Shown: positions 1-64,000 of the stretch, piece after piece
Layout: the number at the start of each line of letters is the position of its first letter
How positions within the stretch are numbered: the stretch's first letter is position 1
Source: Halorussus pelagicus
Lineage (GTDB): Archaea > Halobacteriota > Halobacteria > Halobacteriales > Haladaptataceae
Length of the DNA: 64,000 bases
Reading direction: 5' to 3'
Assembly (NCBI RefSeq): GCF_004087835.1
Contig: NZ_CP035119.1
Coordinates: forward strand, 2,852,001-2,916,000
Notes under the pieces: model-generated
Told to the model about the DNA's origin: nothing
Databases searched by the model: none
The model's input: the letters and a program-made list of their open reading frames with translations, nothing else
Made by a program: the position numbers and the translations under genes

Positions 1-1449
1 CATCGCAATCGCCGCTTCGCGGCGCTCGCCGTGGTCCACGATTGGCGCGGGATACTCCGGCGCGACGCGCTCGCGCTCGGCGTCGCTCAGTTCGTGCCAG
101 CCGTGAATCTCGTCGGCGGAGGCGTCGGCTAACTCCGGGACGTACTCCTTGATGAACTCGGCGTCCGGGTCGTAGCGTTCGCCCTGCGTCATGGGGTTGA
201 AGATGCGGAAGTACGGTTGGGCGTCGGTGCCCGTCGAGGCGGCCCACTGCCACCCGCCGGTGTCGTTTCCGGTGTCGTGGTCGGCCAGCTTCTCGCGGAA
301 CCAGTCGTAGCCCTCCCGCCAGTCCAACAGGAGGTCCTTCGTGAGGAACGAGGCGACGACCATCCGGAGGCGGTTGTGCATGTAGGCCTCCTCGCGGAGT
401 TGGCGCATCGCGGCGTCCACGACGGGGTAGCCGGTCCGGCCCTCCTTCCACGCTCGCAGGGCCTCGTCGTCCTCGCGCCACTCGATGTCGTTGTCGTAGG
501 ACTTGTAGTTGCGAGTCACCACGTCGGGGCGCGCCGAGAGGACGTGCGCGTAGAACTCTCGCCACGCGAGTTGACTCCGGAACTCCTTGACTGACGCCGC
601 TTCACTCCCCTCCTCGTCGGGGTCGCCGTCGGCGCGGGCCATCGCGTCTTCGGTCGCCTGCCAGACCTCCCGAATCCCGATGGTGCCCCACTTGAGATGC
701 GGCGAGAGCCGCGAGGTCCCACCTCTCGCAGGGTAGTCGCGGTCCTCGGCGTACCGGAAGATGGCGTCCTCGCAGAAGGCGTCCAGTCGCTCGCGCGCGG
801 CGTCGGTTCCGGCCGGGGGAACGTCGGCCTCGGGGTCCACGAACCCGAGGTCCGAGAGCGTCGGGAGCGCCGCGTCGCCGGGCAGGTCGGCGTCCGAAAT
901 CCGCTCGGCGTCGGCTATCGCTCCCGCCTCGGGCGCGTCGTAGGGCGCGTCCTTCTCGCGGTCGTGCCACTTCTTCCCGAAGTAGGTGAACACCGAGTAG
1001 TGGTCGCCCGCGTTCGTCCGAATCGAACCGGGTTCGTGGTGGAGTTGGTCGTGGTAGGCCGCCCGCGAGACTCCGGCGTCGTCGAGCGCGAGGCGGACCT
1101 CGCTGTCGCGTTCGCGCGCCAGTCCGGAGTAGTCGCGGTTCCAGTACACCGCCTCGGCATCGTAGGCCGCGGCGATTCGGGGCAGTTCCTCGCGGGGGTC
1201 GCCGCGGACGACAAGCAGGTCGCCCCCGAGGTCGCGGTACTCCGCGCGGAGCGAGTCCAGCGCGTCGAGCATGAAGGCGACTCGGGGCGGCGACGCGTGG
1301 GCCAGAATCTCCGGGTCGAAGATGAAGACCGGCAGGACTGTGCCGTCGGCCGCCGACGCGTCGGCGGCCGACTCCTCGCCGGTCGCGGCCTCGGCGAGCG
1401 CGCGGTTGTCGGCGACGCGGAGGTCCCGGCGGTGCCAGTGGACGTTCAT
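1..1449 (-). CDS. phr: Deoxyribodipyrimidine photolyase, class I cryptochrome/photolyase family (C-terminus cut by window edge)
   Basis: Light-driven repair of UV pyrimidine dimers, using FAD plus an antenna cofactor. The frame is open from an ATG at 1447-1449 to base 1 without a stop, giving 483 codons, so only a few C-terminal residues are missing. The N-terminus (MNVHWHRRDLRVADNRAL) is the Rossmann-like antenna domain typical of class I enzymes. The C-terminal FAD domain shows the conserved WQWAASTGTDAQPYFRIFNP stretch and a VVDAAMRQL motif. Other long frames across this stretch on both strands are shadows produced by high GC. The gene is transcribed away from the transporter next to it. 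Class assignment is from motifs; whether it is a CPD photolyase or a photoreceptor cannot be decided from sequence alone. Confidence 0.93.
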   Translation of the reverse strand, partial: MNVHWHRRDLRVADNRALAEAATGEESAADASAADGTVLPVFIFDPEILAHASPPRVAFMLDALDSLRAEYRDLGGDLLVVRGDPREELPRIAAAYDAEAVYWNRDYSGLARERDSEVRLALDDAGVSRAAYHDQLHHEPGSIRTNAGDHYSVFTYFGKKWHDREKDAPYDAPEAGAIADAERISDADLPGDAALPTLSDLGFVDPEADVPPAGTDAARERLDAFCEDAIFRYAEDRDYPARGGTSRLSPHLKWGTIGIREVWQATEDAMARADGDPDEEGSEAASVKEFRSQLAWREFYAHVLSARPDVVTRNYKSYDNDIEWREDDEALRAWKEGRTGYPVVDAAMRQLREEAYMHNRLRMVVASFLTKDLLLDWREGYDWFREKLADHDTGNDTGGWQWAASTGTDAQPYFRIFNPMTQGERYDPDAEFIKEYVPELADASADEIHGWHELSDAERERVAPEYPAPIVDHGERREAAIAM

Positions 1450-1570
1450 GCAAGAAACTGAGGACTGCGTGACCGTCAAACGACGGGGTTCGAGCGAGAG
1501 TAGTGGGCGTCACCCCTGTTTGACCAACACGTCTTCGCCCACTCCTGTGACCGAACCTCGCCGCGAGCAA

Positions 1571-2716
1571 TCACGACCGCAACCGCGTCAGCACCACCGA
1601 CGCCGCGATTCCGGCCGCGAACGCCAGACCGACGTTCGTCACCACGCCCAGCACTCCGACGCCCGCGGTCAGGCCGAGCGAGTCGGTGTCGAGACTCGCC
1701 TTCCCCAACTCGACGGCGACCAGCGCGAGGACGACTCCGAGCGCGGCCATCGGGAACGCCGCGACCAACTCGGCCGCGCCGAGCGCCGCGACGGCGTAGA
1801 GGACGCCCAGAATCAGGTTCGCGCCCGCGGTCCGCGCGCCGAAGGCGTGCTTTCCGGCGACCCCGCCGCTCCCGTGGCACATCGGAAGCGCGCCGAGCGG
1901 AACCGCCAGCAGATTCATCGCGCCCATGCTCGTCGCCAGTTCGTCGGGCGACACCGCGGCGTCGTACAGGTCGTCCAGCAGAAGCGAGGTCGCCACGGCG
2001 GCGTTGCCGACCGTCATCGCCAACTGCGCGCCGGTCGCGGCGAGCGCGTCCGTAGTGAGCGCGAAGGCGTCGCCCGTTGCCGCCTCGGCGACGACGGCGA
2101 CGCCGATGTTACCGCGCAGGATTCCAACGTCGAGGTTCGGCACCGCGACGCTCGGCGCGCCAGTCTCGGTCGCCGCGAGACCGACCCCGACCGCGAGGAC
2201 CGCCAGCGCGGCCGCGCGCCGGTAGCCGAGCGCGACGACCGCACCGCCCACGGCCGCGGCCGCGAGCGCGGTTCCGGGCGCGCCTGCACCGAGTTCGAGA
2301 CCGGTCCGCGCGAGGACGAGCGCCACGGCCAACTGGACGCCCCGAATCACCGCCGGGTCGATGCGCTCGGCGAGCGTACCGAGCGCGCCGACCGACCCCA
2401 ACGAGAGCAGGACGACGCCCGAGAGCGTCCCCGCGAGCGCCAACTCCGGCACCGTCAGCGACCCGGCGATGACCAGCGCCGCGAGCGCCTTCATCGGCTC
2501 GACGGAGACCGGCGCGCCGTAGCGAAGCCCCCAGACCACCTGAAACGCGCCGAACCACAGCAAGAGGACCGGAAGCCGAAGCTCCGTCAGCGCCGACACC
2601 GCGACCACCACCGGCAAGACCGTCACCGAGTCGCCGACCGCGCCGGTCACGTCGCCCGGCGCGAACGTCGTCGTCCGGTCCCACAGGTCCGCGGTCGTTC
2701 CCATCCTTGGAAACAT
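1571..2716 (-). CDS. MOT1-type molybdate/sulfate transporter
   Basis: A 381-aa polytopic membrane protein with roughly ten hydrophobic segments rich in Ala, Val and Leu. The motif around GLRYGAPVSVEPMKALAALV and the later PMCHGSGGVAGKHAFGAR segment fit the MOT1 branch of putative molybdate/sulfate transporters, which lack the STAS domain of SulP carriers. The probable role is oxyanion uptake. The start is uncertain: the first ATG (2714-2716) adds four residues to a second ATG at 2702-2704. The gene stands alone on this strand, divergent from the dehydrogenase to its right. Substrate choice is inferred from family only. Confidence 0.85.
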   Translation of the reverse strand: MFPRMGTTADLWDRTTTFAPGDVTGAVGDSVTVLPVVVAVSALTELRLPVLLLWFGAFQVVWGLRYGAPVSVEPMKALAALVIAGSLTVPELALAGTLSGVVLLSLGSVGALGTLAERIDPAVIRGVQLAVALVLARTGLELGAGAPGTALAAAAVGGAVVALGYRRAAALAVLAVGVGLAATETGAPSVAVPNLDVGILRGNIGVAVVAEAATGDAFALTTDALAATGAQLAMTVGNAAVATSLLLDDLYDAAVSPDELATSMGAMNLLAVPLGALPMCHGSGGVAGKHAFGARTAGANLILGVLYAVAALGAAELVAAFPMAALGVVLALVAVELGKASLDTDSLGLTAGVGVLGVVTNVGLAFAAGIAASVVLTRLRS

Positions 2717-2920
2717 GACGAGTAACTTCCTTAGGTTTACTGAGAAACCGAAATTGGGTATAACATCGAATTTAGTAACCAGTATTAATTACTCGGCCGC
2801 TTCGGGCGAACCGGCTCGAAAACTCCTTTCCCGCTGTTCGCGGTTCTGCCTACGCTTACAAAGCATCGACCTGTAGATAACGGCTATGACATGCACTGTC
2901 ACTCGACGGAGGGACCGACG

Positions 2921-3712
2921 ATGAGCGACCACCGAGACCGCTTCTCGGTCGGCGGGAAGACCGCGGTCGTGACGGGCGCGAGTTCCGGCATCGGGCGCGC
3001 CGTCGCCGAGGAGTTCGCCGCCGACGGCGCGAACGTCGTCGTCTGCTCGCGCGAGCAGGCGAACGTGGACCCGGTGGCCGAGGACATCCGCGAAGCGACC
3101 GCCGACGAGGGCGGCGACGCGCTCGCCGTAGAGTGCGACGTGACCGACCGAGATGCCGTGGAGGCACTTGTCGAGGCCACCGTCGAGGAGTTCGGCGGTC
3201 TCGACGTACTGGTCAACAACGCGGGAGCCAGCTTTATGGCGAACTTCGAGGACATCAGCGCCAACGGCTGGCAGAAGGTTCTCGACATCAACTTGGGCGG
3301 GACGTACAACTGCACGCAGGCGGCCGCCGAACACCTGAAAGCCGACGGCGGCGGAAGCGTGGTCAACGTCGCCAGCGTGGCGGGCCAGCAGGGCGCGCCC
3401 TACATGAGCCACTACGGCGCGGCCAAGGCCGCGGTAGTCAATCTCACCTCGACGCTCGCCTTCGAATGGGCGAGTGATGGAGTCCGTGTCAACTGCATCG
3501 CACCGGGGTTCGTCGCCACGCCGGGTCTCGCCAGCCAGATGGGCATCTCGGCCGACGACGTGGACCGAGCGGACATCGACCGCCGGGTCGGGACGAGCGA
3601 GGAAATCGCCGACGTGGCCCGGTTCCTCGCCAGCGACGCCGCCTCGTTCGTCGTCGGCGAAACCGTCGCGGCCGCGGGCGTCCCCGACGTGATGGAGTCG
3701 CCCGAGGTCTGA
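2921..3712 (+). CDS. Short-chain dehydrogenase/reductase (SDR) family oxidoreductase
   Basis: A 263-aa classical SDR, presumably NAD(P)H-dependent. It shows the cofactor-binding TGASSGIG motif near the N-terminus, NNAG after the fourth strand, an active-site Ser region, YGAAKAA as the catalytic YxxxK, and the GFVATP loop. An in-frame ATG 30 bases upstream (2891) exists, but the ATG at 2921 is preferred: it lies just after a GGAGGG stretch and begins directly with the usual haloarchaeal SDR N-terminus. The substrate cannot be told. It stands alone, with the next gene in the same direction 157 bases on. Confidence 0.88.
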   Translation: MSDHRDRFSVGGKTAVVTGASSGIGRAVAEEFAADGANVVVCSREQANVDPVAEDIREATADEGGDALAVECDVTDRDAVEALVEATVEEFGGLDVLVNNAGASFMANFEDISANGWQKVLDINLGGTYNCTQAAAEHLKADGGGSVVNVASVAGQQGAPYMSHYGAAKAAVVNLTSTLAFEWASDGVRVNCIAPGFVATPGLASQMGISADDVDRADIDRRVGTSEEIADVARFLASDAASFVVGETVAAAGVPDVMESPEV

Positions 3713-3869
3713 CGCGCGCTCCGACCTCGGTCTACTCTTTCCCTGCTCTCGCCCCGCCGAATCAGCGTCCGGCCGACTAGGCGACGACCAACTCCACTCC
3801 CGATAAACCGCGTTCCCGGCGCGAGTCGTTGGCACGGGAACTATGGTGGCCGGTTCCGTGGTCACACCC

Positions 3870-4874
3870 ATGACGGAGCGAACTATCCACCTGCCGGTCG
3901 CCGCCCGACCGCGCATCGCCGACATCGTCTCGCTCGCCCAACTGGCTGAAGACCGCGGTTATCGCCGCGCGTGGCTTCCCGAGACGTGGGGACGCGACGC
4001 CGCGACGGTCCTCTCGGCAATCGCCGAGCGCACCGACGAAATCGGTATCGGCCCGTCCATCCTCAACGTCTACTCGCGGTCCCCCACGCTCGTGGGCCAG
4101 ACCGCGGCCTCGCTTCAGGAACTCTCGGACGGCCGCCTGCGCCTCGGCATCGGTCCCTCCGGTCCCGCCGTCATCGAGGGGTGGCACGGCCAGAGCTTCG
4201 AGCGACCGCTCCGCCGGACCCGCGAGTACGTCGAAATCATCCAGCAGGTCCTCTCGGGCGAGACGGTCAACTACTCGGGCGACATCTTCACAATCGGCGG
4301 ATTCCGCCTGCGGAGCGACCCGCCCGAGGAGACCGTCCCCATCGACGCGGCCGGAATGGGACCGAAGTCGGTCGAACTCGCCGGGCGCTTCGCCGATGGG
4401 TGGCACGCGCTGATGCTCACGCCCGACGGGATTCGGGACCGACTCGAAGACCTCCGGCGCGGCGCGGAGTTGGGCGACCGGGACCCCGACGACCCGCAGG
4501 TCACGCTCTCGCTGACCTGTGCGGTCTCCGAGGACGGCGAGCGCGCACGGACGCTGGCGCGCCAGCACCTCGCGTTCTACGTCGGCGGAATGGGCACCTT
4601 CTACCGGGAAGCCCTCTCGCGGCAGGGCTACGAGGAGACCGCCGAGGAAGTCGCCTCGGCGTGGGGCAACGGCGATCAAGAAGGCGCGGTAGCGGCCATC
4701 GGCGACGACCTGCTCGCGGACCTCGGCGCGGTCGGCACGCCCGAGGAGGCCCGCGAGCAACTTCGAGAGTTCGAGACCATCGACGGCGTGGACCGCGTGG
4801 CCGTCTCGTTCCCCCGCGGTGCCGAGCAGGACGAACTGGAGGCGACCATCGACGCGCTGGCCCCCGAGAACTGA
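3870..4874 (+). CDS. LLM-class (luciferase-like) F420/flavin-dependent oxidoreductase
   Basis: A 334-aa TIM-barrel protein of the luciferase-like family; archaeal members commonly use coenzyme F420. Supporting motifs are the N-terminal LAEDRGYRRAWLPETWGRD, the GIGPSILNVYSRSPTLVGQTA strand-loop region, a DGRLRLGIGPSGP segment, and the later PIDAAGMGPKSVELAGRFADG. The length is normal for the family. The ATG at 3870 is chosen over an ATG nine codons earlier because the core begins there. The substrate is unknown. It is followed by a small separately promoted gene. Confidence 0.85.
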   Translation: MTERTIHLPVAARPRIADIVSLAQLAEDRGYRRAWLPETWGRDAATVLSAIAERTDEIGIGPSILNVYSRSPTLVGQTAASLQELSDGRLRLGIGPSGPAVIEGWHGQSFERPLRRTREYVEIIQQVLSGETVNYSGDIFTIGGFRLRSDPPEETVPIDAAGMGPKSVELAGRFADGWHALMLTPDGIRDRLEDLRRGAELGDRDPDDPQVTLSLTCAVSEDGERARTLARQHLAFYVGGMGTFYREALSRQGYEETAEEVASAWGNGDQEGAVAAIGDDLLADLGAVGTPEEAREQLREFETIDGVDRVAVSFPRGAEQDELEATIDALAPEN

Positions 4875-4941
4875 GCGGGAACGCCGCCGGTCCGGGAGAA
4901 CAGTCGGGTCTCCGTACCGCTTCGGAGGGCTATCCACGGAA

Positions 4942-4950
4942 GATTTTTAT
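4942..4950 (+). promoter_or_regulatory. TATA-like box for the small DUF1508-type gene
   Basis: An AT stretch (GATTTTTAT) lies about 30 bases before the ATG at 4979 in otherwise GC-rich sequence. This spacing predicts transcription starting at or next to the start codon, the usual haloarchaeal leaderless arrangement. Confidence 0.5.
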
Positions 4951-4978
4951 CACGGGACTGAGGAATCGTTCGTGTATC

Positions 4979-5164
4979 ATGAGCAAGGCAACGTTCGAGT
5001 TGTACGAGGACAAGAGCGGCAAATGGCGCTGGCGACTGGTCCACGAAAACCGCAACGTCGTCGCGGACTCGGGGCAGGGCTACGCCTCGAAGCAGAAGGC
5101 CAAGCAGGGCATCGAGAGCGTGAAAGCCAACGCGGCCGACGCGAACGTCGTCGTTGACGACTGA
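4979..5164 (+). CDS. Small DUF1508 (YegP-like) domain protein
   Basis: A 61-aa protein beginning MSKATFELYEDKSGKWRWRL, with the DUF1508 pattern: aromatic-rich beta strands, RLVHENRNVVADSGQGY, and a K-rich segment ASKQKAKQGIESVKANA. The family is a small alpha/beta fold of unknown biochemical role that is widespread in haloarchaea as single-domain proteins. The ATG at 4979 has a well-placed TATA-like box and no room for a leader. A longer frame running in from the upstream gene in the same frame is an artefact of the absent stop. Confidence 0.82.
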   Translation: MSKATFELYEDKSGKWRWRLVHENRNVVADSGQGYASKQKAKQGIESVKANAADANVVVDD

Positions 5165-5262
5165 CGCTGGCGTCGCACTCGCCCGGAACCGACGTGTTCT
5201 TTCGTACCCCGAAGAGGAGTATCTTGGTCGAACCCAACGGGTACGACCGACTCCGAACGACG

Positions 5263-5562
5263 CTACATCGGCGGGAAGTAATTGGCGGAGTGGTCGGCCC
5301 GGTCGGCGTCGTTACTCTCCTTTTCGTCGTCTCCGTTCTCGTCGCCGTCGTTGGAATCGAACCGCTCGGCGACGGTCTGTTGGTCGTCGCCGCGGCCTTG
5401 CTCGTCATCAACCAGCAGGCCGAGAAAGGAGAGCAGAAGCCCAACGAACATACCTACGGAGTAGAGACCACCGGAGACGTATCCGACCGTCTGCGCGACC
5501 ACGAAGAACCCGCCGAAGCAGATGAGAGCGATACCGAACAGCATCACCTTGAGACCAATCAT
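5263..5562 (-). CDS. Small haloarchaeal membrane protein with acidic tail
   Basis: A 99-aa protein with two hydrophobic segments in the first 50 residues (MIGLKVMLFGIALICFGGFF and a Gly/Leu-rich second span), followed by a strongly acidic, Asp/Asn/Glu-rich tail. It looks like a two-TM inner membrane protein with an exposed, salt-adapted cytoplasmic or extracellular tail. I recognise no family. The plus-strand frames covering it lack family features. It lies between two convergent or divergent single genes and shows no operon partner. Confidence 0.6.
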   Translation of the reverse strand: MIGLKVMLFGIALICFGGFFVVAQTVGYVSGGLYSVGMFVGLLLSFLGLLVDDEQGRGDDQQTVAERFDSNDGDENGDDEKESNDADRADHSANYFPPM

Positions 5563-5664
5563 GTATCAGTTTCCACACGAAGGGCGCATAATCGTTTCTC
5601 ACGGGAGCCGGAAGAACTCTCCACGGCATGAGAGTTTATGCGGCTCCGGCGCGAAGACGAGGGT

Positions 5665-6636
5665 ATGCAGAGAGTCGAAGTAACGGAGTTCGGCGACAGC
5701 GACGTACTGGAAGTGACCGACGGCGAAAAGCCTGAACCGGGCGCGGGCGAGGTGCGAATCGCGGTCGAGGCCGCGGGCATCAACTTCGCGGACATCATGC
5801 AACGGCGGGGTCACTACGTTGGCGGACCGGAACCGACGTACGTGCCGGGGATGGAGGCCGCGGGCACCATCGACGCCGTGGGCGAGGGCGTCCAGCGCGA
5901 GGAGGGCGAGCGCGTGGTCGCCATGACCGGCCAGAACGCTTACGCCGAGTACGTCCTCGCCGACGCCCAGTCGGTGTTCGAGGTGCCCGAATCGATGTCG
6001 CTCGACGCGGCCGCTGGCTTCCCGGTCCAGTTCATGACCGCTCACGCGGTGCTTCACGAGTGGGGCGGATTGGAAGAAGGCGAGCGCGTCCTCGTCCACG
6101 CCGCCGCTGGCGGGGTCGGCACCGCGGCGGTCCAGTTGGCCAGCGCGGCGGGCGCGGAGGTGTTCGGCACCGCCAGCACCGACGAGAAGTTGGCACTCGC
6201 CGAACGTCTCGGCTGTGACCACCCCATCAACTACGAGGAGGAAGACTTCCGCGAGGTCGTCGAGGAGGAGACCGACGGCGAGGGCGTGGACCTCGTACTG
6301 GACGGCGTGGGCGGCGAGACGTTCGCGCGGAGCCTCGACGCCCTCTCGCACTTCGGGCGCGTCGTGGCCTACGGCGCGGCCAGCGGCGACCCCGGCAAGG
6401 TCGAGACGACGCGACTCCTCTTCGAGAACAAGTCCGTCGAGGGGTTCCACCTCGGAAACGCGCTCCAGCGCGATCCACAGCGCATCCTCCAGTCGGTGCC
6501 CGAACTCCAAGGACTGCTCGCCTCGGGCGAGTTGGAAATCGTTGTCGGCGAGACGTTCCCGCTGGAAGACGCCGTCGCGGCCCACGAGGCCCTTGAGAAC
6601 CGCGAGACGACCGGAAAAGTCGTTCTGAACCCCTAG
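5665..6636 (+). CDS. Zinc-independent quinone oxidoreductase-like MDR protein
   Basis: A 323-aa medium-chain dehydrogenase/reductase of the quinone reductase group. It reads MQRVEVTEFGDSDVLEVTDG at the start, then NFADIMQRRGHYVGG, and the nucleotide-binding HAAAGGVGTAAVQLASAAGA. No structural or catalytic zinc cysteines are seen, which fits NADPH:quinone reductases rather than alcohol dehydrogenases. An in-frame ATG nine codons upstream is less likely. Its stop codon overlaps the stop of the convergent mptE-like gene by three bases. Confidence 0.88.
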   Translation: MQRVEVTEFGDSDVLEVTDGEKPEPGAGEVRIAVEAAGINFADIMQRRGHYVGGPEPTYVPGMEAAGTIDAVGEGVQREEGERVVAMTGQNAYAEYVLADAQSVFEVPESMSLDAAAGFPVQFMTAHAVLHEWGGLEEGERVLVHAAAGGVGTAAVQLASAAGAEVFGTASTDEKLALAERLGCDHPINYEEEDFREVVEEETDGEGVDLVLDGVGGETFARSLDALSHFGRVVAYGAASGDPGKVETTRLLFENKSVEGFHLGNALQRDPQRILQSVPELQGLLASGELEIVVGETFPLEDAVAAHEALENRETTGKVVLNP

Positions 6637-7340
6637 CGCGGCCCCTCGTTTTCGATTCGCTCACGTCGCCCGTCCAACACGTCGAACTCCTCGCCGCGTC
6701 GGCGTTCCAGCCACCGGAGCAGTCGCTCGGCCCACGCCAACTTCTCGGCCTTCATCGGGTCCACGTCGGGGTCCTCGAAGTCCCAGCCGACGAAGACGAG
6801 TTCGGCCGCACCGAGGTGGTCCGCGAGAAACGCCGCCCGGTCGCCGTCGGTGAACCCGCCGAAGTTCCGGACGTGCGCGACCGGCCGGGCCTGCGTTGTT
6901 GGGAGGACGCGCTCGGCGTCGAATCGGGGCACCCACTCGCGGACCGCGGGCACGTTATCGCCGTGGGCGTGGGCCGCGACAGGCGTTCCCTCGCGGGTCA
7001 ACTCGCTGGCGGTCTCGGGGTTTTTGTCCAAGTCCGTGACCATGCAATCGACGCGAACGTCGGCCGCCCGGAGGTGGTCGGCCGCAGTGGACGCCGCGAA
7101 CACGGCGTCGGTCTCGCGGGCGCGGGCGAGTTCGGCCGGGCGGCGGGAGTCGTCGGGGTCGGTCAGCGACGGCCCGGCCCCCGCGATTGCGACCGTCTCG
7201 CCCGACACGTCAAGTTCGGCGAGGTCGAAGGGGTCGGTCAGGTCGGCCAGCACGTCGCGGGCGCGCTCGTCGGCCTCGCGGCCGAAGCCGAAGTCGCGCA
7301 GAATCTGCTCGTAGACGGGACTCCACGTTTCGTAGTTCAT
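6633..7340 (-). CDS. mptE: 6-hydroxymethyl-7,8-dihydropterin pyrophosphokinase, archaeal MptE type
   Basis: A 235-aa DUF115-type enzyme that transfers pyrophosphate from ATP to 6-hydroxymethyl-dihydropterin, a step toward tetrahydrofolate or methanopterin cofactors. Visible features are MNYETWSPVYEQILRDFGF at the start, the GAGPSL glycine motif, the VDCMVTDLDKNP signature with its acidic residues, and HAHGDN. The ATG at 7338-7340 gives the family's usual N-terminus; an upstream in-frame ATG adds ten residues. The dihydropteroate synthase gene lies just upstream on the same strand, about 105 bases away, so the two consecutive pathway steps are probably co-regulated. Confidence 0.9.
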   Translation of the reverse strand: MNYETWSPVYEQILRDFGFGREADERARDVLADLTDPFDLAELDVSGETVAIAGAGPSLTDPDDSRRPAELARARETDAVFAASTAADHLRAADVRVDCMVTDLDKNPETASELTREGTPVAAHAHGDNVPAVREWVPRFDAERVLPTTQARPVAHVRNFGGFTDGDRAAFLADHLGAAELVFVGWDFEDPDVDPMKAEKLAWAERLLRWLERRRGEEFDVLDGRRERIENEGPR

Positions 7341-7445
7341 GACAGAATCGCTTGAGCCGGAAGTTCGCATGCAAGTACCCCTACCCGCGAGCGCCCTTCC
7401 GGCTTCCCAAATCGATTTTCTTCCTCGCCCGGCATAAGTTTTCTC

Positions 7446-8600
7446 TTACCGTTCCGTGTTGCTGACAGCATAGAGGGCATCGACCAGTCGCTCCGACGCC
7501 CCTTCTCTTGGTGATTCGTCGGCCACGCGCGAGCGCAAGCGCGCCAGCGCGTCGGGCGTCCCCGCGAGCAGGACGCCCGCGGTTCCGGGCGCGACGGTGA
7601 CGCCAGCGTCGAGGGCGGCCGCGGCCAGCGTCTCGCGCTCGGCGTCCGAGAGCGCGGAGAGTTCAAAGACGCGCGTCGTCGTCTCGTCCGCGAGGTCGGC
7701 GTCGGAGCCGAGTCGTTCGAGGTGTCGGGCGGCCTCTCCGGCGCTGGTCACGTCCAACTCCTCGACGCCGAGGTCGGCGTCGCGGAGTCGGTCGCGCGCG
7801 AAGGCCTTCCCGATGGTCGCGGCGTCCACCGTCTCGGCCACGTCGTGGGTCCTGACGACGTGTGCGCCGCGCTCGACCGCCATCGCGGTCGCCGCCAGCG
7901 AGACCGGCAGGGCCTCCTCGGTGGGTCGGCCCGCGAGGTCCCGCAGGAAGTTCTTCCGATTGATGGAGACGAGAATCGGTTGGCCGAGACCGCGGAACTC
8001 CCGGAGGCGGTCGAACGTCTCGCGGTCGTCGTCGAGAGTCTTTTCTTCGGACCAGCCGCCGAACGCGGGGTCCACGATGGTCTTGTCGGTCAGCCCCTCG
8101 CGCTTCAGGGCGTCGTAGATGTCGTCCACGTTCTCGACTGCGCCGGGGCGTTCGAGGTCCGGCGGACTCGCCATCTTCGCCACCGCAACGTCGTATTCGC
8201 GGCACACCTCGGGCATCCGGGGGTCGGCGAACCCGCAGATGTCGTTGACCATGTCGAACCCGCGAGCGAGGGCTTCCTCGGCGACTTCGGCGTATCGGGT
8301 CTCGATGGAGAAGACGGCGTCGCCCGACACGCTCTCGATGGTCTCGACCGCGGTGTCGAGGCGGTCGAGTTCCTGCTCGGCCGAGAGGACCTCGAAGCGC
8401 TTGTTCGCGGATTCCAGCCCAACGTCCACGATGTCCGCGCCTTCGGCGATTAGCTCGCTGTCAACGTACTCGGCGGCCTCGCCGGGGTCGTCGTAGACGC
8501 TCGGGTCGTAGGGTGACTCCTCACTGACGTTCAGCACGCCCATGATTCGCGGCGGATAGTCGTCGCCGATTCCAACGCCCGCGGCGGTGACGTTCTGCAT
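7446..8600 (-). CDS. folP: Dihydropteroate synthase with C-terminal extension
   Basis: Condenses hydroxymethyl-dihydropterin pyrophosphate with p-aminobenzoate. The pterin-binding domain has RIMGVLNVSEESPYDP (in place of the common NVTPDSF), a VDVGLESANKR strand, VNDICGFADPRM, and the ILVSINRKNFLRDL and HVVRTHDVAET motifs near its end. The ATG at 8598-8600 is chosen: the frame stays open for 62 more codons, but those translate to sequence with no family likeness. The 384-residue protein runs about 100 residues past a typical DHPS, so it carries an extra C-terminal domain. Its neighbours are mptE and a trpG/pabA-type amidotransferase, so the local theme is folate-type cofactor synthesis. Confidence 0.9.
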   Translation of the reverse strand: MQNVTAAGVGIGDDYPPRIMGVLNVSEESPYDPSVYDDPGEAAEYVDSELIAEGADIVDVGLESANKRFEVLSAEQELDRLDTAVETIESVSGDAVFSIETRYAEVAEEALARGFDMVNDICGFADPRMPEVCREYDVAVAKMASPPDLERPGAVENVDDIYDALKREGLTDKTIVDPAFGGWSEEKTLDDDRETFDRLREFRGLGQPILVSINRKNFLRDLAGRPTEEALPVSLAATAMAVERGAHVVRTHDVAETVDAATIGKAFARDRLRDADLGVEELDVTSAGEAARHLERLGSDADLADETTTRVFELSALSDAERETLAAAALDAGVTVAPGTAGVLLAGTPDALARLRSRVADESPREGASERLVDALYAVSNTER

Positions 8601-8763
8601 GTCCGAACCGCGGGACGGGAGAACCAAAAAGGAGGCTGTTCCGGCGAGCGAGGAGGGTAGCGGTGTGGGACCGATTTGGCCGCGCACGGGAGACCGAAGC
8701 CGATTAATCGCCCGCCGACTAACCGACTCACGAGCGACCCCGCAGTCGGGTCTCTCTCCGAAC

Positions 8764-9363
8764 ATGTCCATCCTCGTCATCGACAACTACGACTCGTTCG
8801 TCTACAATCTCGTCCAGTACGTGGGCGAGTTCGACCCCGAGGTGACGGTCCGGCGCAACGACGCCCTGACCCTCGCGGACGTGCGCGACCTCGACCCGGA
8901 CGGCATCGTCGTCTCGCCCGGTCCCGGAACACCGGCGGACGCCGGTCTCTCGGTCCCGCTGTTCGAGCGGACCGACTACCCGATTCTCGGGGTCTGTCTC
9001 GGCCATCAGGCGCTCTGCGCCGCGGAGGGCGCGACGGTCGGCCACGCACCAGAGGTCGTCCACGGCAAGCCCTCAACTGTGACTCACGACGGCGAGGGCA
9101 TCTTCGCGGGCCTGCCCGACCCCTTCGAGGTCGGGCGCTATCACTCGCTGGCAGTCCCCCCCGAGGACGTGCCCGACAGTCTCGAAGTCGCGGCGCGCAC
9201 GGTCGGCGAGGGAAGCGACGAGAACGAACGCGACCGGAGCGTCGTCATGGCCGTGCGCCACCGCGAGCGCCCGCACGTCGGCGTGCAGTTCCACCCCGAG
9301 AGCATCCTGACCGACGCGGGCAAGCGATTGGTCGAGAACTTCTCGAAATTCTGTCGGCGGTGA
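8764..9363 (+). CDS. trpG/pabA: Class I glutamine amidotransferase, anthranilate/aminodeoxychorismate synthase component II
   Basis: Supplies ammonia from glutamine to a chorismate-using partner. The 199-aa protein has all landmarks: ILVIDNYDSFVYNLVQY at the N-terminus, SPGPGTP, the nucleophile in GVCLGHQ, and the C-terminal HPES with its catalytic His and Glu. The ATG at 8764 is fixed by the family start; the longer upstream frame is not needed. No component I lies next to it in this window. Lying divergently from folP, a p-aminobenzoate role is attractive, but anthranilate synthesis cannot be ruled out. Confidence 0.9.
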   Translation: MSILVIDNYDSFVYNLVQYVGEFDPEVTVRRNDALTLADVRDLDPDGIVVSPGPGTPADAGLSVPLFERTDYPILGVCLGHQALCAAEGATVGHAPEVVHGKPSTVTHDGEGIFAGLPDPFEVGRYHSLAVPPEDVPDSLEVAARTVGEGSDENERDRSVVMAVRHRERPHVGVQFHPESILTDAGKRLVENFSKFCRR

Positions 9364-9444
9364 CTCCGCCGAGGGGTCCGCTCGGACCGTCGGCCCGGCG
9401 TCTGCATCCCGAAGGTTAATTTTCCGCTCTTCGTACACGGGGAC

Positions 9445-10611
9445 GTGTTTCCCGACATCGCGTACCTCGACTGGATCGCCGGGCGACCCGAGAACGCCGC
9501 GCACGACCTCGGTTCCTCGGACCTCCGGCGCGCACCCGCCGGTCCCGACGAGGTCGTTCCACCGGCGCTCGCTACCGTCGTCGCTGGCGAGGCGACGCTC
9601 TCCGAACGCCTCGCCGAAATCTACGGCGTCGAACCCGAGAACGTCCTCGTAACCGCGGGCGCGACCCACGCCAACTTCCTCGCGGCCGCGACCGTCCTCA
9701 CCGACGCGGAGGCCGCCGCGCGAGCGGCGGCCGAGAGCGACGGCGGTACCGACATCGGCGACGGTAGCACGACCGACGGCGATGCACTTCCGTCAGAACC
9801 GCGCGCACTGGTCGAGAAACCCGGCTACGAACCGCTGTTGGCGACGCCCGAGGCGGTCGGTGCGACGGTGGACCGATTCCTCCGGACGCCGGACAACGAC
9901 TACTCGCTCAACCCCGACCGAGTGGCCGCCGCGGCGGTCGAAGACACCGCGCTCGTCACGGTGTCGAACCGCCACAACCCGAGCGGTCGCCTGACCGACC
10001 GCGAAACGCTCGCCGAGACGGCCGCCGCCGTCGGCGAGGCGGACGCGACCCTCCTCGTGGACGAGGTGTACGCGCCGTTCCGCGCCGAAGCGGGTGACGG
10101 TCCCTTCGGCGGTCCCACGGCGGCCGGACTCCCGAACACAGTCGTCACGAACTCGCTGACCAAGTTCTTCGGCTTCGGCAACGTTCGAATCGGCTGGCTC
10201 GTCGCCGACGCCGACTTCGTGGAACGCGCACGCTCGGTGAGCCACTATGTCCCGGCAGTCGCAGCACCGAGTAAGCGACTCGCCGAGCGGGCGCTCGCGG
10301 TCGGCGACCGACTCACCGACGAGTCCCGCGAGCGCCTTCGGGCCAATCACGAGGCGCTGGCGTCGTTCCTCGCGGAGCGCGAGGACCTCTCGGGACGAGT
10401 CGAACCGGGGTGTTCGTATGCGTTCCTCAGCCACGACGCGGCCGACGGCGACGAAGTCGCCGCGGCTGCGTGGGACGAGGGCGTGCTGGTCGTTCCGGGT
10501 CGGTTCTTCGACGACGACGAGAGCGTCCGCGTCAGCGCGGGCCACGAACCCGAGCGCGTCCGGGCGGGACTGGACCGACTCGGCGAGGTGTTGGACTCGC
10601 TCGCGGAGTGA
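9445..10611 (+). CDS. PLP-dependent aminotransferase, class I/II fold
   Basis: A 388-aa fold-type I aminotransferase. It contains LVTAGATHANFL in the cofactor-binding region, VSNRHNPSGRL, LLVDEVYAPF with the Asp that contacts the pyridine nitrogen, and NSLTKFFGFGNVRIGW, where the Lys should form the Schiff base. The start is a GTG at 9445 giving VFPDIAYLDW; an AT-rich box about 30 bases earlier supports a leaderless transcript. The amino donor and product are unknown. It follows the amidotransferase by 81 bases in the same direction, but there is no sign that it is an aminodeoxychorismate lyase, which has a different fold. Confidence 0.85.
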   Translation: MFPDIAYLDWIAGRPENAAHDLGSSDLRRAPAGPDEVVPPALATVVAGEATLSERLAEIYGVEPENVLVTAGATHANFLAAATVLTDAEAAARAAAESDGGTDIGDGSTTDGDALPSEPRALVEKPGYEPLLATPEAVGATVDRFLRTPDNDYSLNPDRVAAAAVEDTALVTVSNRHNPSGRLTDRETLAETAAAVGEADATLLVDEVYAPFRAEAGDGPFGGPTAAGLPNTVVTNSLTKFFGFGNVRIGWLVADADFVERARSVSHYVPAVAAPSKRLAERALAVGDRLTDESRERLRANHEALASFLAEREDLSGRVEPGCSYAFLSHDAADGDEVAAAAWDEGVLVVPGRFFDDDESVRVSAGHEPERVRAGLDRLGEVLDSLAE

Positions 10612-10702
10612 TTCGCCCGAGGGGACGCCGACAGTTCATCTCGGAGATAATTTTGTCACGGTCTACCAAAACTTAATACCTCCCCCGACAGTCGTTGTCC
10701 AC

Positions 10703-10996
10703 ATGGACGGCACACCACAGGAGATTACGAATCTGGTCGGTCGGGAGGTGTACTCCAACAACGGCATCTTCGTCGGCGAAGTCGAGGACGTACGACTGAA
10801 CGTCGATGCGTGCGCCGTGTCCGGGGTCGCGCTCGGCGAACTCAACCGCGAACTGTTCTCCGACGTAGTTGACACCGAGAACGGCGTGATGGTTCCGTAT
10901 CGGTGGGTGCGCGCAGTCGGCGATGTGGTCCTCATCAACGACACTATCGAGCGTTTGCAGCAACCTGACGACGAAGACGAGACGGTTCCAGCCTGA
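10703..10996 (+). CDS. PRC-barrel domain protein
   Basis: A 97-aa single-domain protein. It reads EITNLVGREVYSNNGIFVGE and then VEDVRLNVDACAVSGVALGE, the beta-barrel pattern of PRC-barrel proteins, ending in an acidic tail. Family members bind RNA-processing or photosynthetic partners; in archaea a role in RNA maturation or in cell division has been described for different members, so I do not assign one. The start is the ATG at 10703, with an AT-rich box (ACTTAATA) roughly 30 bases upstream. Confidence 0.82.
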   Translation: MDGTPQEITNLVGREVYSNNGIFVGEVEDVRLNVDACAVSGVALGELNRELFSDVVDTENGVMVPYRWVRAVGDVVLINDTIERLQQPDDEDETVPA

Positions 10997-11049
10997 ACGT
11001 GCGTTTCGTCGCGTCGAATGACTTCTGAAGATCTATCGACGACCGAGCG

Positions 11050-12501
11050 TTAGCTTCCGTTGGACCCTTCGCCGCTCTCGACGCCCATCGCGTCGAAGAG
11101 TTTGCGCTTGACCGCTTCCTCAGTTAGCGAGAGCAAGGTGTCGCGGTTGTCGTCGGTGGTCTCGATGCCGGTGAAAATGCCGAGCGGAATCTCGACGCTG
11201 GCCTGCGTCGAGTGGCCCGCGGCCTCGCCGATGTCGGCGAAGGCGTCCTGTAGCATCTTGCCGATGTTCATCCGGATGTCCTTCGAGCGCGCGGCGAGAT
11301 AGATAGTCTCCTCGGCGATGCCGAACACCGCCGTCGTCGTGATGCCCTCTAGATTCAGGAGGTGGGAGGCCGCCTGTGTGAGCGCGTCTCTGTCGCGGAT
11401 GAACCCCGCGTTGCTCACGAGGTGGCTCCCTTGCACCTCGCGGTTCGTGATGGCCTCGGCCAGCACGTCCAGCGTCTCGGGCGACATCGAGGGGGATTCG
11501 ACCTGTTCGAGCGTGTCGTGGTTGGCGAAAGGATAGAGGTACGCCGCGGCGGTGAGGTCGGCAGGCGTCGTGTCGCGCTTGAAGTCCAGCGTCTCGGCCC
11601 GGATGCCGTAGAGGAGCGCGGTAGCGACCTCCTCGCTGACGTTGAGGTCGAACTCCTGAATGTACTTCGTCATGATTGTGGAGGTCGAACTCACGCTCGG
11701 CCGGATGTCCACGAACTCGGCCTCGTACTCCTCGTCCGGTTCGAAGTGGTCGATGAAGATATCGACCGGCTTGCCGAACGTGTTCTCGGTCGCCTTGGCG
11801 TGGTCCACCAGCGCGATGGTGTCGTAGTCGTCCACGTCGGCGTCGGCGTAGGGAAGCAGTTCGATGCCCAGCAGATTGACGAACGCGCGGTTCTCCTGAT
11901 GGCCGATGTCGCCGATGTGGAGGATGTCGGCCTCGACGCCGAGGGTGTCGGCGATGGCCTGTAGCGCGACGGCGCTGGCGATGGAGTCGGGGTCCGGACT
12001 GTCGTGGGTGACGATGGCAAGACGCTCGTCTGCGCCCTCGATGACCTCGGTGAGCTGTTGGGCCTTGTACTCCAACTCGCCGGTTTCGAGCGCGCGCAGG
12101 GCCGAATCAGCGATGACCTCCGAGGGGTTGATGACTACGTCCGCGCCCAACTCGGTGAGTTCGTCCTCGGAGACGGGGTCGCTCGCGCGCACGACGATGA
12201 ACTGCTCGCTGTCGTTGTTCCGGATGTTCTGGACGGCCTCCTTGTTGGCCTCCACGTCCGAAGACATGATGAGAACGACTTCGTTGTCCGCGATAGTGTC
12301 GTAGATATCGTCCTCCCGGATGTCGGCGGTCTGTGCGTTGAGGTCTTGGTCACGCAGGGCCTCGACGCGGTCGGCGTCCCGGTCGATGATGAGTACGTCT
12401 TTGCCCTGCTCGACCAGTTCCTCGGCGACCGCGTGCCCGACGCTCCCACAGCCCAAGATAGCGTAGTCGGACATCGAGGAGATGGTAATCCCGGCGCTCA
12501 T
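11050..12501 (-). CDS. RCK-N (TrkA-N) / DHH phosphoesterase fusion protein
   Basis: A 483-aa two-domain protein. Residues 10-140 form a Rossmann NAD-binding RCK domain (YAILGCGSVGHAVAEELVEQ, then IIDRD). The rest is a DHH/DHHA1 phosphoesterase with the metal-binding THDSPDPDSIASA motif, LVDHAKATEN, IDHFEPD, and a DHHA1-type end with GHSTQASVEIPLG. A role in cyclic dinucleotide or oligonucleotide cleavage linked to ion or redox sensing is inferred from domains only. The ATG at 12499-12501 is preferred because a TTAAG box lies about 27 bases upstream; a second ATG at 12472-12474 starts directly at the Rossmann fold. Confidence 0.85.
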   Translation of the reverse strand: MSAGITISSMSDYAILGCGSVGHAVAEELVEQGKDVLIIDRDADRVEALRDQDLNAQTADIREDDIYDTIADNEVVLIMSSDVEANKEAVQNIRNNDSEQFIVVRASDPVSEDELTELGADVVINPSEVIADSALRALETGELEYKAQQLTEVIEGADERLAIVTHDSPDPDSIASAVALQAIADTLGVEADILHIGDIGHQENRAFVNLLGIELLPYADADVDDYDTIALVDHAKATENTFGKPVDIFIDHFEPDEEYEAEFVDIRPSVSSTSTIMTKYIQEFDLNVSEEVATALLYGIRAETLDFKRDTTPADLTAAAYLYPFANHDTLEQVESPSMSPETLDVLAEAITNREVQGSHLVSNAGFIRDRDALTQAASHLLNLEGITTTAVFGIAEETIYLAARSKDIRMNIGKMLQDAFADIGEAAGHSTQASVEIPLGIFTGIETTDDNRDTLLSLTEEAVKRKLFDAMGVESGEGSNGS

Positions 12502-12686
12502 GATACTGTGGCGTTGCTCCGGACCACACTTAACGTTCCCGGAGCCGTTTTTCGGCGAGAGGAACAACGAAATAAACGCATATCGAGGTCGCCGCCCTCG
12601 CCCGATTCCGAGAGAAACCGAAAGGGATACCAGTTCGACTAAACGGAAACGTATTTACGTACCACCCGGTAAGAATGGAATACGTT

Positions 12687-12760
12687 GGGCCGGTAGCTCA
12701 GTTAGGGAGAGCGTCTGACTCTTAATCAGACGGTCAGGGGTTCAAATCCCTTCCGGCCCG
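12687..12760 (+). tRNA. tRNA-Lys (CTT anticodon)
   Basis: A 74-base cloverleaf. Acceptor strands are GGGCCGG and CCGGCCC, the anticodon stem TCTGA/TCAGA closes a CTCTTAA loop with anticodon CTT, and the T arm contains GGGGTTCAAATCCC. No intron and no encoded CCA. Its last 21 bases are duplicated 160 bases downstream. Confidence 0.96.
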
Positions 12761-12766
12761 CTACAT

Positions 12767-12824
12767 TTTGCCGCGAGTTACACTGTGAGCGCCTTGTGCG
12801 CTCACGACATGCACGAGCGGCAAA
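12767..12824. repeat. Nested inverted repeat
   Basis: Outer arms TTTGCCGC (12767-12774) and GCGGCAAA (12817-12824) enclose inner arms GTGAGCGC (12785-12792) and GCGCTCAC (12798-12805). Both pairs are perfect 8-base complements. Confidence 0.75.
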
Positions 12825-12832
12825 TTCGCCTC

Positions 12833-12917
12833 GCCGGAGGGATTTGAATGAGGCAAGACGCAGCCCGCGCAGCGAAGTGAGCAGGAACGTCTTGACGTAG
12901 TTCAAATCCCTTCCGGC
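12833..12917. repeat. Long hairpin built from an inverted tRNA-Lys end
   Basis: Left arm 12833-12848 is complementary to 12901-12917 (T arm and acceptor of tRNA-Lys) with one bulged base. A second stem, CAAGACG (12854-12860) with CGTCTTG (12888-12894), stacks inside it. The loop reads CAGCCCGCGCAGCGAAGTGA. Confidence 0.75.
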
Positions 12918-12920
12918 CCG

Positions 12921-13224
12921 TACTACAACCTTTTACTGCGTTTCAGAAGCCCGAAGCCGATTGCTTCGGGCTTCTTCCACTTGTAAAACGTTGATGAAAA
13001 ACACCGGAAGGCAAACCGCACCTTCCGAGCCGTCGGTCACTCCGTTCCCGACGACACGGCGTCACCGCCTCAGAAGCGCCAGAGGCGCTTCTTCGACAGT
13101 TCCTTGGTCCGCTCGCTCGTCGCTTCGCTCCTCGCTCGCGGTGAATCGCTGCGCTCGGGTTCTCCGAACCGCTCGCTTGCGAACGCTGGCCGACTTTTCT
13201 CCAGTCAGCGAACATTTTCTCGCT
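12921..13224. other. Non-coding gap with two strong hairpins
   Basis: No convincing gene; the frames here translate to low-complexity Arg/Ser-rich sequence. It holds a perfect 13-base inverted repeat (12945-12957 with 12963-12975, 5-base loop) and a perfect 9-base one (13072-13080 with 13084-13092, 3-base loop). The rest is the CGCTCGCTTCGCTC type of repetitive spacer often seen between haloarchaeal genes. The first hairpin could end transcription of either flank. Confidence 0.55.
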
Positions 13225-13668
13225 TCAAATCCACGTTGCCACGTACCGCTCAATCGCGTCGGCCGCCTCGGACACCGACAACGCCTCGGTATCGAGGGTC
13301 AGGTCCGGACGCTCCGGTTTCTCGAACTTCCCGTGCATGGCCTGAACTCCCCGCTCGGAAATCGCGTTCTTGCACTCCCGGTTGCGCTCCAGCGCGGTTT
13401 CCAGACTCGCGGTGAGATAGATGAGGTGGGCGTCGGGAAGGTTGCGAAAGCGGTCCTGCCACTCGCGCTCGTAGAACGTCCCATCGAGAAGCCAGTCGGC
13501 GTCGGGGTCGGCGCTCACGCGCTCGTACATCTGGCCGTAGGTGTTCCGCGAGAAGTCGTCTGAGTGGAGGACCCGAAAGTCGTGGCCAGCCCTATGGAGT
13601 CGCCCGAGCAGTTGCTCGGCGACGGTGGTCTTGCCGACGCCCGGCGGCCCGCAAAGCAGAAGCTTCAC
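13225..13668 (-). CDS. P-loop kinase-like AAA family protein
   Basis: A 147-aa nucleotide kinase-type protein. It begins VKLLLCGPPGVGKTTVAEQL (Walker A), continues with LHSDDFSRNTYG and a WLLDGTFYE strand carrying an Asp, and has an RNRECKNAIS lid-like segment. It resembles short kinases such as adenylylsulfate kinase or seryl-tRNA(Sec) kinase relatives, but the substrate is not clear. A GTG at 13666-13668 is taken as start: the family core begins there, and a longer start would run into the stop of the GNAT gene 35 bases upstream. It is probably co-transcribed with that gene. Confidence 0.78.
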   Translation of the reverse strand: MKLLLCGPPGVGKTTVAEQLLGRLHRAGHDFRVLHSDDFSRNTYGQMYERVSADPDADWLLDGTFYEREWQDRFRNLPDAHLIYLTASLETALERNRECKNAISERGVQAMHGKFEKPERPDLTLDTEALSVSEAADAIERYVATWI

Positions 13669-13702
13669 GGGCGACCCGACGGCGAGCGAGGTGAAAAGGG
13701 TT

Positions 13703-14170
13703 CTACTCCAGCGACTTCTCCATCTCGACGTGGGCAATTCCGGCCTCCTCGAACTCGTCGCTGGTGGTCTCGTAGCCGAGGTCGCGGTAGAACTCCTCGA
13801 CAGAGGTCTGGGCGTGCATCACGAGTTTCGAGAGGCCGCGCTCGGCGGCGGTCGCTTCGAGGGTTCGCATAATCGCGCGGCCCACGCCCTCTCCGCGATT
13901 GGCCTTCAGCACCGCGATGCGTTCGACTTTGCCCGTTCGGTCGCCGACCTCGCGGAGGCGTCCGACGCCGACCGGGCGTCGGTCATCCGCGAGCGTTTCC
14001 TCGTTCGATTCCCCCTCGGCGTACGCGACGAAGTGGAGGGATTCGTCGTCCTTGCCGTCAAGTTCGAGGTCCTCGGGGACGCCCTGCTCCTCGACGAAGA
14101 CTGTCTTGCGGACCGCGATGCCGTCCGCGCGTTCAGCGTCGGTCTCGGCTCGTCGGACTTCGACGGTCAT
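13703..14170 (-). CDS. GNAT family N-acetyltransferase
   Basis: A 155-aa single-domain acetyltransferase. Key elements are RKTVFVEEQGVPEDLELDG near the N-terminus, typical of the ElaA-like branch, VERIAVLKANRGEGVGRAIM (the acetyl-CoA-binding R/Q-x-x-G-x-G/A motif in the form RGEGVG), and a C-terminal FYRDLGYE. The target is unknown. It lies just upstream of the P-loop kinase gene on the same strand, and its start is a clear ATG at 14168-14170. Confidence 0.87.
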   Translation of the reverse strand: MTVEVRRAETDAERADGIAVRKTVFVEEQGVPEDLELDGKDDESLHFVAYAEGESNEETLADDRRPVGVGRLREVGDRTGKVERIAVLKANRGEGVGRAIMRTLEATAAERGLSKLVMHAQTSVEEFYRDLGYETTSDEFEEAGIAHVEMEKSLE

Positions 14171-14278
14171 CGGTGAGGGTTTCGGTCCCGTGCCTCTGAA
14201 CGTTTCGAACCGACGGTTCGGCGGTGTCTGGCGAGCGTTCGACGGGACCGACCGAACGCGCGTCTCCGGCGTCGCGTC

Positions 14279-15307
14279 TCAGCGCGGCGAGAGACCGACG
14301 CCCTCGGCGAGTAGTTCGTACGAGCGAATCCTGTCGTCGGGGTCCTCGATGAGGTTCTGGACGATTACCTCGTCGGCACCGACGGCGTCGGTCATCCCTT
14401 CGAGGAGCGACGCGAGCGTGTCGGGACTGCCGGAAATCGCGCGTGGCCACTCTTCGGGCGCGAGCGAGGCGGGCGTCGGGTCGGGCACGCCCCCGAGTTC
14501 GTCCACGGCTTCCTCGACGGTCGGCGGCGGGCCGAAGGCACCGCGTCGCATCCGGCGGTACGCGGCCTCCGACGACGCGCGGAGTCGTGCCGCCTCGCGG
14601 TCGGTCTCGGCACAGGCGGCGTTCACGGCCAGCGCGCTGTGGGGGTCGTCCAGTCCGGCGTCGAACTCGGAGGCCTCGAAGTGGTCGTGGTATCTCGCCA
14701 TCGCTTCCTCGGCCACGGTCGGCCGGATGAACGCCGCGAAGGCGTAGGGCAGTCCGAGTTCCCCCGCGATTTCGGCGCTGGACGGACTCGACCCGAGGAC
14801 CCACGTCTCGGGAGCGCCGTCGGCCGAGCGGGGAATCACGATGTCGTCGTACGGGTGATCGTCTGGAAACGCCCCGTAGAGGTGTCTCGCGGTCTCCTCT
14901 ATCTTCTCGGCGTGGTTGCCACTGGTCTGTTGGCGGGGAACGCCCGAGCGCAGAGCGCGGTCCGCCGCGGGCATCCCTGTCGCTCGCCCGAGTCCCAAGT
15001 CGATGCGGTCGGGCGCGAGCGCATCAAGCGAGGCGAACGTCTCGGCCACTTTGAACGGACTGTAGTGGTTGAGCAGGACCGTCCCGGAGCCGATTCGAAT
15101 CTCGGAGGTCTTCGCGGCCAGATGCGAGATGAGCACCTCTGGCGTCGTACTCGCTATCGAGTCGGCGAGTCCGTGGTGTTCGGCGACCCAGAATCGGGAG
15201 TAGCCGAGTCGCTCGGCCGCCTGCGCTAACTCGACCGTGTCCTCGTAAGCGTCGGTCGCGGTGCTTCCGGCCCGGACCGGCGCGATATCGACTATCGAGA
15301 GGTTCAT
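14279..15307 (-). CDS. LLM-class flavin-dependent oxidoreductase (bacterial luciferase-like)
   Basis: A 342-aa protein of the luciferase-like group, subgroup with the FWVAEHHGLADSIASTTPEV motif near residue 40. It has IRIGSGTVLLNHYSPFKVAE and LGLGRATGMP, normal for FMN-dependent members (the same group as MsnO8-like proteins), and ends with EDPDDRIRSYELLAEG. It belongs to the same superfamily as the protein at 3870-4874 but to a different branch. The ATG at 15305-15307 gives MNLSIVDIAPV, the usual start. Substrate unknown. Confidence 0.87.
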   Translation of the reverse strand: MNLSIVDIAPVRAGSTATDAYEDTVELAQAAERLGYSRFWVAEHHGLADSIASTTPEVLISHLAAKTSEIRIGSGTVLLNHYSPFKVAETFASLDALAPDRIDLGLGRATGMPAADRALRSGVPRQQTSGNHAEKIEETARHLYGAFPDDHPYDDIVIPRSADGAPETWVLGSSPSSAEIAGELGLPYAFAAFIRPTVAEEAMARYHDHFEASEFDAGLDDPHSALAVNAACAETDREAARLRASSEAAYRRMRRGAFGPPPTVEEAVDELGGVPDPTPASLAPEEWPRAISGSPDTLASLLEGMTDAVGADEVIVQNLIEDPDDRIRSYELLAEGVGLSPR

Positions 15308-15548
15308 TATAAGCGTCTCACGGTGATTGCTCCCGGACGCGGTTATTGGTTCCGTCGCCGGGCCGAAGTTGCCGCAAAATCGCAGGAGAAAGCGAAATCG
15401 GCGTCCGAACTACGCGGGTGGAGACATCACGAACGATATCGGAGTTCGAGACCGACACCTGCGAGAACTGCGGTAACGACTATCGCACGCCCCCGTAAAC
15501 AATCCATTTTCATGGAATTGATATCTGCTCGGCGTCGAACTAACCCAC

Positions 15549-15911
15549 ATGAAATCGTTCCTGACACGAGTAAAATTTGGTGTAGTCGGGGTGCTTTCCA
15601 TTATCATTTTTTCCGGAGCTATATTCGTCGGATTCTCTGACACTGGCCCTGGGTTGATCAAAGCCGTTTTGCTCTCAATTCTCATAATTGGATACCTGAT
15701 ATATAAAGCGACATTGGGTCACCTCACTCCTCGACAGGATACCATCCTCACCGGCACGATTAGTCTCCTCGGTTTCGGAATTGTTGCTTGGGAAATATTT
15801 GTCAATGGCGATACCGTGAGTCGTGACGATCTCGTCACTTGGGTAGTCCTTTCGGTCGCTATAGCCGTCATCGGTGCATCGACGCTTCTACCGGGTCGCC
15901 GCGATGAGTGA
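15549..15911 (+). CDS. Small four-helix membrane protein, unknown
   Basis: A 120-aa protein with about four hydrophobic spans: VVGVLSIIIFSGAIFVGF, LIKAVLLSILIIGYLIY, ILTGTISLLGFGIVAWEIF and VVLSVAIAVIGASTLL. It ends in a short charged tail (PGRRDE). I recognise no family. The region around it is clearly AT-richer than its neighbours, which may mean recent gain. About 240 bases without a gene precede it. Confidence 0.6.
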   Translation: MKSFLTRVKFGVVGVLSIIIFSGAIFVGFSDTGPGLIKAVLLSILIIGYLIYKATLGHLTPRQDTILTGTISLLGFGIVAWEIFVNGDTVSRDDLVTWVVLSVAIAVIGASTLLPGRRDE

Positions 15912-16036
15912 GATAGAATAAATTTTGAAGAAGTCCTGCTAGCTAACCCCCAACGGTCTCTTCGTCGTTTTTGGCTCAAAAGATCTCCTCGAGACCACTA
16001 AACAGGAGTCGCGGAGATGGTGTGAAGATTCCCGTC

Positions 16037-17530
16037 TTATTCGCTGGGGCTGTAGTTCGGTGCCTCGTCGGTAATCATCACGTCGTGGGGGTGGCCCTCG
16101 GTCTGGCCCGCCGAGGAGACCCGGACGAACTCCGAGCGCTCCTTGAACGCCGGAATCGTCTCAGCGCCGACGTAGCCCATGCCCGACTGCATCCCGCCGA
16201 CGAGCTGGTGGAGTTCGCTTTCGAGGCTCCCCTTGTAGGGTTCTGCGGCCTCGACGCCTTCGGGGACGTACTCCTCTTCCTCGTCCGGTTCGTCCTTGAG
16301 ATAGCGGTCGCCGTCGCCCGACTGCATCGCGCCGACCGACCCCATGCCACGGTACTGCTTGTACTTCTTGCCGTCCACGGTGATGACGCGGCCGGGCGCT
16401 TCGTCGGTGCCCGCGAAGTACGACCCGAGCATCACCGCGTCCGCGCCCGCCGCGACGGCCTTGATGGCGTCGCCCGAGTACCGAATGCCGCCGTCCGCGA
16501 TGACCGGCACGTCCTCTTGGACGGCCACGTCGGCAACCTCCGAGACGGCCGTAATCTGGGGCATCCCCGCCCCGGAGACGACTCGCGTGGTGCAGATGGA
16601 ACCCGGACCGATACCCACCTTGATGCCGTCCGCGAAGTCCACTACGTCCTCGGCGGCCTCGCGGGTGCCGACGTTGCCGACGACCACGTCGGCCGCGACG
16701 GACTCTTTGATTTCGCGCGCCCCGTCGATGACGTTGCGGTTGTGCGCGTGCGCGCAGTCGATAAAGAGTACGTCCGCACCGGCCTCGTCGAGGGCGACCG
16801 CGCGGTCGGTCTCGAAGGGACCGACCGCCGCGCCGACGCGTAGGTGTCCGTCCTCGTCGCGGGCGGCGTTACCGTACTCGCGGCGCTGGAGGATGCCCTG
16901 CATCGTGACGAGACCCGTCAGACGGTCCTCGTCGTCCACGATGGGCACGCGCTCTATCTTGTGTTCGTACATCAGTTCAAGCGCCTCGCGCGGCGTAACG
17001 TCCTCGGTCGCCGTGACGACTTCGTCGGTCATGGCCTCGCGGACCTCGTCGCGGTCGCCGACTTCCAGATAGGGTCGGATGTCGGTGCCCGAGATGATAC
17101 CCAGCACCTTCCTGTCGTCGTCGATGACGGGAGCGCCCGAGACGCCCTGTCGGTCCATCATCGTGTCCACCTCGCGGACAGTCTGGTCGGGAGCGGCCGT
17201 GACGACATCGCGGATGACGAGTTCGTCGGCGCGTTTGACCCGTTCGACTTCGGCGACGGCCTCGTCAACGTCCAGATTGCGGTGGAGAACGCCGAGACCG
17301 CCCTGTCTGGCCATGGCGATGGCCATCTGGCTCTCGGTTACGGTGTCCATAGCCGCGGACAGAATGGGAACGTTCACGTCCACGTTGGTCGAGACGCGAG
17401 TCGAAACGTCGGCCTCGTCCGGTTCGACGCGACTCTCTTTCGGTCGTAGAAGTACGTCGTCGAAGGTCAACGCCTCGGGTACGCGGAGTTTGTCGGTGAA
17501 CTGCCCCGTTCGCTCAGAATCTCTCTCCAT
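16037..17530 (-). CDS. guaB: Inosine-5'-monophosphate dehydrogenase
   Basis: Oxidises IMP to XMP with NAD+, the committed step of GTP synthesis. The 497-aa protein has the full architecture: a TIM barrel opening with [20 protein letters not shown], two CBS domains inserted at about residues 105-215 ([29 protein letters not shown]), the catalytic Cys in [29 protein letters not shown] for IMP phosphate, and the flap [11 protein letters not shown]. The start is the ATG at 17528-17530. It is a single gene with no obvious operon partner. Confidence 0.97.
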
Positions 17531-17793
17531 GTAAGACGAAGGAAGTCCCCCGTCAAAAACGTTGCGAGATACTGCACGTTCTCCTGAGGCTGGCGCCGTC
17601 AGTATGCATAGATATGTAACACAGTTGTAACTCGGTTTCGTCGGTGAACCCAGAACACCTATTCAAAATCGTAGAAATTCGGCGTGTTAAAACTAGGTAT
17701 CGAACATACTACTTAAACCAAATCTATAATGTTCTTTTGAATGTGGTTCTCTCTCACGCAACGTTTATGCTGGAAACTCGTCTTGTTACGAAT

Positions 17794-18003
17794 ATGGACG
17801 CTATCAGTCCCATCGCAGCGCGTACTGCAGGCCAGACGACTGCTGTCTCCGGCAGTTCCTGCAAACCGATTTTTGCGATGGGGTTCCTTACACTGGTAGC
17901 AAATCTCTTCGTGGGACGGCGATGGGACCTCGGCGACGCCGGTCATCGCAGGTACCGCGGCTATCAACACCGTTCGGCCGATGGATACGGCCACGCCAGT
18001 TAG
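17794..18003 (+). CDS. Possible small protein upstream of the DUF5794 gene
   Basis: A 69-codon frame starting MDAISPIAARTAGQTTAVSG. A CGTTTATG box about 28 bases upstream fits a leaderless start, and its stop lies six bases before the next start codon, so it could be the first gene of that transcript. It has one weakly hydrophobic stretch (FAMGFLTLVANLFVG) and an Arg/Gly/His-rich tail that looks like GC-driven translation. No family likeness. It may instead be untranslated leader. Confidence 0.3.
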   Translation: MDAISPIAARTAGQTTAVSGSSCKPIFAMGFLTLVANLFVGRRWDLGDAGHRRYRGYQHRSADGYGHAS

Positions 18004-18009
18004 TGTCCG

Positions 18010-18942
18010 ATGAGTAGTTCACAACATCCAGTCGCCCTTCGCTTGGAGCGGCAGGTAGGCGGGGCGACGAAATTGCTCGCCACCGTCATGGGGCTACCGC
18101 TGGTTGACGGCATCTTTCCTGCGCTCGTCCTCGCAGGCGGCGTGGACAGCCTCACGGGGATGCTACAGGTCGGTCTACTCGTCTTCGGGGGGAGCGCCAC
18201 CGTCGCGGTCATCCTCGCCGAGATGGACGGCACGCCGCGCGAGCAGGCCGGAACCGTGCTGACGGTCGGCATCGGTATCATCGCGCTGGCGGCGGTCGAG
18301 GCCGCGTTCGCGCCGACCATTGAGAGCGTCCTCGACACTGAGACGTTCACGCGGTTCGCCGCGCTGGTCATGCTGGCCATCGCCGCTAAGACCGCGAGTT
18401 CCCGCATCGGGGAGTACCTTCCCGGTCCGGGCGTCATCGTCGGTCTTGGGATGGTTGCCACCTTCCAGCCCGCCGGGTTCGAGTTGGCAGTCGTTGACTA
18501 CGACCTCATCCTGCGGGCCACCGCGGCGGCGGCCAGCGGTGTCACGTTCGCGCTCCTCGTCGCACTGACCTCGCCGTGGCTCCGCGAGGTCGTTGACATC
18601 GACCGCTTCCGCTTCGGGAGCGCGGTCGCGCTGGGCGTCCTGCCGCTGAGCCTGCTCGGACTCGCGCCCGGCAACGCGCCGCTGGCGGTACTGGCGGTCA
18701 CCAGCCTGCTCGCGTTCGACCCCGGCGAAGGCACTGCCGAGGACGCCACCGAGGACGACGACGCGACCACGGCCGTCGAGGCGATGAACGCCGAGACGAC
18801 CGCAGACGCGACCGACTCGGCGGCGACTCCCGACTCCGCACAGGCCGTCGCCACCGATGGCTCGGGCGGGTCGAACTCCGACGACGCGGGCTACGGCTAC
18901 CCCGGCGAGGAGGACGACGACGAGCGCGAACCGTGGCTCTGA
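18010..18942 (+). CDS. DUF5794-like haloarchaeal membrane protein
   Basis: A 310-aa polytopic protein. Roughly six to seven hydrophobic spans fill residues 15-235, beginning with LPLVDGIFPALVLAGGVDSL. About 75 acidic, Thr/Ala-rich residues follow, ending YGYPGEEDDDEREPWL. Layout and sequence fit the haloarchaea-specific DUF5794 family, which has no known function. The next gene on the strand resembles DUF5795, and the consecutive numbering fits a conserved neighbourhood. The ATG at 18010 is the clear start. Confidence 0.75.
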   Translation: MSSSQHPVALRLERQVGGATKLLATVMGLPLVDGIFPALVLAGGVDSLTGMLQVGLLVFGGSATVAVILAEMDGTPREQAGTVLTVGIGIIALAAVEAAFAPTIESVLDTETFTRFAALVMLAIAAKTASSRIGEYLPGPGVIVGLGMVATFQPAGFELAVVDYDLILRATAAAASGVTFALLVALTSPWLREVVDIDRFRFGSAVALGVLPLSLLGLAPGNAPLAVLAVTSLLAFDPGEGTAEDATEDDDATTAVEAMNAETTADATDSAATPDSAQAVATDGSGGSNSDDAGYGYPGEEDDDEREPWL

Positions 18943-19101
18943 GAGACCGCTGACTCGCTGATTTTTGCACTGTCGCAGTTCGACATCGCTTCGACAGCCA
19001 TCGATTTTGTTTCGATAGCACTTGATTCCGCTCCGACACCATCCGCGTCGTCGCGCTCCGCGACGGGAAAGCTTACCACCGCGGACCTGCTTCGGTGGAA
19101 C

Positions 19102-19329
19102 ATGGCCGACAACCGTGTCGTGCAGGGTCGCATGGTGACGCCCAAAGCTCTCGCGGAACTCGTCGAGGGCGAGGACGTGATGGACGCCGAAACTATCTCG
19201 GAGACCGACCGCGAATGTCCCGACTGCGGCGGCGACGTTCTCGAAGTCGGATACATGCCGAGCGTGACTGAGTTCGTCACCGGGTGGAAATGCCAAGACT
19301 GCGACTGGGCCGACACCGACCGCGACTGA
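19102..19329 (+). CDS. DUF5795-like small zinc-binding protein
   Basis: A 75-aa protein with two CxxC pairs, CPDCGG and CQDCDW, that should form one zinc ribbon. It begins MADNRVVQGRMVTPKALAEL. The size, the two knuckles and the position after the DUF5794-like gene fit the haloarchaeal DUF5795 family of unknown function. It is the last chromosomal gene before tRNA-Trp. Confidence 0.78.
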   Translation: MADNRVVQGRMVTPKALAELVEGEDVMDAETISETDRECPDCGGDVLEVGYMPSVTEFVTGWKCQDCDWADTDRD

Positions 19330-19413
19330 GAAAAATCGAAACCCCTTTACGGCGAATGGACCAACGAATTCGTGCGGGGTCGTGGCCAAGTCAGGGATGG
19401 CGACTGACTCCAG

Positions 19414-19519
19414 AGGCAACGCGCCCAGGACGAAACTCCAGCTGATATACCGAGCGACCGACTGATCATCGGTCCGCGACGACGACCCTCTGGAGTTCCG
19501 AGGCGCACACACCGGAGAT
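19414..19519 (+). ncRNA. tRNA-Trp intron, probable box C/D methylation guide
   Basis: In Haloferax volcanii the tRNA-Trp intron is a box C/D RNA guiding 2'-O-methylation at C34 and U39. Here the intron contains CCTCTGGAGT, complementary to the exon-intron sequence ACTCCAGAGG around C34. It also contains CTGATAT, complementary to ATATCAG at the 3' splice junction around U39, and CTGA boxes. The same role is therefore likely. Confidence 0.75.
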
Positions 19520-19542
19520 ATCAGTCGATCGGGGGTTCAAAT

Positions 19543-19555
19543 CCCTCCGACCCCA
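19543..19555 (+). repeat. attL-type site: 13-bp end of tRNA-Trp
   Basis: CCCTCCGACCCCA closes tRNA-Trp and recurs exactly at 54981-54993, just past the integrase gene. This is the expected layout for tRNA-targeted integration by a tyrosine recombinase that restores the tRNA. Confidence 0.75.
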
Positions 19556-19647
19556 CTCCGTAAAAAACAATTTCGGAACTTTTTGCCGCTACTTACCCGA
19601 GGTAAACCCGGTAGCGACGGCTGTCGTCCAACGGGGGTGCCTCGGTA

Positions 19648-19914
19648 ATGGCGGTTCCGTTGCCCGACGCCAACGGCGACTGTCGCACCTGCGAGTTCTG
19701 TGACGCCCACGTCACCCCAGAGTTCCGCCGTAGCTACGGGACCGCCGACAGACGCGCCCTCCGGTGCCCCGAGTGCGACTCGTGGGCGCGAATTATGCGC
19801 GGGTCCGCGGCTGGTAAGGACGTAGACCACCCCGACCCGCAGGAACACAGCGGGCGGAACGGCGGCGTCGAACTCCGTGGCCCGAAAGTAACGGACGGAG
19901 GGCTAAACCGATGA
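19648..19914 (+). CDS. Small zinc protein, DUF7563-like
   Basis: An 88-aa protein with paired zinc knuckles: CRTCEFCDAHVTPEFRRSYG and then RALRCPECDSWARI. This matches a small haloarchaeal zinc-finger type (DUF7563-like) common on plasmids and proviruses, likely a nucleic-acid-binding or structural role. It is the first gene of the element, about 90 bases from the tRNA, after a TTACC-CGA-GGTAA palindrome (19593-19605). Its stop overlaps the next start by four bases, so genes at 19648, 19911 and 20336 form one operon. Confidence 0.65.
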   Translation: MAVPLPDANGDCRTCEFCDAHVTPEFRRSYGTADRRALRCPECDSWARIMRGSAAGKDVDHPDPQEHSGRNGGVELRGPKVTDGGLNR

Positions 19915-20339
19915 AGCGGACCGGTCTCGGTCACTTCGACGTTGCCGCGAAGACCGTCCTCCGAGAACGCACCGAGGACGACGAGGGCTATCTCATCTGT
20001 CCCGAGTGCGGAACGCCCGTCGGGAACTCCCTCGGAAGCCACGAGGTCGCCCAGCCCGACGTAGTTGACGACGACCTCGCCGACGCTATCGGCGACGTGC
20101 TGGTCACGCACGGCTGGGTGTGCGACCGGCACCCCGGCTACGAGGTCGTCATGCCGACGCCCGTCGGGTCCCTCTCGGTCGAGGAGGCCGTGAACTCCGG
20201 TTGGGTCGGCGTCCGCGTTCGTTTCGCCGACGAGTTCGTTCGGACTGTCGCCACGCCCGAGAAAGAGACTCGTCGAGGCGAGGTAGACGATGTGTCTACC
20301 GACGCTCGCGGCGAGACTGAGGAGGCTGGTTCCGCGTGA
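19911..20339 (+). CDS. Hypothetical zinc-knuckle protein
   Basis: A 142-aa protein with one CPECGTP knuckle near residue 30 and a later CDRHPGYE that could complete the metal site. I recognise no family. It overlaps both neighbours by four bases (ATGA with the gene before, GTGA with the gene after), so it is translationally coupled. The 19-base element palindrome at 20282-20300 lies inside its last codons, encoding EVDDVST, just ahead of the next start. Confidence 0.6.
   Translation: MKRTGLGHFDVAAKTVLRERTEDDEGYLICPECGTPVGNSLGSHEVAQPDVVDDDLADAIGDVLVTHGWVCDRHPGYEVVMPTPVGSLSVEEAVNSGWVGVRVRFADEFVRTVATPEKETRRGEVDDVSTDARGETEEAGSA
20282..20300. repeat. 19-base element palindrome, copy 1
   Basis: GGTAGAC-gatgt-GTCTACC: perfect 7-base arms with a 5-base spacer. 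It lies 36 bases before the GTG start of the 561-aa gene. The flank GACTCGTCGAG recurs in altered form at other copies. Confidence 0.75.
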
Positions 20340-22021
20340 GTCTCGACACGCCGTCGAGCGCGGGCGTCGTCTCGCCCGACCAGTACGTCTCGGATGTGAC
20401 CGACGCCGAGACCGACCGGTTCCCCGAACCGCGCGCCCACGGCGCGAGTATCCAGAACGTGCTGAACGACCTCGCGCCCTCCGACCGGGACAAGCGCGGT
20501 CTCGACCGCGGCACGCTCTACGACCACGCGGTCCACTACTGGCGCGAGAACGTCGAGGACCACGACCGCGAACCCTACGTCGCCGCCGAACCGTTCGACG
20601 CCGACTGGCTACCCGAGGACGGACGCTTCGCACTGGTCGTCAAGTCCTCCGGATGGAAGGCTGGCTACGGTCTCGGCGACGACTACAGCCAGTTCTACGA
20701 ACACCACGTCATGCTCCGGCGCATAGTCGAGACGAAGAACGGGACCAAACTCAAGAAGCCACCACTGGCGCTTCACGTCGAGGTCCAACCCCAGTTCCGA
20801 GACCTCGTGTACTCGGACGGGAACCCGCTGGAGTGTCCCCACGGCGAGGGCACCCGACTAAAGATTTGGACGACGTGGGCCGAACAGCCCGAGGACGCCG
20901 AGACCCGCGCCTACGACGCCCTACGCGCGGTCTACGGCGACGTGTTCGACGTAGACGACCAGAACCCGAACTCCCGGCGCGTCGCCAAAGCCGAGGCGCA
21001 CGTCCGATTCGCTCACGAGAAGATGGGCAACGTCGTGGAAGCGCTCGACCAGTCCCGTCAGTTGGTCGCCTACGGCGGCGAATCCGAGATTGAAGCGCAC
21101 CAGCGCCGCCAGCGCGAGGGCTACCTTGAGGCGTTGGTCGAGTCCGACCGCTGGGACCTCCTTGGGTTCCCCGACCAGCCGTTCAACACCGGGCTGAAGG
21201 TCTACCGCCGGAAGGACTGGCACACGCTCAGTCCCGAGAACCCAGCGTTTCACCCGAAGCTGGAGGCGTTCTTCGCTGGCGTCGAGCGCGGGGAACTCCC
21301 GCACGTCTCGGAGTGGGATAGCGTCATGGACCACCTGCGCACGATGTGCGCGACTCACGCGCGTTGGGCCGGGCTGGAACGGTCCGACCTCGTAGAGGAC
21401 GACTTCTTCGACGGCGCGCTCGCGCCCGAGTACGAGTTCGAGCGCCCGACCGGGCGCAAGCACATGCTTCGCCAGCGCTACGAGGAGGTCGCTACCGAGG
21501 TCTACCGCGAGGCGCTGAAACCGAACACCACGGCCGTCTACGACCTCATGAAGGTCGTCGCGGAACACCGCGGGGCGAACTACGACACGCTGGTCGAGGA
21601 GACCGGACTCGCTCGCTCGACTGTCCGGTACCACGTCGCCCGGCTGGAGGACGCCGACGTGTTCGTGAAAGTCGAGAAGAACCCGGTCCTCGTGGCGTTC
21701 ACCGCGCCGCTGGCCCGCGAAGAGGCCAGCGACGTGCTGGAGGAGGTCCACCTGGACGACACGCCCGAGGATCGCGCGGACCGCGCCGACGACCGGCGCG
21801 AGGCCCGCCACGAGCGCCAAGAGCGCCGTGATGACGACCTCGACCGCAAGACCGAGGAGGACGCCGACCCGGACGCCAGCGGCGAAGACGACCTCGGGTT
21901 CCGCTATCTCGCGCACGTTGAGGCGAGCGCCCACGACCTCGCGTTCCTGCGCGACCGCTCAGAACTGGGCGAGCGTGACGTGCGCGTTCGCGCCGACGAA
22001 CTCCCGCCGGACCTCCGGTAG
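20336..22021 (+). CDS. Large winged-helix protein, possible replication or master regulatory protein
   Basis: A 561-aa protein that starts at GTG, overlapping the stop of the previous gene. The middle is a large unassigned domain. At about residues 390-460 lies a winged helix (TAVYDLMKVVAEHRGANYDT, then LARSTVRYHVARLEDADV). The C-terminal 110 residues are highly charged (repeated DRADDRREARHERQERRDDD type) and end in a hydrophilic block. Proteins of this size with such a winged helix are frequent on haloarchaeal plasmids and proviruses next to the putative origin, which fits the palindrome-rich gap that follows. A DUF7845-type assignment is possible but was not checked. Confidence 0.6.
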   Translation: MSLDTPSSAGVVSPDQYVSDVTDAETDRFPEPRAHGASIQNVLNDLAPSDRDKRGLDRGTLYDHAVHYWRENVEDHDREPYVAAEPFDADWLPEDGRFALVVKSSGWKAGYGLGDDYSQFYEHHVMLRRIVETKNGTKLKKPPLALHVEVQPQFRDLVYSDGNPLECPHGEGTRLKIWTTWAEQPEDAETRAYDALRAVYGDVFDVDDQNPNSRRVAKAEAHVRFAHEKMGNVVEALDQSRQLVAYGGESEIEAHQRRQREGYLEALVESDRWDLLGFPDQPFNTGLKVYRRKDWHTLSPENPAFHPKLEAFFAGVERGELPHVSEWDSVMDHLRTMCATHARWAGLERSDLVEDDFFDGALAPEYEFERPTGRKHMLRQRYEEVATEVYREALKPNTTAVYDLMKVVAEHRGANYDTLVEETGLARSTVRYHVARLEDADVFVKVEKNPVLVAFTAPLAREEASDVLEEVHLDDTPEDRADRADDRREARHERQERRDDDLDRKTEEDADPDASGEDDLGFRYLAHVEASAHDLAFLRDRSELGERDVRVRADELPPDLR

Positions 22022-22607
22022 CGAGGTCTCGGTCCGGGTTCGCTCTTTCTTGTAGTGGCGACACTGATTCGCGTCGGCCGTTTCGCTATACGATTCGTCT
22101 ACTTCTGGTCGCGGGCAACGCTTTCATATATTCTTTCTAACCTCTTTTACTTTCACTTGGGTGTTACCGAGCGTTTCCGGGTCCAATTCGACCCAGTTTT
22201 CCGAGAACTGGGCGGGTCGTCGCCGGGTTCGTACCGTCCGATACGCGGCGCGTGGGCGTCCGAGAACGCCGTCGAGGACGCTTCGGGAGCGCACCGACAT
22301 TGCCGCACCGCCTTAGGGTAGTGCCCCTAAGGGGGAACAGAAGGGTTACGGCGGCGCGCAGAGCGCGCGCCGCCTACCGCACCGCGACCGACAGTCGAAC
22401 CGGCGCGTCACGGGTCAGGGACCAGATACACGGAGGGGTAGTAGAAGTTGAGAACCCGCCAACGCGGTTTGTCAAATTCGCTTACGGGGCTCGAAAGTCT
22501 AACTCCAAACAGCTATTGTGAAACATATGATGGCTTCGATGATTTAGTAGTATTCTGTACAGATACCCGTAACTACACTCATCAGTCGTTGAATCCAAAT
22601 TATCGGT
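22022..22607. other. Gene-free gap with palindromes, candidate origin region
   Basis: No credible gene. It holds a degenerate element palindrome (22085-22103), a perfect 8-base inverted repeat CCTTAGGG/CCCTAAGG (22311-22318 with 22325-22332), and a perfect 9-base GC repeat GCGGCGCGC/GCGCGCCGC (22351-22359 with 22365-22373). Composition drops sharply to AT-rich after about 22480. Structure plus position after a winged-helix gene makes it the best candidate for the element's replication or control region. Confidence 0.45.
22085..22103. repeat. 19-base element palindrome, copy 2 (degenerate)
   Basis: GCTATAC-gattc-GTCTACT. The right arm matches the consensus in six of seven positions; the left arm is worn. 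It lies in the gap after the winged-helix gene. Confidence 0.5.
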
Positions 22608-23096
22608 ATGGACTGGCAAGGTCACAACCGGTGGGCGAAGAAGTTAGGAATTTCAGAGGAGGTCGCTCAGAGCGTGAACAGAATAATAGACGAAAGAGAT
22701 AGTAGCACCCTTCCGGAGGAATACTGTAATATTGTAAGTCAAGTAGCACGGCAATTTCAGACAAGTGAGGGAGCGAAAAGCGGAAACAGTGCCTTGCATA
22801 TGGTCATTTCAAAAAACGTCAAAGAAAGCCACGACGCTGGAAGAAGAAAGACGACACGCGGGGATATAGCCGCTGAAATCAATAAAAAGGCAATGAGAGA
22901 GATGGGAGAAGATTATCTTAAGGCTTGGTACCTTCATCACCATCTTGACTACCTCTCCGAGAATAAGAATAGAGGTAAGAGCGTTGAAGAGTTGCTTTCT
23001 GAACACAAAAATCAGTATCCCAAAACCCACTCCAGAAATATCCGGGATTTCTTGCTCGAAGAAAAGAACGAGATTAGGAGTGAACTAGACATTTGA
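22608..23096 (+). CDS. AT-rich hypothetical protein
   Basis: A 162-aa, mostly helical, Lys/Glu-rich protein starting MDWQGHNRWAKKLGISEEVA. It has no membrane segment and no motif I recognise; HHHLDYLSENKNRGKSVEEL lies near residue 115. Codon use is AT-rich and unlike both neighbours, and AT-rich sequence starts about 130 bases before it and ends with it, so it looks like a single cargo gene inserted between the replication-like module and the membrane operon. Such solitary cargo genes are often defence or toxin genes, but nothing in the sequence shows that here. Confidence 0.6.
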   Translation: MDWQGHNRWAKKLGISEEVAQSVNRIIDERDSSTLPEEYCNIVSQVARQFQTSEGAKSGNSALHMVISKNVKESHDAGRRKTTRGDIAAEINKKAMREMGEDYLKAWYLHHHLDYLSENKNRGKSVEELLSEHKNQYPKTHSRNIRDFLLEEKNEIRSELDI

Positions 23097-23156
23097 GATC
23101 GTATATACGTCCACGTGAGGATGGGAGATTTATCCGTCCGCTATTTCCTTGTAGGG

Positions 23157-23879
23157 CTATTCGGGCAAGTCGAGCCAATCGCGCTCAAACTCTCCCCGGT
23201 ACTGTTTAAACGCGAGCGCGACGCCCACGGGCACGTAGAGGACCGAGAGGACCCACAGGACCAACGCCCCGAGAAGGCCGCCTATCGGCCACTGTCCGGC
23301 CGCCGCGAGGACCAGCGAGACCACGGTCCCCGCGAACCCCGACGCCGCGAGGAGTCGGTTCTGGCGGTCCTCGACCCAACCCAGCCACCGCGCGAACAGC
23401 GGTTCGGGCCGGAGTTCCGCCCGCGTCCACGACGCGAACCCGCCGACGTGCGGTGCGAGCGCGAACGCCCAGTCGGGCGGGTCCGCGTCCGGCGGCGCGG
23501 GAAAGCGCGTCCGCGGGTCGAGCGCCCACGCGACCGTGAGGACGAACGCCCACGCCCGGACCCACGCGCTCCAGCACGTCCGGACGCACTCGCGGGCCGC
23601 CGCATAATGCGCGTCGGCGCGGTCGCGCCAGTCCGCCCGTCCGTCCGGGTCCGGGTCCGCGGTCGCGTCACCGCGGGCGTCCGAGCCAGCGGGCGCGAGT
23701 TCGTCCGCGAGGGCCTTCGCCCGCGAGTGCGCGACCGCCAGTTCGTCCGCGAGGTCGGGCGCGTCCGGACGCTCGACTCGACGACCCGAGGTAGACGAAT
23801 CGCCTACCGAGTCGCTCTGGTCGTCTTCTTCGCCCACGTCGTTCAGCCAGTCCGCGAGGTCGCCGTCTTCGACCGTCAC
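23157..23879 (-). CDS. Membrane protein, last gene of the membrane/ATPase operon
   Basis: A 240-aa protein starting at GTG (23877-23879), overlapping the stop of the previous gene as GTGA. The first 95 residues are acidic and hydrophilic and contain the 19-base palindrome as DNA (23790-23808). Three or so hydrophobic spans follow: a Trp-rich one (WSAWVRAWAFVLTVAWAL), then FAGTVVSLVLAAAGQWPIGG and LLGALVLWVLSVLYVPVGVA. A short cytoplasmic end (FERDWLDLPE) closes it. No known family. It is likely an integral part of whatever complex the operon makes. Confidence 0.7.
   Translation of the reverse strand: MTVEDGDLADWLNDVGEEDDQSDSVGDSSTSGRRVERPDAPDLADELAVAHSRAKALADELAPAGSDARGDATADPDPDGRADWRDRADAHYAAARECVRTCWSAWVRAWAFVLTVAWALDPRTRFPAPPDADPPDWAFALAPHVGGFASWTRAELRPEPLFARWLGWVEDRQNRLLAASGFAGTVVSLVLAAAGQWPIGGLLGALVLWVLSVLYVPVGVALAFKQYRGEFERDWLDLPE
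23790..23808. repeat. 19-base element palindrome, copy 3
   Basis: GGTAGAC-gaatc-GCCTACC, one mismatch between arms. It lies inside the N-terminal codons of the 240-aa gene. The left flank CTCGACTCGACGACCCGA nearly repeats the flank of the copy at 31142. Confidence 0.7.
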
Positions 23880-24154
23880 GGAAGACCACCCCAGTCCAAG
23901 AGGGCCAGCCCCTCGCGTCCAAGGTCGAGGAGCGGTGTCGGGTCGAACGCGCCCACCGCGGCGAGAACTCCGAGGAGCATCACGAACAGCCCCAGCGTCC
24001 CGAGAAGCGACGCAACCGCCTCGGTCCGGCGAAGCCACCGCCCCGCCAGAATCAGCGCCAGCCACGCCGACGCTTCGAGGAACCGCGCCTCGACCAGTCG
24101 AACCACCGGGTCGAGGACGCCGCCGAGACCGACGCCGAGTTCCGTCCCGACCAT
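23876..24154 (-). CDS. Small two-helix membrane protein of the operon
   Basis: A 92-aa protein with hydrophobic spans at about residues 30-40 (LEASAWLALILAGRWL) and 48-70 (ASLLGTLGLFVMLLGVLAAV). The ATG (24152-24154) lies one base below the stop codon of the large exported protein, so translation is coupled. Its stop overlaps the next GTG. Its likely role is a small structural or assembly component. No family recognised. Confidence 0.65.
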   Translation of the reverse strand: MVGTELGVGLGGVLDPVVRLVEARFLEASAWLALILAGRWLRRTEAVASLLGTLGLFVMLLGVLAAVGAFDPTPLLDLGREGLALLDWGGLP

Positions 24155-24155
24155 C

Positions 24156-26786
24156 TCACTTCCCTCCTCGGATTCGCAGAATCGTGCGGTCCGGCGAGGT
24201 GAACTTCCGGACCAGCCGGAAGACGCCCCACAGTCCGACGAGTCCGCCAGCCAGCCACAGGAACCGCGAGACGCCGCCGAGACCCGCCGCCAGTTCTTCG
24301 ACCACACGGGCGAACGCCCCCGAGAGAACCCGCGGCGCGAGGCTTTCGAGCGCGACCACGAACACCAACCCGAGGACGCCGCCGCTCGCCCATATCGGCA
24401 CGCCGCGCCGACGCGCGAGCAGGCCGACCCCGAGGATAACGACCGCGCCAGCGCCCAGAACGAGGAGCGGGTTCGCCAGCGGGTCACTCGCCACCGTCTT
24501 CGCGGTCTCCAGCGGCAGGGTTCCGCCGCCGCCGTCGTCCGAGGACGACCCGCCGGAATCCGCAACCGCGATTCTCAGAAGGTTCGACTCGTCTGAGTCG
24601 AGAGAGAACGCGACTGGCGACCCCGACACGCTCGGGTCTTCGACGCGGCCGTTCGACTCGGACACGAGGTCGTAGGACGCGCCGGATTCGCCGCCGTAGT
24701 AGTCGAGACCGACCGAATCGCCCGCGACCGTACCTTGTCTAATTCGGAACCTCGGTTCGTCCGGGTCGGCGACAGAAACCACCACGTCGTTTTGCGGGTC
24801 CGCCCGGAGGTCGAGCGTCCGGACGGTCGCACTCCCGCCCTCGGGCGCGTTCGGCACGCGCACGTACTGAGACGCCCCGCCGTCCGCGATACGGGCGCTC
24901 GCGCTCGCGTTCTGATACGACGGGTCCGCGAGGTAGTGAACCCACTCGCTCGACGCCGTACCTGACACGTCGATTCGGAACTCCTCGCCGCGCGAGACCA
25001 CTTCGAACGTCGTGTTCAGCGCATTGCCCTCAGTCGTCGGGTCCGTGACCCGAATCGCCCCGTTTCGAACTCGCACCTTGCTCCCGTCGGCGACAACCCT
25101 TGTCGTCGTGCCGGGGGAAAGGTCGCCAAGACCGACCTTGAGCGTGGTCGTGTTGCTCTTGAAGTGGCTCCACGTCGGCGCGGTCTTGGTCCCGTTAATA
25201 TAGACCGTGAGGTCGCGGTTCGAAACTACGTTCCCCGCGAACGGAATTTCGAGTGTCGCGTTCTCCGACATATCTCCCCACGTTTTCGATACGTTGTAGC
25301 GTTCGGACCACGATTCCCCCTCGTATTTGACTGATTGGTCGTCGCGGGCACTATGCGAGTAGTCGAGACCAACACTCCCGGCCGCTGTCGAGACCGTGAC
25401 GGTGTTCTCGCCCGACTGAAGCCATGCGGAGTCCGTAGAGAGACTAACCGTCTCACCAACGGATAGACGGCCCGGATAGCTTGTCTCGTTGCCATTGACC
25501 TCAACCGTTGGAGATTCAGTCTCAATCCGCTCCTCTGCACTCAGCGACCAATCCAGCGACCCATGCGAACCGGAAGTGTCGAGCGAGGACACGCCTGCCG
25601 AGAGGTCCACCGCGCGGGTCTTTGTCTCGCCGCCGGAGAAATCTCCGAGTGAGGCCGTCGTTCCGTCGGAAAACGCCACATCGACGTTTTTCGGAGCCGG
25701 GCCGCGAATCTCGATGTCTTGCACCCAGATGTCCGACCCGCTTTGAGTCCCGGAGAGGACGAACTGAACGTCCTCACCTGTCGGTACGTCCGATAGCGAG
25801 GACGAGAACGTCGTTGCACCCATGCCGTCGAAATTCACCGACCCGAGATAGTACCAGTTGCCGTTAGTTACAGCGTAGCCCTCGAAGTAGGAACTTCCGT
25901 CCGAGATGTGGGATTCGACCTGAATCGACGCTCGCGCTAGATTCGACGGCGGCGAGGAAAACGTTGCAACCGTCGTGTTCCCGCCCTCGTTGATCGCTTT
26001 TTGCCCGTCGTCGCCCCAGTTGCTCCGCTGGATTGGCTGTTGTCCGGTCACGGTTAGCTCCGGTTCTCCTCCAGCGGGACCGCTCGGCGCGAGGTTTCCG
26101 CCGACTGAGATTGACGCCGAGTCACCCGGCGAAAGTGAACCTGATTCGTTCGACCATGCGGTCGTCTCGACGCCAGTCAGATTAATATCGAAATCGCTGG
26201 CGGAGTCGAGTGACTGTAACTGATATTGGTAGCTTGACCCGTCAGTCGCCGGATTTCCCGAAAGCGAGACTTCGCCAGTGAACGTGATAACGTTGTCCGA
26301 GAATTTCGGTATCTCGACCACGATGTAGCCGGAACTCGTCGTCACCGGCTCGCTCCAGCGAGACCCGTCCTCGTGAACGCCCTCGATTTGGTCCGGCAGA
26401 TAACCAAACTCGTCACGGACCTCCGAGGCGTTAATTGCGATTCTCCGTCCATCATGCACCGAGTCGTCACGAATCACGATTGCGAGATTGCCGACGCCTT
26501 CCGCGACCGTTGCGTCCGGTCCGAGTGTTTGTTCGGCGTCCTCGGGCGAGGTGAGGATGAACTCGGTTGTCGCGGCGTGGTCGGACGCCAGCACGTCGCC
26601 GCCGGTCATGTTCGACGCGCGGAAGGGAAACGAATCGCTCGCTGGCGTTCCTTGCTCGACGTTCTGGTCCGGAATCGCCACGAATCCCGGCGGCATGTCC
26701 GGCGTCGCGGACGCCGCCGCGGTCCCCGCGAGGAGGTGCGGTGCGACCGCCGACGCGAGCAGAAGACCAACCAGCACCAGCGCCAA
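24156..26786 (-). CDS. Large exported, membrane-anchored surface protein (spike-like)
   Basis: An 876-aa secreted protein. The N-terminus is a Sec-type signal (ALVLVGLLLASAVAPHLLAG) and a long Ser/Thr/Gly-rich, beta-strand-like ectodomain follows, with many N-x-S/T sites (for example NMTGG, NESG, NATLE, NGTKT). At about residues 750-870 lie two to three hydrophobic spans (NPLLVLGAGAVVILGVGLLA, then ASGGVLGLVFVVALESLA) and a short basic tail. This layout suits an envelope spike or cell-surface adhesin. The start is uncertain: the frame opens with a TTG at 26784-26786, but the basic signal-peptide residues (SDGRNRR) lie just upstream of it with no ATG or GTG in frame. Confidence 0.7.
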   Translation of the reverse strand: MALVLVGLLLASAVAPHLLAGTAAASATPDMPPGFVAIPDQNVEQGTPASDSFPFRASNMTGGDVLASDHAATTEFILTSPEDAEQTLGPDATVAEGVGNLAIVIRDDSVHDGRRIAINASEVRDEFGYLPDQIEGVHEDGSRWSEPVTTSSGYIVVEIPKFSDNVITFTGEVSLSGNPATDGSSYQYQLQSLDSASDFDINLTGVETTAWSNESGSLSPGDSASISVGGNLAPSGPAGGEPELTVTGQQPIQRSNWGDDGQKAINEGGNTTVATFSSPPSNLARASIQVESHISDGSSYFEGYAVTNGNWYYLGSVNFDGMGATTFSSSLSDVPTGEDVQFVLSGTQSGSDIWVQDIEIRGPAPKNVDVAFSDGTTASLGDFSGGETKTRAVDLSAGVSSLDTSGSHGSLDWSLSAEERIETESPTVEVNGNETSYPGRLSVGETVSLSTDSAWLQSGENTVTVSTAAGSVGLDYSHSARDDQSVKYEGESWSERYNVSKTWGDMSENATLEIPFAGNVVSNRDLTVYINGTKTAPTWSHFKSNTTTLKVGLGDLSPGTTTRVVADGSKVRVRNGAIRVTDPTTEGNALNTTFEVVSRGEEFRIDVSGTASSEWVHYLADPSYQNASASARIADGGASQYVRVPNAPEGGSATVRTLDLRADPQNDVVVSVADPDEPRFRIRQGTVAGDSVGLDYYGGESGASYDLVSESNGRVEDPSVSGSPVAFSLDSDESNLLRIAVADSGGSSSDDGGGGTLPLETAKTVASDPLANPLLVLGAGAVVILGVGLLARRRGVPIWASGGVLGLVFVVALESLAPRVLSGAFARVVEELAAGLGGVSRFLWLAGGLVGLWGVFRLVRKFTSPDRTILRIRGGK

Positions 26787-26900
26787 AACGCGTCGGTTTC
26801 GCCCGTCAGATACCCCCCTCGGGGGTTTGCTCCTATAGGACTCTAAGTACGCGCGCGCATCCGTTCACTCGCGCGACAATTCCGCGCGACCGGGCGCGGC

Positions 26901-28058
26901 TCATAGCGAGACCACCCCCTCCGACTCGGCGGAGTCCCCCGAGTCCGCTGGGTCCGAGGGTACTTTCGGCGTCAGATGGACTCGTAGTTCCTCCTCGGTG
27001 GGTTTCGGGATGTTCGGCCACGCGAACGCCGCGAAGTTCGTCTCGGTCCAGAAGAGACCGCGACCCGTCGGCATATCGCTGGTGAGGTCCTTGTACATCG
27101 GCACGCGATTGACGCCGACCACCTGCGAGGCGCGCGTCGGATTCGCTCGACCGTTCAGCGTCACCCGCCAGCGGTGCTTTCGTTTCACCTTCTCGTGGGC
27201 GTCCTCCGCGTTCTGGCCCGCGTGGTAGACGCTGAGCTTGTACTTCCGCGAGTCGATGAACAGGTCGCGGTAGAGTTCGACCTTCTGGTAGCTGGCGAAC
27301 TGGTCCTTGCTCGCCGACTGGGGAATCATGTCGCCGATCTCGTCGGCGAGGAGCGCCGTCCAGATGAACGAGCCGTGTTCGACCCGTGCGAGGAGAAACC
27401 CGACCCACCAGTGGTTCACGGGGTCGTCCGGACTGAACTCCAACCCGTCCTTGCGCTTCGGCGAGCGCTCGTAGAGGTCCTGACACCCCGTCATTTGCGG
27501 GTCCGGGTAGACCACATGAAACTTTCCCGACTCTAAGTGATTCTGGCACAGGTCCATCGGGTCGTCGTAGTAGACGACCTCGCGTACCACGTCCTCCAGT
27601 CGGACCGCCCGGCGGTAGGCGTCGCCCTCGCTGGTCGAGACGACCATCGCCTCGACCTCGCAGGAACTCGGGAGACAGACCTTCGCCCACGGCGCGAAGC
27701 TAATCCACTCACTCCGGGACTCGCTCGCCCGCCAGACGACCGCCTCGGACGGGAACCGACCCACCGAGTCCATGAGGTGCGCGCCGATAGTCTTCAAGAA
27801 CGTCGATTTGCCCGCGCCCATCGGCCCCTCTATCAGGGCGTCCGTGCCGCCGCCCGGCGAGAACGCGCTGTTGTCGGCCGCCTTGCACAGACACCCCGGA
27901 ATCACCGACGGGTAGTCGAACTGTTCCACGTCGAGTTCGGGAATGCCGAACTTGCGTCTGATAGACTGTGCGTCGGTGTGCCGCGAGGTTCCGAGGTAGG
28001 TCCCGGTGTTCTCTCGCGGGTCGAGGTCCGTCAGCGTCTCTACTGTGTTCCATGTCAT
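26901..28058 (-). CDS. P-loop ATPase of the membrane operon
   Basis: A 385-aa cytoplasmic ATPase. Walker A is EGPMGAGKSTFLK at about residue 85; Walker B is probably FIWTALLADEIGDM near 245. No membrane span. The general layout recalls FtsK/HerA- and VirB4-type motor ATPases or the ATPases of archaeal pleomorphic viruses, but it is short and I cannot choose. The ATG at 28056-28058 overlaps the previous stop (ATGA). It is the only energy-providing enzyme in the operon, so it probably drives DNA transfer, packaging or assembly. A 23-codon frame overlaps its stop (26833-26904) ahead of the spike-like gene. Confidence 0.75.
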   Translation of the reverse strand: MTWNTVETLTDLDPRENTGTYLGTSRHTDAQSIRRKFGIPELDVEQFDYPSVIPGCLCKAADNSAFSPGGGTDALIEGPMGAGKSTFLKTIGAHLMDSVGRFPSEAVVWRASESRSEWISFAPWAKVCLPSSCEVEAMVVSTSEGDAYRRAVRLEDVVREVVYYDDPMDLCQNHLESGKFHVVYPDPQMTGCQDLYERSPKRKDGLEFSPDDPVNHWWVGFLLARVEHGSFIWTALLADEIGDMIPQSASKDQFASYQKVELYRDLFIDSRKYKLSVYHAGQNAEDAHEKVKRKHRWRVTLNGRANPTRASQVVGVNRVPMYKDLTSDMPTGRGLFWTETNFAAFAWPNIPKPTEEELRVHLTPKVPSDPADSGDSAESEGVVSL

Positions 28059-28978
28059 AGGTTCCGAATCGGTAGCTCCGAGTTCTCGCGTTCCGCCAGT
28101 TCGCCCGAGCGGTCCGCGACCTCGTGGGCCGCGACCGCGAACGCGGGCAGAACCTCTTTCGCCGCGAACGACTCCCGGAAGAACCACGAGCGGGCGCGCT
28201 CGCCCTCGCGGTCGAGAAGCATCTCGCGGGTGTGACTCTCCGTGTAGAGGCGCGTGGCGAGATCGTCCGAGACTTCGGCGAAGGTCGCTTCCGTGACCTG
28301 TTGCACCCACGCGAGCATCTGGTCCTCGGACGCGAACCCGTCGAGGACCTGCCGGAGCGCCCAGTCTTGGCGCTGGGCGAGTTCCGCCAGCGCGGGCCGC
28401 ATTCCCGGCGCATCTTGCTCCTCGGGGTCCGGCGGTCCCTCACGGGTCTCGCCGTCGGCGTCCGGGTTCTCGACGTACTCGGTCGCGGACCAGCGGAACC
28501 CGTGATGAGACTCTACGAATGCCGGTAGCAGGTCCACCGCGGCGACTCCGCGCCGCGCGGTCGCCGCGGTCGCCGGGTCGAGAACGTCGTCCGGGTCGTC
28601 CGCCCACGCGAACCGACGCTCGGACACGAGGAGGACCGAGAGGTCGAGGCGCGAGAACGCCCGCTCGACCATCCAGTCCCCGGACAAGCGCCCGAGCGTG
28701 TGAATCGCGGCGTCTTGGCACCAGAGGAGGAATGTCCGTCGATTCTCGAAACCGTCGATGAATCGCCTGAGCAGTTCTAACTGGTCGCCGGTCAACTTCT
28801 GAAGCGCGGGCCGAAGTTGCGGCGTCTCGGGAAGACCGTCGAGGAGGTCGCGCACCTCGCCCTCGCCGAACCCGAGGTCCGCCAGCACGTCGCCCTCCTC
28901 GACGCGCACGGTCGGGCCGCCGACGTCGTCAGTAGACGCTTCGTCTACCTCGGTTCGTCGAGTCGCGTCAGTCGTCAC
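28055..28978 (-). CDS. Soluble helical protein with two tandem repeats
   Basis: A 307-aa hydrophilic protein starting at GTG (28976-28978) and overlapping the previous gene by 11 bases. Two related blocks of about 100 residues lie in tandem. The first runs RPALQKLTGDQLELLRRFID ... LLPAFVESHH; the second runs RPALAELAQRQDWALRQVLD ... VLPAFAVAAHE. Shared features are RPAL, DGF, a W near the middle and PAF before H. It is probably a helical adaptor acting with the ATPase whose start it overlaps. No named family recognised. The 19-base palindrome lies in its first codons. Confidence 0.68.
   Translation of the reverse strand: MTTDATRRTEVDEASTDDVGGPTVRVEEGDVLADLGFGEGEVRDLLDGLPETPQLRPALQKLTGDQLELLRRFIDGFENRRTFLLWCQDAAIHTLGRLSGDWMVERAFSRLDLSVLLVSERRFAWADDPDDVLDPATAATARRGVAAVDLLPAFVESHHGFRWSATEYVENPDADGETREGPPDPEEQDAPGMRPALAELAQRQDWALRQVLDGFASEDQMLAWVQQVTEATFAEVSDDLATRLYTESHTREMLLDREGERARSWFFRESFAAKEVLPAFAVAAHEVADRSGELAERENSELPIRNL
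28931..28949. repeat. 19-base element palindrome, copy 4
   Basis: AGTAGAC-gcttc-GTCTACC, one arm mismatch, within codons 10-16 of the 307-aa gene. The bases that follow, CTCGGTTCGTCGAGTCGCG, are the reverse complement of the left flank of the copy at 31142, so the shared unit is about 40 bases and is inverted here. Confidence 0.75.
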
Positions 28979-30698
28979 CCGCGACCACCTCCGAGTGGTC
29001 CGACTCGCTTCCCGAGTTCGGCGGCGCGAGTTCGTCCGTAATCTTCTCGAACGTCGAGCGGTCGCGCTCCTCTTGTTGGCGCACGCGCTCGGCGCGCTTG
29101 TCCGCCTTCTCGGTTAGCGCCTCGTCCTTCCAGTACGCGCGGTCCGCAACGTCCTCGAACTCCCGTGCGTGCGTGATTAGGTTCTCGACCAGCGCCCCGT
29201 ACTGGGCGGGCGCGAGGTTCGGGTCCGACTTCCCGACCGTCGGTTTCAGCACGGTCGCCAGCGCCGCGAGGACGCCGAACGCGATACCGAACCCCTCGTT
29301 GAACAGCAGTCCGCCGACGTAGTACGCCAGCCCGACCAGCAGGACCCCGCCGACAAGCGGCCCCCACGCGACCGAGGGAATCGGCCAGCGCCCCGCGACC
29401 AGTTCGTCCTCGTCGGGCCAGTCGAGCAAGTCCGGCGTCGAGAGGGTTAGCCCCGCCTTCTCGTAGTCGATAGGCGCGTCCGCCGTCGGGTCCGAGAGGA
29501 ACACTTCGTCGTACTCGTCATCGTTTTCGCGGCCGACCAGCCGAGTCCCGAGCGTCGCTTCGTCCACGTCCACCGTCGGCGCGGCGTTGTGGAACGGCCA
29601 GATAGCCACCAGCCACGGTATCCAGCCCTCTCGCCGAATCTTCCGACCCTCCGAGGTTTGCACCACGTTGTAGGCCCGCGTGCGGACGTGCCAGCGCCCC
29701 GTGCCGTCGTCCTTGATGCTGGCACTGTCCTCGCCGCTGGTCAACTGGAGGAACAGCACCTCCTCGGGGTGCTCTCCGAACATGAACAGCACTGTGACCC
29801 CGAGGAGCGCCCCGCCAGCGATACCGACCGACCACGGCGCGGTCGCCAGCAACTCCAACAGGCCGTTGTACCACACGAACACCGCGAGGAACGTTGCGAC
29901 GGCCAGCGCGAACACGACCTCCAGCGCCGAGACCATCGGCCCGTTGCCCACCTTGTCGAGGAACCGCCGGTCGAGCGCGATTATCCCGACCGACGTGAGC
30001 ATGCACGGCGCGAACATCCACACCGCGGCGAAGCCCGCGATACCGCCCGCTGACCGCATGGGGACCGACTGGGCCGCCTCTGAGACCGCGTAGCGGAACC
30101 GCCAGCTAACTTCGTCTCGGTGGCCCTCCATCCACACCGTCACGTACTTCGCGTCGCCGTAGTGGGCCGGAAGGTCGAGTTTTGCCGACCCGTAGTCGCC
30201 GCCCGTGAGCGTCGCCGAGACCGTCGTGTGCGTCGCGTTCGTCACGACGCGCTCGCGCACGGTCCGGTTGTTCTCGGTCGTTCGCTCGACCGTCTCGAAA
30301 TCCCACAGGACGACGTGGAACGTCGCGTCCATGTCCTCGGAGTCCCACCCGCGGAACGACCCGACGTAAATCGAATCACGCTGAACCGTCGTGCGAGGTT
30401 CGATGTACTGGCGGTCCTCCGGCGACGCCATGAACTCGACCGGAACGTGGCGAATCCAGAACGACCCAGCGTTGCCGTAGGGCCGAATCGCCTTGCTCGG
30501 TGCGTTCGACTTTACCGTGCCGTAGTCCGCGAGGTCGTCGTAGGTCCACGTCCCGTTCTCGGTACCCGTCGCGGTGCCCGACTGGTTCGCTCCGGCCCCG
30601 TCGTCTTGGGCGAGCGCGACGCCCCCGACGGCCGGGACCGCCAGCGAGAGGACCACGAACACCGCGAACGCGGCGCGTAGGCGTCTGTTCCCCGTCAT
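28968..30698 (-). CDS. Exported multi-span membrane protein of the operon
   Basis: A 576-aa protein. The ATG at 30696-30698 overlaps the previous stop as ATGA and opens a clear signal peptide (LRAAFAVFVVLSLAVPAVGG, then VALAQ). An ectodomain of about 150 residues follows. Three spans lie at about 200-310 (including FAAVWMFAPCMLTSVGIIAL), then a large cytoplasmic part with YNVVQTSEGRKIRREGWIPW, then two more spans near 440-490, and a charged tail ending SESDHSEVVAGDD. Frames extending upstream of the ATG are out-of-place Arg-rich translation. This is the central polytopic protein of the operon and could form a pore or scaffold. No family recognised. Confidence 0.72.
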   Translation of the reverse strand: MTGNRRLRAAFAVFVVLSLAVPAVGGVALAQDDGAGANQSGTATGTENGTWTYDDLADYGTVKSNAPSKAIRPYGNAGSFWIRHVPVEFMASPEDRQYIEPRTTVQRDSIYVGSFRGWDSEDMDATFHVVLWDFETVERTTENNRTVRERVVTNATHTTVSATLTGGDYGSAKLDLPAHYGDAKYVTVWMEGHRDEVSWRFRYAVSEAAQSVPMRSAGGIAGFAAVWMFAPCMLTSVGIIALDRRFLDKVGNGPMVSALEVVFALAVATFLAVFVWYNGLLELLATAPWSVGIAGGALLGVTVLFMFGEHPEEVLFLQLTSGEDSASIKDDGTGRWHVRTRAYNVVQTSEGRKIRREGWIPWLVAIWPFHNAAPTVDVDEATLGTRLVGRENDDEYDEVFLSDPTADAPIDYEKAGLTLSTPDLLDWPDEDELVAGRWPIPSVAWGPLVGGVLLVGLAYYVGGLLFNEGFGIAFGVLAALATVLKPTVGKSDPNLAPAQYGALVENLITHAREFEDVADRAYWKDEALTEKADKRAERVRQQEERDRSTFEKITDELAPPNSGSESDHSEVVAGDD

Positions 30699-31288
30699 TT
30701 GTCGTTCACCGAGAGGATGACGAGACTGAGGACGCCCAGCACGAGCAGAATCTCGCTCGGACCCAGCGCGGTCACGCGGTCGAGGACCGCCCACGAACCA
30801 CCAACCGCACCGACCTTTGCCAGAATCTCGTGGTGCGAGATTAGCACGTCGCCCAGCATGACGCCGACCGATTCGAGTCCTTCCAGTGTCCCGAGGAACG
30901 CCCCGAGGACGCCAGCGCCGACGAACCCGGCACCCGTGACCGCCCGCCGGACGTTCCGCTCGCCGCGGTCCGCCGCCCCCGAGACCGACCGCTCGCGGAT
31001 AGCCCACCACAGGCCCGCGAGGAGCAACAGCGGAAGCACGACCCATGTGAACCACCACGGAATCGTCGGCACCCACGCCGAGAGGTCGAAGTTCTCACCG
31101 ACCGCGAGGACCGGCCCGAGACCCGCGACTCGACGAACCGAGGTAGACGACGTGTCTACCGAGCCTCTCCAGTCGGCGCTGCATGAGGTACACGGTTCGT
31201 CTACCTCGGCGATTTCGCCCGCTGTTCTGTCCTTGGTTCTATTCCTCCCGTCGTCCGCGTTCAGTTCTAATGCGTTTGATTTGAGCAT
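30695..31288 (-). CDS. Membrane protein of the operon with palindrome-bearing N-terminus
   Basis: A 197-aa protein. The first 60 residues are polar and include a CTSC pair. A Trp-rich span follows (VPTIPWWFTWVVLPLLLLAG), then a basic loop (RERSVSGAADRGERNVRR), then two or three more spans ending SEILLVLGVLSLVILSVNDK. The ATG at 31286-31288 is clear, and the stop overlaps the next start. Two copies of the 19-base palindrome lie 45 bases apart in its N-terminal codons. No known family. Confidence 0.68.
   Translation of the reverse strand: MLKSNALELNADDGRNRTKDRTAGEIAEVDEPCTSCSADWRGSVDTSSTSVRRVAGLGPVLAVGENFDLSAWVPTIPWWFTWVVLPLLLLAGLWWAIRERSVSGAADRGERNVRRAVTGAGFVGAGVLGAFLGTLEGLESVGVMLGDVLISHHEILAKVGAVGGSWAVLDRVTALGPSEILLVLGVLSLVILSVNDK
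31142..31160. repeat. 19-base element palindrome, copy 5
   Basis: GGTAGAC-gacgt-GTCTACC, perfect arms. The left flank CGCGACTCGACGAACCGA is shared, inverted, with copy 4. Confidence 0.78.
31187..31205. repeat. 19-base element palindrome, copy 6
   Basis: GGTACAC-ggttc-GTCTACC, one arm mismatch, placed exactly 45 bases from copy 5. The same 45-base spacing separates two copies at 36605 and 36650. Confidence 0.7.
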
Positions 31289-31311
31289 GGTTGAAAGTCG
31301 AATGGTTGGGT

Positions 31312-31581
31312 TTAGTCGAACGTCCGTCGAGCGATTCGCATGACCGTCACAAGGACGAACACGACCGAGAGCGCCAGAATCACCTGATTGAGAAGCGACT
31401 GGTCCAACCAGCCGACGTTGGGCGCGATTCGATGCTGGAGGGTCGTCGCCAGCGGCAAGAGCAAGTCGATGTTGACCATCACCCAGTCCGCGAGCGCGAA
31501 CACGCCCGCGCCGTTGAGGACGTAGTGGCCGACCACCGACCCGACGCCGCCCAGCGCCGCCAGCGGTTTCAGACGATCCAT
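31312..31581 (-). CDS. Small two-to-three-span membrane protein of the operon
   Basis: An 89-aa protein starting MDRLKPLAALGGVGSVVGHY at the ATG 31579-31581, 13 bases inside the previous gene. Hydrophobic spans are at about 8-25, 30-45 and 65-83 (NQVILALSVVFVLVTVMRIA), with a short basic end. The longer frame upstream is Arg/Gly-rich noise. It is probably a structural membrane component. No family recognised. Confidence 0.62.
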   Translation of the reverse strand: MDRLKPLAALGGVGSVVGHYVLNGAGVFALADWVMVNIDLLLPLATTLQHRIAPNVGWLDQSLLNQVILALSVVFVLVTVMRIARRTFD

Positions 31582-31967
31582 ATCCGAACCCTCCTCACGA
31601 GTTCGACGGTCCCGCGCGCCAACGCCGCCGCCAGCGCCGCGTAGACCGCGAACAACACCGCCGACACCAGCGGCCCGGAGAGTCCCGCCGACGCTCCGAG
31701 TTCGATGAGGTCGCTGTTCAGCGTCCGGAATGCGCCTTCGATTGCTTGGCCCGCCGCCTCGCCTGCCCCCAGCACGTCGCCGCCCGCCGCGCCGAATGCC
31801 GATTGGACTATCGACCACTGTTTGACGACGATTCCGACCAGTTCCTCACCGAGGTCGAGGACGCCGCCGACCAGCCAGCGCGCGACGACCTCGATAATCT
31901 TGTCCTCGGGACAGAATACCCAGTCCGGAAGCCAGCCGGGGCGCGCCGCGGGGCCACAGTCAGGCAA
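31569..31967 (-). CDS. Membrane protein of the operon, amphipathic N-terminal half
   Basis: A 132-aa protein starting MPDCGPAARPGWLPDWVFCP, overlapping the previous gene by eight bases and the next by 13. Amphipathic helices fill the first 85 residues (IIEVVARWLVGGVLDLGEEL), followed by one strong span (PLVSAVLFAVYAALAAALA) and a basic C-terminus (RRVRIWIV). Overlap at both ends shows coupling in the operon. No known family. Confidence 0.63.
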   Translation of the reverse strand: MPDCGPAARPGWLPDWVFCPEDKIIEVVARWLVGGVLDLGEELVGIVVKQWSIVQSAFGAAGGDVLGAGEAAGQAIEGAFRTLNSDLIELGASAGLSGPLVSAVLFAVYAALAAALARGTVELVRRVRIWIV

Positions 31968-32307
31968 AGCGTCGCACCCCCTGAAGGACCAGCCACATAA
32001 CGAGGAGGACCACTACGACCGTCACGAACCACGCAACGAGTGCAGGCAGTGTCGAGCGCGCCGCCGCCCAGTACGACCACCACGCTCGGGAGATTGCCGT
32101 CGCGCCGCTGGTGAACAACCCGCCGAGGAGTCCGACCCCGAACGTCCGAATCCCGTCGAGGATCGTCTGAACCCAGTCCCCGAACCCGTCTATAGACCCG
32201 ATATATCCGCGGTACCACGCGAACACCGGCCCGCCGACCACGACGCTGGCGAGCGTGCCCCACTTGATACGTCGGCCCTCTACGAACGTCTGCGGGTAGC
32301 CTCGCAT
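31960..32307 (-). CDS. Small membrane protein of the operon
   Basis: A 115-aa protein starting MRGYPQTFVEGRRIKWGTLA. Hydrophobic spans are at about 18-35, 50-68 (FGVGLLGGLFTSGATAIS) and a long one at 88-110 (ALVAWFVTVVVVLLVMWLVL). Aromatic residues cluster at the membrane edges (AWWSYWAAA). It lies six bases after the preceding gene and overlaps the following one. Unknown family; probably part of the same complex as its neighbours. Confidence 0.63.
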   Translation of the reverse strand: MRGYPQTFVEGRRIKWGTLASVVVGGPVFAWYRGYIGSIDGFGDWVQTILDGIRTFGVGLLGGLFTSGATAISRAWWSYWAAARSTLPALVAWFVTVVVVLLVMWLVLQGVRRFA

Positions 32308-32313
32308 GAGTCG

Positions 32314-32919
32314 TTACCTGCGTCCTGTGAATAGTCGGAGCGGCGAGAGTTCTATGCGCCTGAGGAACATGGTGAACACCCAGAGGCCAGCAAGCACTGA
32401 CAGAACGCCCAACGCAAATGTACCCGGTCCAAGCTGGGAACACTGTCCTGTCGTCAGACTTTCTGCCGAGTTTTCTGCCCCTGCAACGACTATTTGAATC
32501 GGCGACGTGACCACCGCGTCAACCAGTTCACCGAGTCCACTGGAGAACGCACGGAAGGGCGCGAGAAAGACCATTCCTGTCGAATCAATCGCCCCGATGA
32601 GGGTGTCGAACAGTTCGTAGAGAACGCCGCCAATACCGTAATTTTTCACGAGACCTGCGAGACCCGCCGTCGAGACGATTCCTGCCGCCGTTTTCATCGT
32701 CCGAGCCGAGTCCGCTTGCGCTCGCTGGTCCCCGAGGCGACGGCGTAGCGACGGTGTGTCCGAGTCCGTGACGTAAGACGTGGCCACGGCGAGGCTAAAC
32801 CACCCGACCGGCATCCACACCGCCACGTCGCCGAACAGCAACTTGCTCGCCAGCGTCACGACGACCGTCGTGAACAAGCCGACGAACAGGTGTTTCACCC
32901 ATTTTTGTTTGTCTGTCAT
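32314..32919 (-). CDS. Membrane protein of the operon
   Basis: A 201-aa protein. The ATG at 32917-32919 gives MTDKQKWVKHLFVGLFTTVV; a TTG five codons earlier is possible but less likely. Two spans open the protein (LFTTVVVTLASKLLFG and MPVGWFSLAVATSYV). A basic loop, a helical middle region and a last span near the end (TFALGVLSVLAGLWVFTMFL) follow, with a basic tail (RLFTGRR). The 15-base gap to the upstream stop suggests co-transcription. No known family. Confidence 0.65.
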   Translation of the reverse strand: MTDKQKWVKHLFVGLFTTVVVTLASKLLFGDVAVWMPVGWFSLAVATSYVTDSDTPSLRRRLGDQRAQADSARTMKTAAGIVSTAGLAGLVKNYGIGGVLYELFDTLIGAIDSTGMVFLAPFRAFSSGLGELVDAVVTSPIQIVVAGAENSAESLTTGQCSQLGPGTFALGVLSVLAGLWVFTMFLRRIELSPLRLFTGRR

Positions 32920-32934
32920 GTCGGGACTCTCCAA

Positions 32935-34545
32935 TTAGACCAGACCCTTCGCCCACGCGGTCACGAAGCCCAGCACGCCCGTCACGACCGCGGCGATAGC
33001 GCCCAGCGGCGTCTCACCGGACTGAGCGTTCGGAACTTTCCCGCCGCCGCCCGAATCCTCGACTTCCGAGCGGTCGGACTCCGTGAGCAGAATCTTCTCA
33101 CTGGCCCCGTAGACGACTCCCGAGGACGCCGGGTCCTTCAGCGCGACCGTCGTACCCTCACTGTCGAACTTCGACGTGTGACTCGCCCAACTGCTATCGT
33201 CTATGTCTTCGAACGCCACGTCCTCGACGCCGGTAGCGAGTTCGACCGATTCGTAGCGTTCCGCGGGAACCGTCACCTCCTGCTCGAAGGACGGGTTTTG
33301 CCAGTTCAGGTCGTACGCCTGCGGTAGACGGACCTTCCCGCGAGTTTCGAGGACCGAGTTGTAGTTCACGCGGTCGGGGGTTTCGAGGAACCGGTACTCG
33401 TAGTCGAGGTCCGCGTCCTCCATCGTGACCCGGACCGGGTACGAGAGGTCGAAGAACGTCGCGTCGTCCTCGGTGAACGCCTCGCTGAACGTGTCGAGCG
33501 AGGTCGCCGAGACCTCGCCACTGGGTTCGTAGCGCTTCGTCCGTTCTTCGTCGTCCGTGCCTTCGTTCTTCAGGTACGACCCGAAGGTCCACCGACCCAT
33601 CTTCTCGGCGTTCAGGGCCGTGAGTTGCACCGTCGCGTTCGCGTCCGAGACCCGAATCTCGACCTCGGCAATGTCGTCAAACGACCCGTCGCCGTTCGCC
33701 ACGGTCGAGAGGTCCCCGAACCGCTGTTGGGCCGTCTGACCGTACCCCGTCGCCGTCGCTACCACGTTCGACTGAGTGCCGTCGAGCGACGACCCGATTT
33801 TCAGCACCTTCTCGTCACCGTCCGAGTCCCGGAATGCGACCTCGACCAGCGCGCCCGCGTCGAGCGACACCGTGTTCGCCACAAGCTGGGCGAATCGTTT
33901 GGCCGCCGAGTCCGAGATAGTCGCTCCGAACGACCCGAGGTCGAACGTCGCGCTCACCGTCTCGCCGTCGGCGACCGAGGAGGTCGAGACCTCCAGCGCC
34001 GGAGACACGTCGAGGTCCGCGTTCGACACCGAGATAGTTCCGTTCGTCGCGCCCGAGGTACTCCAGTGAGTCGCCGCGAGCGCCGTCACGTCGGTGTCCT
34101 TGTCGCCGTCGCCGTCTTCGTCGTACTGGGTCGAGCGCGGGAACGCGGACCCGTCGGGGAACTCTATCTTGTCGGCGCGGAACGACACGATGTTCTCCGA
34201 GTCCTCGCGGTCCACCGTTCCGCCAAGCGTCGATTTCTCGCCGTTGTCGTTCTCGTAGGCGAGGAGCGCGGCGTCGTCCTCGCCCCACGTCGCGTGGTGC
34301 CGGTCCTTCTCCAGCGTGGCCACGAAGTATGGGTTCGGCACGTACGCCGAGTCCCAGTTCAGGCCGGACCGACCGCTCGACCAGTCCGGTTCCGAGGTCG
34401 TCGTGTCCTGCGCCGCCGCGGTGCCCGCGGTCGCCGCGGTCGCCGCCGCGCCAGCCGCACTAGCCATGAACGCGCGTCGCGTCGTACTCGCGCACGTCTG
34501 ACAGTCCTGTTCGTTGCCGTCGATTTCGATAGTTTTCGAGGTCAT
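32935..34545 (-). CDS. Tat-exported, C-terminally anchored surface protein
   Basis: A 536-aa secreted protein. Residues 23-50 are a Tat signal (STTRRAFMASAAGAAATAAT) after a polar leader with two Cys. The ectodomain is acidic and beta-rich, with repeated SVADG/ADLD-like loops, and a Gly-rich linker (DSGGGGKVPNAQSGE) leads to a single C-terminal span (PLGAIAAVVTGVLGFVTAWA). Tat export fits a protein that folds before secretion, as for many haloarchaeal surface proteins. It could be the second virion- or vesicle-type coat protein beside the 876-aa one, or a pseudopilin-independent adhesin. No family recognised. Confidence 0.72.
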   Translation of the reverse strand: MTSKTIEIDGNEQDCQTCASTTRRAFMASAAGAAATAATAGTAAAQDTTTSEPDWSSGRSGLNWDSAYVPNPYFVATLEKDRHHATWGEDDAALLAYENDNGEKSTLGGTVDREDSENIVSFRADKIEFPDGSAFPRSTQYDEDGDGDKDTDVTALAATHWSTSGATNGTISVSNADLDVSPALEVSTSSVADGETVSATFDLGSFGATISDSAAKRFAQLVANTVSLDAGALVEVAFRDSDGDEKVLKIGSSLDGTQSNVVATATGYGQTAQQRFGDLSTVANGDGSFDDIAEVEIRVSDANATVQLTALNAEKMGRWTFGSYLKNEGTDDEERTKRYEPSGEVSATSLDTFSEAFTEDDATFFDLSYPVRVTMEDADLDYEYRFLETPDRVNYNSVLETRGKVRLPQAYDLNWQNPSFEQEVTVPAERYESVELATGVEDVAFEDIDDSSWASHTSKFDSEGTTVALKDPASSGVVYGASEKILLTESDRSEVEDSGGGGKVPNAQSGETPLGAIAAVVTGVLGFVTAWAKGLV

Positions 34546-34582
34546 GAGTTCGTTCGATTTCGGTTGTTCTGAAGCCTGTGCG

Positions 34583-34792
34583 TCACTTTTCTCGGAACAC
34601 TACGTACGGAAATCCGAGCACCCCGAACGCCGCGGCACCGAGGGCGAGCGGTTCCAGCGCCTGCGCTTCCGGCACGATTCCGGATAGCAGGTTGACCAGC
34701 GCCGACCACCCAACCCCAGCGCCGAGTCCTCCGACGAGCATGAGCGGCATGCCCGCGAACGCAAAGAGGACGACTTTCTTCCAGCGTTTCAT
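34583..34792 (-). CDS. Small two-span membrane protein, near the operon start
   Basis: A 69-aa protein starting MKRWKKVVLFAFAGMPLMLV, with a second span near residues 46-63 (LEPLALGAAAFGVLGFPYVV). Positive residues at the N-terminus suggest a cytoplasmic start. The ATG (34790-34792) overlaps the stop of a 40-codon gene as ATGA. It precedes the Tat-exported protein by 37 bases. Confidence 0.62.
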   Translation of the reverse strand: MKRWKKVVLFAFAGMPLMLVGGLGAGVGWSALVNLLSGIVPEAQALEPLALGAAAFGVLGFPYVVFREK

Positions 34793-34911
34793 GAGGGCCG
34801 CTCCTCGTCGTCCTCGCGGCTACTCTCGTAGTGTTTCCAGTCTGTCCAACTCGGTTCGTCTTCCTCCGAAAAGGAGGAGTGTGGGCGTTCGTGCCCGTCT
34901 TCCCGTGTCAT
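34789..34911 (-). CDS. Very small acidic protein, first gene of the membrane operon
   Basis: A 40-aa soluble protein starting MTREDGHERPHSSFSEEDEP and ending DDEERPS. It has the ATGA overlap with the next gene that is characteristic of this operon, which is the main support for its being real. About 55 bases upstream on its strand lies a CTATAG box (near 34968), and a CGACCG-rich imperfect inverted repeat lies between (34921-34942). Function unknown. Confidence 0.5.
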   Translation of the reverse strand: MTREDGHERPHSSFSEEDEPSWTDWKHYESSREDDEERPS

Positions 34912-35072
34912 GGGAGTATCACGACCGGAGCGACCGGTCGTCACACCCGCGTTGAACGACGCTGGCTATAGATTGTAGAAAAATTGGGAGCTGCCCCAAC
35001 GGCGATACCCAGTTACTTTCGCTACCCTATACATTTATTAGAGAAACGGTTCGCAGGAAGTACGGAGTAGCC

Positions 35073-35126
35073 ATGGGAATCAACGATTCGCAGATACTCG
35101 GACCGCTCAGGAGGGTGACAACGTGA
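35073..35126 (+). CDS. 17-residue leader peptide before the AbrB-like gene
   Basis: ATG at 35073 opens MGINDSQILGPLRRVTT and stops in the GTGA that starts the AbrB-like gene. A TATA-like box (ATTTATTA, 35031-35038) lies about 35 bases before it. The leader's end contains the ribosome binding site of the following gene. It could couple translation; no function is otherwise visible. Confidence 0.4.
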   Translation: MGINDSQILGPLRRVTT

Positions 35127-35242
35127 TTCAGGTAACGATTCCGAAGGACGTAGCCGACGAACTCGGAATCGAAGGCGGCGATGAAGTGCTTTGGACCGGC
35201 GAGGAGGGCTCAGATAGCGCGGAGATTCACTCTCCAAATTGA
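35123..35242 (+). CDS. Minimal AbrB/SpoVT-like DNA-binding protein
   Basis: A 39-aa protein starting at GTG: VIQVTIPKDVADELGIEGGD, then EVLW. This is the swapped-hairpin AbrB core (the xVTIPKxVxxxLGIxxGDxV pattern) with almost nothing else. A strong ribosome site (GGAGGGTGA, about 35110-35118) lies right before it. Such proteins act as antitoxins or promoter regulators; no toxin gene is adjacent. It stands between the membrane operon promoter and other regulators and could control either. Confidence 0.6.
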   Translation: MIQVTIPKDVADELGIEGGDEVLWTGEEGSDSAEIHSPN

Positions 35243-35251
35243 GATATATCG

Positions 35252-35497
35252 TTAAGGGAAGTGGCCATCACAGACAGTAGCATAACGGATAATCTCGTCA
35301 CTGTCGTTTACGTACTGCATTGTGTAGTCTGATTTTTCTTGGCATCCGGGCACGCTACACTCATTTGTGGGCGTTTTGAACTCTTTTCGATGTTTCTGGC
35401 AAACTGCTCCTACTTTCTGCCCAGTATTATCATCGAATACCCCCCAGTCTGTCTCGGGTCTTGAGCAGAACACACAACCCATGAAACAGTTACTCAT
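35252..35497 (-). CDS. Small cysteine-rich zinc protein
   Basis: An 81-aa protein with several metal-binding pairs: CVFCSRPE, CQKHRKEF, CSVPGCQEK and CDGHFP. Two treble-clef or zinc-ribbon sites are likely. An ATG five codons in (MGCVFC) is an alternative start. It is AT-richer than the membrane operon. Its role is unknown; short zinc proteins of this kind are common on haloarchaeal mobile DNA. Confidence 0.6.
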   Translation of the reverse strand: MSNCFMGCVFCSRPETDWGVFDDNTGQKVGAVCQKHRKEFKTPTNECSVPGCQEKSDYTMQYVNDSDEIIRYATVCDGHFP

Positions 35498-35594
35498 TAC
35501 CTTTTGGCTTAACTGTATGGGTGAAAATCAATTCTGTCCGGAATCCTTTCTCCACGCAACTTCTCGGGGTTAGGCGTCGAGAGAAACGAATCTC

Positions 35595-35645
35595 GCTCGT
35601 TGCACAAGTCGAACGAAATCGGTTGTGCAACGAGCGACCCTCCCC
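35595..35645. repeat. Perfect 13-base inverted repeat, operator candidate
   Basis: GCTCGTTGCACAA (35595-35607) and TTGTGCAACGAGC (35633-35645) are exact reverse complements with a 25-base loop. A third copy of TTGTGCAACGAG lies at 35750-35761, one base before the start codon of the regulator at 35763. Confidence 0.72.
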
Positions 35646-35749
35646 GTCGAAACTCCGCTCGACTTCCGAAGTGATCACGCCGCTCCCCGACCCCCGTTTA
35701 TATACTATCCGAGTTTGAGTGACCGCAGAATACTAGGTCCACGGGGAGG

Positions 35750-35761
35750 TTGTGCAACGAG
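35750..35761 (+). promoter_or_regulatory. Third TTGTGCAACGAG copy, between ribosome site and start codon
   Basis: The box directly follows GGAGG and ends one base before ATG 35763. A TATA-like stretch (TTTATATAC) lies at about 35697-35705. A protein bound here would block translation start or elongation of the transcript's first bases, so autoregulation by the downstream DNA-binding protein is the simplest reading. Confidence 0.5.
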
Positions 35762-35762
35762 T

Positions 35763-36038
35763 ATGCGAATCGAAGCCACCGAAACGCGGAAACGGAAGTG
35801 GGAGAACCTGAAAGAAGCGACCGGGAAGGGCCACAAATCGACTGCGCTCGACGCCGCGTCCGATTACTACCTGAAGATGTCCGGGGACACCACGGCCGTG
35901 CCGGTCGGCGCGATAGAGCAATTGATGGAACGCGCGGTCGAGCAGGGTTCGGTGACGCCCGAGGAGATTGCCGACGTGCTGGGCACCGAGGAGTTGCCGG
36001 TCGAGGCCGAGACAAACTGGTCGGTCGGAACCGAGTGA
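35763..36038 (+). CDS. Ribbon-helix-helix-like small regulator
   Basis: A 91-aa protein. The first 40 residues (MRIEATETRKRKWENLKEAT, then GKGHKSTALDAASDYYLKM) fit a ribbon-helix-helix-like DNA-binding fold. The rest is a short helical C-terminal domain (TPEEIADVLGTEELPVEAE). The start is fixed by the ribosome site GGGGAGGT. It lies beside three copies of a 12-base box that it may bind. A damaged copy of the same family lies at 56198-56415, outside the element. Confidence 0.6.
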   Translation: MRIEATETRKRKWENLKEATGKGHKSTALDAASDYYLKMSGDTTAVPVGAIEQLMERAVEQGSVTPEEIADVLGTEELPVEAETNWSVGTE

Positions 36039-36101
36039 GCGCGTTACTCGACGTAACCGTTACTGCCGACAACTGAATTCGGAGACGCCGAAAAGTTCGT
36101 T

Positions 36102-36545
36102 TTACCGCCGTCCTTCCCGCAGGTCGCTCAGGTACTGAACCACCGTGTCCTCCGAGACGCCGACCTCGCTGGCTATCCAGTCCTCGCGCTGGCGGTGGAC
36201 GACCTTCAGCCACCCAGCGATAGCGGCGCGCGAGGCCGTGGCGACTCTCGCAGGCACCGCGAACGAGTCGTCGGCCCACGCTTCCCACTCGTCGCCGTCG
36301 TGGGCGCTCGGTCCGAACTCGGGCGGAAGCACGTCGAGCGATTCGACGCCAGCCGCGGCGAGGGCCGCCGCCAGCGTCCGGGCATTCCGGCGTCCGTCCG
36401 GACCGTCGCCGACCTCGACGCGCTCGCGTCCTTCGACCTCCGAGAGGTAGAATCGGGTCGTGCCGCCCAGCGGCGAGGCGACGTTCTCGTACTCGACGCG
36501 GAAGGTCTCGGCGTAGGTGTCGATTTCCGTCAGTTCGATTGACAT
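36102..36545 (-). CDS. Helix-turn-helix protein downstream of a palindrome cluster
   Basis: A 147-aa protein with an unassigned N-terminal alpha/beta domain (TRFYLSEVEGRERVEVGD) and a C-terminal helix-turn-helix (DWIASEVGVSEDTVVQYLSD). Three copies of the 19-base element palindrome fill the 125 bases upstream of its ATG (36543-36545). This makes it the best candidate for the protein that recognises those sites, by analogy with autoregulated phage repressors. Sequence alone cannot show binding. Confidence 0.62.
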   Translation of the reverse strand: MSIELTEIDTYAETFRVEYENVASPLGGTTRFYLSEVEGRERVEVGDGPDGRRNARTLAAALAAAGVESLDVLPPEFGPSAHDGDEWEAWADDSFAVPARVATASRAAIAGWLKVVHRQREDWIASEVGVSEDTVVQYLSDLREGRR

Positions 36546-36569
36546 GGCGTTCGGACGAACCGGGTTACA

Positions 36570-36668
36570 AATATACGTTTCGTCTACTCGCGGCCGCGAG
36601 TCGCAGTAGACGATTCGTCTACCGAGCGCGTCGACGGCGAGTCGGTCGTGGTAGACAGTTCGTATAGA
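36570..36668. repeat. Three 19-base element palindromes upstream of the HTH gene (copies 7-9)
   Basis: 36570-36588 AATATAC-gtttc-GTCTACT; 36605-36623 AGTAGAC-gattc-GTCTACC (best match); 36650-36668 GGTAGAC-agttc-GTATAGA. Spacing is 35 and 45 bases. The region is the only promoter of the HTH gene and lies between it and the Dam-type methylase gene. An ACTCGACGAGTCG palindrome follows at about 36672. Confidence 0.7.
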
Positions 36669-36713
36669 ATCACTCGACGAGTCGCGTCCGTGCGTAGTAC
36701 CGCACGAGCGCGA

Positions 36714-37550
36714 TTAGTCGCCGAAGGCCGCGAGGTCCGTCTGTCCGCGGTCGTCGTCGGCGACGCCGGGGTCGAAGTTACAGACCAGTCGCTCGGTCGC
36801 GCTACAGTCGTCTTTCGAGTACGCACCCATGTGGTGGTTGTGGTCGGTCGAGACGACAAACAGGTCCTCGCGGTCCGCCAGCGCCGCAGGCAGGTCGTCG
36901 TAGGAGACCAGCCAGTCGGCGTCGAGGTCGGCCAGCGCGTCCGCGAGTTCGTCGTGGGCGAACTCGGTCGCGCGGTAGTAGTGTTCGCGCCCGAGGTACG
37001 GCGGGTCGAGGTAGAACACGGCGTCCGGGTCGTCGTACTCGGCCAGCACGTCGCGCCAGTCGAGCGCGCGAATTTCGACCCCGGCGAAGCGGTCGGCCAG
37101 CGTCCGGAGTCGGCCGCGCGACCGCGCTTTCCGCCAGCGGCGCGCTCGCTTCTCGCCCGCTCGAAAGCCCGACCGGTGGGCTATCGCGGCGTTGTACTGA
37201 GCGTACCGGAGGAAGTAGAAGCGCCCGGCGCGCTTGACCGCGGCGTCGGCCCGCTCGCCAGCGAAGTAGGCGTCGGCCCAGTGGTCGAACCGCTCCTCGG
37301 TGTAGTCCACGTCGGCCAGCCAGTCGGCGAGTGCGTCCGGCTGGTCGCGGACGGTCTCGAAGAAGTGCGTACAGTCGGTGTTCAGGTCGTTGTAGACTTC
37401 CTCGGGCGCGGGAGTCTTGTGGAACAGGACCGACGCCGCGCCGCCGAACACCTCGACGTAGCGTTGGTGGTCAGAGAGGTGCGCGCAGATCCAGTCGGCG
37501 AGTCGGGACTTGCCGCCGACGTAGGGAAACGGCGTCTGGAGCGTAGTCAT
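36714..37550 (-). CDS. D12-class (Dam-type) DNA adenine N6-methyltransferase
   Basis: Methylates adenine in a short DNA site. The 278-aa protein has the class-defining order: SAM-binding FPYVGGKSRLADWI at the N-terminus, VEVFGGAASVLFHK, and the catalytic DPPY in FYLDPPYLGREHYY. No restriction enzyme is next to it, so it is probably a solitary methylase that marks element DNA or protects it from the host. The ATG at 37548-37550 is clear. It is GC-rich, unlike the block that starts 100 bases upstream. Confidence 0.88.
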   Translation of the reverse strand: MTTLQTPFPYVGGKSRLADWICAHLSDHQRYVEVFGGAASVLFHKTPAPEEVYNDLNTDCTHFFETVRDQPDALADWLADVDYTEERFDHWADAYFAGERADAAVKRAGRFYFLRYAQYNAAIAHRSGFRAGEKRARRWRKARSRGRLRTLADRFAGVEIRALDWRDVLAEYDDPDAVFYLDPPYLGREHYYRATEFAHDELADALADLDADWLVSYDDLPAALADREDLFVVSTDHNHHMGAYSKDDCSATERLVCNFDPGVADDDRGQTDLAAFGD

Positions 37551-37659
37551 GTAGGACCGAGAGAAACCGGGTGCATGTTAAATCTGCGGGGTAGACGGAT
37601 TGTGTAGTCGTCGCGGTAGCCTTTCGTATCTACACTCGATATTCGTCAGTAAAGTCTTT

Positions 37660-37908
37660 TTACGAAATCCGAATGTCGATGATTTCACCGTCTTTCGACG
37701 GTTCGTACTCGATTTCACCGACTTCTCGTTTCTCTCCGTTCCTCAAATCGGTCTTCTCGTATGCAGACTGAATCTCTTCTTGGACGCGTTCAAAAGCACC
37801 TTCCGGTAGCTTTCCGATAGGATTGATAATGCTACTTTGGATGACGCTCAGACCTTCCTCATTCATCCGATCATCGCGTTCTACGGTGATTACTGCGGTT
37901 TCAGACAT
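37660..37908 (-). CDS. Small unknown protein beside the cytosine methylase
   Basis: An 82-aa protein beginning MSETAVITVERDDRMNEEGL, soluble and acidic, ending DGEIIDIRIS. The frame is open further upstream, but that part overlaps the methylase C-terminus, so the ATG at 37906-37908, 13 bases after the methylase stop, is preferred. Position suggests an accessory protein of the modification gene. No family recognised. Confidence 0.5.
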   Translation of the reverse strand: MSETAVITVERDDRMNEEGLSVIQSSIINPIGKLPEGAFERVQEEIQSAYEKTDLRNGEKREVGEIEYEPSKDGEIIDIRIS

Positions 37909-37921
37909 GTATTCCCCCGAT

Positions 37922-39007
37922 CTAATCAGTCGCTTGAAGTCTCTTTTGAGGTCCCTTGTTACTGGCGTGTTGAACCAGAGACTCTCCGATTGCCTTTGCC
38001 AGACGAACTGGAACAGCATTACCGATTAGTCTCCCCATCGATTGTACACTGAGGTCTTCTTCCGATTCAACAAACGCATAGTCTTTCGGGAATGTCTGAA
38101 GTATCGCTCCCTCTCGGACCGAAATTGCCCGATCTTCCTCAGGATGACCAAATCTACCACTCCCATAATTGAAGAACCTCGTAGTAATTGTTGGGGCAGG
38201 TTCCTCCCACTGCATTCGTCCATACGAGGCAGTATACTTTCGACCGCTGTCCTTCTTGTGACAGGCTAGTTTTAGCTCATCGGCCCAGTCTTCCCAAGTT
38301 CCACCGGGCTCGGAGTTCTGAATGCGCCTAATGTTTTTATCTGAAAGGTCACGAGAAGTATGAAGGAAATCCTCCTCCGATGATTCACCTGCTTCAAGTT
38401 CTGCTAAATCGTACTTCTCAAATTCGGACTTCACTGTTGCTTCTTCTGGGTCATGAGTAGGGTCTTGTAGTTCTATATGCCCATATTTGGAAGCTAAGAG
38501 AACGAGCCGTTTTCTCTCTTGAGGAACTCCGTACTTAGGACACTCCACCACTTTGTCCCAAATAGTATAGCCCAAATCCTCTAATCGAGATTGAAAATCC
38601 TCATAAGGCTCATGTTCTTGAACCTGTGGGACGTTCTCCATCGTTACTAAATCTGGTTCTACATCAGCAATCAGTTGGCCGAAATCCTCCATGAGTCCCC
38701 ATTTCTCATGACTATCTGCCTGCTTCTCGTTTCCATTACTCATTTTCGAGTATGGTTGGCACGGTGCGCAACCAGCTATCAGAGTATGATCTGCTTCATC
38801 GGATGAAAGATACGATTCGATATCCTCGGGAGATACATCCTCGGAAATATCGCTTTCTATGAACTCCGCATCTGTACTGTTTTTCTCATAAGGATGTCTA
38901 CATTCTGATTCGATATCGAAGCCCGCGCGAACATCGATTCCCGCCTTTTGAAGGCCGTAGGTAAGACCACCTGCCCCGCAGAATAGATCGACAGCACGTA
39001 TGCTCAT
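37922..39007 (-). CDS. DNA (cytosine-5)-methyltransferase (Dcm / DrmMII-like)
   Basis: A 361-aa 5mC methyltransferase. Motif I is VDLFCGAGGLTYGLQKAG, the catalytic Cys lies in GCAPCQPYS, ENVPQVQEHE is the conserved ENV, and PQERKRLVLLAS and GNAVPVRLAKAIG close the fold. AT-rich composition matches the block up to 51.3 kb. It could pair with the HNH nuclease upstream as a restriction-modification system. It could equally be the methylase (DrmMII) of the DISARM-like operon; class 2 DISARM uses such an enzyme. Sequence does not decide. Confidence 0.9.
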   Translation of the reverse strand: MSIRAVDLFCGAGGLTYGLQKAGIDVRAGFDIESECRHPYEKNSTDAEFIESDISEDVSPEDIESYLSSDEADHTLIAGCAPCQPYSKMSNGNEKQADSHEKWGLMEDFGQLIADVEPDLVTMENVPQVQEHEPYEDFQSRLEDLGYTIWDKVVECPKYGVPQERKRLVLLASKYGHIELQDPTHDPEEATVKSEFEKYDLAELEAGESSEEDFLHTSRDLSDKNIRRIQNSEPGGTWEDWADELKLACHKKDSGRKYTASYGRMQWEEPAPTITTRFFNYGSGRFGHPEEDRAISVREGAILQTFPKDYAFVESEEDLSVQSMGRLIGNAVPVRLAKAIGESLVQHASNKGPQKRLQATD

Positions 39008-39126
39008 ACGTTTCTACTTTGTACCAAGGGACATAAAAGCCATTAAACCGGAACGGAAGTAATAAATTTTCGTTATCTTCTATCACGGCCTATTTCACTG
39101 TAATTGCGGGTGGGTAGCTATCACAT

Positions 39127-40012
39127 TTAATCAAACTGGGCGAGTCCCTGATTCTGATATCGGAGATATTGACTCTCTATTTCGTGACCCTCCTCCATCG
39201 TCAGTTTGTTCCCATCGACTTCTGACTCGTCTTTGTGGTGAGTTTGGTATGTCTCAGGATCAATTTTAATTCGTCCGTAGTCGAAGTCTGCATGGTGGTT
39301 CGGGCAGAGAATTAGAATATTTGACTTCTCATCTTTCCCGTTATGAGGCTGTCCAAGCGGTCGAATGTGGTGTCCTTCTGCATACGGCTCACCATCATTT
39401 CCTCGCCGCTGATCACCACAGACTTGGCAAGTGTGCTCATATCTATTTTTTAACTCCTTCACAATCTGTGTGTTCCGAATAATTCGGCTTACTGTAGTTT
39501 GCGTTCGAGACGACTGACGGAAATCGGTCGGTTGCTCTGAGTCATCCACGTCGAAATTAGAATGGGTTTCAGTCTGTTCTTCTACAGGTTTTAGTAAGAA
39601 TTCGTAAATGTACCGACCATCGCGCGGTTTGTACTCGAAACTCACTACGTCTACCATACCACGGTACTCCCATTGATCTGCATCGATTGATCGGTAAAAC
39701 AGAAAAATCGGTACCGGAGTATCGATGGCATCGCGGAGCGCTTTATTTCCTCTATTCAGTTCTTGGCTCTCCTCACCTGGATTTCCTACGCCATGCCCCT
39801 GTGGGTCTTCCCCAGTAAAACGGAATTCTTCTGTTCCAATATCGTCATCGTACCTCCCTTTCTCTTTGGCAAAAAGCCAGAGGTATTTCTGGCCTTTATC
39901 ATCGTATCTAATCTCAATTCCCTTTCCCGTAGCCCCCCTGACCGAATACATCTTCGAACTGTGACTGCTGGAATTTTTCGCCGACAGTAATGTCGATTTG
40001 TTCAACCCTCAT
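39127..40012 (-). CDS. HNH restriction endonuclease, frameshifted near its start
   Basis: The main frame (39127-40005) carries a sensor-like N-terminal region (KGIEIRYDDKGQKYLWLFAK, later YIYEFLLKPVEEQ) that resembles SRA-type or other modified-DNA readers of HNH enzymes. A C-terminal HNH nuclease follows (HTCQVCGDQ, EGHHIRPLGQ, ILCPNHHADFDYG). A better start, ATG 40010-40012, gives MRVEQIDITVGEKFQQSQFE and meets this frame only if one base is lost in the run of six C at 39933-39938. The gene is therefore broken, phase-variable at that run, or misassembled there. It lies upstream of the cytosine methylase on the same strand. Confidence 0.72.
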
Positions 40013-40396
40013 GTTATCAAAGTATATAGCTCACTTCAAAAAGATATTCAACTAAACGCATTTAAACCCTTTGATGTATATGGGATGTAATTTTACTATT
40101 TCCTGCCTGAGAGCTGGCATGATGACCTCAATGATCGACTGAAGATTCTCTGCCTCGGAAACGGTAGAATCTGAGCGTGGTCGAAATCCTACTTCCAAAC
40201 GGCACCATTAAAGATCGACCTCTGGAGAATCTTGAAATGCGTATCGATTAGCTGCGAACTACGTTGTAGAGTATGACGACATCTATCGAAGGGTAAGCGG
40301 CTACATGACTCTCGGTTAGGTCCTTACCTGGAAGTCAATGAGCTGGGCCGTGAGGTGTGCGATAGGTCTATTTGTTTTGGGTTTGAGGGCTGGAAT
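40013..40396. other. Gene-free gap, possible remnant sequence
   Basis: AT-rich, no intact gene. Plus-strand bases 40215-40320 translate in pieces to helical segments separated by stops (LENLEMRID, then LRTTL; EYDDIYRRVSGYMTLG). This may be the remains of a small coiled-coil or regulator gene. The promoter of the divergent HNH gene lies near 40020-40050. Confidence 0.3.
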
Positions 40397-41608
40397 ATGT
40401 CGCGTAGAGTCGTTCATGGAGACAGTGCTGCAAAGCGAGCGAGCCAGATCTATGAGGATCTCTATCGAGGGTTGTCGCGTGCTATTGAGAGTTCGCGAGC
40501 CTACGATCGAAGAAACATAGCTCGCTTTCCATTTCCACGCCAAACGCTACAAACGTTGCTCCTTCGAGCAACTCGGGAGTACTCACTGCCACTGACCTAT
40601 ACGTGGACCTCCGAAGGGCCTCAATTTTTTGCACATCCATCAGAGAGCGGGGCGACGAACAGGCTTGGTCCTGACGTGGAGTCCTATGCCGAGGTCGCTC
40701 TCGAAACCACTATTCACCAATCATTGATACCCTCTGAGTTGCAAGCTCGGTCGAAGTCCCCTAACGTGAGAGGACGGGGAGGGGATGATGCCCAAACCCT
40801 TCGTTCATCTCACACTCCATCATTAGGAACTCTGGAAGCATTCTTTGATCCCCTCGTCCAGTGTGCGAGCGAGTATATGCCAAGCCACAAACGCCCCCAC
40901 GAGCTTGCGATTGCGCAACGCGAATTTCAATGCGATGTACTCAAAGATCACTTTCCAAAAGAGCGGCATCGGCTCCTGACGGCTGGCTTTGAGTTACAGA
41001 ATCAACTCGATGACGTTGCACAGAAATTACCATCTCCCGACGATGGCAACGGATCACTACTTACTTACGCCGACGCAGACTCTGGAAGTCAATACCATAT
41101 CAGTATGTTGAACGAGTTTGAGCAGATTGAGTCTAAGTTGACGACAATATTCTTCCAAACCGTCGCCTCAGACCTGCTCGATACAGTCATCATCGTGGAC
41201 TCAGCTCAGGGAACTACCGGCTCCCAGAGTACTCCCACCAGAAAGGATACCGAAGCGGATCATCCGAAGGACGATAGTGGAAAAGAATCAGCAGCTGAGC
41301 GGCAGAAGCGGTGGCGAAATTCCCTCGCTGAGACATTAAAGGACGCCACGGAAATCTCAAAATTGGCTTTCAAAACAGTGCTTGTTCCAGATGAGTCCAT
41401 CACAAACCCAAGAGATCGATTCATACACACGAAAGAATTCTTTGAAGACACAACTTGGCCACTGCTCATGAACTGTGTCGCAGTTCGGCATACTCGAGGT
41501 CCACAGCAGGAGGACTATGAGGAACTCCTCAGAAACAGTCTTGATAGCAAGTACCCAAAGTACCAGCACCGCTATCAGGAGTATGTCGAGGACCTGAGCC
41601 AGCTCTAA
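40397..41608 (+). CDS. Unknown protein convergent with the DISARM-like operon
   Basis: A 403-aa soluble protein from the ATG at 40397 (MSRRVVHGDSAAKRASQIYE); a frame start 14 codons earlier is less likely. It is mainly helical, with a polar, low-complexity insert near residue 300 (TPTRKDTEADHPKDDSGKE). No enzymatic motif is visible to me. It is AT-rich like the defence block and ends 45 bases from the convergent membrane-protein gene. It could be an accessory or independent defence gene; no function is claimed. Confidence 0.62.
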   Translation: MSRRVVHGDSAAKRASQIYEDLYRGLSRAIESSRAYDRRNIARFPFPRQTLQTLLLRATREYSLPLTYTWTSEGPQFFAHPSESGATNRLGPDVESYAEVALETTIHQSLIPSELQARSKSPNVRGRGGDDAQTLRSSHTPSLGTLEAFFDPLVQCASEYMPSHKRPHELAIAQREFQCDVLKDHFPKERHRLLTAGFELQNQLDDVAQKLPSPDDGNGSLLTYADADSGSQYHISMLNEFEQIESKLTTIFFQTVASDLLDTVIIVDSAQGTTGSQSTPTRKDTEADHPKDDSGKESAAERQKRWRNSLAETLKDATEISKLAFKTVLVPDESITNPRDRFIHTKEFFEDTTWPLLMNCVAVRHTRGPQQEDYEELLRNSLDSKYPKYQHRYQEYVEDLSQL

Positions 41609-41653
41609 ACAGTAATGTCGAGCCCAGCAATACGGTAGACACGTGGTAGGCTA

Positions 41654-43813
41654 TCAGAGATTATCTTGATATTGTTCGATGAAGTTTGAAAAACGACATT
41701 CCTCAACAGTACACGTATTCTTCAGGTTTTCTGGGAGTGTTTCTCGTCTAGCACAGGTGAGAATGCGGAATTCGAGATTTCTTCGGTCGTACAGCACTGA
41801 CTCACGGATCGTTTCGATCTCTTCACAGACTTCTTCGATCGTTTCTTCTGAGAAAGCTTTTGTAAGCGTTACAACAATCGATCTACCGTCGTCGGTCTCA
41901 CACAGGAACACTCGGTCCGAGAGGTTCGTTCTGATAGTCACTGACTCTCCCAAGATATCACTACAATGCTCTCTGAATGCGTAACAAACAGTATCATGAC
42001 CGTATGTTTCCCAGAAAAGCGCTTCGTACTCCGCTCGAATTCTATTTTCGGCCGTCTTAAATAGTTTGGTGGGTGAGCTGACTTCAGCAGATTCTGAGAT
42101 AAGCTTGGTTGCCCGTGTGTCGGTTCGCATCGGATTGACAGTATCGATCGTACTGTTATCAACCAGTTCACTGCAACCTGCAAGCAATTGCATCACTTTC
42201 TCAAGCCCAATACTCATTGAAATGCGGGCAAATAACTCTATCGAGGTCGTATACGCTACTTCAGACTCTAGAGCTTCGTTATCATCAATAATCATGTGCG
42301 CCGCAAGATACCGGACGTTGTCAATGATAAAATGACGGCGGCCAGCTGCATCGGCACTCTCAAAGATGGCTACCCATGACTCAAAGAACCGTTCTTTGAG
42401 TTCAGCTAACCCGTCATCATCGCCAGAAACGATTAACTGGTGTAACGTTCGTTGGAGATTGATGAGTTCTCGATAGAGAGATTGACCGTCAGTCTTGGAA
42501 CTCTCATCCTCAAGATACCCACCGGTTGGGTTGCGTCTTATAGCTGATAGTTGCCGACGATCAATCAACGTTTGTAACGCTCGACACACAGCATTAATCC
42601 CATCACGATAGATTGCCTTTCGTTCCTGATCAGCTTCTAATGACCTTTCTTGTCCATTCGAATTGAGGGCTTCGTAGTCCTCTTTCAATGTTGTAGCGAA
42701 ATTACACGCAGTATTGTCGTACTCGTGCTTTACTAACGCTGTTAATATTTTTGTCCTCGCCTGGAAGAGACATCGTTGCTCACCTGTGGTTAAATCAGCC
42801 CTGTCACCGGGGTTCTTGACTGAACGAAGTGTAATGAATGCGGTTTTCGCTATTTCCGGCAACCGCCTCTCCAACGAGCGTTCACTAATCCTTGCTACAT
42901 CATCGGAAAAGTCAGCTACCCACTCCTCATTCCCGGAATTGATAGCCGAAATTAACAATGGTTCATACTCGTGTTGAATCACACTTTTAAACTGATCAAT
43001 TACAGCGGATCTAGCAACAGGTCCATCGGCCAACCCTAGTATCGTACGCCACGTTCGCTGTTGTTTGCTTGGATGTGCCACACCAACTTCATCAACGACG
43101 TCGAAGTGATCATCAATGAGGTCATCGTACGTTTCATGGACTTCTTTAACAGTATTCGTCTCCCCGTTCTGGACGGCACTGTTCATCAAAGAGTGAAGCG
43201 GGTCCGTGGGCCGTTGATTAGAGTTCGTGTCGCCTCGGTTGTTTTGTTTTCTACCGTTAGTGGTAGCGAATGTCTTTCTAGGATTCGCTGCCTGTCGGAT
43301 GAACGCCGCTAGGCCCGAGGGAGTGCTCAATTTAAGCGTCCGATTTACTGCGAGTCCGAGAGAAAAGATGGACGCGAGGAACAAAATGCCCGCACCGATC
43401 CCTAACCAGAGGTACCCGATTGGTAGTATCCATGGGAGAAAAGCGATTAACGCCACGTCATATATTATTGATAAGAAGAGGACAATATAGGCTTCAGAGA
43501 ACAGATGGCTACTGTCGAATTGACCGAGCGTCCGGAGGGTGTAATTCGTCGAGACGAGTTGAACACTCAAGAAGGTCACTGAGAATACGATCGCCAGGAT
43601 GCTCGCCTGTGCCGTCGCAATGGTCGTCAATACGAACCTCAGATTACTACTCCTAATATCTAGGAATTCAATACTGTTGATTACGGAGTCGATCAAAGAA
43701 GGCACTCGCCCCCCCCAAGCGAGAGACACTAAGCCAACTAAAGTCGGTAGTCCAACCAAGAGCAGGAATGTTAGTTCTTTCCAACGTTCGATTTTCGACC
43801 ATACCTTACTCAT
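41654..43813 (-). CDS. DUF2254-like membrane protein, fourth gene of the DISARM-like operon
   Basis: A 719-aa protein. Residues 1-160 hold four membrane spans, including ASILAIVFSVTFLSVQLVST, close to the FSITLVALQLASSQFSPRLL signature of DUF2254 proteins. The remaining 550 residues are a soluble, mainly helical cytoplasmic region with no recognised catalytic motif. It starts two bases after the DrmB stop, so it belongs to the operon. Class 2 DISARM usually ends with DrmC, a phospholipase-D-type nuclease; none is present here and this protein lies at that place. It could be a membrane-acting effector. Confidence 0.68.
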   Translation of the reverse strand: MSKVWSKIERWKELTFLLLVGLPTLVGLVSLAWGGRVPSLIDSVINSIEFLDIRSSNLRFVLTTIATAQASILAIVFSVTFLSVQLVSTNYTLRTLGQFDSSHLFSEAYIVLFLSIIYDVALIAFLPWILPIGYLWLGIGAGILFLASIFSLGLAVNRTLKLSTPSGLAAFIRQAANPRKTFATTNGRKQNNRGDTNSNQRPTDPLHSLMNSAVQNGETNTVKEVHETYDDLIDDHFDVVDEVGVAHPSKQQRTWRTILGLADGPVARSAVIDQFKSVIQHEYEPLLISAINSGNEEWVADFSDDVARISERSLERRLPEIAKTAFITLRSVKNPGDRADLTTGEQRCLFQARTKILTALVKHEYDNTACNFATTLKEDYEALNSNGQERSLEADQERKAIYRDGINAVCRALQTLIDRRQLSAIRRNPTGGYLEDESSKTDGQSLYRELINLQRTLHQLIVSGDDDGLAELKERFFESWVAIFESADAAGRRHFIIDNVRYLAAHMIIDDNEALESEVAYTTSIELFARISMSIGLEKVMQLLAGCSELVDNSTIDTVNPMRTDTRATKLISESAEVSSPTKLFKTAENRIRAEYEALFWETYGHDTVCYAFREHCSDILGESVTIRTNLSDRVFLCETDDGRSIVVTLTKAFSEETIEEVCEEIETIRESVLYDRRNLEFRILTCARRETLPENLKNTCTVEECRFSNFIEQYQDNL

Positions 43814-43815
43814 TG

Positions 43816-45666
43816 TTAGTTGGGTGCTAGGTCTCGGGCAGTTTCGAGGTAGCTATTAAAGTCCCCATCGTAGTACGATCCACCGTAGAGTGGAGCTCGA
43901 GAGAGACTGTGGTTTGAGAACTGGCATGAGAGGTTAGAGACGTAGAGACAACCTTCACAGGCGTGACCGTCCTCGTGCTGACAGACGGGATCGTACAAGC
44001 ACTCGGCTTCTTCACTCCGGATCTGTTCGGCAAGATCCGTAAACCTATCCTCAATAAGGGTGAAGATCGCTCCCAGACTGTAATCTGTATCTGACCGCTT
44101 GTAGATGACAAACGAAAGGGGTCGTGGAAGCAGATACTCAACAAGACTATCACGAGAGTACCCAGAGAGAGCATCGATCGCGTTAATCACCACGTGGGAG
44201 TAGGAGTGAAGCAACGTCAAGACCGCGTGCCGTACCTCGTTCTCTCGTGTAATGTCGTCGAATCTTGGGATCGGCGATGAGTCCCCCCAAGGGGTAAGTT
44301 TTTGTAAGAACCACCGTCGGAGTTCGTGGACGTCGTCCGTATCGACTGTTTCGTCGACTTCAACGAACGGGAGTGATATTAGCCACTCGTAGACCGTCGC
44401 TGGGTCGAGTGTGAACTGTACTGCTTCCGCCTCAGCAGTCAAAGCATAGATCTCGGTGCCGTGCTCACCAGAGAACTTCCGTAAGTGGGTGCCGTTGGTG
44501 GGTTCATAGTTGAGCCGCGAGTAGCCATAAATCGTAGTCGTGATCGGGAAATTCTCCAGAAGTCGTACCTCAGAAACCCCAAGTTCGTCGCGGGTCTGCA
44601 GGAACTCCTCAAGTTTGTCTTCACGATAGACTGTCGCAGATTCTCCAGTGGAGAACTGTGGTGTCTGACTGCTAGCACGCTCCATCAAATCCTCCAGCGT
44701 GTGCGAGTACACCTCTGCCTTTTTCGAGTCTTCGTCGAGCGCTTGATATTCGAAGATCTCTTCACTCAATTGTGCCTGTTGATCGGCCGGAATTGCATCC
44801 TCAATGAACTCGCGAACTTCCTCTTGTTGTTGCTCGCGTTCTTTTTCGACATCATCCACTGCGGCCTCAACCTCGTCGATGTCCTGCCCAATCTTGTCAA
44901 GAGCTTGTTTTATTTTGTCATTGAGTGCTTCATTCGCCGACGCAGGCTGAGACGTAGCGTCTGCTGAAAGGTAATCTATGAGAACGTTCTTCTGGTACTG
45001 CGAGTTGTTTTGGATACGTTTGATTTCCTCGCGGTCAGCATTGACGAATGTCGCTCGCTGCGGGTAGAAACACGAGGAGGCTGAGTGAACTTTGACCCGC
45101 TGTTCCTGAGCGCTCTTCTCACATTGATAACACTTACCCATGTTTCGGCTGAGCTGTCTCGACTCGCTACCTGGGCCTTCAAGTGTACTCGATGCGAGAC
45201 CACGGCTACTTCGATTCAATTGATACTCCCCGTTCTCAGGAATGTACAGCGATTCTATCTCCCCACATTTACACACTTGAACGAATTGCACTTGCTCCCG
45301 TGCAGTAAACTGGTGACTGCAGGTATCGTGTTCACATCGAAGCGTACCGTTGCGAGCCGACTGCATCTCACTGCGATTGAACTGCGTGAGATAGCCACAC
45401 GACGGACACTCAAACGTTCGGGGGAATACCTCGAATTCGACAGCCCGAGGTTCGACGATTCGGGTGTTTCCGACATTGAATTCGACGTCGTTCGCCCAAT
45501 CGCCTAACTGTGCCTCAATCCGTTGAATGAAATACCTGTCCGGGAAAGGATTATCCTGGCGCTGCTTCCGGATGTCGGTCACGCGACCGATGATCCCGGT
45601 TTCAGCGTGATCGAACGTATCGTCCTGGAGGAAATTATATAGGATTTGGGACTTGCTTCGCTCCAT
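43816..45666 (-). CDS. drmB: DrmB-like protein (DUF1998) of a DISARM-like system
   Basis: A 616-aa zinc-rich protein. The N-terminal half has CPSCGYLTQFNRSEM, CEHDTCSHQF and CKCGEIESLYIPENGEYQL, then CYQCEKSAQEQ. A coiled coil follows at about 230-290 (IDEVEAAVDDVEKEREQQQE). The C-terminus matches DUF1998 cysteine clusters: CLYDPVCQHEDGHACEGCLY, then LSCQFSNHSLSRAPLYGG. In DISARM, DrmB works with the DrmA helicase in recognising invading DNA. The TAATG overlap with drmA makes the pairing certain at operon level. Confidence 0.82.
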   Translation of the reverse strand: MERSKSQILYNFLQDDTFDHAETGIIGRVTDIRKQRQDNPFPDRYFIQRIEAQLGDWANDVEFNVGNTRIVEPRAVEFEVFPRTFECPSCGYLTQFNRSEMQSARNGTLRCEHDTCSHQFTAREQVQFVQVCKCGEIESLYIPENGEYQLNRSSRGLASSTLEGPGSESRQLSRNMGKCYQCEKSAQEQRVKVHSASSCFYPQRATFVNADREEIKRIQNNSQYQKNVLIDYLSADATSQPASANEALNDKIKQALDKIGQDIDEVEAAVDDVEKEREQQQEEVREFIEDAIPADQQAQLSEEIFEYQALDEDSKKAEVYSHTLEDLMERASSQTPQFSTGESATVYREDKLEEFLQTRDELGVSEVRLLENFPITTTIYGYSRLNYEPTNGTHLRKFSGEHGTEIYALTAEAEAVQFTLDPATVYEWLISLPFVEVDETVDTDDVHELRRWFLQKLTPWGDSSPIPRFDDITRENEVRHAVLTLLHSYSHVVINAIDALSGYSRDSLVEYLLPRPLSFVIYKRSDTDYSLGAIFTLIEDRFTDLAEQIRSEEAECLYDPVCQHEDGHACEGCLYVSNLSCQFSNHSLSRAPLYGGSYYDGDFNSYLETARDLAPN

Positions 45667-48600
45667 TAGTCGTCTCCCCCCGTCAATGCTTCAAAGGAAT
45701 TCCGAGCATCAGTATCAACCCGTATCTCAACCTCCTCACCAATATCTCGAAGACTCCGCATCGGGTCATGTTTGAACGTCGTATAGAACTCCTCCTGGAG
45801 ATGATCAAGCCAATACTGCCAGTACTCTTCCACTCGATCGGTTACGGACTGTTTGAAGTACTCTTGTTCATCTCCCGACACTTTGCCATCGACCCCATAC
45901 GCCCGCGACAATACTTCCTCAAAGGAATTCTTCCCAAATTCCGGGTATTGGTCCGGGTTATGTATGACATTTATCAGCTGTTTTGAGCTCTGGACGTTCA
46001 CGTCGTACTCTCTGTGCATCAATGGACGATAGTACTGGAGAAGGATTGCTTGGAAGAGGCCGGGGAACGTTTTATCTAAGCTAAATCGAGCCCAGCGAGC
46101 TACAGACGTCTCCTCGACACTCCGATCTAAATATTCGTGTGTTTTCTCAAAGTACTTGTACCGGTGTCGATCCCGATTATCGATTGGGCTGAACATATCG
46201 ACCACAAATCCAGGATAGTCACGCCCTACGCGACTGCTGGACTGGATGTACTGGAAGGTACGCCGGGGGAACCCGAAGAAGAACATACTATTGAATCGAT
46301 CAACGTCGATCCCGTGACTGATGTAGCTTGTCGCTGCCAGTAGATCATGCCGATCCTCGAAGTCCATATTGCGTGACTCCTGGAGTTCTTGAAGCACCCC
46401 CGTTGTATCGACGTCAGCAGTCAGTTCAGAGATTTCCAATTCGTTATCGTCATAGCCATCATCCCTTATTTCGCGGCTGATCTGATTTCGGATACTCCGC
46501 TTGAACCGGTCTTTTTCTGTCTTCCGGAGGAAATAGATGATACTGAGTTCGTAGAGGTACAGGATTTCCGCCCGCTCTTCGGCAGTAATCTTCCTATCTC
46601 CAACGGTCGTTGACAGGAAATCTGTATTGTTCTGTCGGGCGTCACGAATTGCTTCGTGGTACTGCTTGACAATGTCCAAAACGGCGTAAATGTGCGTCTT
46701 GTTATTCGGAGTGATGCCATAGAAGGTCCGGAGCCGTTCATCTGGATCGTCTTCCTGAATTTCGCCGTAGTAAGATTCAGTCAGCGACGGGCCTTCCTCT
46801 GGGAAGCGGTTCGCATCCTTCAAAAACAACCCTTGCATGAGGCGCTCGTAGGCAGGTGTGTCAGTCACACCCTCCTGGTCAGAAATAGTTGCCGTTGAAG
46901 TCACGATCTTGGGTGTCTTACCGTCACTCTTCTTACACAGCTCAAGATACATCGTCTCATAGTGGGAAGCAAACACACCGAGTTCCTCATTGAGAAGGTG
47001 GACCTCATCAACCAAGTGCAACGTCGGAATCGGATCTGAAAACTGCGGACCAACTTCCTCAAGTGGGCCACTACACCCTACCGTATTCTTTTCCGAGCAC
47101 TTCCCAGAATACCCGAACCCATGTTTCTTACATTTAGTAGTGTGATTGCCGAGTAGATTCGCGAATCTCGGATTCGTACCAGTGATTGCGATCTTGTCCA
47201 ACGTTCCAAGTAACACCGAGGGAACTTTTCGATAGATCTCGTAGTCAGTCACGTACAACGGCAGCTCGTCCACACGACACCCCTCCTCACCTGTTGCGTC
47301 GTTCGTACAATAGTGCTTGACTCGATTATTCTGTTGGTTGAACTCGATCTCTACGGGAGAGCCACAATTCGGGCACTCTTCGACACGTTTGCACTTCTCT
47401 TTGAGGAGGCCATGATCCTCGTCGAATGTTTTATGAAAGTCATTCGACCGTCCGGAGCTTGGTTTCTCGATTTGGTTCGGTGTTGTCTCACCTCCCACAA
47501 AGTATCCGAGTTCGAATCGCTCACCATTGAGGCCTTCACTAGCGTGGAGGTTATTGGCTGCGATGAGTTTCTCGAGGAATCGACCCATTTGTTGTTCGCC
47601 CAGAAGAGTCAGCGGGAAGCGAATCCACGCAGTAACCCCTCGCTCCTTGCCCCGTAGTCGATCGAAAAACAAATTGAATAGGATCAACCCGAGGTATGCT
47701 TCTGTCTTGCCGCCACCAGTGGGGAACCAGAGGACTTCTGCCTCATTGTGACGAGCGCCATCAATATTTGCGCTGTCCATACGGTCAACGATGGCCGGTA
47801 GATTCGATACGATGAAAACGAGTTGGAACGCGTGCCACGAGTCGAACTCCTCCTCGTCTTCGTGGAATGTTCGATTCATCAATCGGAACGCACGCAGTGC
47901 GGTCTCTGGATGATTTTCGAGAATATCGATCCCGCGGCTAAAGTTCTCGATTTCGGAATCAAACGCCTGCAGAACACGATCTAACTCGCTGATTTCTTCG
48001 TCATTGAGTCCCTCGACAAGTTGGCTGCGCCGACCTCGGCTACTCCTGGCGTCGTCTACATACGCTTGCATGTCGTTACGGATTACCCGCAGGTGTTCAA
48101 GGGTGTGTTCAGAGTTTAATTCGCTAAACGCTGTATGCTTCCGGCCCTGGACAGCAGCGTCTGCATTACTAGCGGCTCGATCAGAAACATCATCAGGATA
48201 TTCGCGGTGCTCAAATCGATAAGTTTGATGCGTCGCAATTTGAGTGGTCGCAAGTGTGCCTGTCGAAGAGGAGTCGTCAAGTGACGCTAACTCTGAGTTG
48301 TCGACCGTCGCATTGAGACCTTTCCCCCACAACGTTCGGTCGTACCGGTAGTCCTTCGGGATCGACCGAAACTGGTACTGTTGGAATTCGCCTTCGACCT
48401 TAATCCGCTGGTTGAACAAGAACGGACACCACCCATGTGCATCACCATCGCTCGTATTGTAGACTTTGACAGTAATCTCCGTAGGTTCACTTTTCACATC
48501 TCGCGTCCGCCGGTCGATTTGACAGCCAACCGACCACGATTGATCGATAGGCGACTCCTCTGCTGCAGCATCACGCAGCCGACTATATCCTCGCTCGGTC

Positions 48601-49160
48601 AGGTCGCCTTCGGCATCCACTTGACTAGCGATATCAGATAAGTCCGACTCTGGGAATGGAATCCGATCCTCGCACTCTTGCTCGTATTTGTCTGCGATTG
48701 CGCTCCGAATCTCGGATTGGAACGTCGATGCGAACTCTGAGACGTCATCTATTGAATCGATAGAGATCGTGGTGGAGATTTCAAACTGCCGGTGGAACTG
48801 TTCGTTCGACAAAATTTCAGTAGATAGTTCGATGTTTCTCTCTCGAATTTCATCGATTGTTGGCAGACAGCGATAGTAGACATCACAGGAAAAAGAGAGC
48901 TCGTAGTTTGAGCGCTCTGGTGTTGGCTGCCAGCGCAGCCCAATCATCGATGGTCGTGCCTGAGAAAACGGCCCGTCGTCTGACTCCTCATCAGAGTCAA
49001 TCGACCCAGGAGACAGATTCGCGACGTAGTATTGTGTTTCGGGGCGCCCCCAGCATGTATCCTTCACTTTCCCGGATGCGTAATTGAGCGCACGCTTGAA
49101 CAGCCCTTCACCGACCTGATAGCATGCTTGAGGGTCGAGATCGTTATTGTTTCCGGACAT
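45666..49160 (-). CDS. drmA: DrmA-like helicase of a DISARM-like system
   Basis: A 1164-aa SF2 helicase. Walker A is LWFPTGGGKTEAYLGLILFN near residue 485, motif II is HLVDEVHLLNEELGVFASHY near 715, motif III is STATISDQ, and the C-terminal core has SYISHGIDVDRFNSMFFFGF and QYIQSSSRVGRDYPGF. A zinc knuckle (CPNCGSPVEIEF, then CTNDATGEEGC) lies between. This motif order, paired with a DUF1998 partner, is the hallmark of DrmA. It overlaps drmE-like by 17 bases and drmB by one. Confidence 0.85.
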   Translation of the reverse strand: MSGNNNDLDPQACYQVGEGLFKRALNYASGKVKDTCWGRPETQYYVANLSPGSIDSDEESDDGPFSQARPSMIGLRWQPTPERSNYELSFSCDVYYRCLPTIDEIRERNIELSTEILSNEQFHRQFEISTTISIDSIDDVSEFASTFQSEIRSAIADKYEQECEDRIPFPESDLSDIASQVDAEGDLTERGYSRLRDAAAEESPIDQSWSVGCQIDRRTRDVKSEPTEITVKVYNTSDGDAHGWCPFLFNQRIKVEGEFQQYQFRSIPKDYRYDRTLWGKGLNATVDNSELASLDDSSSTGTLATTQIATHQTYRFEHREYPDDVSDRAASNADAAVQGRKHTAFSELNSEHTLEHLRVIRNDMQAYVDDARSSRGRRSQLVEGLNDEEISELDRVLQAFDSEIENFSRGIDILENHPETALRAFRLMNRTFHEDEEEFDSWHAFQLVFIVSNLPAIVDRMDSANIDGARHNEAEVLWFPTGGGKTEAYLGLILFNLFFDRLRGKERGVTAWIRFPLTLLGEQQMGRFLEKLIAANNLHASEGLNGERFELGYFVGGETTPNQIEKPSSGRSNDFHKTFDEDHGLLKEKCKRVEECPNCGSPVEIEFNQQNNRVKHYCTNDATGEEGCRVDELPLYVTDYEIYRKVPSVLLGTLDKIAITGTNPRFANLLGNHTTKCKKHGFGYSGKCSEKNTVGCSGPLEEVGPQFSDPIPTLHLVDEVHLLNEELGVFASHYETMYLELCKKSDGKTPKIVTSTATISDQEGVTDTPAYERLMQGLFLKDANRFPEEGPSLTESYYGEIQEDDPDERLRTFYGITPNNKTHIYAVLDIVKQYHEAIRDARQNNTDFLSTTVGDRKITAEERAEILYLYELSIIYFLRKTEKDRFKRSIRNQISREIRDDGYDDNELEISELTADVDTTGVLQELQESRNMDFEDRHDLLAATSYISHGIDVDRFNSMFFFGFPRRTFQYIQSSSRVGRDYPGFVVDMFSPIDNRDRHRYKYFEKTHEYLDRSVEETSVARWARFSLDKTFPGLFQAILLQYYRPLMHREYDVNVQSSKQLINVIHNPDQYPEFGKNSFEEVLSRAYGVDGKVSGDEQEYFKQSVTDRVEEYWQYWLDHLQEEFYTTFKHDPMRSLRDIGEEVEIRVDTDARNSFEALTGGDD

Positions 49161-51312
49161 CCTCCACCTGAACTACTTCAATCTTTTCGCGCAACTCTAT
49201 AATCCTTTGTCTAACGTCACCATCGACGTCAAGTGATTTGCGAGAATCGAGTTCCCCCGCTATCAGCTTCCTGATCTCCTCACCAACCTGTTCATTGAAC
49301 TCTCGAATCCACTCAACCGCTGTATTGATTTCATCGTAAACGCCGAGCGCGTCAGGCTGGTAAGCTTCTAAGACACGACGTACGTCTTTCGGGTCTTGTG
49401 GTCCGGTTGTTTCTCCAGAGATCCACAGTCGAATCGCGGCTGTCGATTCAATCGACGAGCCATGCTCGTCAAGTGTCGCTTGGATATCCTCAAGGGAGGA
49501 TTCTTCTCGGGCCGTCCTAAGGATATCTCGCCAGTACTCAACGAGCTGCTCTTTTTCATCGAGATTTCCCCGAGATTTCTCTTTCTCTCTGAGATACTCA
49601 TAGAAGTCTTGTTCCGCATCCCCTAAGCGAACTATCGAATCACCAGCTTCAATGGTGCGAGCTGGCCGTTTTCTAACTTCATGTGTCGATTTGTTATATG
49701 TAGTCAGCCGACGCCCACCCTGGAAGGACTCCTGGAGGCCATTATCGAATGTCACGACGTATGTATCTGGGTCACGTGACTGGCCATCGCTGCTTTCGAC
49801 AACTGAGGTCTCTTCACGTTGCTCGAGGATGTCTTCAGAGATAGATTCCTTAATATCATCTAAATCGAAGGACACAGTGCCGTGGTCTGAATCGCTATTC
49901 ACAGTCGACTTAGTCACCTCACCAGATATTGCACTGGGGTCCGTTGGAGAGTCTGCCGTGGATAAATTGAGTCGTTTCTTGATAGGGTCGTACTCTGTTG
50001 GGTAACAAAGGATTTTGAGGTCCGCACTGAGCGGGAATTCGAATGCATTTGCGGCGTACGGCATGAGGCCGAGCATGATAAACTGATGTGAGGGCATCGG
50101 CTCAAGTTCCGTCGCGTGTTTAATCGAGACGTTTGGGGGTATGGAACGTGATAATTGCTCAACATCGGTCTTGATCGCATTTTTGTGCGTTTCGTTTTTA
50201 GTGACGATCGTCACTGGTTTACTCGACTCTGCGGCGTCATTGAGTACCGAATGGAGTGTCGTTCGCTTGAGGTTGTTCTCCGACAGATACTCTATAATTT
50301 CCTGGGCGTCATTAGCGAAGGACCCAAGAAGTCCTCGAGCGCTACCGCTGGCAGCTGCTGCTCGCTCTTCGATAGCTTCAATGATTCGCCCGAGTTTGGG
50401 TTGGCTATATTTCATTCCAGCAGTAGCATCAAACTGCTGGGGAAGTGCCGCAAGTGCACTCAGTTCTTTGAACAGGCGGCCTGTTCGAACGTAGCCGTCG
50501 TATTCGGTTTCGATCTGTTTGTGGAGATGATAGAGGGATTCTAACTTTTCGACGAACGTTTCGTCGCTCAAAATCAGGTACTCGACATCAAAGTCCGAGT
50601 TAAGGATCGTCTCGTACCGGCGGACTGGACTCGGATTACTGGCAGTCTCCGATGGTGGCTCGACATCCATTACCCACTCTCGGTTTACAGTGAGCGCATC
50701 CGGTAACTTATCACGAACGTCCCGTGCGGCCCAACCTGGATCTACGAAAAACGTATATGAACACACTCGGTGGTGGTCGTTGAAGCCATCGAATTTCAAT
50801 AAGCTCGATCGCCACTTCTCGTTTCGCAGGTCGACGAATACATTCCCGAAGAGCCACTCATCACCACGGTATTCAAGATCTTCTGGGGATTGCGTTGAAT
50901 ATAATGTGGGTCTATTTTGTTTGAATTTACTAGGTGAGAGTGGCTCTCGACGCATAATCGGCTCATTCTTTGTGCTGGCGGCATGTTGGAATGAGCTGAA
51001 TCGACCCAGGTAGCCTTGTTTTGCACAAAGCAATGATGGATACGTCTTGTTCATTTCAAACCGGGCGGGGTTGGCTCGAGAGAGAATCTGATAGGTGAAA
51101 CATGAGAGAAGTGGATAGAGGTCGCCTTGGATGGGACTGACGACGAACGTGACATCTCGATTAGTAATGCCGTTTAGCGTGTATTGGAGGAGTGCACGCT
51201 CGGAGTGCCCCAACTGGAGAGGAGCACCCTCGAATTCGACGCGCCCGGATTCGAGCATATTGAGGAGATTGGCGTCGCGTGCTACATCAAATAATTCCTG
51301 TGTATCAGCCAC
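49144..51312 (-). CDS. drmE: DrmE-like protein, first gene of the DISARM-like operon
   Basis: A 722-aa soluble protein starting at GTG (51310-51312) after a GGAGG ribosome site. It has no catalytic motif I can name. The C-terminal third has YNKSTHEVRKRPARTIEAGD and then AAIRLWISGETTGPQDPKDV, the IRxWxxGxxxGPxxxxDV type of ending seen in DrmE-like proteins. Position directly ahead of drmA and drmB is that of class 2 DISARM. An AT-rich promoter with a TTATATTT box lies about 25-35 bases upstream. Confidence 0.65.
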   Translation of the reverse strand: MADTQELFDVARDANLLNMLESGRVEFEGAPLQLGHSERALLQYTLNGITNRDVTFVVSPIQGDLYPLLSCFTYQILSRANPARFEMNKTYPSLLCAKQGYLGRFSSFQHAASTKNEPIMRREPLSPSKFKQNRPTLYSTQSPEDLEYRGDEWLFGNVFVDLRNEKWRSSLLKFDGFNDHHRVCSYTFFVDPGWAARDVRDKLPDALTVNREWVMDVEPPSETASNPSPVRRYETILNSDFDVEYLILSDETFVEKLESLYHLHKQIETEYDGYVRTGRLFKELSALAALPQQFDATAGMKYSQPKLGRIIEAIEERAAAASGSARGLLGSFANDAQEIIEYLSENNLKRTTLHSVLNDAAESSKPVTIVTKNETHKNAIKTDVEQLSRSIPPNVSIKHATELEPMPSHQFIMLGLMPYAANAFEFPLSADLKILCYPTEYDPIKKRLNLSTADSPTDPSAISGEVTKSTVNSDSDHGTVSFDLDDIKESISEDILEQREETSVVESSDGQSRDPDTYVVTFDNGLQESFQGGRRLTTYNKSTHEVRKRPARTIEAGDSIVRLGDAEQDFYEYLREKEKSRGNLDEKEQLVEYWRDILRTAREESSLEDIQATLDEHGSSIESTAAIRLWISGETTGPQDPKDVRRVLEAYQPDALGVYDEINTAVEWIREFNEQVGEEIRKLIAGELDSRKSLDVDGDVRQRIIELREKIEVVQVEDVRKQ

Positions 51313-51476
51313 TCCTCCAACTATATACTATCCAAATATAAATCATATCATTCAACTGCATTTACCACGACCCCGGAAAGCCACTATCTTCGTGGAATCC
51401 TCAACCATGACCGTATTCGGGGGAGTACATAGAGCGCCTGGATCGAGAGTGTTCAATTAGCACTCTAAGACTCGTA

Positions 51477-52120
51477 CTATATCTTCATCAGCAAGGTTAT
51501 ATCACAGCTCGTCCAACCGAGGTGGAGCGACCAGTTCGACGATGAGTTGGACGACCTCGCGAGTTGTGTAGAACTCGTCGCCTTCTTCCCGGCGTCGTCG
51601 GCGAACTGCCGAATCAGGTACTCGTAGGCACGGCCGGAACTGTCCGGATCTCTGAGGCCCTCATTCCGGTAGCGATAGGCGGTGAAGTGGTTGACGAGTT
51701 TCTTCAGAACCTTATCCGGGAGCCGATCTTTGTCGTTGGAGTCGATACTGCTCAACACACGGTCGGCGAATTCGTCGTTCTCATCTCCGATAGCTTCAAG
51801 CGTCTTAGTCAGCATCGCGCCGATGTCGTCCTCCTGCGCGCTAATGCGGTCCGAACGAGTGCGCTTGGAAACTTAAAATTCTTCATGGAGGTCGCGGTCA
51901 TCCTCGACGATCTCCTCGGGATGTCGTGCCACTCGGCGATCTCCTCAAAGCGGTCTTTCACACGCTTCAGGAACAGTATGCCGAAGATGTAGTTCTTGTA
52001 GTCAAAGGCGTTGATACTGCCGCGGAGCAAGTCGGCGGCCTCCCACAGGTAGGTTTCAAGCATGTCAAGATCGAGTATGTCGAGAAGATCCTCCCACCCC
52101 AGGGAGCGTCTGTTGACCAT
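51477..52120 (-). pseudogene. hsdM: Decayed type I restriction-modification methylase (hsdM) fragment
   Basis: Two frames hold pieces of an HsdM. The first is the N-terminus (LETYLWEAADLLRGSINAFD, then YIFGILFLKRVKDRFEE). The second covers a later part (DKVLKKLVNHFTAYRYRNEG, SGRAYEYLIRQFADDAGKK). The frame shifts after AEWHDIP (it should continue EEIVEDDRDLHEEF) and again after GKK (it should continue DEFYTTREVVQLIVELVAP), and the gene ends before the catalytic NPPF motif. No hsdS or hsdR remains. It is dead. Confidence 0.85.
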
Positions 52121-52269
52121 CAGTCATCTGGTACGGAGGAACTCCCGCACGACGACGCGCATCGCTACAACAAAAAATCGAAGCTACGCCGACCGGTTCA
52201 GCTATAGTTTCACTTTCACTTCGTGCAAGGATTCGAACTTTTACAAGTGGGTTCCTCAGTCCGGCCCAG

Positions 52270-52527
52270 ATGTCTGAGGAAATACGTCTCGAAGACGAGT
52301 CAGATCGGTGGAAGTGGGTGTGTCCCAACGGCCATCGCAACTGGGAGCCGACGAACAACCACTTCTGGTGTCCGTCCTGCGCGCGCCACCTCGGCGCGGA
52401 CGGCGTCTTTCACGGACTCCGGAACAAAGCGACCGGCGAGGTGTACGAGCGCGATAACCTCCGACTGCTGACGCCCGCCGGTCCGTATCAGGACCTCCGG
52501 AGCGACCACCGGGAGGGGTCGGCTTGA
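52270..52527 (+). CDS. Small zinc-ribbon protein of haloarchaeal mobile DNA
   Basis: An 85-aa protein starting MSEEIRLEDESDRWKWVCPN, with CPNGH and CPSCARHLGADG as metal ligands and a typical end (TPAGPYQDL). Similar short proteins recur in haloarchaeal proviruses and plasmids with unknown role, probably nucleic acid binding. It is followed on the opposite strand by a 41-residue regulator gene. GC-rich composition returns here, marking the end of the AT-rich defence block. Confidence 0.68.
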   Translation: MSEEIRLEDESDRWKWVCPNGHRNWEPTNNHFWCPSCARHLGADGVFHGLRNKATGEVYERDNLRLLTPAGPYQDLRSDHREGSA

Positions 52528-52579
52528 GAGACCGCTCTGTTGGTGGACCGAAGCGAATTCCGACGACGGTCGAGCGAGA

Positions 52580-52705
52580 CTATTCCTCGTCTTGCTCAAG
52601 CAGTCGCTGGATAACGTCGTCAAACGTGTCACCCGGCGCTTTCCGACCGTTCAGTTCCTGCCACGTCTCGGTGCTGACCTGTATCGATGTCACGTCGTCG
52701 CTCAT
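52580..52705 (-). CDS. 41-residue ribbon-helix-helix protein (VapB-like), paralogue A
   Basis: A complete small gene: MSDDVTSIQVSTETWQELNG, then APGDTFDDVIQRLLEQDEE. The beta strand (TSIQVST) and two helices are the whole ribbon-helix-helix fold. It is divergent from, and clearly homologous to, the 41-residue protein at 52813, sharing V-S-T-x-T-W, the F-D-D-V core and Q-R-L. Haloarchaeal DUF7557-type antitoxins look like this. No toxin gene is adjacent. Confidence 0.72.
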   Translation of the reverse strand: MSDDVTSIQVSTETWQELNGRKAPGDTFDDVIQRLLEQDEE

Positions 52706-52812
52706 TGTCGGAGCAATCGGCGCTGTAGGATATGGGTTTTTGGATGAGGTCAGGAACTGGAGTGCTATAGAACAACAGAACTATAACAATTGAATAATAG
52801 TACTATAGTGCT
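52706..52812. promoter_or_regulatory. Shared divergent control region with CTATAG repeats
   Basis: The 107 bases between the two ribbon-helix-helix genes are AT-rich and hold GTGCTAT twice (52763-52769 and 52808-52814) and CTATA/CTATAG at 52765, 52781 and 52803. The last copies overlap the start codon of the right-hand gene. Short repeats of this kind suit cooperative ribbon-helix-helix dimers and would control the integrase operon. Confidence 0.5.
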
Positions 52813-52938
52813 ATGGCGGGGATGACAACCGTGTCCGTCTCAACGGACACATGGAAACGGCTGAATCGTGCGAAAAAACCCCGAGAATCCTTCGATGACG
52901 TACTCCAGCGACTGATGCGCGAGGAGGGGTCCGCATGA
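52813..52938 (+). CDS. 41-residue ribbon-helix-helix protein, paralogue B, head of the integrase operon
   Basis: MAGMTTVSVSTDTWKRLNRA, then ESFDDVLQRLMREEGSA: the same fold and length as paralogue A. An ATG three codons later would also serve. Its stop overlaps the next ATG by four bases, so it leads an operon of PadR-like, zinc and integrase genes, and could repress integrase expression by binding the repeats at its own start. Confidence 0.7.
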   Translation: MAGMTTVSVSTDTWKRLNRAKKPRESFDDVLQRLMREEGSA

Positions 52939-53267
52939 ACGCCAGCGCCGGAGTCCGCTTCGCGGACCTTCACGCGTTCGAGCGCGATCTTCTCTACGCG
53001 GTTCGCGGGCTGGAGCGCAACGGCAACGCCCCGAAGGGCCTCGCAGTGAAGGACCTGCTCGAAGCCGAGTACGACGAGGAACTGAACCACTCGCGCCTCT
53101 ACCAGAACCTCGACGGTCTCGCCGAGCGCGGGCTTCTGACGAAGGGCAAGAAGGACGACCGGACGAACGAGTACGCGACGACCGCGACCGCGCGTGACCT
53201 CTTGGAGTCGCGCACCGAGCGCCGTGCCGAACAGGTGGGTCTCACGACCAACGGAGGTGACGTTTGA
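52935..53267 (+). CDS. PadR-like winged-helix regulator
   Basis: A 110-aa protein with a winged helix at about residues 12-85: FERDLLYAVRGLERNGNAPK, then LNHSRLYQNLDGLAERGLLT followed by the wing GKKDDRTNEYATT. PadR-like proteins of this size occur next to haloarchaeal proviral integrases as repressors. It is coupled by ATGA to the gene before and by TGATG to the gene after. It is likely part of the switch between integrated and free states. Confidence 0.72.
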   Translation: MNASAGVRFADLHAFERDLLYAVRGLERNGNAPKGLAVKDLLEAEYDEELNHSRLYQNLDGLAERGLLTKGKKDDRTNEYATTATARDLLESRTERRAEQVGLTTNGGDV

Positions 53268-53854
53268 TGCGGCGTCCACCACTCGACCGCGGGCGCGGCG
53301 TCGCCACCGACGGCGGGACTACGACCGAGGAGGACGAACCGGAAGTCACCGCCGAGTGGCTGGAAGGGCGGTACTTCTGTTACCCCATCGAGTGCGGCGT
53401 CTGCGGCGACCAACTCGCAGGACCCGAGGAGAACGGCGTCATCGGACGCGGCGACGCGCTCGCTATCGACGCCGACGGTCACACCGTCTGCCAGCACCAC
53501 ACCGACGAGATTCACTTCGTCGTCGCGGGCGTCTACGCCCACGGCGGGGGCACACCCTGCAAGACGAACCGTTCGTTCCGGCCCGAGGACGTAGTGACCG
53601 TCCGGGCAAGGAACGACGAAAACGACCGACTCGTCACCGACGGCGGTATCGTCAAGACTCCGGATACCGACACCCCGGCCGCGTACTCGGAACTCACCGA
53701 GGAGTGCGCCGAGTGCGAGCGCGAGACGGCCCACGAGGTCGCCGTCGAGATCCGGACCGAGAACCCGGACTCGCGGGCCTCGCGCGAACCGTACCGTGTC
53801 ACGGAGTGCGGCGTTTGTGGCGCGACCGAGGAGGTGCGACTGAACAATGCCTGA
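53267..53854 (+). CDS. Zinc protein of the integrase operon
   Basis: A 195-aa protein starting at ATG 53267. It has two metal centres: CGVCGDQLAG with CQHH near residues 45-80, and CAECERETAHEVAVEIR with CGVCGATEEV at the C-terminus. The latter half resembles small DUF7835-like zinc domains of haloarchaeal plasmids. It overlaps the integrase start by eight bases. It could be a recombination accessory (excisionase-like) or simply a coupled passenger. Confidence 0.62.
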   Translation: MRRPPLDRGRGVATDGGTTTEEDEPEVTAEWLEGRYFCYPIECGVCGDQLAGPEENGVIGRGDALAIDADGHTVCQHHTDEIHFVVAGVYAHGGGTPCKTNRSFRPEDVVTVRARNDENDRLVTDGGIVKTPDTDTPAAYSELTEECAECERETAHEVAVEIRTENPDSRASREPYRVTECGVCGATEEVRLNNA

Positions 53855-54884
53855 CCGAAACTCCCGCCGCGACCTCTCGCCGGTCGAGGCCGCCGAGCGG
53901 TTCATCGCCCGGCGCGAGAACGAGAACGCCTCCCGGACGGTCCGGAGTTACCGGAATCGCCTGAACGATTTCGTCCACTGGGCCGACGAGAACGAGGTCG
54001 AAACCATGCGCGAACTCGACGGGTGGCTCATCGACGAGTACACGCGCTACGTCCAGAGTGACGGTAACGCGCCGACGACCGTCAAGGGCAAGCTCTCGGC
54101 GCTCCGGCAACTCCTCGAATACTGCGTCTCCATCGAGGTCGCCGACGAGGGCCTGCCCCAGAAAGTCGAGATACCCTCGCTCTCGCGCAGCGAGGAGACC
54201 AGCGACGAGAAGCTGGACAGCGACGACGCGCGCCAGTTGCTCTCGTTCTTCCGGGACTCGACCAAGCATTACGGGACTATCCAGCACGTCATTCTGGAAC
54301 TCGTCTGGCACGTCGGCGGGCGAATCGGTTGCTTCCGCGCGCTCGACTTAGAGGACTGGCACCCCGACGAGCGGAAGCTTGAGTTCCGCCACCGACCGCC
54401 CACGCGGTTGAAGAAAGAGGAAGAACACGAGCGCAACGTCTTGGTGGCCGAGCCGGTCGCCGAGGCCCTACAGTTCTGGGTCGAGCGCGAGCGCCCGAGC
54501 AAGCGCGACGAGAACGGCCGGAATCCGTTGCTCACGACGAACCACGGCCGGGCTTCGGAGTCCTCGATTCGGTGCTGGGCGTATCAAGCGACCCAGCCGT
54601 GCCTCTACACGGCCTGTCCGCACAACCGGAAGCGCGACACCTGCGAGTTCACCCAGCGCGTGAAGTCCTCGCGGTGTCCGTCGAGTCGGTCGCCCCACGC
54701 GATTCGGACCGGCTCGATTACGTGGCAACTCAACTGCGGCATCTCGTACATCCGCGTGGCGAAGCGCGTCGCCGCGGAACCCGAGACCATCCGGCGTTAC
54801 TACGACAAGCCCAACTACGACGAGGAGTTGGAGCGCCGCCGACCGGACACCGAGGACCTCGACGTTCTCGACGCACCGTTCTGA
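53847..54884 (+). CDS. Tyrosine recombinase / integrase of the tRNA-Trp element
   Basis: A 345-aa phage-type integrase. The N-terminal core-binding SAM-like domain runs to about residue 110 (SRTVRSYRNRLNDFVHWADE). In the catalytic domain the first Arg is in WHVGGRIGCFRALDLEDW, HxxR is in SPHAIRTGSITWQL, and the nucleophile Tyr is probably in ETIRRYYDKPNY. A CxxxC-type insert (CLYTACPHNRKRDTCEF) is usual in haloarchaeal relatives. The right attachment site begins 97 bases after its stop. Confidence 0.9.
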   Translation: MPDRNSRRDLSPVEAAERFIARRENENASRTVRSYRNRLNDFVHWADENEVETMRELDGWLIDEYTRYVQSDGNAPTTVKGKLSALRQLLEYCVSIEVADEGLPQKVEIPSLSRSEETSDEKLDSDDARQLLSFFRDSTKHYGTIQHVILELVWHVGGRIGCFRALDLEDWHPDERKLEFRHRPPTRLKKEEEHERNVLVAEPVAEALQFWVERERPSKRDENGRNPLLTTNHGRASESSIRCWAYQATQPCLYTACPHNRKRDTCEFTQRVKSSRCPSSRSPHAIRTGSITWQLNCGISYIRVAKRVAAEPETIRRYYDKPNYDEELERRRPDTEDLDVLDAPF

Positions 54885-54980
54885 CAATCGACCGACCCCC
54901 GACTTTCCACCCATGAGAGAAACTTCCCCTAATCGACCAGAATCGACAGACGAGAGTACGGCTTCACAACTAGTCCAGCG

Positions 54981-54993
54981 CCCTCCGACCCCA
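54981..54993 (+). repeat. attR-type site: 13-bp copy of the tRNA-Trp end
   Basis: CCCTCCGACCCCA, identical to 19543-19555, marks the right end of the element. Bases on both sides differ from those at the tRNA, so the shared core is 13 bp. Confidence 0.75.
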
Positions 54994-55084
54994 TACCATT
55001 TAAAAGTAAACCAGCAGTCTTTGCTGGTTTTACTCCACCACGTTCTGCGAGTAGTAACGCTGTTCTGAATCGGGGGTGGTCCGC

Positions 55085-55510
55085 GTGAGTTCTGGAAACC
55101 CAGCAGACGACTACCTCTCGGTCTGTCGGTTCTGCAGAGGCTACATCGACGCCGAACAGTCGGCGGCCCGCAAGTACGACTGTCGAGTCGTCGGCGAGCG
55201 CAAGACGTACGTCGATCTCGTCTCCGAGGAAAACGGGACCTACTACCAGTGCAAGAGCGCGGTCTACAGGGACGAGAGCGGGTATCCGGGGGTCCTCCGG
55301 TTCAACCTCCATCACCTCCGGTCGCTCCGGCGCGAGAGCCACCAGTGCGGCGTCGTCGTCGTGCTGTACTCCTCGGTGGGTTCGGACGGGTCGAACCTGC
55401 TGAAGATTACGCGCGTGTTGGTCTCGGAGGTGTTGGAGGTCGTGGACGGGCGTTGGTACCCCGAGACCGATGAGTACGAGGTACCTTGGCCTATACTTAT
55501 CCAGTATTAA
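55085..55510 (+). CDS. Unknown protein just outside the element
   Basis: A 141-aa protein starting at GTG 55085 (a GTG three codons earlier is equally possible): VSSGNPADDYLSVCRFCRGY, then IDAEQSAARKYDCRVVGERK. It has a CRFC pair and a mixed alpha/beta core with a CGVVVVLYS strand and a YPETDEYEVPWPILIQY end. I recognise no family; the size and acid/base pattern recall small nuclease-fold proteins, but no catalytic residues can be pointed to. It is the first intact gene beyond attR. Confidence 0.55.
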   Translation: MSSGNPADDYLSVCRFCRGYIDAEQSAARKYDCRVVGERKTYVDLVSEENGTYYQCKSAVYRDESGYPGVLRFNLHHLRSLRRESHQCGVVVVLYSSVGSDGSNLLKITRVLVSEVLEVVDGRWYPETDEYEVPWPILIQY

Positions 55511-55644
55511 ATTTTTAGAAACCTTGACTACTGTAATAGAAGCAGCCAATTTTAGACAGACAGGCTAACGATAAATCCATTAACCTCGAATCCAAACAAT
55601 ACAATGGTGTACGGTTAGCACCCGGCGATATCATACGTCGTAAG

Positions 55645-55968
55645 AAAGGATACTTGATACGGATGACCGAGCTTGCTTCTGACATCCCGTTGACCACGAT
55701 GCTCGTGGTCTGTGGCACTGTCCTCCTACTAGCGGGCGTCCCCCTCGGTCGAGACTTGATCACTCTCGCTGTGGGAATTTGCGTCGGCGAGTCGGAGAAA
55801 TAAGGGCCCGGCGGTTCCGCCGGTCTCCATTCATAAGCAAGCTCGGGTCCTAATTCTCGTTATTAAGCATTTTTACTATCGAAAAGATACTTCTACAAAG
55901 TTGATTTTAAAAGGATACTGTGACCGGATGACCGAGCTGCCTTTTAGGGCTCGGAGTTCCGCCGGTCT
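55645..55968 (+). repeat. Degenerate duplicated segments in a decayed region
   Basis: A 29-base segment at 55645-55673 recurs at 55910-55938 with few mismatches (both end CGGATGACCGAGCT). GTTCCGCCGGTCT recurs at 55814-55826 and 55956-55968. The spacing differs (265 and 142 bases), so the second copy has lost sequence. The stretch 55804-56197 holds no intact gene. Confidence 0.55.
55663..55803 (+). CDS. Possible one-span small membrane protein
   Basis: A 46-aa frame starting MTELASDIPLTTMLVVCGTV, with one hydrophobic span (MLVVCGTVLLLAGVPLG) and end GICVGESEK. The start lies within the duplicated segment, and the second copy keeps only its first codons (MTEL). It may be a real small gene or a fragment of a decaying family. 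Confidence 0.35.
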   Translation: MTELASDIPLTTMLVVCGTVLLLAGVPLGRDLITLAVGICVGESEK

Positions 55969-56197
55969 TACGGATTGAGCTTGCTAGGACATCCCTTACA
56001 GAGCTACGAATGCTCGCTTAATGGATCGAGCAGCGCTGCAAGAGATACCATCATTTCTACCATTTTTGCCTCTCTACGGAGGAATGCATGATAAAGCACC
56101 TTTCGGCACAGTGTTGCACCCTCTTTGGAGAGGCAGATGGAATTTCTCCAAGGAGAAAAATAAGTCTGACGCAATCACACCGGCTATTGACATTAAA

Positions 56198-56415
56198 TCA
56201 TCCTCTTTCGCCGATAGACCTCTCTAACTCGGCTTCAACAGGCAAATCCTCGGTATCCAGCACCTCGGCAATCTCCTCGGACGTGACGCTGCCCTGTCGT
56301 TCCGCCGTCGCTATCAACTCCTCGAACGCGCCCTTCGGGACGGTCACGCTATCCCCGGCCATCTTGATGTAGAACTCGGCCGCTCAATCTATCGCCTTGC
56401 TCTTGATGTTCTTGT
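56198..56415 (-). pseudogene. Broken copy of the element's ribbon-helix-helix-like regulator
   Basis: Translation on this strand gives KSKAID-stop-AAEFYIKMAGD, then VPKGAFEELIATAERQGSVT and SEEIAEVLDTEDLPVEAELE. This aligns with KSTALDAASDYYLKMSGD and VPVGAIEQLMERAVEQGSVT of the protein at 35763-36038. An in-frame TGA replaces one Ala codon and the first 25 or so residues are missing. A protein could restart at ATG 56360-56362, but it would lack the DNA-binding part. Confidence 0.72.
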
Positions 56416-56495
56416 CCCCCACCGAACTCGTAACACTCCGCCCACCGCCATCTTGATGTATTCGCTCTACAGAGCGTGGCGTAAGCATGCCCACC

Positions 56496-57629
56496 ATGCG
56501 GACGCTCGCCGTCGTCGCACTCGTCGTTCTCGCGGGGTGCAGTGGCCCGTTGCAGGAGTCCGCGACGACCACGGCGGTACCGGACACGGCGACGGCGACG
56601 ACGCCGCCTGTAACAACCTCGACGTTCGATACGGGGACGACAGTCAGAGCTACGACTACGACGCCGACCACGACCCCGACGCCGACCGCCTCCACGACCA
56701 CGATAGAACAGCGACCCGCAGACAATCCGTGGGGCAGGCAGAAGGTGACAGTCGCGGTCCGGAACACGGCCGACCAGTCGCGGGACATCGCGCCGCTTGT
56801 CGAGCAGACGCTGGCGTACTGGAACGGCGAGGGGAGCGAGTACGCGGGCTACGAGGTCACGTTCGTTCGGGCGACGAACCCCCGCGACGCGGACATCGTC
56901 GTGGAGTCGGTCGATGAAGTCACCGAGTGTGACGGCGAGGACACGGACTCAGCGGTCGGTTGCGCACCGCTCCTCGACGCGCGGTCAACGCCGGAAACGC
57001 CCGCTCGCGTCGAGGTCGTCGCGGGCTACTCGAACGAATCGACGCGGACGATTCTCCGACACGAGTTCGGTCACGTCCTCGGCATCGAACACGGCGAGGA
57101 ACCGATGCCGACGATGCAAGCGATCTCGTCGTTCACCTACCTGTCGCAACCGGACCTCGCCGACCGAGCGGTGCCGTGGAAGAACGACACGCTCGCGGTC
57201 CACATCGACCTGTCGGGGCTTCCCGGCCACGACCGCGACGCGGCCCGCGAACAGGTCCGACACGCGCTGGACTACTACGAGTCAGGTGCTGACGGTGCGG
57301 TCCCGAGCAACGTCTCGTTCGAGCGAACGTCGAACCGGTCGGCGGTAGACGTGCGAATCGACTTCCCGGACGACCCCTTCGACTGCGGGAGCGAGCGCGT
57401 GCGAGAGGGGTCGTGCGGGTCGGCGTGGACGTACGACACCGACACTGACGACGCGCCCGAATACTTCGCGCAGTACGATATCCGCGTCCGTGGTCTCGAA
57501 ACCGAGGCAGTCGGCTGGCACGTTGGCTACTGGCTGGCGAACGCGCTGGGTCTCGGCGAGGACGAACTCCCGGCACCGTTCGTCGATGCGGGCCGCGACG
57601 ACCGGCGCGGGGAGTGGTGGACAACCTGA
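56496..57629 (+). CDS. Exported metzincin-type metalloprotease lipoprotein with a second, dead domain
   Basis: A 377-aa lipoprotein from ATG 56496: MRTLAVVALVVLAGCSG has a lipobox LAGC. A Thr/Pro-rich linker of about 55 residues follows. Domain 1 (about 80-205) carries the zinc motif HEFGHVLGIEH at 189-199 and looks matrixin-like. Domain 2 (about 230-365) repeats the same layout, but the motif has become HVGYWLANALGL, losing the Glu and the second His. It lies 121 bases upstream of lanM in the same direction, so a role in removing the lanthipeptide leader outside the cell is plausible but not shown. Confidence 0.78.
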   Translation: MRTLAVVALVVLAGCSGPLQESATTTAVPDTATATTPPVTTSTFDTGTTVRATTTTPTTTPTPTASTTTIEQRPADNPWGRQKVTVAVRNTADQSRDIAPLVEQTLAYWNGEGSEYAGYEVTFVRATNPRDADIVVESVDEVTECDGEDTDSAVGCAPLLDARSTPETPARVEVVAGYSNESTRTILRHEFGHVLGIEHGEEPMPTMQAISSFTYLSQPDLADRAVPWKNDTLAVHIDLSGLPGHDRDAAREQVRHALDYYESGADGAVPSNVSFERTSNRSAVDVRIDFPDDPFDCGSERVREGSCGSAWTYDTDTDDAPEYFAQYDIRVRGLETEAVGWHVGYWLANALGLGEDELPAPFVDAGRDDRRGEWWTT

Positions 57630-57750
57630 TCGGGGACTCACGGACGATTGCGCTCTTCCTCGTAAATTTCGACGCCATCGGCTTTGCTCGAACGTTTGGG
57701 TGCGAGGATAACAACCCTTAACACATCGTGCGCCCGGCATCGTGTATAGA

Positions 57751-60700
57751 ATGAGACCTGTGTTCACCGAGGAGGAACGGCATGAGATTGCCGGGCGCGC
57801 CCGAACGCTTGCGGAACGTCTCGACGGTCCGGCCAACACTGTCGGGTCGTCGCCGCCTATCGCCCCCGAGGAAGTCATCGAGGAGTGGCGACGGCGCTTC
57901 CCGAACGACGAGGCGTTTCGCGCTCGCCTCGCACGCGATGGTCTCACGGAGGCGGCGGTCCGCGAGCAGATCGCGGCGACCCGTTGGCCCGCCGACGAGC
58001 CGGTGCCCGACTGGCTCGACACCCTGTCGAGTTTGGTCCGTCACGTCGAGACGAGTTCGGCCGACGACCGGAACGCCGTCGCCACTCCCGACGAGACTCC
58101 GTTCGGGGAACTGCTCGCCGCAATCGCTGGCTTCGCCCGCGAACGGCGTCCTGAATCGGTCGTTCCGGCGACCGCGGTATCACCGATGGAGAAACACCTC
58201 GTAGGCCGACTCCGGTCGCTGTGCGTCCGGGCGCTGTACGTCGAGTTCAAGAGTTTCGTCGAGGTTCACGACTCGGAACTGGCGGCGACGAGTCCCGAGA
58301 CCGTGTCCGACCCCTCGACGGAATACTACGACCGGTTTATCTCGGCGATGATCGACGGCGGGTTCAAAAATCTGTGTCTTGAGTACCCGGTCCTCGCGCG
58401 GCAGTTAGTGGTCCTGCTTGAGGACTGGCAGAGCGCCGTCGCGGAACTGTGCCGCCGATTGGAGACCGACCGGGAATCGCTCCACCAGCGGTTCGAAGTC
58501 GCCGGTTCCGTGACGGCCCTTGAACCGTTGACCACGGATACACACGCTGGCGGCCGAGTTCCGGTGCGAGTCTCCTTCGAGGAGGGGAGCGTCGTCTACA
58601 AACCGCGGCCGGTCGATGGCGAGAATGCGCTCTACACGATTCTGCACCGACTGGACGACCGTCTCTCGACCCCGCAGTTCGAGACTCCCTCGCTGCTCGC
58701 GCGCGAGGAGTACGGATGGATGGAACTGGCCGAGTACCGCGACCTCCCCGAAGCGTCCGCCGCCGACCGCTACTACGAGCGGGCGGGGACGTTGCTGTGT
58801 CTCGCGTACGTTCTCAACGCGACCGACTGTCACTACGAGAACGTCATCGCCGACGGCGAGATACCGACGATAGTTGACGGTGAGACAGTGTTTCACCCCC
58901 ACGTCGAGTCGGACGCGAAGCCGTTCGAGACCGAAGCCAGCGCTGTGATCGACCGGTCGGTCCTGCTGTCGGTGTTGTTGCCTTTCTCCGTCGGCGACCC
59001 CCGCGAATCACACGGCGGGCGATTCGCCGACAAGGTCGCCGGATTCGGAAGCGATAGCGAGCAGACGCCGCTCCCGAACCGATCCACGCCCGCTATCGAG
59101 GCGGTCAACACGGACGTGATGTCCGTCGAGATGGAGTCCGTAACCGTTGACCCGAGTACGAACACGCCGACCGAGGGGAGTTCCGACCGACCGCCGGAAG
59201 ACCATGTGGACGCCCTGATTCGAGGTTTCGAGGAGACCTACGAGAAGATACGCGAGTTACACGCCGACGGTCGGTTTCGCTCCGAGATCGCCGACCCGGA
59301 ACTCGTCGAGGCGGTCGAAACGCGACTGCTCTACCGGTCAACCGGCCGGTACGCGTCGGTCCTCCGGTCGGCGGCCGCTCGGGACCCGCTGCGGGACGGC
59401 GCTCGACTGACAGTCGAGTTCGAGGATCTCGCGGTGCCGTTTTTCGACGGTACCGTCGAGTCGGATCGACTCTGGCCGATGTACGCGTCCGAGCGACGTT
59501 CGCTCCGGAACCTCGACGTGCCGAGATTCGCGGCGCGCGCGGACCGACCGGCGGTTTTTCATCGGGGGGAGCAACTGGACGTTACCACCGACAGTACGGG
59601 GTACGACTTCGTCCGCCAGCGACTCGACACGATGGACGGAACCGACCGGCGACGCCAGACGTGGCTGATTCGGCAGGCGCTCGGTGGGGTAACGGCGGCC
59701 GAAGGAGCGCCACCGCCCGCGGGTGACGCCTCCGCGGAGCGATTCCGGCGGGAAGCAATCGACCTGTTCGACGGCGTGGTTGACGCGATGGTTGAGGCGG
59801 GGGACGACGCCAGTTGGGTCTCTATAGTTCCTCAGTCGGGAATCAACCTCTACCCGGCCGACCATTCGCTCTTCTGGGGTGCGGGCGGCATCGCGCTGAC
59901 CGCGACCGCACTGTACGATGCGACCGGTCGGGAACGCTACCGGCACCTCGTCGAAGAGACGCTATCCCCGGTCGTCGAGGATGTCACCGACGGGCCCATT
60001 TCGGCGGGCCACGGCGGAACGCAGGGAATCGGCTCCGTCATCTACGTCCTCTCGGTCGTCGCGGAACTCCTCGGCGACGACCGGTATCGAGACGCCGCTC
60101 TCGCGGCGGCGGAGACAATCACGTCCGACAGCGTTGCCGACGCCGACTCGCTCGATGTCGTGGACGGCGTCGCGGGGACGCTACTGGGCCTGCTCGCGTA
60201 TCACGAACGGTACGGCGGCGCTGGCATCCTCGACCGAGCGGTCGAGTGCGGCGAGCGATTGCTCGACGCGCGGACCGAAGTCGAGGGGTATCTCGTCTGG
60301 GAGACCACCGACGAGGAGATACCGGCTACCGGCTTTGCACACGGCTCTACCGGCATCGCGTACGCGCTCGCCAGACTGGCCGCGGCGACGAACGACGCGC
60401 GATACGCCGAGGCGGCGCGCGAGGCACTTGACTTCGAGGCGTCGCTGTACTCGTCGTCTCGCAACAACTGGCCCCAATCCGCCGCAGGAGACGCCTATCA
60501 GGACCGATGGTGTCACGGACGGACGGGGATGGCGCTCGGCCGAGTAGCTATCGGAGAACTGCTCGATGACGACGCGCTCGTCGCGGACGCGGCCGACGCA
60601 CTGGCCGAGACCGGAACCGACGAGCCATCCCATCTCGATAATCTCTGCTGTGGGAACTTTGGCCGCGTCGAAGCTCTACTGGTCGGTTCACGTCGCGCTG

Positions 60701-60897
60701 GGTGTGACGAGTCGCTCGCGGTCGAACTGGCGAGGCGGTGTCTCGCTCGTCGGGACCGCGACGGCGCACTCTCGCTGCCCGCACACTCTCGAGAGTTCGT
60801 GAATCCGACGTTCTTCGACGGCGTCGCCGGGCCGTCGTACGCGCTTCTCCGCCTCCGAAATCCCGACACGTTGCCCTGTGTGCTCCTGTTAGAGTGA
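57751..60897 (+). CDS. lanM: Class II lanthipeptide synthetase LanM
   Basis: A 1048-aa bifunctional enzyme that dehydrates Ser/Thr and then joins them to Cys as thioethers. The N-terminal dehydratase (DUF4135 type) shows SVVYKPRPVDGENALYTILH near residue 280 and ATDCHYENVIADGEIPTIVD near 358, the kinase-like phosphate-transfer and elimination residues. The LanC-like cyclase follows from about 710: GHGGTQGIGS, FAHGSTGIAYALA, and zinc ligands in WCHGRTG (Cys 921) and LCCGNFG (Cys 966/967). Length is normal for LanM. The ATG at 57751 is preferred to a GTG three codons earlier. A likely precursor gene lies 245 bases downstream. Confidence 0.93.
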   Translation: MRPVFTEEERHEIAGRARTLAERLDGPANTVGSSPPIAPEEVIEEWRRRFPNDEAFRARLARDGLTEAAVREQIAATRWPADEPVPDWLDTLSSLVRHVETSSADDRNAVATPDETPFGELLAAIAGFARERRPESVVPATAVSPMEKHLVGRLRSLCVRALYVEFKSFVEVHDSELAATSPETVSDPSTEYYDRFISAMIDGGFKNLCLEYPVLARQLVVLLEDWQSAVAELCRRLETDRESLHQRFEVAGSVTALEPLTTDTHAGGRVPVRVSFEEGSVVYKPRPVDGENALYTILHRLDDRLSTPQFETPSLLAREEYGWMELAEYRDLPEASAADRYYERAGTLLCLAYVLNATDCHYENVIADGEIPTIVDGETVFHPHVESDAKPFETEASAVIDRSVLLSVLLPFSVGDPRESHGGRFADKVAGFGSDSEQTPLPNRSTPAIEAVNTDVMSVEMESVTVDPSTNTPTEGSSDRPPEDHVDALIRGFEETYEKIRELHADGRFRSEIADPELVEAVETRLLYRSTGRYASVLRSAAARDPLRDGARLTVEFEDLAVPFFDGTVESDRLWPMYASERRSLRNLDVPRFAARADRPAVFHRGEQLDVTTDSTGYDFVRQRLDTMDGTDRRRQTWLIRQALGGVTAAEGAPPPAGDASAERFRREAIDLFDGVVDAMVEAGDDASWVSIVPQSGINLYPADHSLFWGAGGIALTATALYDATGRERYRHLVEETLSPVVEDVTDGPISAGHGGTQGIGSVIYVLSVVAELLGDDRYRDAALAAAETITSDSVADADSLDVVDGVAGTLLGLLAYHERYGGAGILDRAVECGERLLDARTEVEGYLVWETTDEEIPATGFAHGSTGIAYALARLAAATNDARYAEAAREALDFEASLYSSSRNNWPQSAAGDAYQDRWCHGRTGMALGRVAIGELLDDDALVADAADALAETGTDEPSHLDNLCCGNFGRVEALLVGSRRAGCDESLAVELARRCLARRDRDGALSLPAHSREFVNPTFFDGVAGPSYALLRLRNPDTLPCVLLLE

Positions 60898-61142
60898 TTG
60901 TCGAATCGAGTTTTTCGGGTTCGTACCGGACGCTTCGGAGCCGAAGTCCTCTTGACCGCAACGAAACGCGAGAACTGACATATCAGATTAACTAGCCCGG
61001 TTAGTATATTAAATCGTAAGTTTAGATGCGCGTATAGAATATTGTTCACAGTGAATAAGCTACATAAAACAATGGTTCTATTACATATGTATGTGATACA
61101 ATAAAAAGTTTTAATATTTAATGGCTTATAATTCCAATTGCG
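60898..61142 (+). promoter_or_regulatory. AT-rich promoter region of the lanthipeptide precursor
   Basis: A strongly AT-rich 245-base gap between lanM and the precursor. TTTTAATATTTAA at about 61108-61120 lies 25-35 bases before the ATG, the right distance for a leaderless transcript. A small palindrome TTCAC-A-GTGAA (61045-61055) lies further up and could be an operator. The separate strong promoter suggests that the precursor is made in excess over its enzyme. Confidence 0.55.
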
Positions 61143-61292
61143 ATGTCTGTTGCAATTGACACTGACGCTGGCAGCAAGGAAGAGTACGACAACGAGTTCA
61201 CCGTGTCCCCGTCCACCGACGAGGCACCCGAGCAGGAAGCGCATCACCGCGACGGTTGCGGTTTCACCTGTAGCCCGTTCTCCAGCTGGTAA
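61143..61292 (+). CDS. lanA: Putative lanthipeptide precursor (LanA)
   Basis: A 49-aa peptide. The first 35 residues are an acidic leader (MSVAIDTDAGSKEEYDNEFT ...). The C-terminal core reads HHRDGCGFTCSPFSSW, with Cys 39 and Cys 43 as the only cysteines and Thr 42, Ser 44, Ser 47 and Ser 48 as dehydration candidates. Such Ser/Thr/Cys packing at the end of a short acidic peptide beside lanM is the hallmark of a class II precursor. No GG cleavage motif is seen. At least one ring would have the Cys before its partner, or use leader-proximal Ser/Thr. A T-run follows the stop. Confidence 0.75.
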   Translation: MSVAIDTDAGSKEEYDNEFTVSPSTDEAPEQEAHHRDGCGFTCSPFSSW

Positions 61293-61305
61293 CCGTTCGA
61301 AACCC

Positions 61306-61316
61306 GTTCCTTTTTT
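61306..61316 (+). terminator. T-rich terminator after the precursor gene
   Basis: TTCCTTTTTTG about 15 bases after the precursor stop. Archaeal transcription commonly ends at such runs. The next gene has its own TATA-like box at about 61474-61482. Confidence 0.45.
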
Positions 61317-61507
61317 GCGAGATGTGACAACCGTATTCCGGATACCAGTGGATCTATCGAGTCCGGCCGACAGATGACGTATCGGCGGTCGTCCGGAGAG
61401 AACCTAGATATAGTTTGCGTATTGCAAATGGGATATAAGACTAATACCGCTAGAAAATGTATCCCGCCGAAACGATTATATAATAGATTTAGTAAACCTC
61501 CGTACGA

Positions 61508-62746
61508 ATGGCATCAGACCTATCGAGGAGGAAATACCTCAAATACACTGCCGGTTCGCTACCGATGGCGACCGGTCTCTCGGGGTGTCTCGGTTCGCTC
61601 GGGTCGTCCCCGATTCGGCTGGGAACCATCCTGCCGCTGTCGTCGTCCACGTTGGGTCCCATCGTCCAGGACCATCTCGCGGCGGTCGAACAGGCCGTCG
61701 CCGACCTCAACAGCGCGGGTGGCCCGCTCGGACGGACCGTCGAACTCACCGTCGAGAAGACCGACGGCACTCCCGAAGAGACAAACGCGGCGTTCGACTC
61801 GCTCGTCGAGGAGGGCGTCGCCGGACTCGTCGGACCGCTCACATCGGGCAACTCGCTGTCACTCGCGGACCGACTCGCCGAAGAGCGAGTGATGAGCGTC
61901 AGCCACTCCGCGACGAACCCGAAACTCGAAACGGCGGGGACGGCCGAGAAAACGAAGTATTTCGGCCGGACGATAGCGAACGACGCCCAGCAGGCGACCG
62001 TGATGGCGAAAATCCTCGAAGGTGAACGATACATCGACGCCGAGACGGCCGCGATACTCTACGTTGACAACGCGTTTGGCGGCGGACTCGCCGACGAGAT
62101 CGAGCGAGCCACGTCCGACGTGGAAACGGTCCGGATACCGTTCGACGGCGGGAAGGACTCGTACTCCGCGGAGGTCGGCGCGCTGATGGAGACCGACGCG
62201 GACGCCGTCGCGTTCGTCAACGTCCCCGGAAACAACACGGTTATCGAAGCCCTCGGAAAGAGCGAGTACGACGGGCAGGCGGTGCTATCGACGGGGTATC
62301 TGACTGGCGATATCCCCGACTACATGGACGGCATGTACAGCGCGTCGGTCGCGGAAGCCAACACCACGGGCGAAGTGACCCTCCGCCAGAAACTGCGCGA
62401 CATCGAACCGTTGAGAGCCTACACGCTCCAGGGCTACGACGCGCTGTTCTTGCAGGCGCTCGCCATCGAGCGCGCCGGAGAAGCTAGTGGGACGGCGATC
62501 AGCGAGAACCTGCGCGCGGTGTCCGGTGGCCGAGGCCACACCGTCTCGGTCGATGACTTCGAGCGCGCCGCGAACCTGTTCGAGGCGGGACGCGAGGTGA
62601 ACTATCAGGGTGCGTCGAGCAGCGTCGATCTGAACGAGAACCTCGAACCGCTCAACCCCTACATCGTCGAGCGAGTCGAGGACGGAACGGTGAGGCAACT
62701 AGAGCTACTGCAGGAGTCGTACTTCGAGGGAGGGCAAGGACAATGA
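61508..62746 (+). CDS. Tat-exported lipoprotein, amino-acid-type substrate-binding protein
   Basis: A 412-aa periplasmic-binding type I protein of the Leu/Ile/Val-binding group. The N-terminus has a Tat motif (SRRKYLKYTAG) and a lipobox (TGLSGC). Binding-fold landmarks are IRLGTILPLSSSTLGPIVQD and LVGPLTSGNSLSLADRLAEE. An AT-rich box (GATTATATAATAG) lies about 30 bases upstream. It overlaps the chemoreceptor gene by four bases (ATGA) and no ABC permease follows. The most likely role is sensing: it would deliver a bound solute to the receptor, as BasB and CosB do for BasT and CosT in Halobacterium. Confidence 0.85.
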   Translation: MASDLSRRKYLKYTAGSLPMATGLSGCLGSLGSSPIRLGTILPLSSSTLGPIVQDHLAAVEQAVADLNSAGGPLGRTVELTVEKTDGTPEETNAAFDSLVEEGVAGLVGPLTSGNSLSLADRLAEERVMSVSHSATNPKLETAGTAEKTKYFGRTIANDAQQATVMAKILEGERYIDAETAAILYVDNAFGGGLADEIERATSDVETVRIPFDGGKDSYSAEVGALMETDADAVAFVNVPGNNTVIEALGKSEYDGQAVLSTGYLTGDIPDYMDGMYSASVAEANTTGEVTLRQKLRDIEPLRAYTLQGYDALFLQALAIERAGEASGTAISENLRAVSGGRGHTVSVDDFERAANLFEAGREVNYQGASSSVDLNENLEPLNPYIVERVEDGTVRQLELLQESYFEGGQGQ

Positions 62747-64000
62747 CCAAACCGAGCCGGAAGTGGCTGGACGAACTCACGACCCGCATCGAGGGACTGT
62801 TACCCGCGCGAATCCGGCGGAGCTACTCGGCAAAGTTCGGTGCGGTGTTACTCGGGGTGTTGGTCCTCATGCTCCTTGTCGGGGCCTACGTGCAGCTACA
62901 GTCGGGTGCCATCGTCCGCGAGGACACCCGCACACAGATCAGCGGGACCGCGGACAGCGAGGCCGAAGCGTTGCAAAAGTGGGTCACGAAACAGCGCTCC
63001 ACGACGCGGTTCCTCGCGGACATGGTCGGTCGAAATATGTCCGCGACCGAGCGCCAAGCGCTCGTCGAGCAGGAGTTCATCGACTTGCCGAGCGAGGCGC
63101 AGGCGATTCATTACGTCGATACCGAGAGCGGCGAAATACTGGCGAGTACGACGGATAGCTCGGTCGGGACGACGCCGAGCGCGTCGGACGTTGGCTGGGC
63201 CGGAGACTCGCTGTCGTTCGACTCGCCGAACGAGGTGGTCGTCTCCGCGCCGTACGAAGTCGGCGACGAACCGGTCGTCGCGTTCGCCACGCCGACCGGC
63301 GAGTCCGGCCGACTGCTCGTCCTGACCGCCTCGCTCGCCGAGCGGTCCCACGAACTCTCCTCGCCGATGGCGACCGGCGACATCAAGGTCGTGAACGGCG
63401 AGGGAACGATACTCTTCGACAACCGGAACAATCGACTGCTCGAACCCTACGAGGGCGATTCGAGCGCCATCGAGCAGGGACTGGTCGGGGAGAGTGGCAT
63501 TAGCGAGATGCCGATTCTACCGAGGTTGGACAACAGCGGGAACGTCCGTGCCTACACGCCGGTCGTCGGCACCGATTGGGTGCTGACGTATCGCGTTCCG
63601 ACCAGCGACGCGCTCGCGGTCCAGTCGAAGGTCATCGAGAACATCCTGCTGATGGTGTTCGCCACGACGTTGGGGCTGGCGCTCGTCGGAATTACCATCG
63701 GGCGCGGCACCGCGAAGTCCCTCGCCAAGGTCGCGGACACCGCCGACGAGATCGCCTCGGGGAAACTCGATGTCGATCTCCCCGACACGACGCGGGACGA
63801 CGAGATGGGCCAACTGTTCACGTCGTTCGAGTCGATGCAGCGGTATCTGAACACGGTCGCGGACCAAGCCGACGCGCTGGCAAACCAGAACTTCGACGCG
63901 GCCGCGTTCGACGAGTCCGTTCCGGGGACGTTCGGCGAGTCCTTAGAGCAGATGCGCCACGACCTCGAAGAGATGCTGACGAACATCGAACAGGCGCGCG
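62743..64000 (+). CDS. Methyl-accepting chemotaxis (Htr) transducer, C-terminus beyond window
   Basis: The frame is open from the ATG at 62743 to the window edge, about 419 residues. An N-terminal span (FGAVLLGVLVLMLLVGAYV) is followed by a dCache-type extracellular domain of about 240 residues (AIHYVDTESGEILASTTDSS). A second span follows (NILLMVFATTLGLALVGITI) and then a HAMP domain (ADTADEIASGKLDVDLPDTT). The signalling domain lies past the edge. The coding overlap with the binding-protein gene indicates that the two act together. Whether the ligand is an amino acid, a betaine or another solute cannot be told. Confidence 0.87.
   Translation, partial: MTKPSRKWLDELTTRIEGLLPARIRRSYSAKFGAVLLGVLVLMLLVGAYVQLQSGAIVREDTRTQISGTADSEAEALQKWVTKQRSTTRFLADMVGRNMSATERQALVEQEFIDLPSEAQAIHYVDTESGEILASTTDSSVGTTPSASDVGWAGDSLSFDSPNEVVVSAPYEVGDEPVVAFATPTGESGRLLVLTASLAERSHELSSPMATGDIKVVNGEGTILFDNRNNRLLEPYEGDSSAIEQGLVGESGISEMPILPRLDNSGNVRAYTPVVGTDWVLTYRVPTSDALAVQSKVIENILLMVFATTLGLALVGITIGRGTAKSLAKVADTADEIASGKLDVDLPDTTRDDEMGQLFTSFESMQRYLNTVADQADALANQNFDAAAFDESVPGTFGESLEQMRHDLEEMLTNIEQAR

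Follow-up and report, generated by a model that had tools for sequence, protein, structure and literature searches.

What does a closely packed run of membrane-protein genes around a single P-loop ATPase build in the haloarchaeon Halorussus pelagicus? The run lies in a window of 64,000 nucleotides, the whole stretch of DNA analysed (bases 2,852,001–2,916,000 of a 3.02-Mb contig), and occupies the minus strand from 34,944 down to 23,157. An earlier note had described it as a tight fourteen-gene operon that could build a vesicle, a virion or a DNA-transfer channel. The operon is real and its ORFs lie where they had been placed, but they number 13. Genes g01–g11 are packed by overlaps or gaps of less than 40 nt (g01/g02 −4, g02/g03 37, g03/g04 0, g04/g05 6, g05/g06 −8, g06/g07 −4, g07/g08 23, g08/g09 −4, g09/g10 −11 and g10/g11 −4, negative values being overlaps), and breaks of 114 nt (g11/g12) and 90 nt (g12/g13) flank g12. 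Start codons are uncertain for g01, g07, g08, g12 and g13, and transmembrane (TM) segments and signals were assigned by hydropathy, not by a trained TM predictor. The genes are as follows.

34789–34944, minus: g01, a weakly supported 51-aa ORF
34583–34792, minus: g02, a 69-aa membrane protein by hydropathy
32935–34545, minus: g03, a 536-aa Tat-exported, C-terminally anchored surface protein with a CBM11-like beta-sandwich in a confident model
32314–32934, minus: g04, a 206-aa membrane protein, position conserved
31960–32307, minus: g05, a 115-aa membrane protein, position conserved
31569–31967, minus: g06, a 132-aa membrane protein, position conserved
31312–31581, minus: g07, a membrane protein of ~89 aa with two TM segments
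30695–31072, minus: g08, a small membrane protein whose ORF is open to 31288; the start is placed near 31072 because relatives and upstream palindromes favour it
28968–30698, minus: g09, 576 aa, a signal peptide and about five more TM segments
28055–28978, minus: g10, a soluble protein with two homologous halves
26901–28058, minus: g11, an ATPase of the FtsK/HerA superfamily
24156–26786, minus: g12, an 876-aa exported, C-terminally anchored protein with conserved ends and a variable middle
23157–24065, minus: g13, a 302-aa ORF with two TM segments, found in the window element only

Hydropathy places TM segments in seven small operon proteins, one fewer than the eight that had been claimed. It finds six hydrophobic segments in g09, in agreement with the polytopic protein with a signal peptide described earlier, and none in g10 or g11. 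The repeat-bearing soluble protein is g10, an internal duplication with halves 28% identical over 110 aa (E=8e-9). Two large exported and anchored proteins, one of Tat type (g03) and one of Sec type (g12), are likewise recognised by hydropathy and motif.

The operon was said to lack named relatives, and our searches bear this out. Nothing rose above curated cut-offs in Pfam or NCBIfam, PDB sequence searches gave essentially no matches, and the single PHROGs match was an unnamed family, for the ATPase; g04–g10 received no assignment. Homology of most operon genes to type IV secretion-type systems or to known virus families was not found in the scans.

The Walker A motif GPMGAGKST of the ATPase was read correctly from the start, and the Walker residues are invariant across 26 aligned members (G83 and K84 in Walker A, D239/E240 in Walker B). 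The structural comparison that had been proposed for g11 was made with a model of mean pLDDT 86. Its best fold matches are HerA and the STIV2 packaging NTPase B204, a HerA/DNA-packaging fold shared at a sequence identity of only ~10–13%, followed by the coupling protein TcpA and other FtsK-HerA superfamily members. As modelled, with Walker A, Walker B and the core fold present, g11 is a member of this superfamily. A HerA partner nuclease was not found in the operon. None of the 13 archaeal virus records tested contains the PHROG family of g11, and phrog_22963 gave no hit in SH1 or SNJ1. Haloarcula pNG100-type plasmids carry an ATPase homologous to g11 at ~27–29% identity, and pNG100 has no homologue of g03, g09 or g10. 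Short ATPase homologues (282–317 aa, E about 1e-24 to 1e-28) also occur in three non-halobacterial genomes of the phylum (G567, G492 and G527). Two of these loci lie amid many small membrane proteins, and no other operon gene was matched at any of the three.

The operon is one part of a larger integrated element that reaches well beyond its coordinates. In empty-site relatives of the same genus, host synteny is kept to window 19,558–19,618 and resumes from 56,445–56,718. On the left, the junction falls at the 3′ end of an intron-containing tRNA-Trp gene, and a 13-bp repeat of this end recurs at 54,981; the element is therefore delimited to window 19,543–54,993 (35.45 kb). An end near 37.6 kb, taken from palindromes and a GC shift, was dropped once attR was found.

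19376–19556, plus: host tRNA-Trp(CCA) gene with a 106-nt intron, its 3′ end the integration site (ARAGORN with introns)
19543–19555, plus: attL, 13 bp, CCCTCCGACCCCA
54981–54993, plus: attR, 13 bp, CCCTCCGACCCCA, just past the tyrosine integrase gene

A default tRNA search misses this tRNA-Trp gene, so elements in it show no tRNA anchor in routine annotation. Eight further elements have att repeats of 13–16 bp at tRNA ends. The gene occupied is tRNA-Trp in genomes G012, G080 and G139, tRNA-Pro in G172 and G385 and tRNA-Met in G322, with less certain sites at tRNA-Ala (G280) and tRNA-Cys (G289), where the element boundaries are provisional. G147 has an element at the same tRNA-Trp, and its far end was not found. 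The tRNA contexts were joined from adjacent stretches, with a possible one-base offset at the seams. The nine delimited elements span 22.8–36.4 kb.

Two other features of the window element deserve mention. A 17-bp palindrome, GTAGACGAATCGTCTAC, occurs with up to two mismatches in eight copies within 16.3 kb of the element (window 20283, 22086, 23791, 28932, 31143, 31188, 36571 and 36606), and the rest of the 3.49-Mb genome holds only two more, chance-like matches. Several copies are found immediately before the starts of genes (rep, g08, g10 and a gene at 36545) and so look like operators, putatively of an element-encoded regulator. In the relatives, neither this palindrome nor convincing element-wide palindromes of their own were found. 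The second feature is a low-GC stretch of cargo with DISARM-like genes.

37922–51312: low-GC cargo, including a C5 methyltransferase (DrmMII model)
39127–40005: HNH-type nuclease
41654–43813 and 49144–51312: cargo genes of unknown kind
43816–45666: DrmB-like gene
45666–49160: DrmA-like gene

Just outside the element, at 57742–60897, lies an ORF that we take to be a LanM-like lanthipeptide synthetase; the genome holds three further copies of it.

The two ends of the element carry an integration and replication module of the type known from the virus SNJ2.

53847–54884, plus: tyrosine integrase of the SNJ2 family, 36.7% identical to Int-SNJ2
54913–54993, plus: 5′ part of a 57-aa bridging ORF, completed only by joining attR to attL (3′ part 19556–19648)
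19648–19914, plus: 88-aa CxxC protein, next after the bridging ORF in the circularised operon
19911–20339, plus: 142-aa protein of PHROG 21250 with a CxxC motif, upstream of rep
20336–22021, plus: DUF7845 and winged-helix protein, a Rep-Arvir rolling-circle initiator, with KVY at residues 288–290

Across the elements, integrases are 32–61% identical to Int-SNJ2. The initiator matches PF25227 (E=9.7e-13) along with helix-turn-helix families, and its profile matches betapleolipovirus Reps at 100% probability (E=3.7e-66). Its KVY, a candidate for the catalytic tyrosine motif, was aligned by eye with KHYY of HRPV-3. A recent study characterised proteins of the DUF7845 family as Rep-Arvir rolling-circle endonucleases (PMC13107129). 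Joining attR to attL in silico yields the 57-aa ORF, which starts just past the integrase, spans attP, and overlaps with its stop the start of the CxxC gene (TAATG). An attP-spanning ORF overlapping the CxxC gene by a few nucleotides is found in the window, G172, G139 and G322, at different tRNA genes, and bridging ORFs occur in G012 and G080 as well. This arrangement is known from pleolipoproviruses (PMC7911831), and for SNJ2 excision was shown experimentally to restore the replication operon (PMC13107129). By analogy, we infer the same excision and operon restoration for the window element. Excision, rolling-circle replication and tRNA targeting are thus predicted on strong homology.

The earlier note had proposed a search of haloarchaeal genomes for the same gene order, and this returned the module across families. 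Of the 391 Halobacteria genomes, 72 have the ATPase, as do 25 of 86 genera. Among 31 loci retrieved together with their flanks, the surface protein lies upstream of the ATPase in 28, mostly in the order g03-g04-g05-g06-(g07/g08)-g09-g10-g11-g12, and the three ATPase-only loci lie on Haloarcula plasmids or plasmid-sized contigs. A second set of 37 loci, from genomes partly shared with the first, shows mostly the same order where the contig is long enough. In a few loci g12 is relocated between g08 and g09, and in several of those fetched it was undetected; g03 was undetected in Halorubrum lipolyticum, Halorubrum sodomense and Halorubrum halophilum, where the remaining module is present. All nine delimited elements share g03, g09, g10, g11 and g12, the integrase is common to eight of them, and the remaining genes vary. 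Horizontal movement of the element is clear from three observations: the ATPases closest to g11 (58–60% identity) come from other families, the copy in G147, a genome of the same genus, is only 35% identical, and Halobaculum litoreum (G385) holds two closely similar element copies (L035 and L037), one intact and one decayed by frameshifts in g09, g10, g11 and g12.

The module also turned up in two further settings. On the 163-kb Halosegnis marinus plasmid NZ_CP119803 (L004) it is complete, beside an MCM gene and near a type B DNA polymerase, and on the same plasmid the ATPase and surface protein occur a second time. A contig labelled Rhizobium sp. S152 (L071) carries a complete module, 58% identical at the ATPase, most likely through haloarchaeal contamination of that assembly. 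Among the 2.9 million contigs of IMG/VR, searched with one protein and one profile, no relative was found, so the patterns used give no sign of free particles. A phage collection queried with two ATPases and the surface protein gave no match. Targeted literature searches returned no paper on this element family, and descriptions outside their reach are possible.

Of the two large surface proteins, g03 has a Tat-type RR motif at its N-terminus and, by hydropathy, a C-terminal anchor; among its orthologues Tat and Sec signals are used interchangeably. Over ~160–200 columns, its model (mean pLDDT 85.6, residues ~50–490 above 80) matches carbohydrate-binding modules of family 11, a phage tailspike and the HFTV1 turret. 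The second, g12, has an N-terminal hydrophobic signal of Sec type and two C-terminal segments by hydropathy, and its middle part takes up insertions of up to ~200 alignment columns. Individual relatives bear beta-propeller, PKD or carbohydrate-binding (CBM-type) domains there. Conserved ends around a variable middle with exchangeable domains are the pattern expected of host-recognition proteins, and g12 is probably a receptor-binding or adhesion protein.

The combination of a packaging-type ATPase, many membrane proteins and anchored surface proteins whose recognition domains can be swapped suggests particle formation, and its main members are universal in the family. Judged from sequence and models, the operon probably serves a temperate integrative element as its particle module and would yield a virion or plasmid vesicle that is enveloped by a membrane and probably non-lytic. 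The conserved module and gene order, the att repeats, the SNJ2-like integrase and Rep, the attP-spanning ORF, the ATPase fold, the surface fold, the domain exchange in g12, the Sec/Tat exchange among g03 orthologues and the horizontal spread all support this reading. As to the three products first considered for the operon, an enveloped particle is favoured over a channel; the mobile character anticipated for the locus holds, and what moves is the 35.45-kb element, with SNJ2-like integration and replication genes.

In such a cycle the integrase would excise the element as a circle, and the joining of attR to attL would recreate an operon of integrase, bridging ORF, CxxC gene and Rep, as in SNJ2. 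This operon would start rolling-circle replication, with the membrane operon expressed afterwards. g03 and g12, exported via Tat or Sec, would remain membrane-anchored and act at the surface in host recognition, while g09 and the small membrane proteins would mould or scaffold part of the cell membrane and g10 would serve as an internal assembly or adaptor protein. The HerA-type ATPase may then drive circular DNA into the budding particle, which would deliver the element to a new cell for integration in a tRNA gene.

Several observations count against a particle. The element has no recognisable capsid or membrane-fusion protein, and beyond the weak ATPase signal the operon lacks homology to any isolated virus. 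A fixed capsid could hardly tolerate the size range of the elements, although a vesicle might. Finally, a HerA-like ATPase with a polytopic and several small membrane proteins also fits a DNA channel.

Contact-dependent DNA transfer is the main rival, possible but fairly unlikely. Here the HerA/TcpA-like ATPase would pump element DNA through a pore of g09 and the small membrane proteins; g03 and g12 would be the mating adhesins, and the Rep-Arvir protein the relaxase. The TcpA match, the presence of the polytopic and small membrane proteins in a single operon, the suitability of CBM-like and beta-propeller domains for adhesion and the occurrence of Rep-Arvir proteins on integrative and conjugative elements too (PMC13107129) all agree with it. 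However, there is a single ATPase, the genes scanned gave no match to VirB4, VirB6, a pilin or a relaxase, and the element has the design of an SNJ2 provirus.

A second alternative, improbable in our judgement, is a very divergent pleolipovirus in which g03-g09-g10-g11 correspond to VP4-ORF6-ORF7-ATPase. SNJ2 and the temperate betapleolipoviruses share with the element the integrase family, the Rep-Arvir initiator, integration at tRNA 3′ ends, the attP-bridging ORF, the CxxC gene and the integrase-to-Rep operon (PMC7911831, PMC13107129). The relative order of a surface protein, two proteins and an ATPase is also the same. The pleolipovirus virion module comprises a V-shaped fusogen, VP3, ORF6, ORF7 and an NTPase (PMC10919331, PMC10599561). 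In profile comparisons with this block, the ATPase reached 87% probability over 71 columns and g09/ORF6 46%, both borderline; g10/ORF7 reached 0.1%, VP3 stayed below 1% throughout, and the spike profile gave 16.7% over 21 columns. The V-shaped VP4-like spike is the hallmark of Pleolipoviridae (PMC10919331), and g03 does not fit it: the CBM-like beta-sandwich predicted for g03 is a different fold, with no pleolipovirus spike among its best 50 matches in the PDB or in the viral library BFVD. Apart from the weak ATPase and g09/ORF6 signals, the operon proteins are non-homologous to those of SNJ2 and the betapleolipoviruses; g10 has no TM segment, and Pleolipoviridae genomes measure 7–17 kb (19.5 kb in the pleolipovirus-affiliated Harhisp1), smaller than these elements. 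Membership in the family was set aside on the missing VP3, the missing V-shaped fusogen fold and the larger genomes. Direct homology to HRPV-1, HRPV-3, His1, His2, SH1 and SNJ1 was rejected bar weak ATPase similarity (4.8% and 19.6% for the SH1 and SNJ1 ATPases). SH1 and SNJ1 stand for the Sphaerolipoviridae/Simuloviridae, which are marked by a packaging ATPase and a pair of single-jelly-roll capsid proteins.

We consider a spindle-shaped virus, with a capsid of small two-helix membrane proteins (g07 or g04–g06), very unlikely. LSV-48N (PP151251), a lemon-shaped temperate Haloferax virus of similar size (24.9 kb), has an integrase 41% identical and large exported proteins, and small two-TM proteins are present in the operon. 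Nonetheless, no structural protein of LSV-48N or His1 was matched, and LSV-48N lacks this ATPase family and the gene order. As the family of the element it was rejected, the integrase alone being shared.

A similarly slim chance attaches to kinship with pR1SE-type plasmid-vesicle elements (apHPVs). Each has a large protein in which beta-propeller domains are exchangeable, along with an ATPase model resembling HerA and STIV2 B204 (PMC10818511), transfer in membrane vesicles would be common to both (as proposed here for our element), and the Halosegnis module lies on a plasmid beside MCM, as in many apHPVs. The S8 subtilisin-like protease seen there (apHPV ORF7) has no peptidase counterpart among the element proteins scanned with Pfam, and the core layout differs, as judged by comparison with the pR1SE description. 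No operon family was matched in 50 kb of pHALXA03, a possible apHPV proxy. Halfvol2, an induced 12.3-kb Haloferax volcanii provirus with ten TM proteins, is alike as an enveloped-looking novel provirus with an attP-bridging ORF, at about half the size (PMC7911831); at its published coordinates, none of the 15 Haloferax genomes searched, among which strain DS2 was not recognised, gave a strong ATPase hit. A host surface or secretion complex carried as cargo with no role in transfer would suit the exported surface proteins and the fact that no particles are known, and is the least credible reading since five operon proteins are universal in the nine delimited elements while other genes vary.

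Returning to the enveloped particle, we tentatively suggest, at a little under even confidence, that the elements represent proviruses of enveloped archaeal viruses that form a new family or higher taxon. Their entire virion and entry machinery would be unrelated to that of described viruses, and only the SNJ2-type module would have been exchanged with pleolipoviruses. They would occupy tRNA genes in about one in seven haloarchaeal species, an estimate scaled from 72/391 by the whole-module share of loci and by weak hits, not a direct count, and would have been missed by virus catalogues.

Many haloarchaeal genomes carry a conserved module of membrane proteins, surface proteins and an ATPase that has no characterised relative, and the phage and viral-contig collections searched do not contain it. 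The DISARM-like set in the window copy makes the element a possible vehicle for defence genes. Cultured hosts exist (among them Halobaculum litoreum, Haloferax gibbonsii and Haloarcula vallismortis), so the question is directly testable. If particles are made, archaeal viruses or virus-like vesicles of wide occurrence have gone unnoticed as a group, and the integration and replication genes that this group has exchanged with pleolipoviruses would make a clear example of modular evolution between plasmids and viruses.

Follow-up and report, generated by a model that had tools for sequence, protein, structure and literature searches.

An archalan-alpha locus in Halorussus pelagicus, its variant relatives and a candidate leader protease

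The class II locus and its synthetase

We analysed a 64,000-nucleotide stretch of the Halorussus pelagicus genome, here called the window (C1:2852001-2916000 of G000, our label for this genome of 3.49 Mb in 4 contigs). The locus and its neighbours comprise the following features.

56487..57629, + strand: matrixin-like zinc metalloprotease, predicted lipoprotein and candidate leader protease, from a profile match and motifs
57742..60897, + strand: LanM class II lanthipeptide synthetase, GTG start, 1051 aa (ATG 57751 is an alternative start)
LanM lyase/kinase-region motifs, intact: TDTHAGG 265, VYKPR 285, DCHYENV 362, VDGETVF 378, LYRSTGRY 530
LanM cyclase-region motifs, intact: GFAHGSTG 864, RWCHG 922, NLCCG 967
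61103..61119, + strand: BRE/TATA-like promoter element AAAAAGTTTTAATATTT, from an alignment of four orthologous upstream regions
61143..61292, + strand: archalan alpha precursor (LanA), 49 aa, starting 245 bases after lanM
61254..61289, + strand: core peptide GCGFTCSPFSSW, the last 12 residues, identical to published archalan alpha
61508-62746 and past the window end (L059:4744-7155): branched-chain-amino-acid-type binding lipoprotein, then a Cache-HAMP-MCP transducer

The initial annotation placed here a class II lanthipeptide locus with a single small precursor and a full-length LanM whose dehydratase and zinc cyclase motifs are intact, and our analysis bears it out. In a profile search, the LanM reaches 662.6 bits with TIGR03897, whose cut-off is 304, and its DUF4135 (E 7.8e-87) and LANC_like (E 4.8e-53) domains both exceed their family cut-offs, giving the fusion of dehydratase and LanC-like cyclase that marks class II. 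The adjoining conserved 49-residue gene encodes a leader and a core with Cys and Ser/Thr, as expected of a class II precursor. In the PDB, only LicM2 and CylM match LanM at E <= 0.001, and alignment to these two placed the motifs listed above; we presume their roles and catalytic residues to be those assigned in the LanM/LanC literature. The window LanM shares the two-domain build and aligned motifs of the bacterial CylM/LicM2 type, whereas its third zinc-ligand position carries a Cys (LCCG) in place of the LCHG of both bacterial enzymes. A regular-expression scan found LCCG in 18 of the 25 LanMs scanned, with the other 7 returning no match. The locus is real and belongs to class II; its product is already characterised, so that it is not new in kind.

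The precursor, its product and its relatives

The core is identical, in 12 of 12 letters, to that of archalan alpha (GCGFTCSPFSSW), which the available text of PMC10105419 describes as isolated from Halorussus salinus YJ-37-H, inhibitory to haloarchaea and the first lantibiotic from Archaea. For the core with two dehydrations we computed an [M+2H]2+ of 621.7390, against 621.7382 in the accessible part of the publication. The computed value is 593.228 for the form lacking Gly1, and 609.241 and 650.250 for the variant cores of G090 and G055. NMR data in that part place the rings at Cys2-Thr5 (DL-MeLan) and Cys6-Ser10 (LL-Lan). Since Cys lies N-terminal to its partner in both published rings (PMC10105419, available text), the unusual ring direction suspected from the H. 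pelagicus sequence is correct and was already proven. That proof was obtained in H. salinus; for the window peptide, we infer the same connectivity from the identical core. Among bacterial lanthipeptides, mersacidin ring A and some prochlorosins share this ring direction, the Cys coming before the dehydrated residue. The literature examined, available in part, yielded no report of an archalan alpha product from the window organism.

When aln-alpha was expressed in the host Haloferax volcanii, archalan alpha2 was obtained (PMC12144867, accessible portion), so that a leader-free product could be obtainable in a foreign haloarchaeal host. Its key ions in that portion are b4 and b9 instead of b5 and b10, which suggests that archalan alpha2 is the form without Gly1, arising by ragged trimming. 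A two-ring analogue of archalan alpha, Medlan B from Haloferax mediterranei (PMC12144867, accessible portion), is likened to it here by description only; H. mediterranei was sought through the genus of G250, which gave only matches at E 0.12 and 0.71.

Among the 392 genomes of our order sample, the precursor occurs in four: G000, G090, G118 and G055. The search within G000 itself gave one match, a search of all 18 Halorussus genomes returned the same three (G000, G090 and G118), and among the 125 genomes of the family of G055 only G055 carries it. A search of viral contigs gave no match, nor did one of plasmids with the precursor. Because G118 encodes four published cores (archalan alpha, beta and gamma, and sallan) and has six LanM loci, we take it to be H. 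salinus YJ-37-H. Its aln-alpha locus has lanM followed by lanA on one strand, as in the window, with the protease in the vicinity of both; the LanMs are 68-72% identical and the precursors ~78% identical. The core GCGFTCSPFSSW is common to G000 and G118, and the variant loci L043 and L044 encode GCGFTCSPFSTF (G090) and GCGFTCSPFSSWG (G055), ending in ..FSTF and ..SSWG. Cys2, Thr5, Cys6 and Ser10 are kept in all four cores, and the D/G site and the HRD preceding it are invariant in all four precursors. In a tree of 16 LanMs chosen from 25 loci, those of the window, G090, G118 and G055 form one clade with support 100/100. G055 lies outside the Halorussus family, yet its LanM falls within this clade, which hints that the archalan-alpha locus passed between families. 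At L044, lanA stands before lanM, and an ABC-2-like pair adjoins.

With only 49 codons, 61143-61292 might be a chance open reading frame beside a LanM of other function. Its core is identical to a structurally solved product, orthologues adjoin three more LanMs (the conserved precursor whose absence beside related lanM genes had been named as grounds for doubt), and dN is smaller than dS for each of the six pairings of the four orthologues (dN 0.04-0.28, dS 0.29-0.97, dN/dS ~0.12-0.45). By these comparisons, 61143-61292 is a real gene and the precursor is under purifying selection; a chance origin has a vanishing probability, and we dropped it on the strength of the core identity and the selection.

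The precursor gene had also been described as separately promoted, in keeping with AAAAAGTTTTAATATTT at 61103-61119, which we take to be a BRE/TATA pair. The element is partly conserved across the four upstream regions, most weakly in G055, and sits shortly 5' of ATG 61143, so that, if it is such a pair, the transcript would be leaderless; the predicted promoter suits this arrangement. The leader is acidic (MSVAIDTDAGSKEEYDNEF...) and carries the motif KxxYDxxF, common to many other haloarchaeal precursors. As first noted, we found no GG (double-glycine) site in it, and no obvious signal peptide in the precursor.

Export and leader removal

Archalan alpha is known already, together with its reversed rings and its activity, and the value of this locus is comparative. 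It adds two variant cores in which neither ring pair is lost, a sister genome whose corresponding site is empty, and a linked candidate protease, which together make leader loss in archaeal lanthipeptides testable.

Bacterial class II systems of the CylM/LicM2 type export through a nearby C39-ABC transporter and cut at a double-glycine site, whereas the window locus has neither a C39 LanT nor a GG leader. In line with the initial reading that LanT is missing, a motif scan found C39 at none of 25 LanM loci (coverage 2.9-7 kb a side) and at no place from window position 30001 to ~29 kb past the window end. The ABC ATPase motif pair is likewise absent from 30001 to 76895; the nearest ABC ATPase by motif stands at 76896, beyond the window end. 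By motif, an ABC ATPase is present at 13 of the 25 LanM loci; in G055 one lies, with an ABC-2-like permease (28.7 bits, below the cut-off of 31.6), directly upstream of lanA.

From these observations, we hold with high confidence that the locus makes archalan alpha, a peptide with two rings that is cut at D37/G38 by a protease likely not dedicated to it and exported without a C39 LanT near the locus. In this proposal, LanM would bind the acidic leader and dehydrate Thr5 and Ser10 of the core, and Cys2 and Cys6 would then add to the dehydrated partners to close two rings, each with its Cys on the N-terminal side. The leader would be cut between D37 and G38, probably by a protease that is not dedicated to the archalan-alpha locus, export would follow a route other than a C39 LanT near the locus, and the released peptide would inhibit other haloarchaea. 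The chemistry is proven elsewhere; for the window locus we presume that LanM recognises the leader, that the cut falls at D37/G38 and that export takes such a route.

The gene upstream of lanM had been called the obvious candidate for leader removal. Its product matches Matrixin at 28.4 bits (cut-off 24; E 1.8e-6), carries HEFGHVLGIEH at residue 192, the HExxHxxGxxH signature of the M10 family, and has a lipobox-like LAGC and a Thr-rich linker. The literature examined, available in part, gave no account of a matrixin in haloarchaea. By eye, residues ~230-380 look like a degenerate second half, with HVGYW at 345 in the place of the zinc motif. The position once given for the start of the locus, 56496, is the second ATG inside this reading frame, whose first ATG is at 56487; the locus genes themselves are real.

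Could this lipoprotein be dedicated to leader cleavage, working outside the membrane once the precursor, its leader still attached, has been exported? Its position argues for such a role. Three of 25 LanM loci have a zincin within 7 kb; these are exactly the three archalan-alpha loci of Halorussus, and the remaining 22 loci have none. Of the four archalan-alpha loci, only that of G055 is without the protease. It stands immediately upstream, as first described, in the window (~113 bp) and in G090 (~97 bp), on the strand of lanM, but this does not extend to H. salinus (G118), where it lies 4.0 kb upstream behind two chemotaxis-like genes. The sister genome G136 has the equivalent interval with DUF5794, the binding protein, the transducer, Pol IV and HerA arranged alike, but lanM, lanA and the protease are not there; the G136 orthologue of the protease is located elsewhere. 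The wider occurrence of the protease tells against a dedicated role. Homologues occur in 18 of 18 Halorussus genomes, and orthologues in the sisters G114, G136 and G176, all without archalan alpha, lie away from any archalan-alpha locus. In a tree built from 25 of the 30 places of a Halorussus search and 4 of the 16 of the search that gave the G055 match, five of the eight members of the orthologue clade lack the peptide (G114, G136, G176, G130 and G074). One subclade consists of six Halorussus genomes, three of them with archalan alpha and three without, and descent therefore explains the presence of the protease, though not its position. We accordingly dropped co-occurrence with the peptide as proof of a link. 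The position beside the archalan-alpha lanM, unlike presence, is suggestive of one, with a small number of loci. Further, all that G055 offers, though it encodes an archalan-alpha core too, is a 136-residue match at 32%, and the precursor, without an obvious signal peptide, would have to be exported beforehand. The claim that this protease is the obvious leader peptidase thus does not stand, and we consider a dedicated role unlikely.

Rather, we moderately favor general proteases as the agents of leader removal, whether extracellular or cytosolic (halolysin-type serine proteases, for instance, or peptidases encoded elsewhere), with aminopeptidase trimming to follow. In the accessible portion of PMC12144867, generic host peptidases are inferred to act on larlan, and extraneous proteases on archalan beta and DADC lanthipeptides; the b4 and b9 ions of archalan alpha2, read as loss of Gly1, point to ragged trimming, and the available text of PMC12893001 has the halolysin HlyR4 activating another haloarchaeal precursor. 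Against general proteases, HRD and the D/G site are fully conserved in 4 of 4 precursors, which hints at specific recognition. A more particular scenario, in which the matrixin-like surface lipoprotein was recruited next to the archalan-alpha lanM of Halorussus and cuts at HRD/G outside the membrane, while the G055 lineage, with its ABC-2-like pair beside lanA, arrived at an unrelated solution, seems to us unlikely. If true, it would mean lanthipeptide maturation by a surface zincin together with a non-LanT exporter.

Surroundings of the locus and further LanM loci

The binding lipoprotein and transducer, which we liken to haloarchaeal BasB/BasT, lie beside the archalan-alpha genes in the window genome, after lanA, and in H. 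salinus, between the protease and lanM. We dropped the pair as a part of the system, given its absence beside the G090 locus and its presence without the peptide in G136. Archaeal lanthipeptides affect motility according to the accessible portion of PMC12144867, and a link between the pair and this effect would be speculation.

A tyrosine-recombinase/integrase gene lies at window positions 53847-54884, upstream of the archalan-alpha locus; this gene and the vacant G136 site are both in keeping with a variable interval. Plasmids searched for a piece of contig 4 of G000 gave no match.

The window genome has four LanMs. One of the further loci is L058:

L058 (G000 C1:1976000-1995900): one LanM with two related precursors beside it, that of pellan and GSSICGASMDPICGSPGEDDEMEF

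The pellan core encoded there is STGCYISDKPVCI, and pellan is attributed to H. pelagicus RC-68 in the accessible portion of PMC12144867, which makes the window genome probably that of this strain. At the further LanM loci L056 and L057 (G000 C1, ~530 kb and ~905 kb), candidate precursors end in YCHSNPVCTFCGPEDSDA and TLTMGCGSY. One LanM, at L045, is flanked by four related small precursors.
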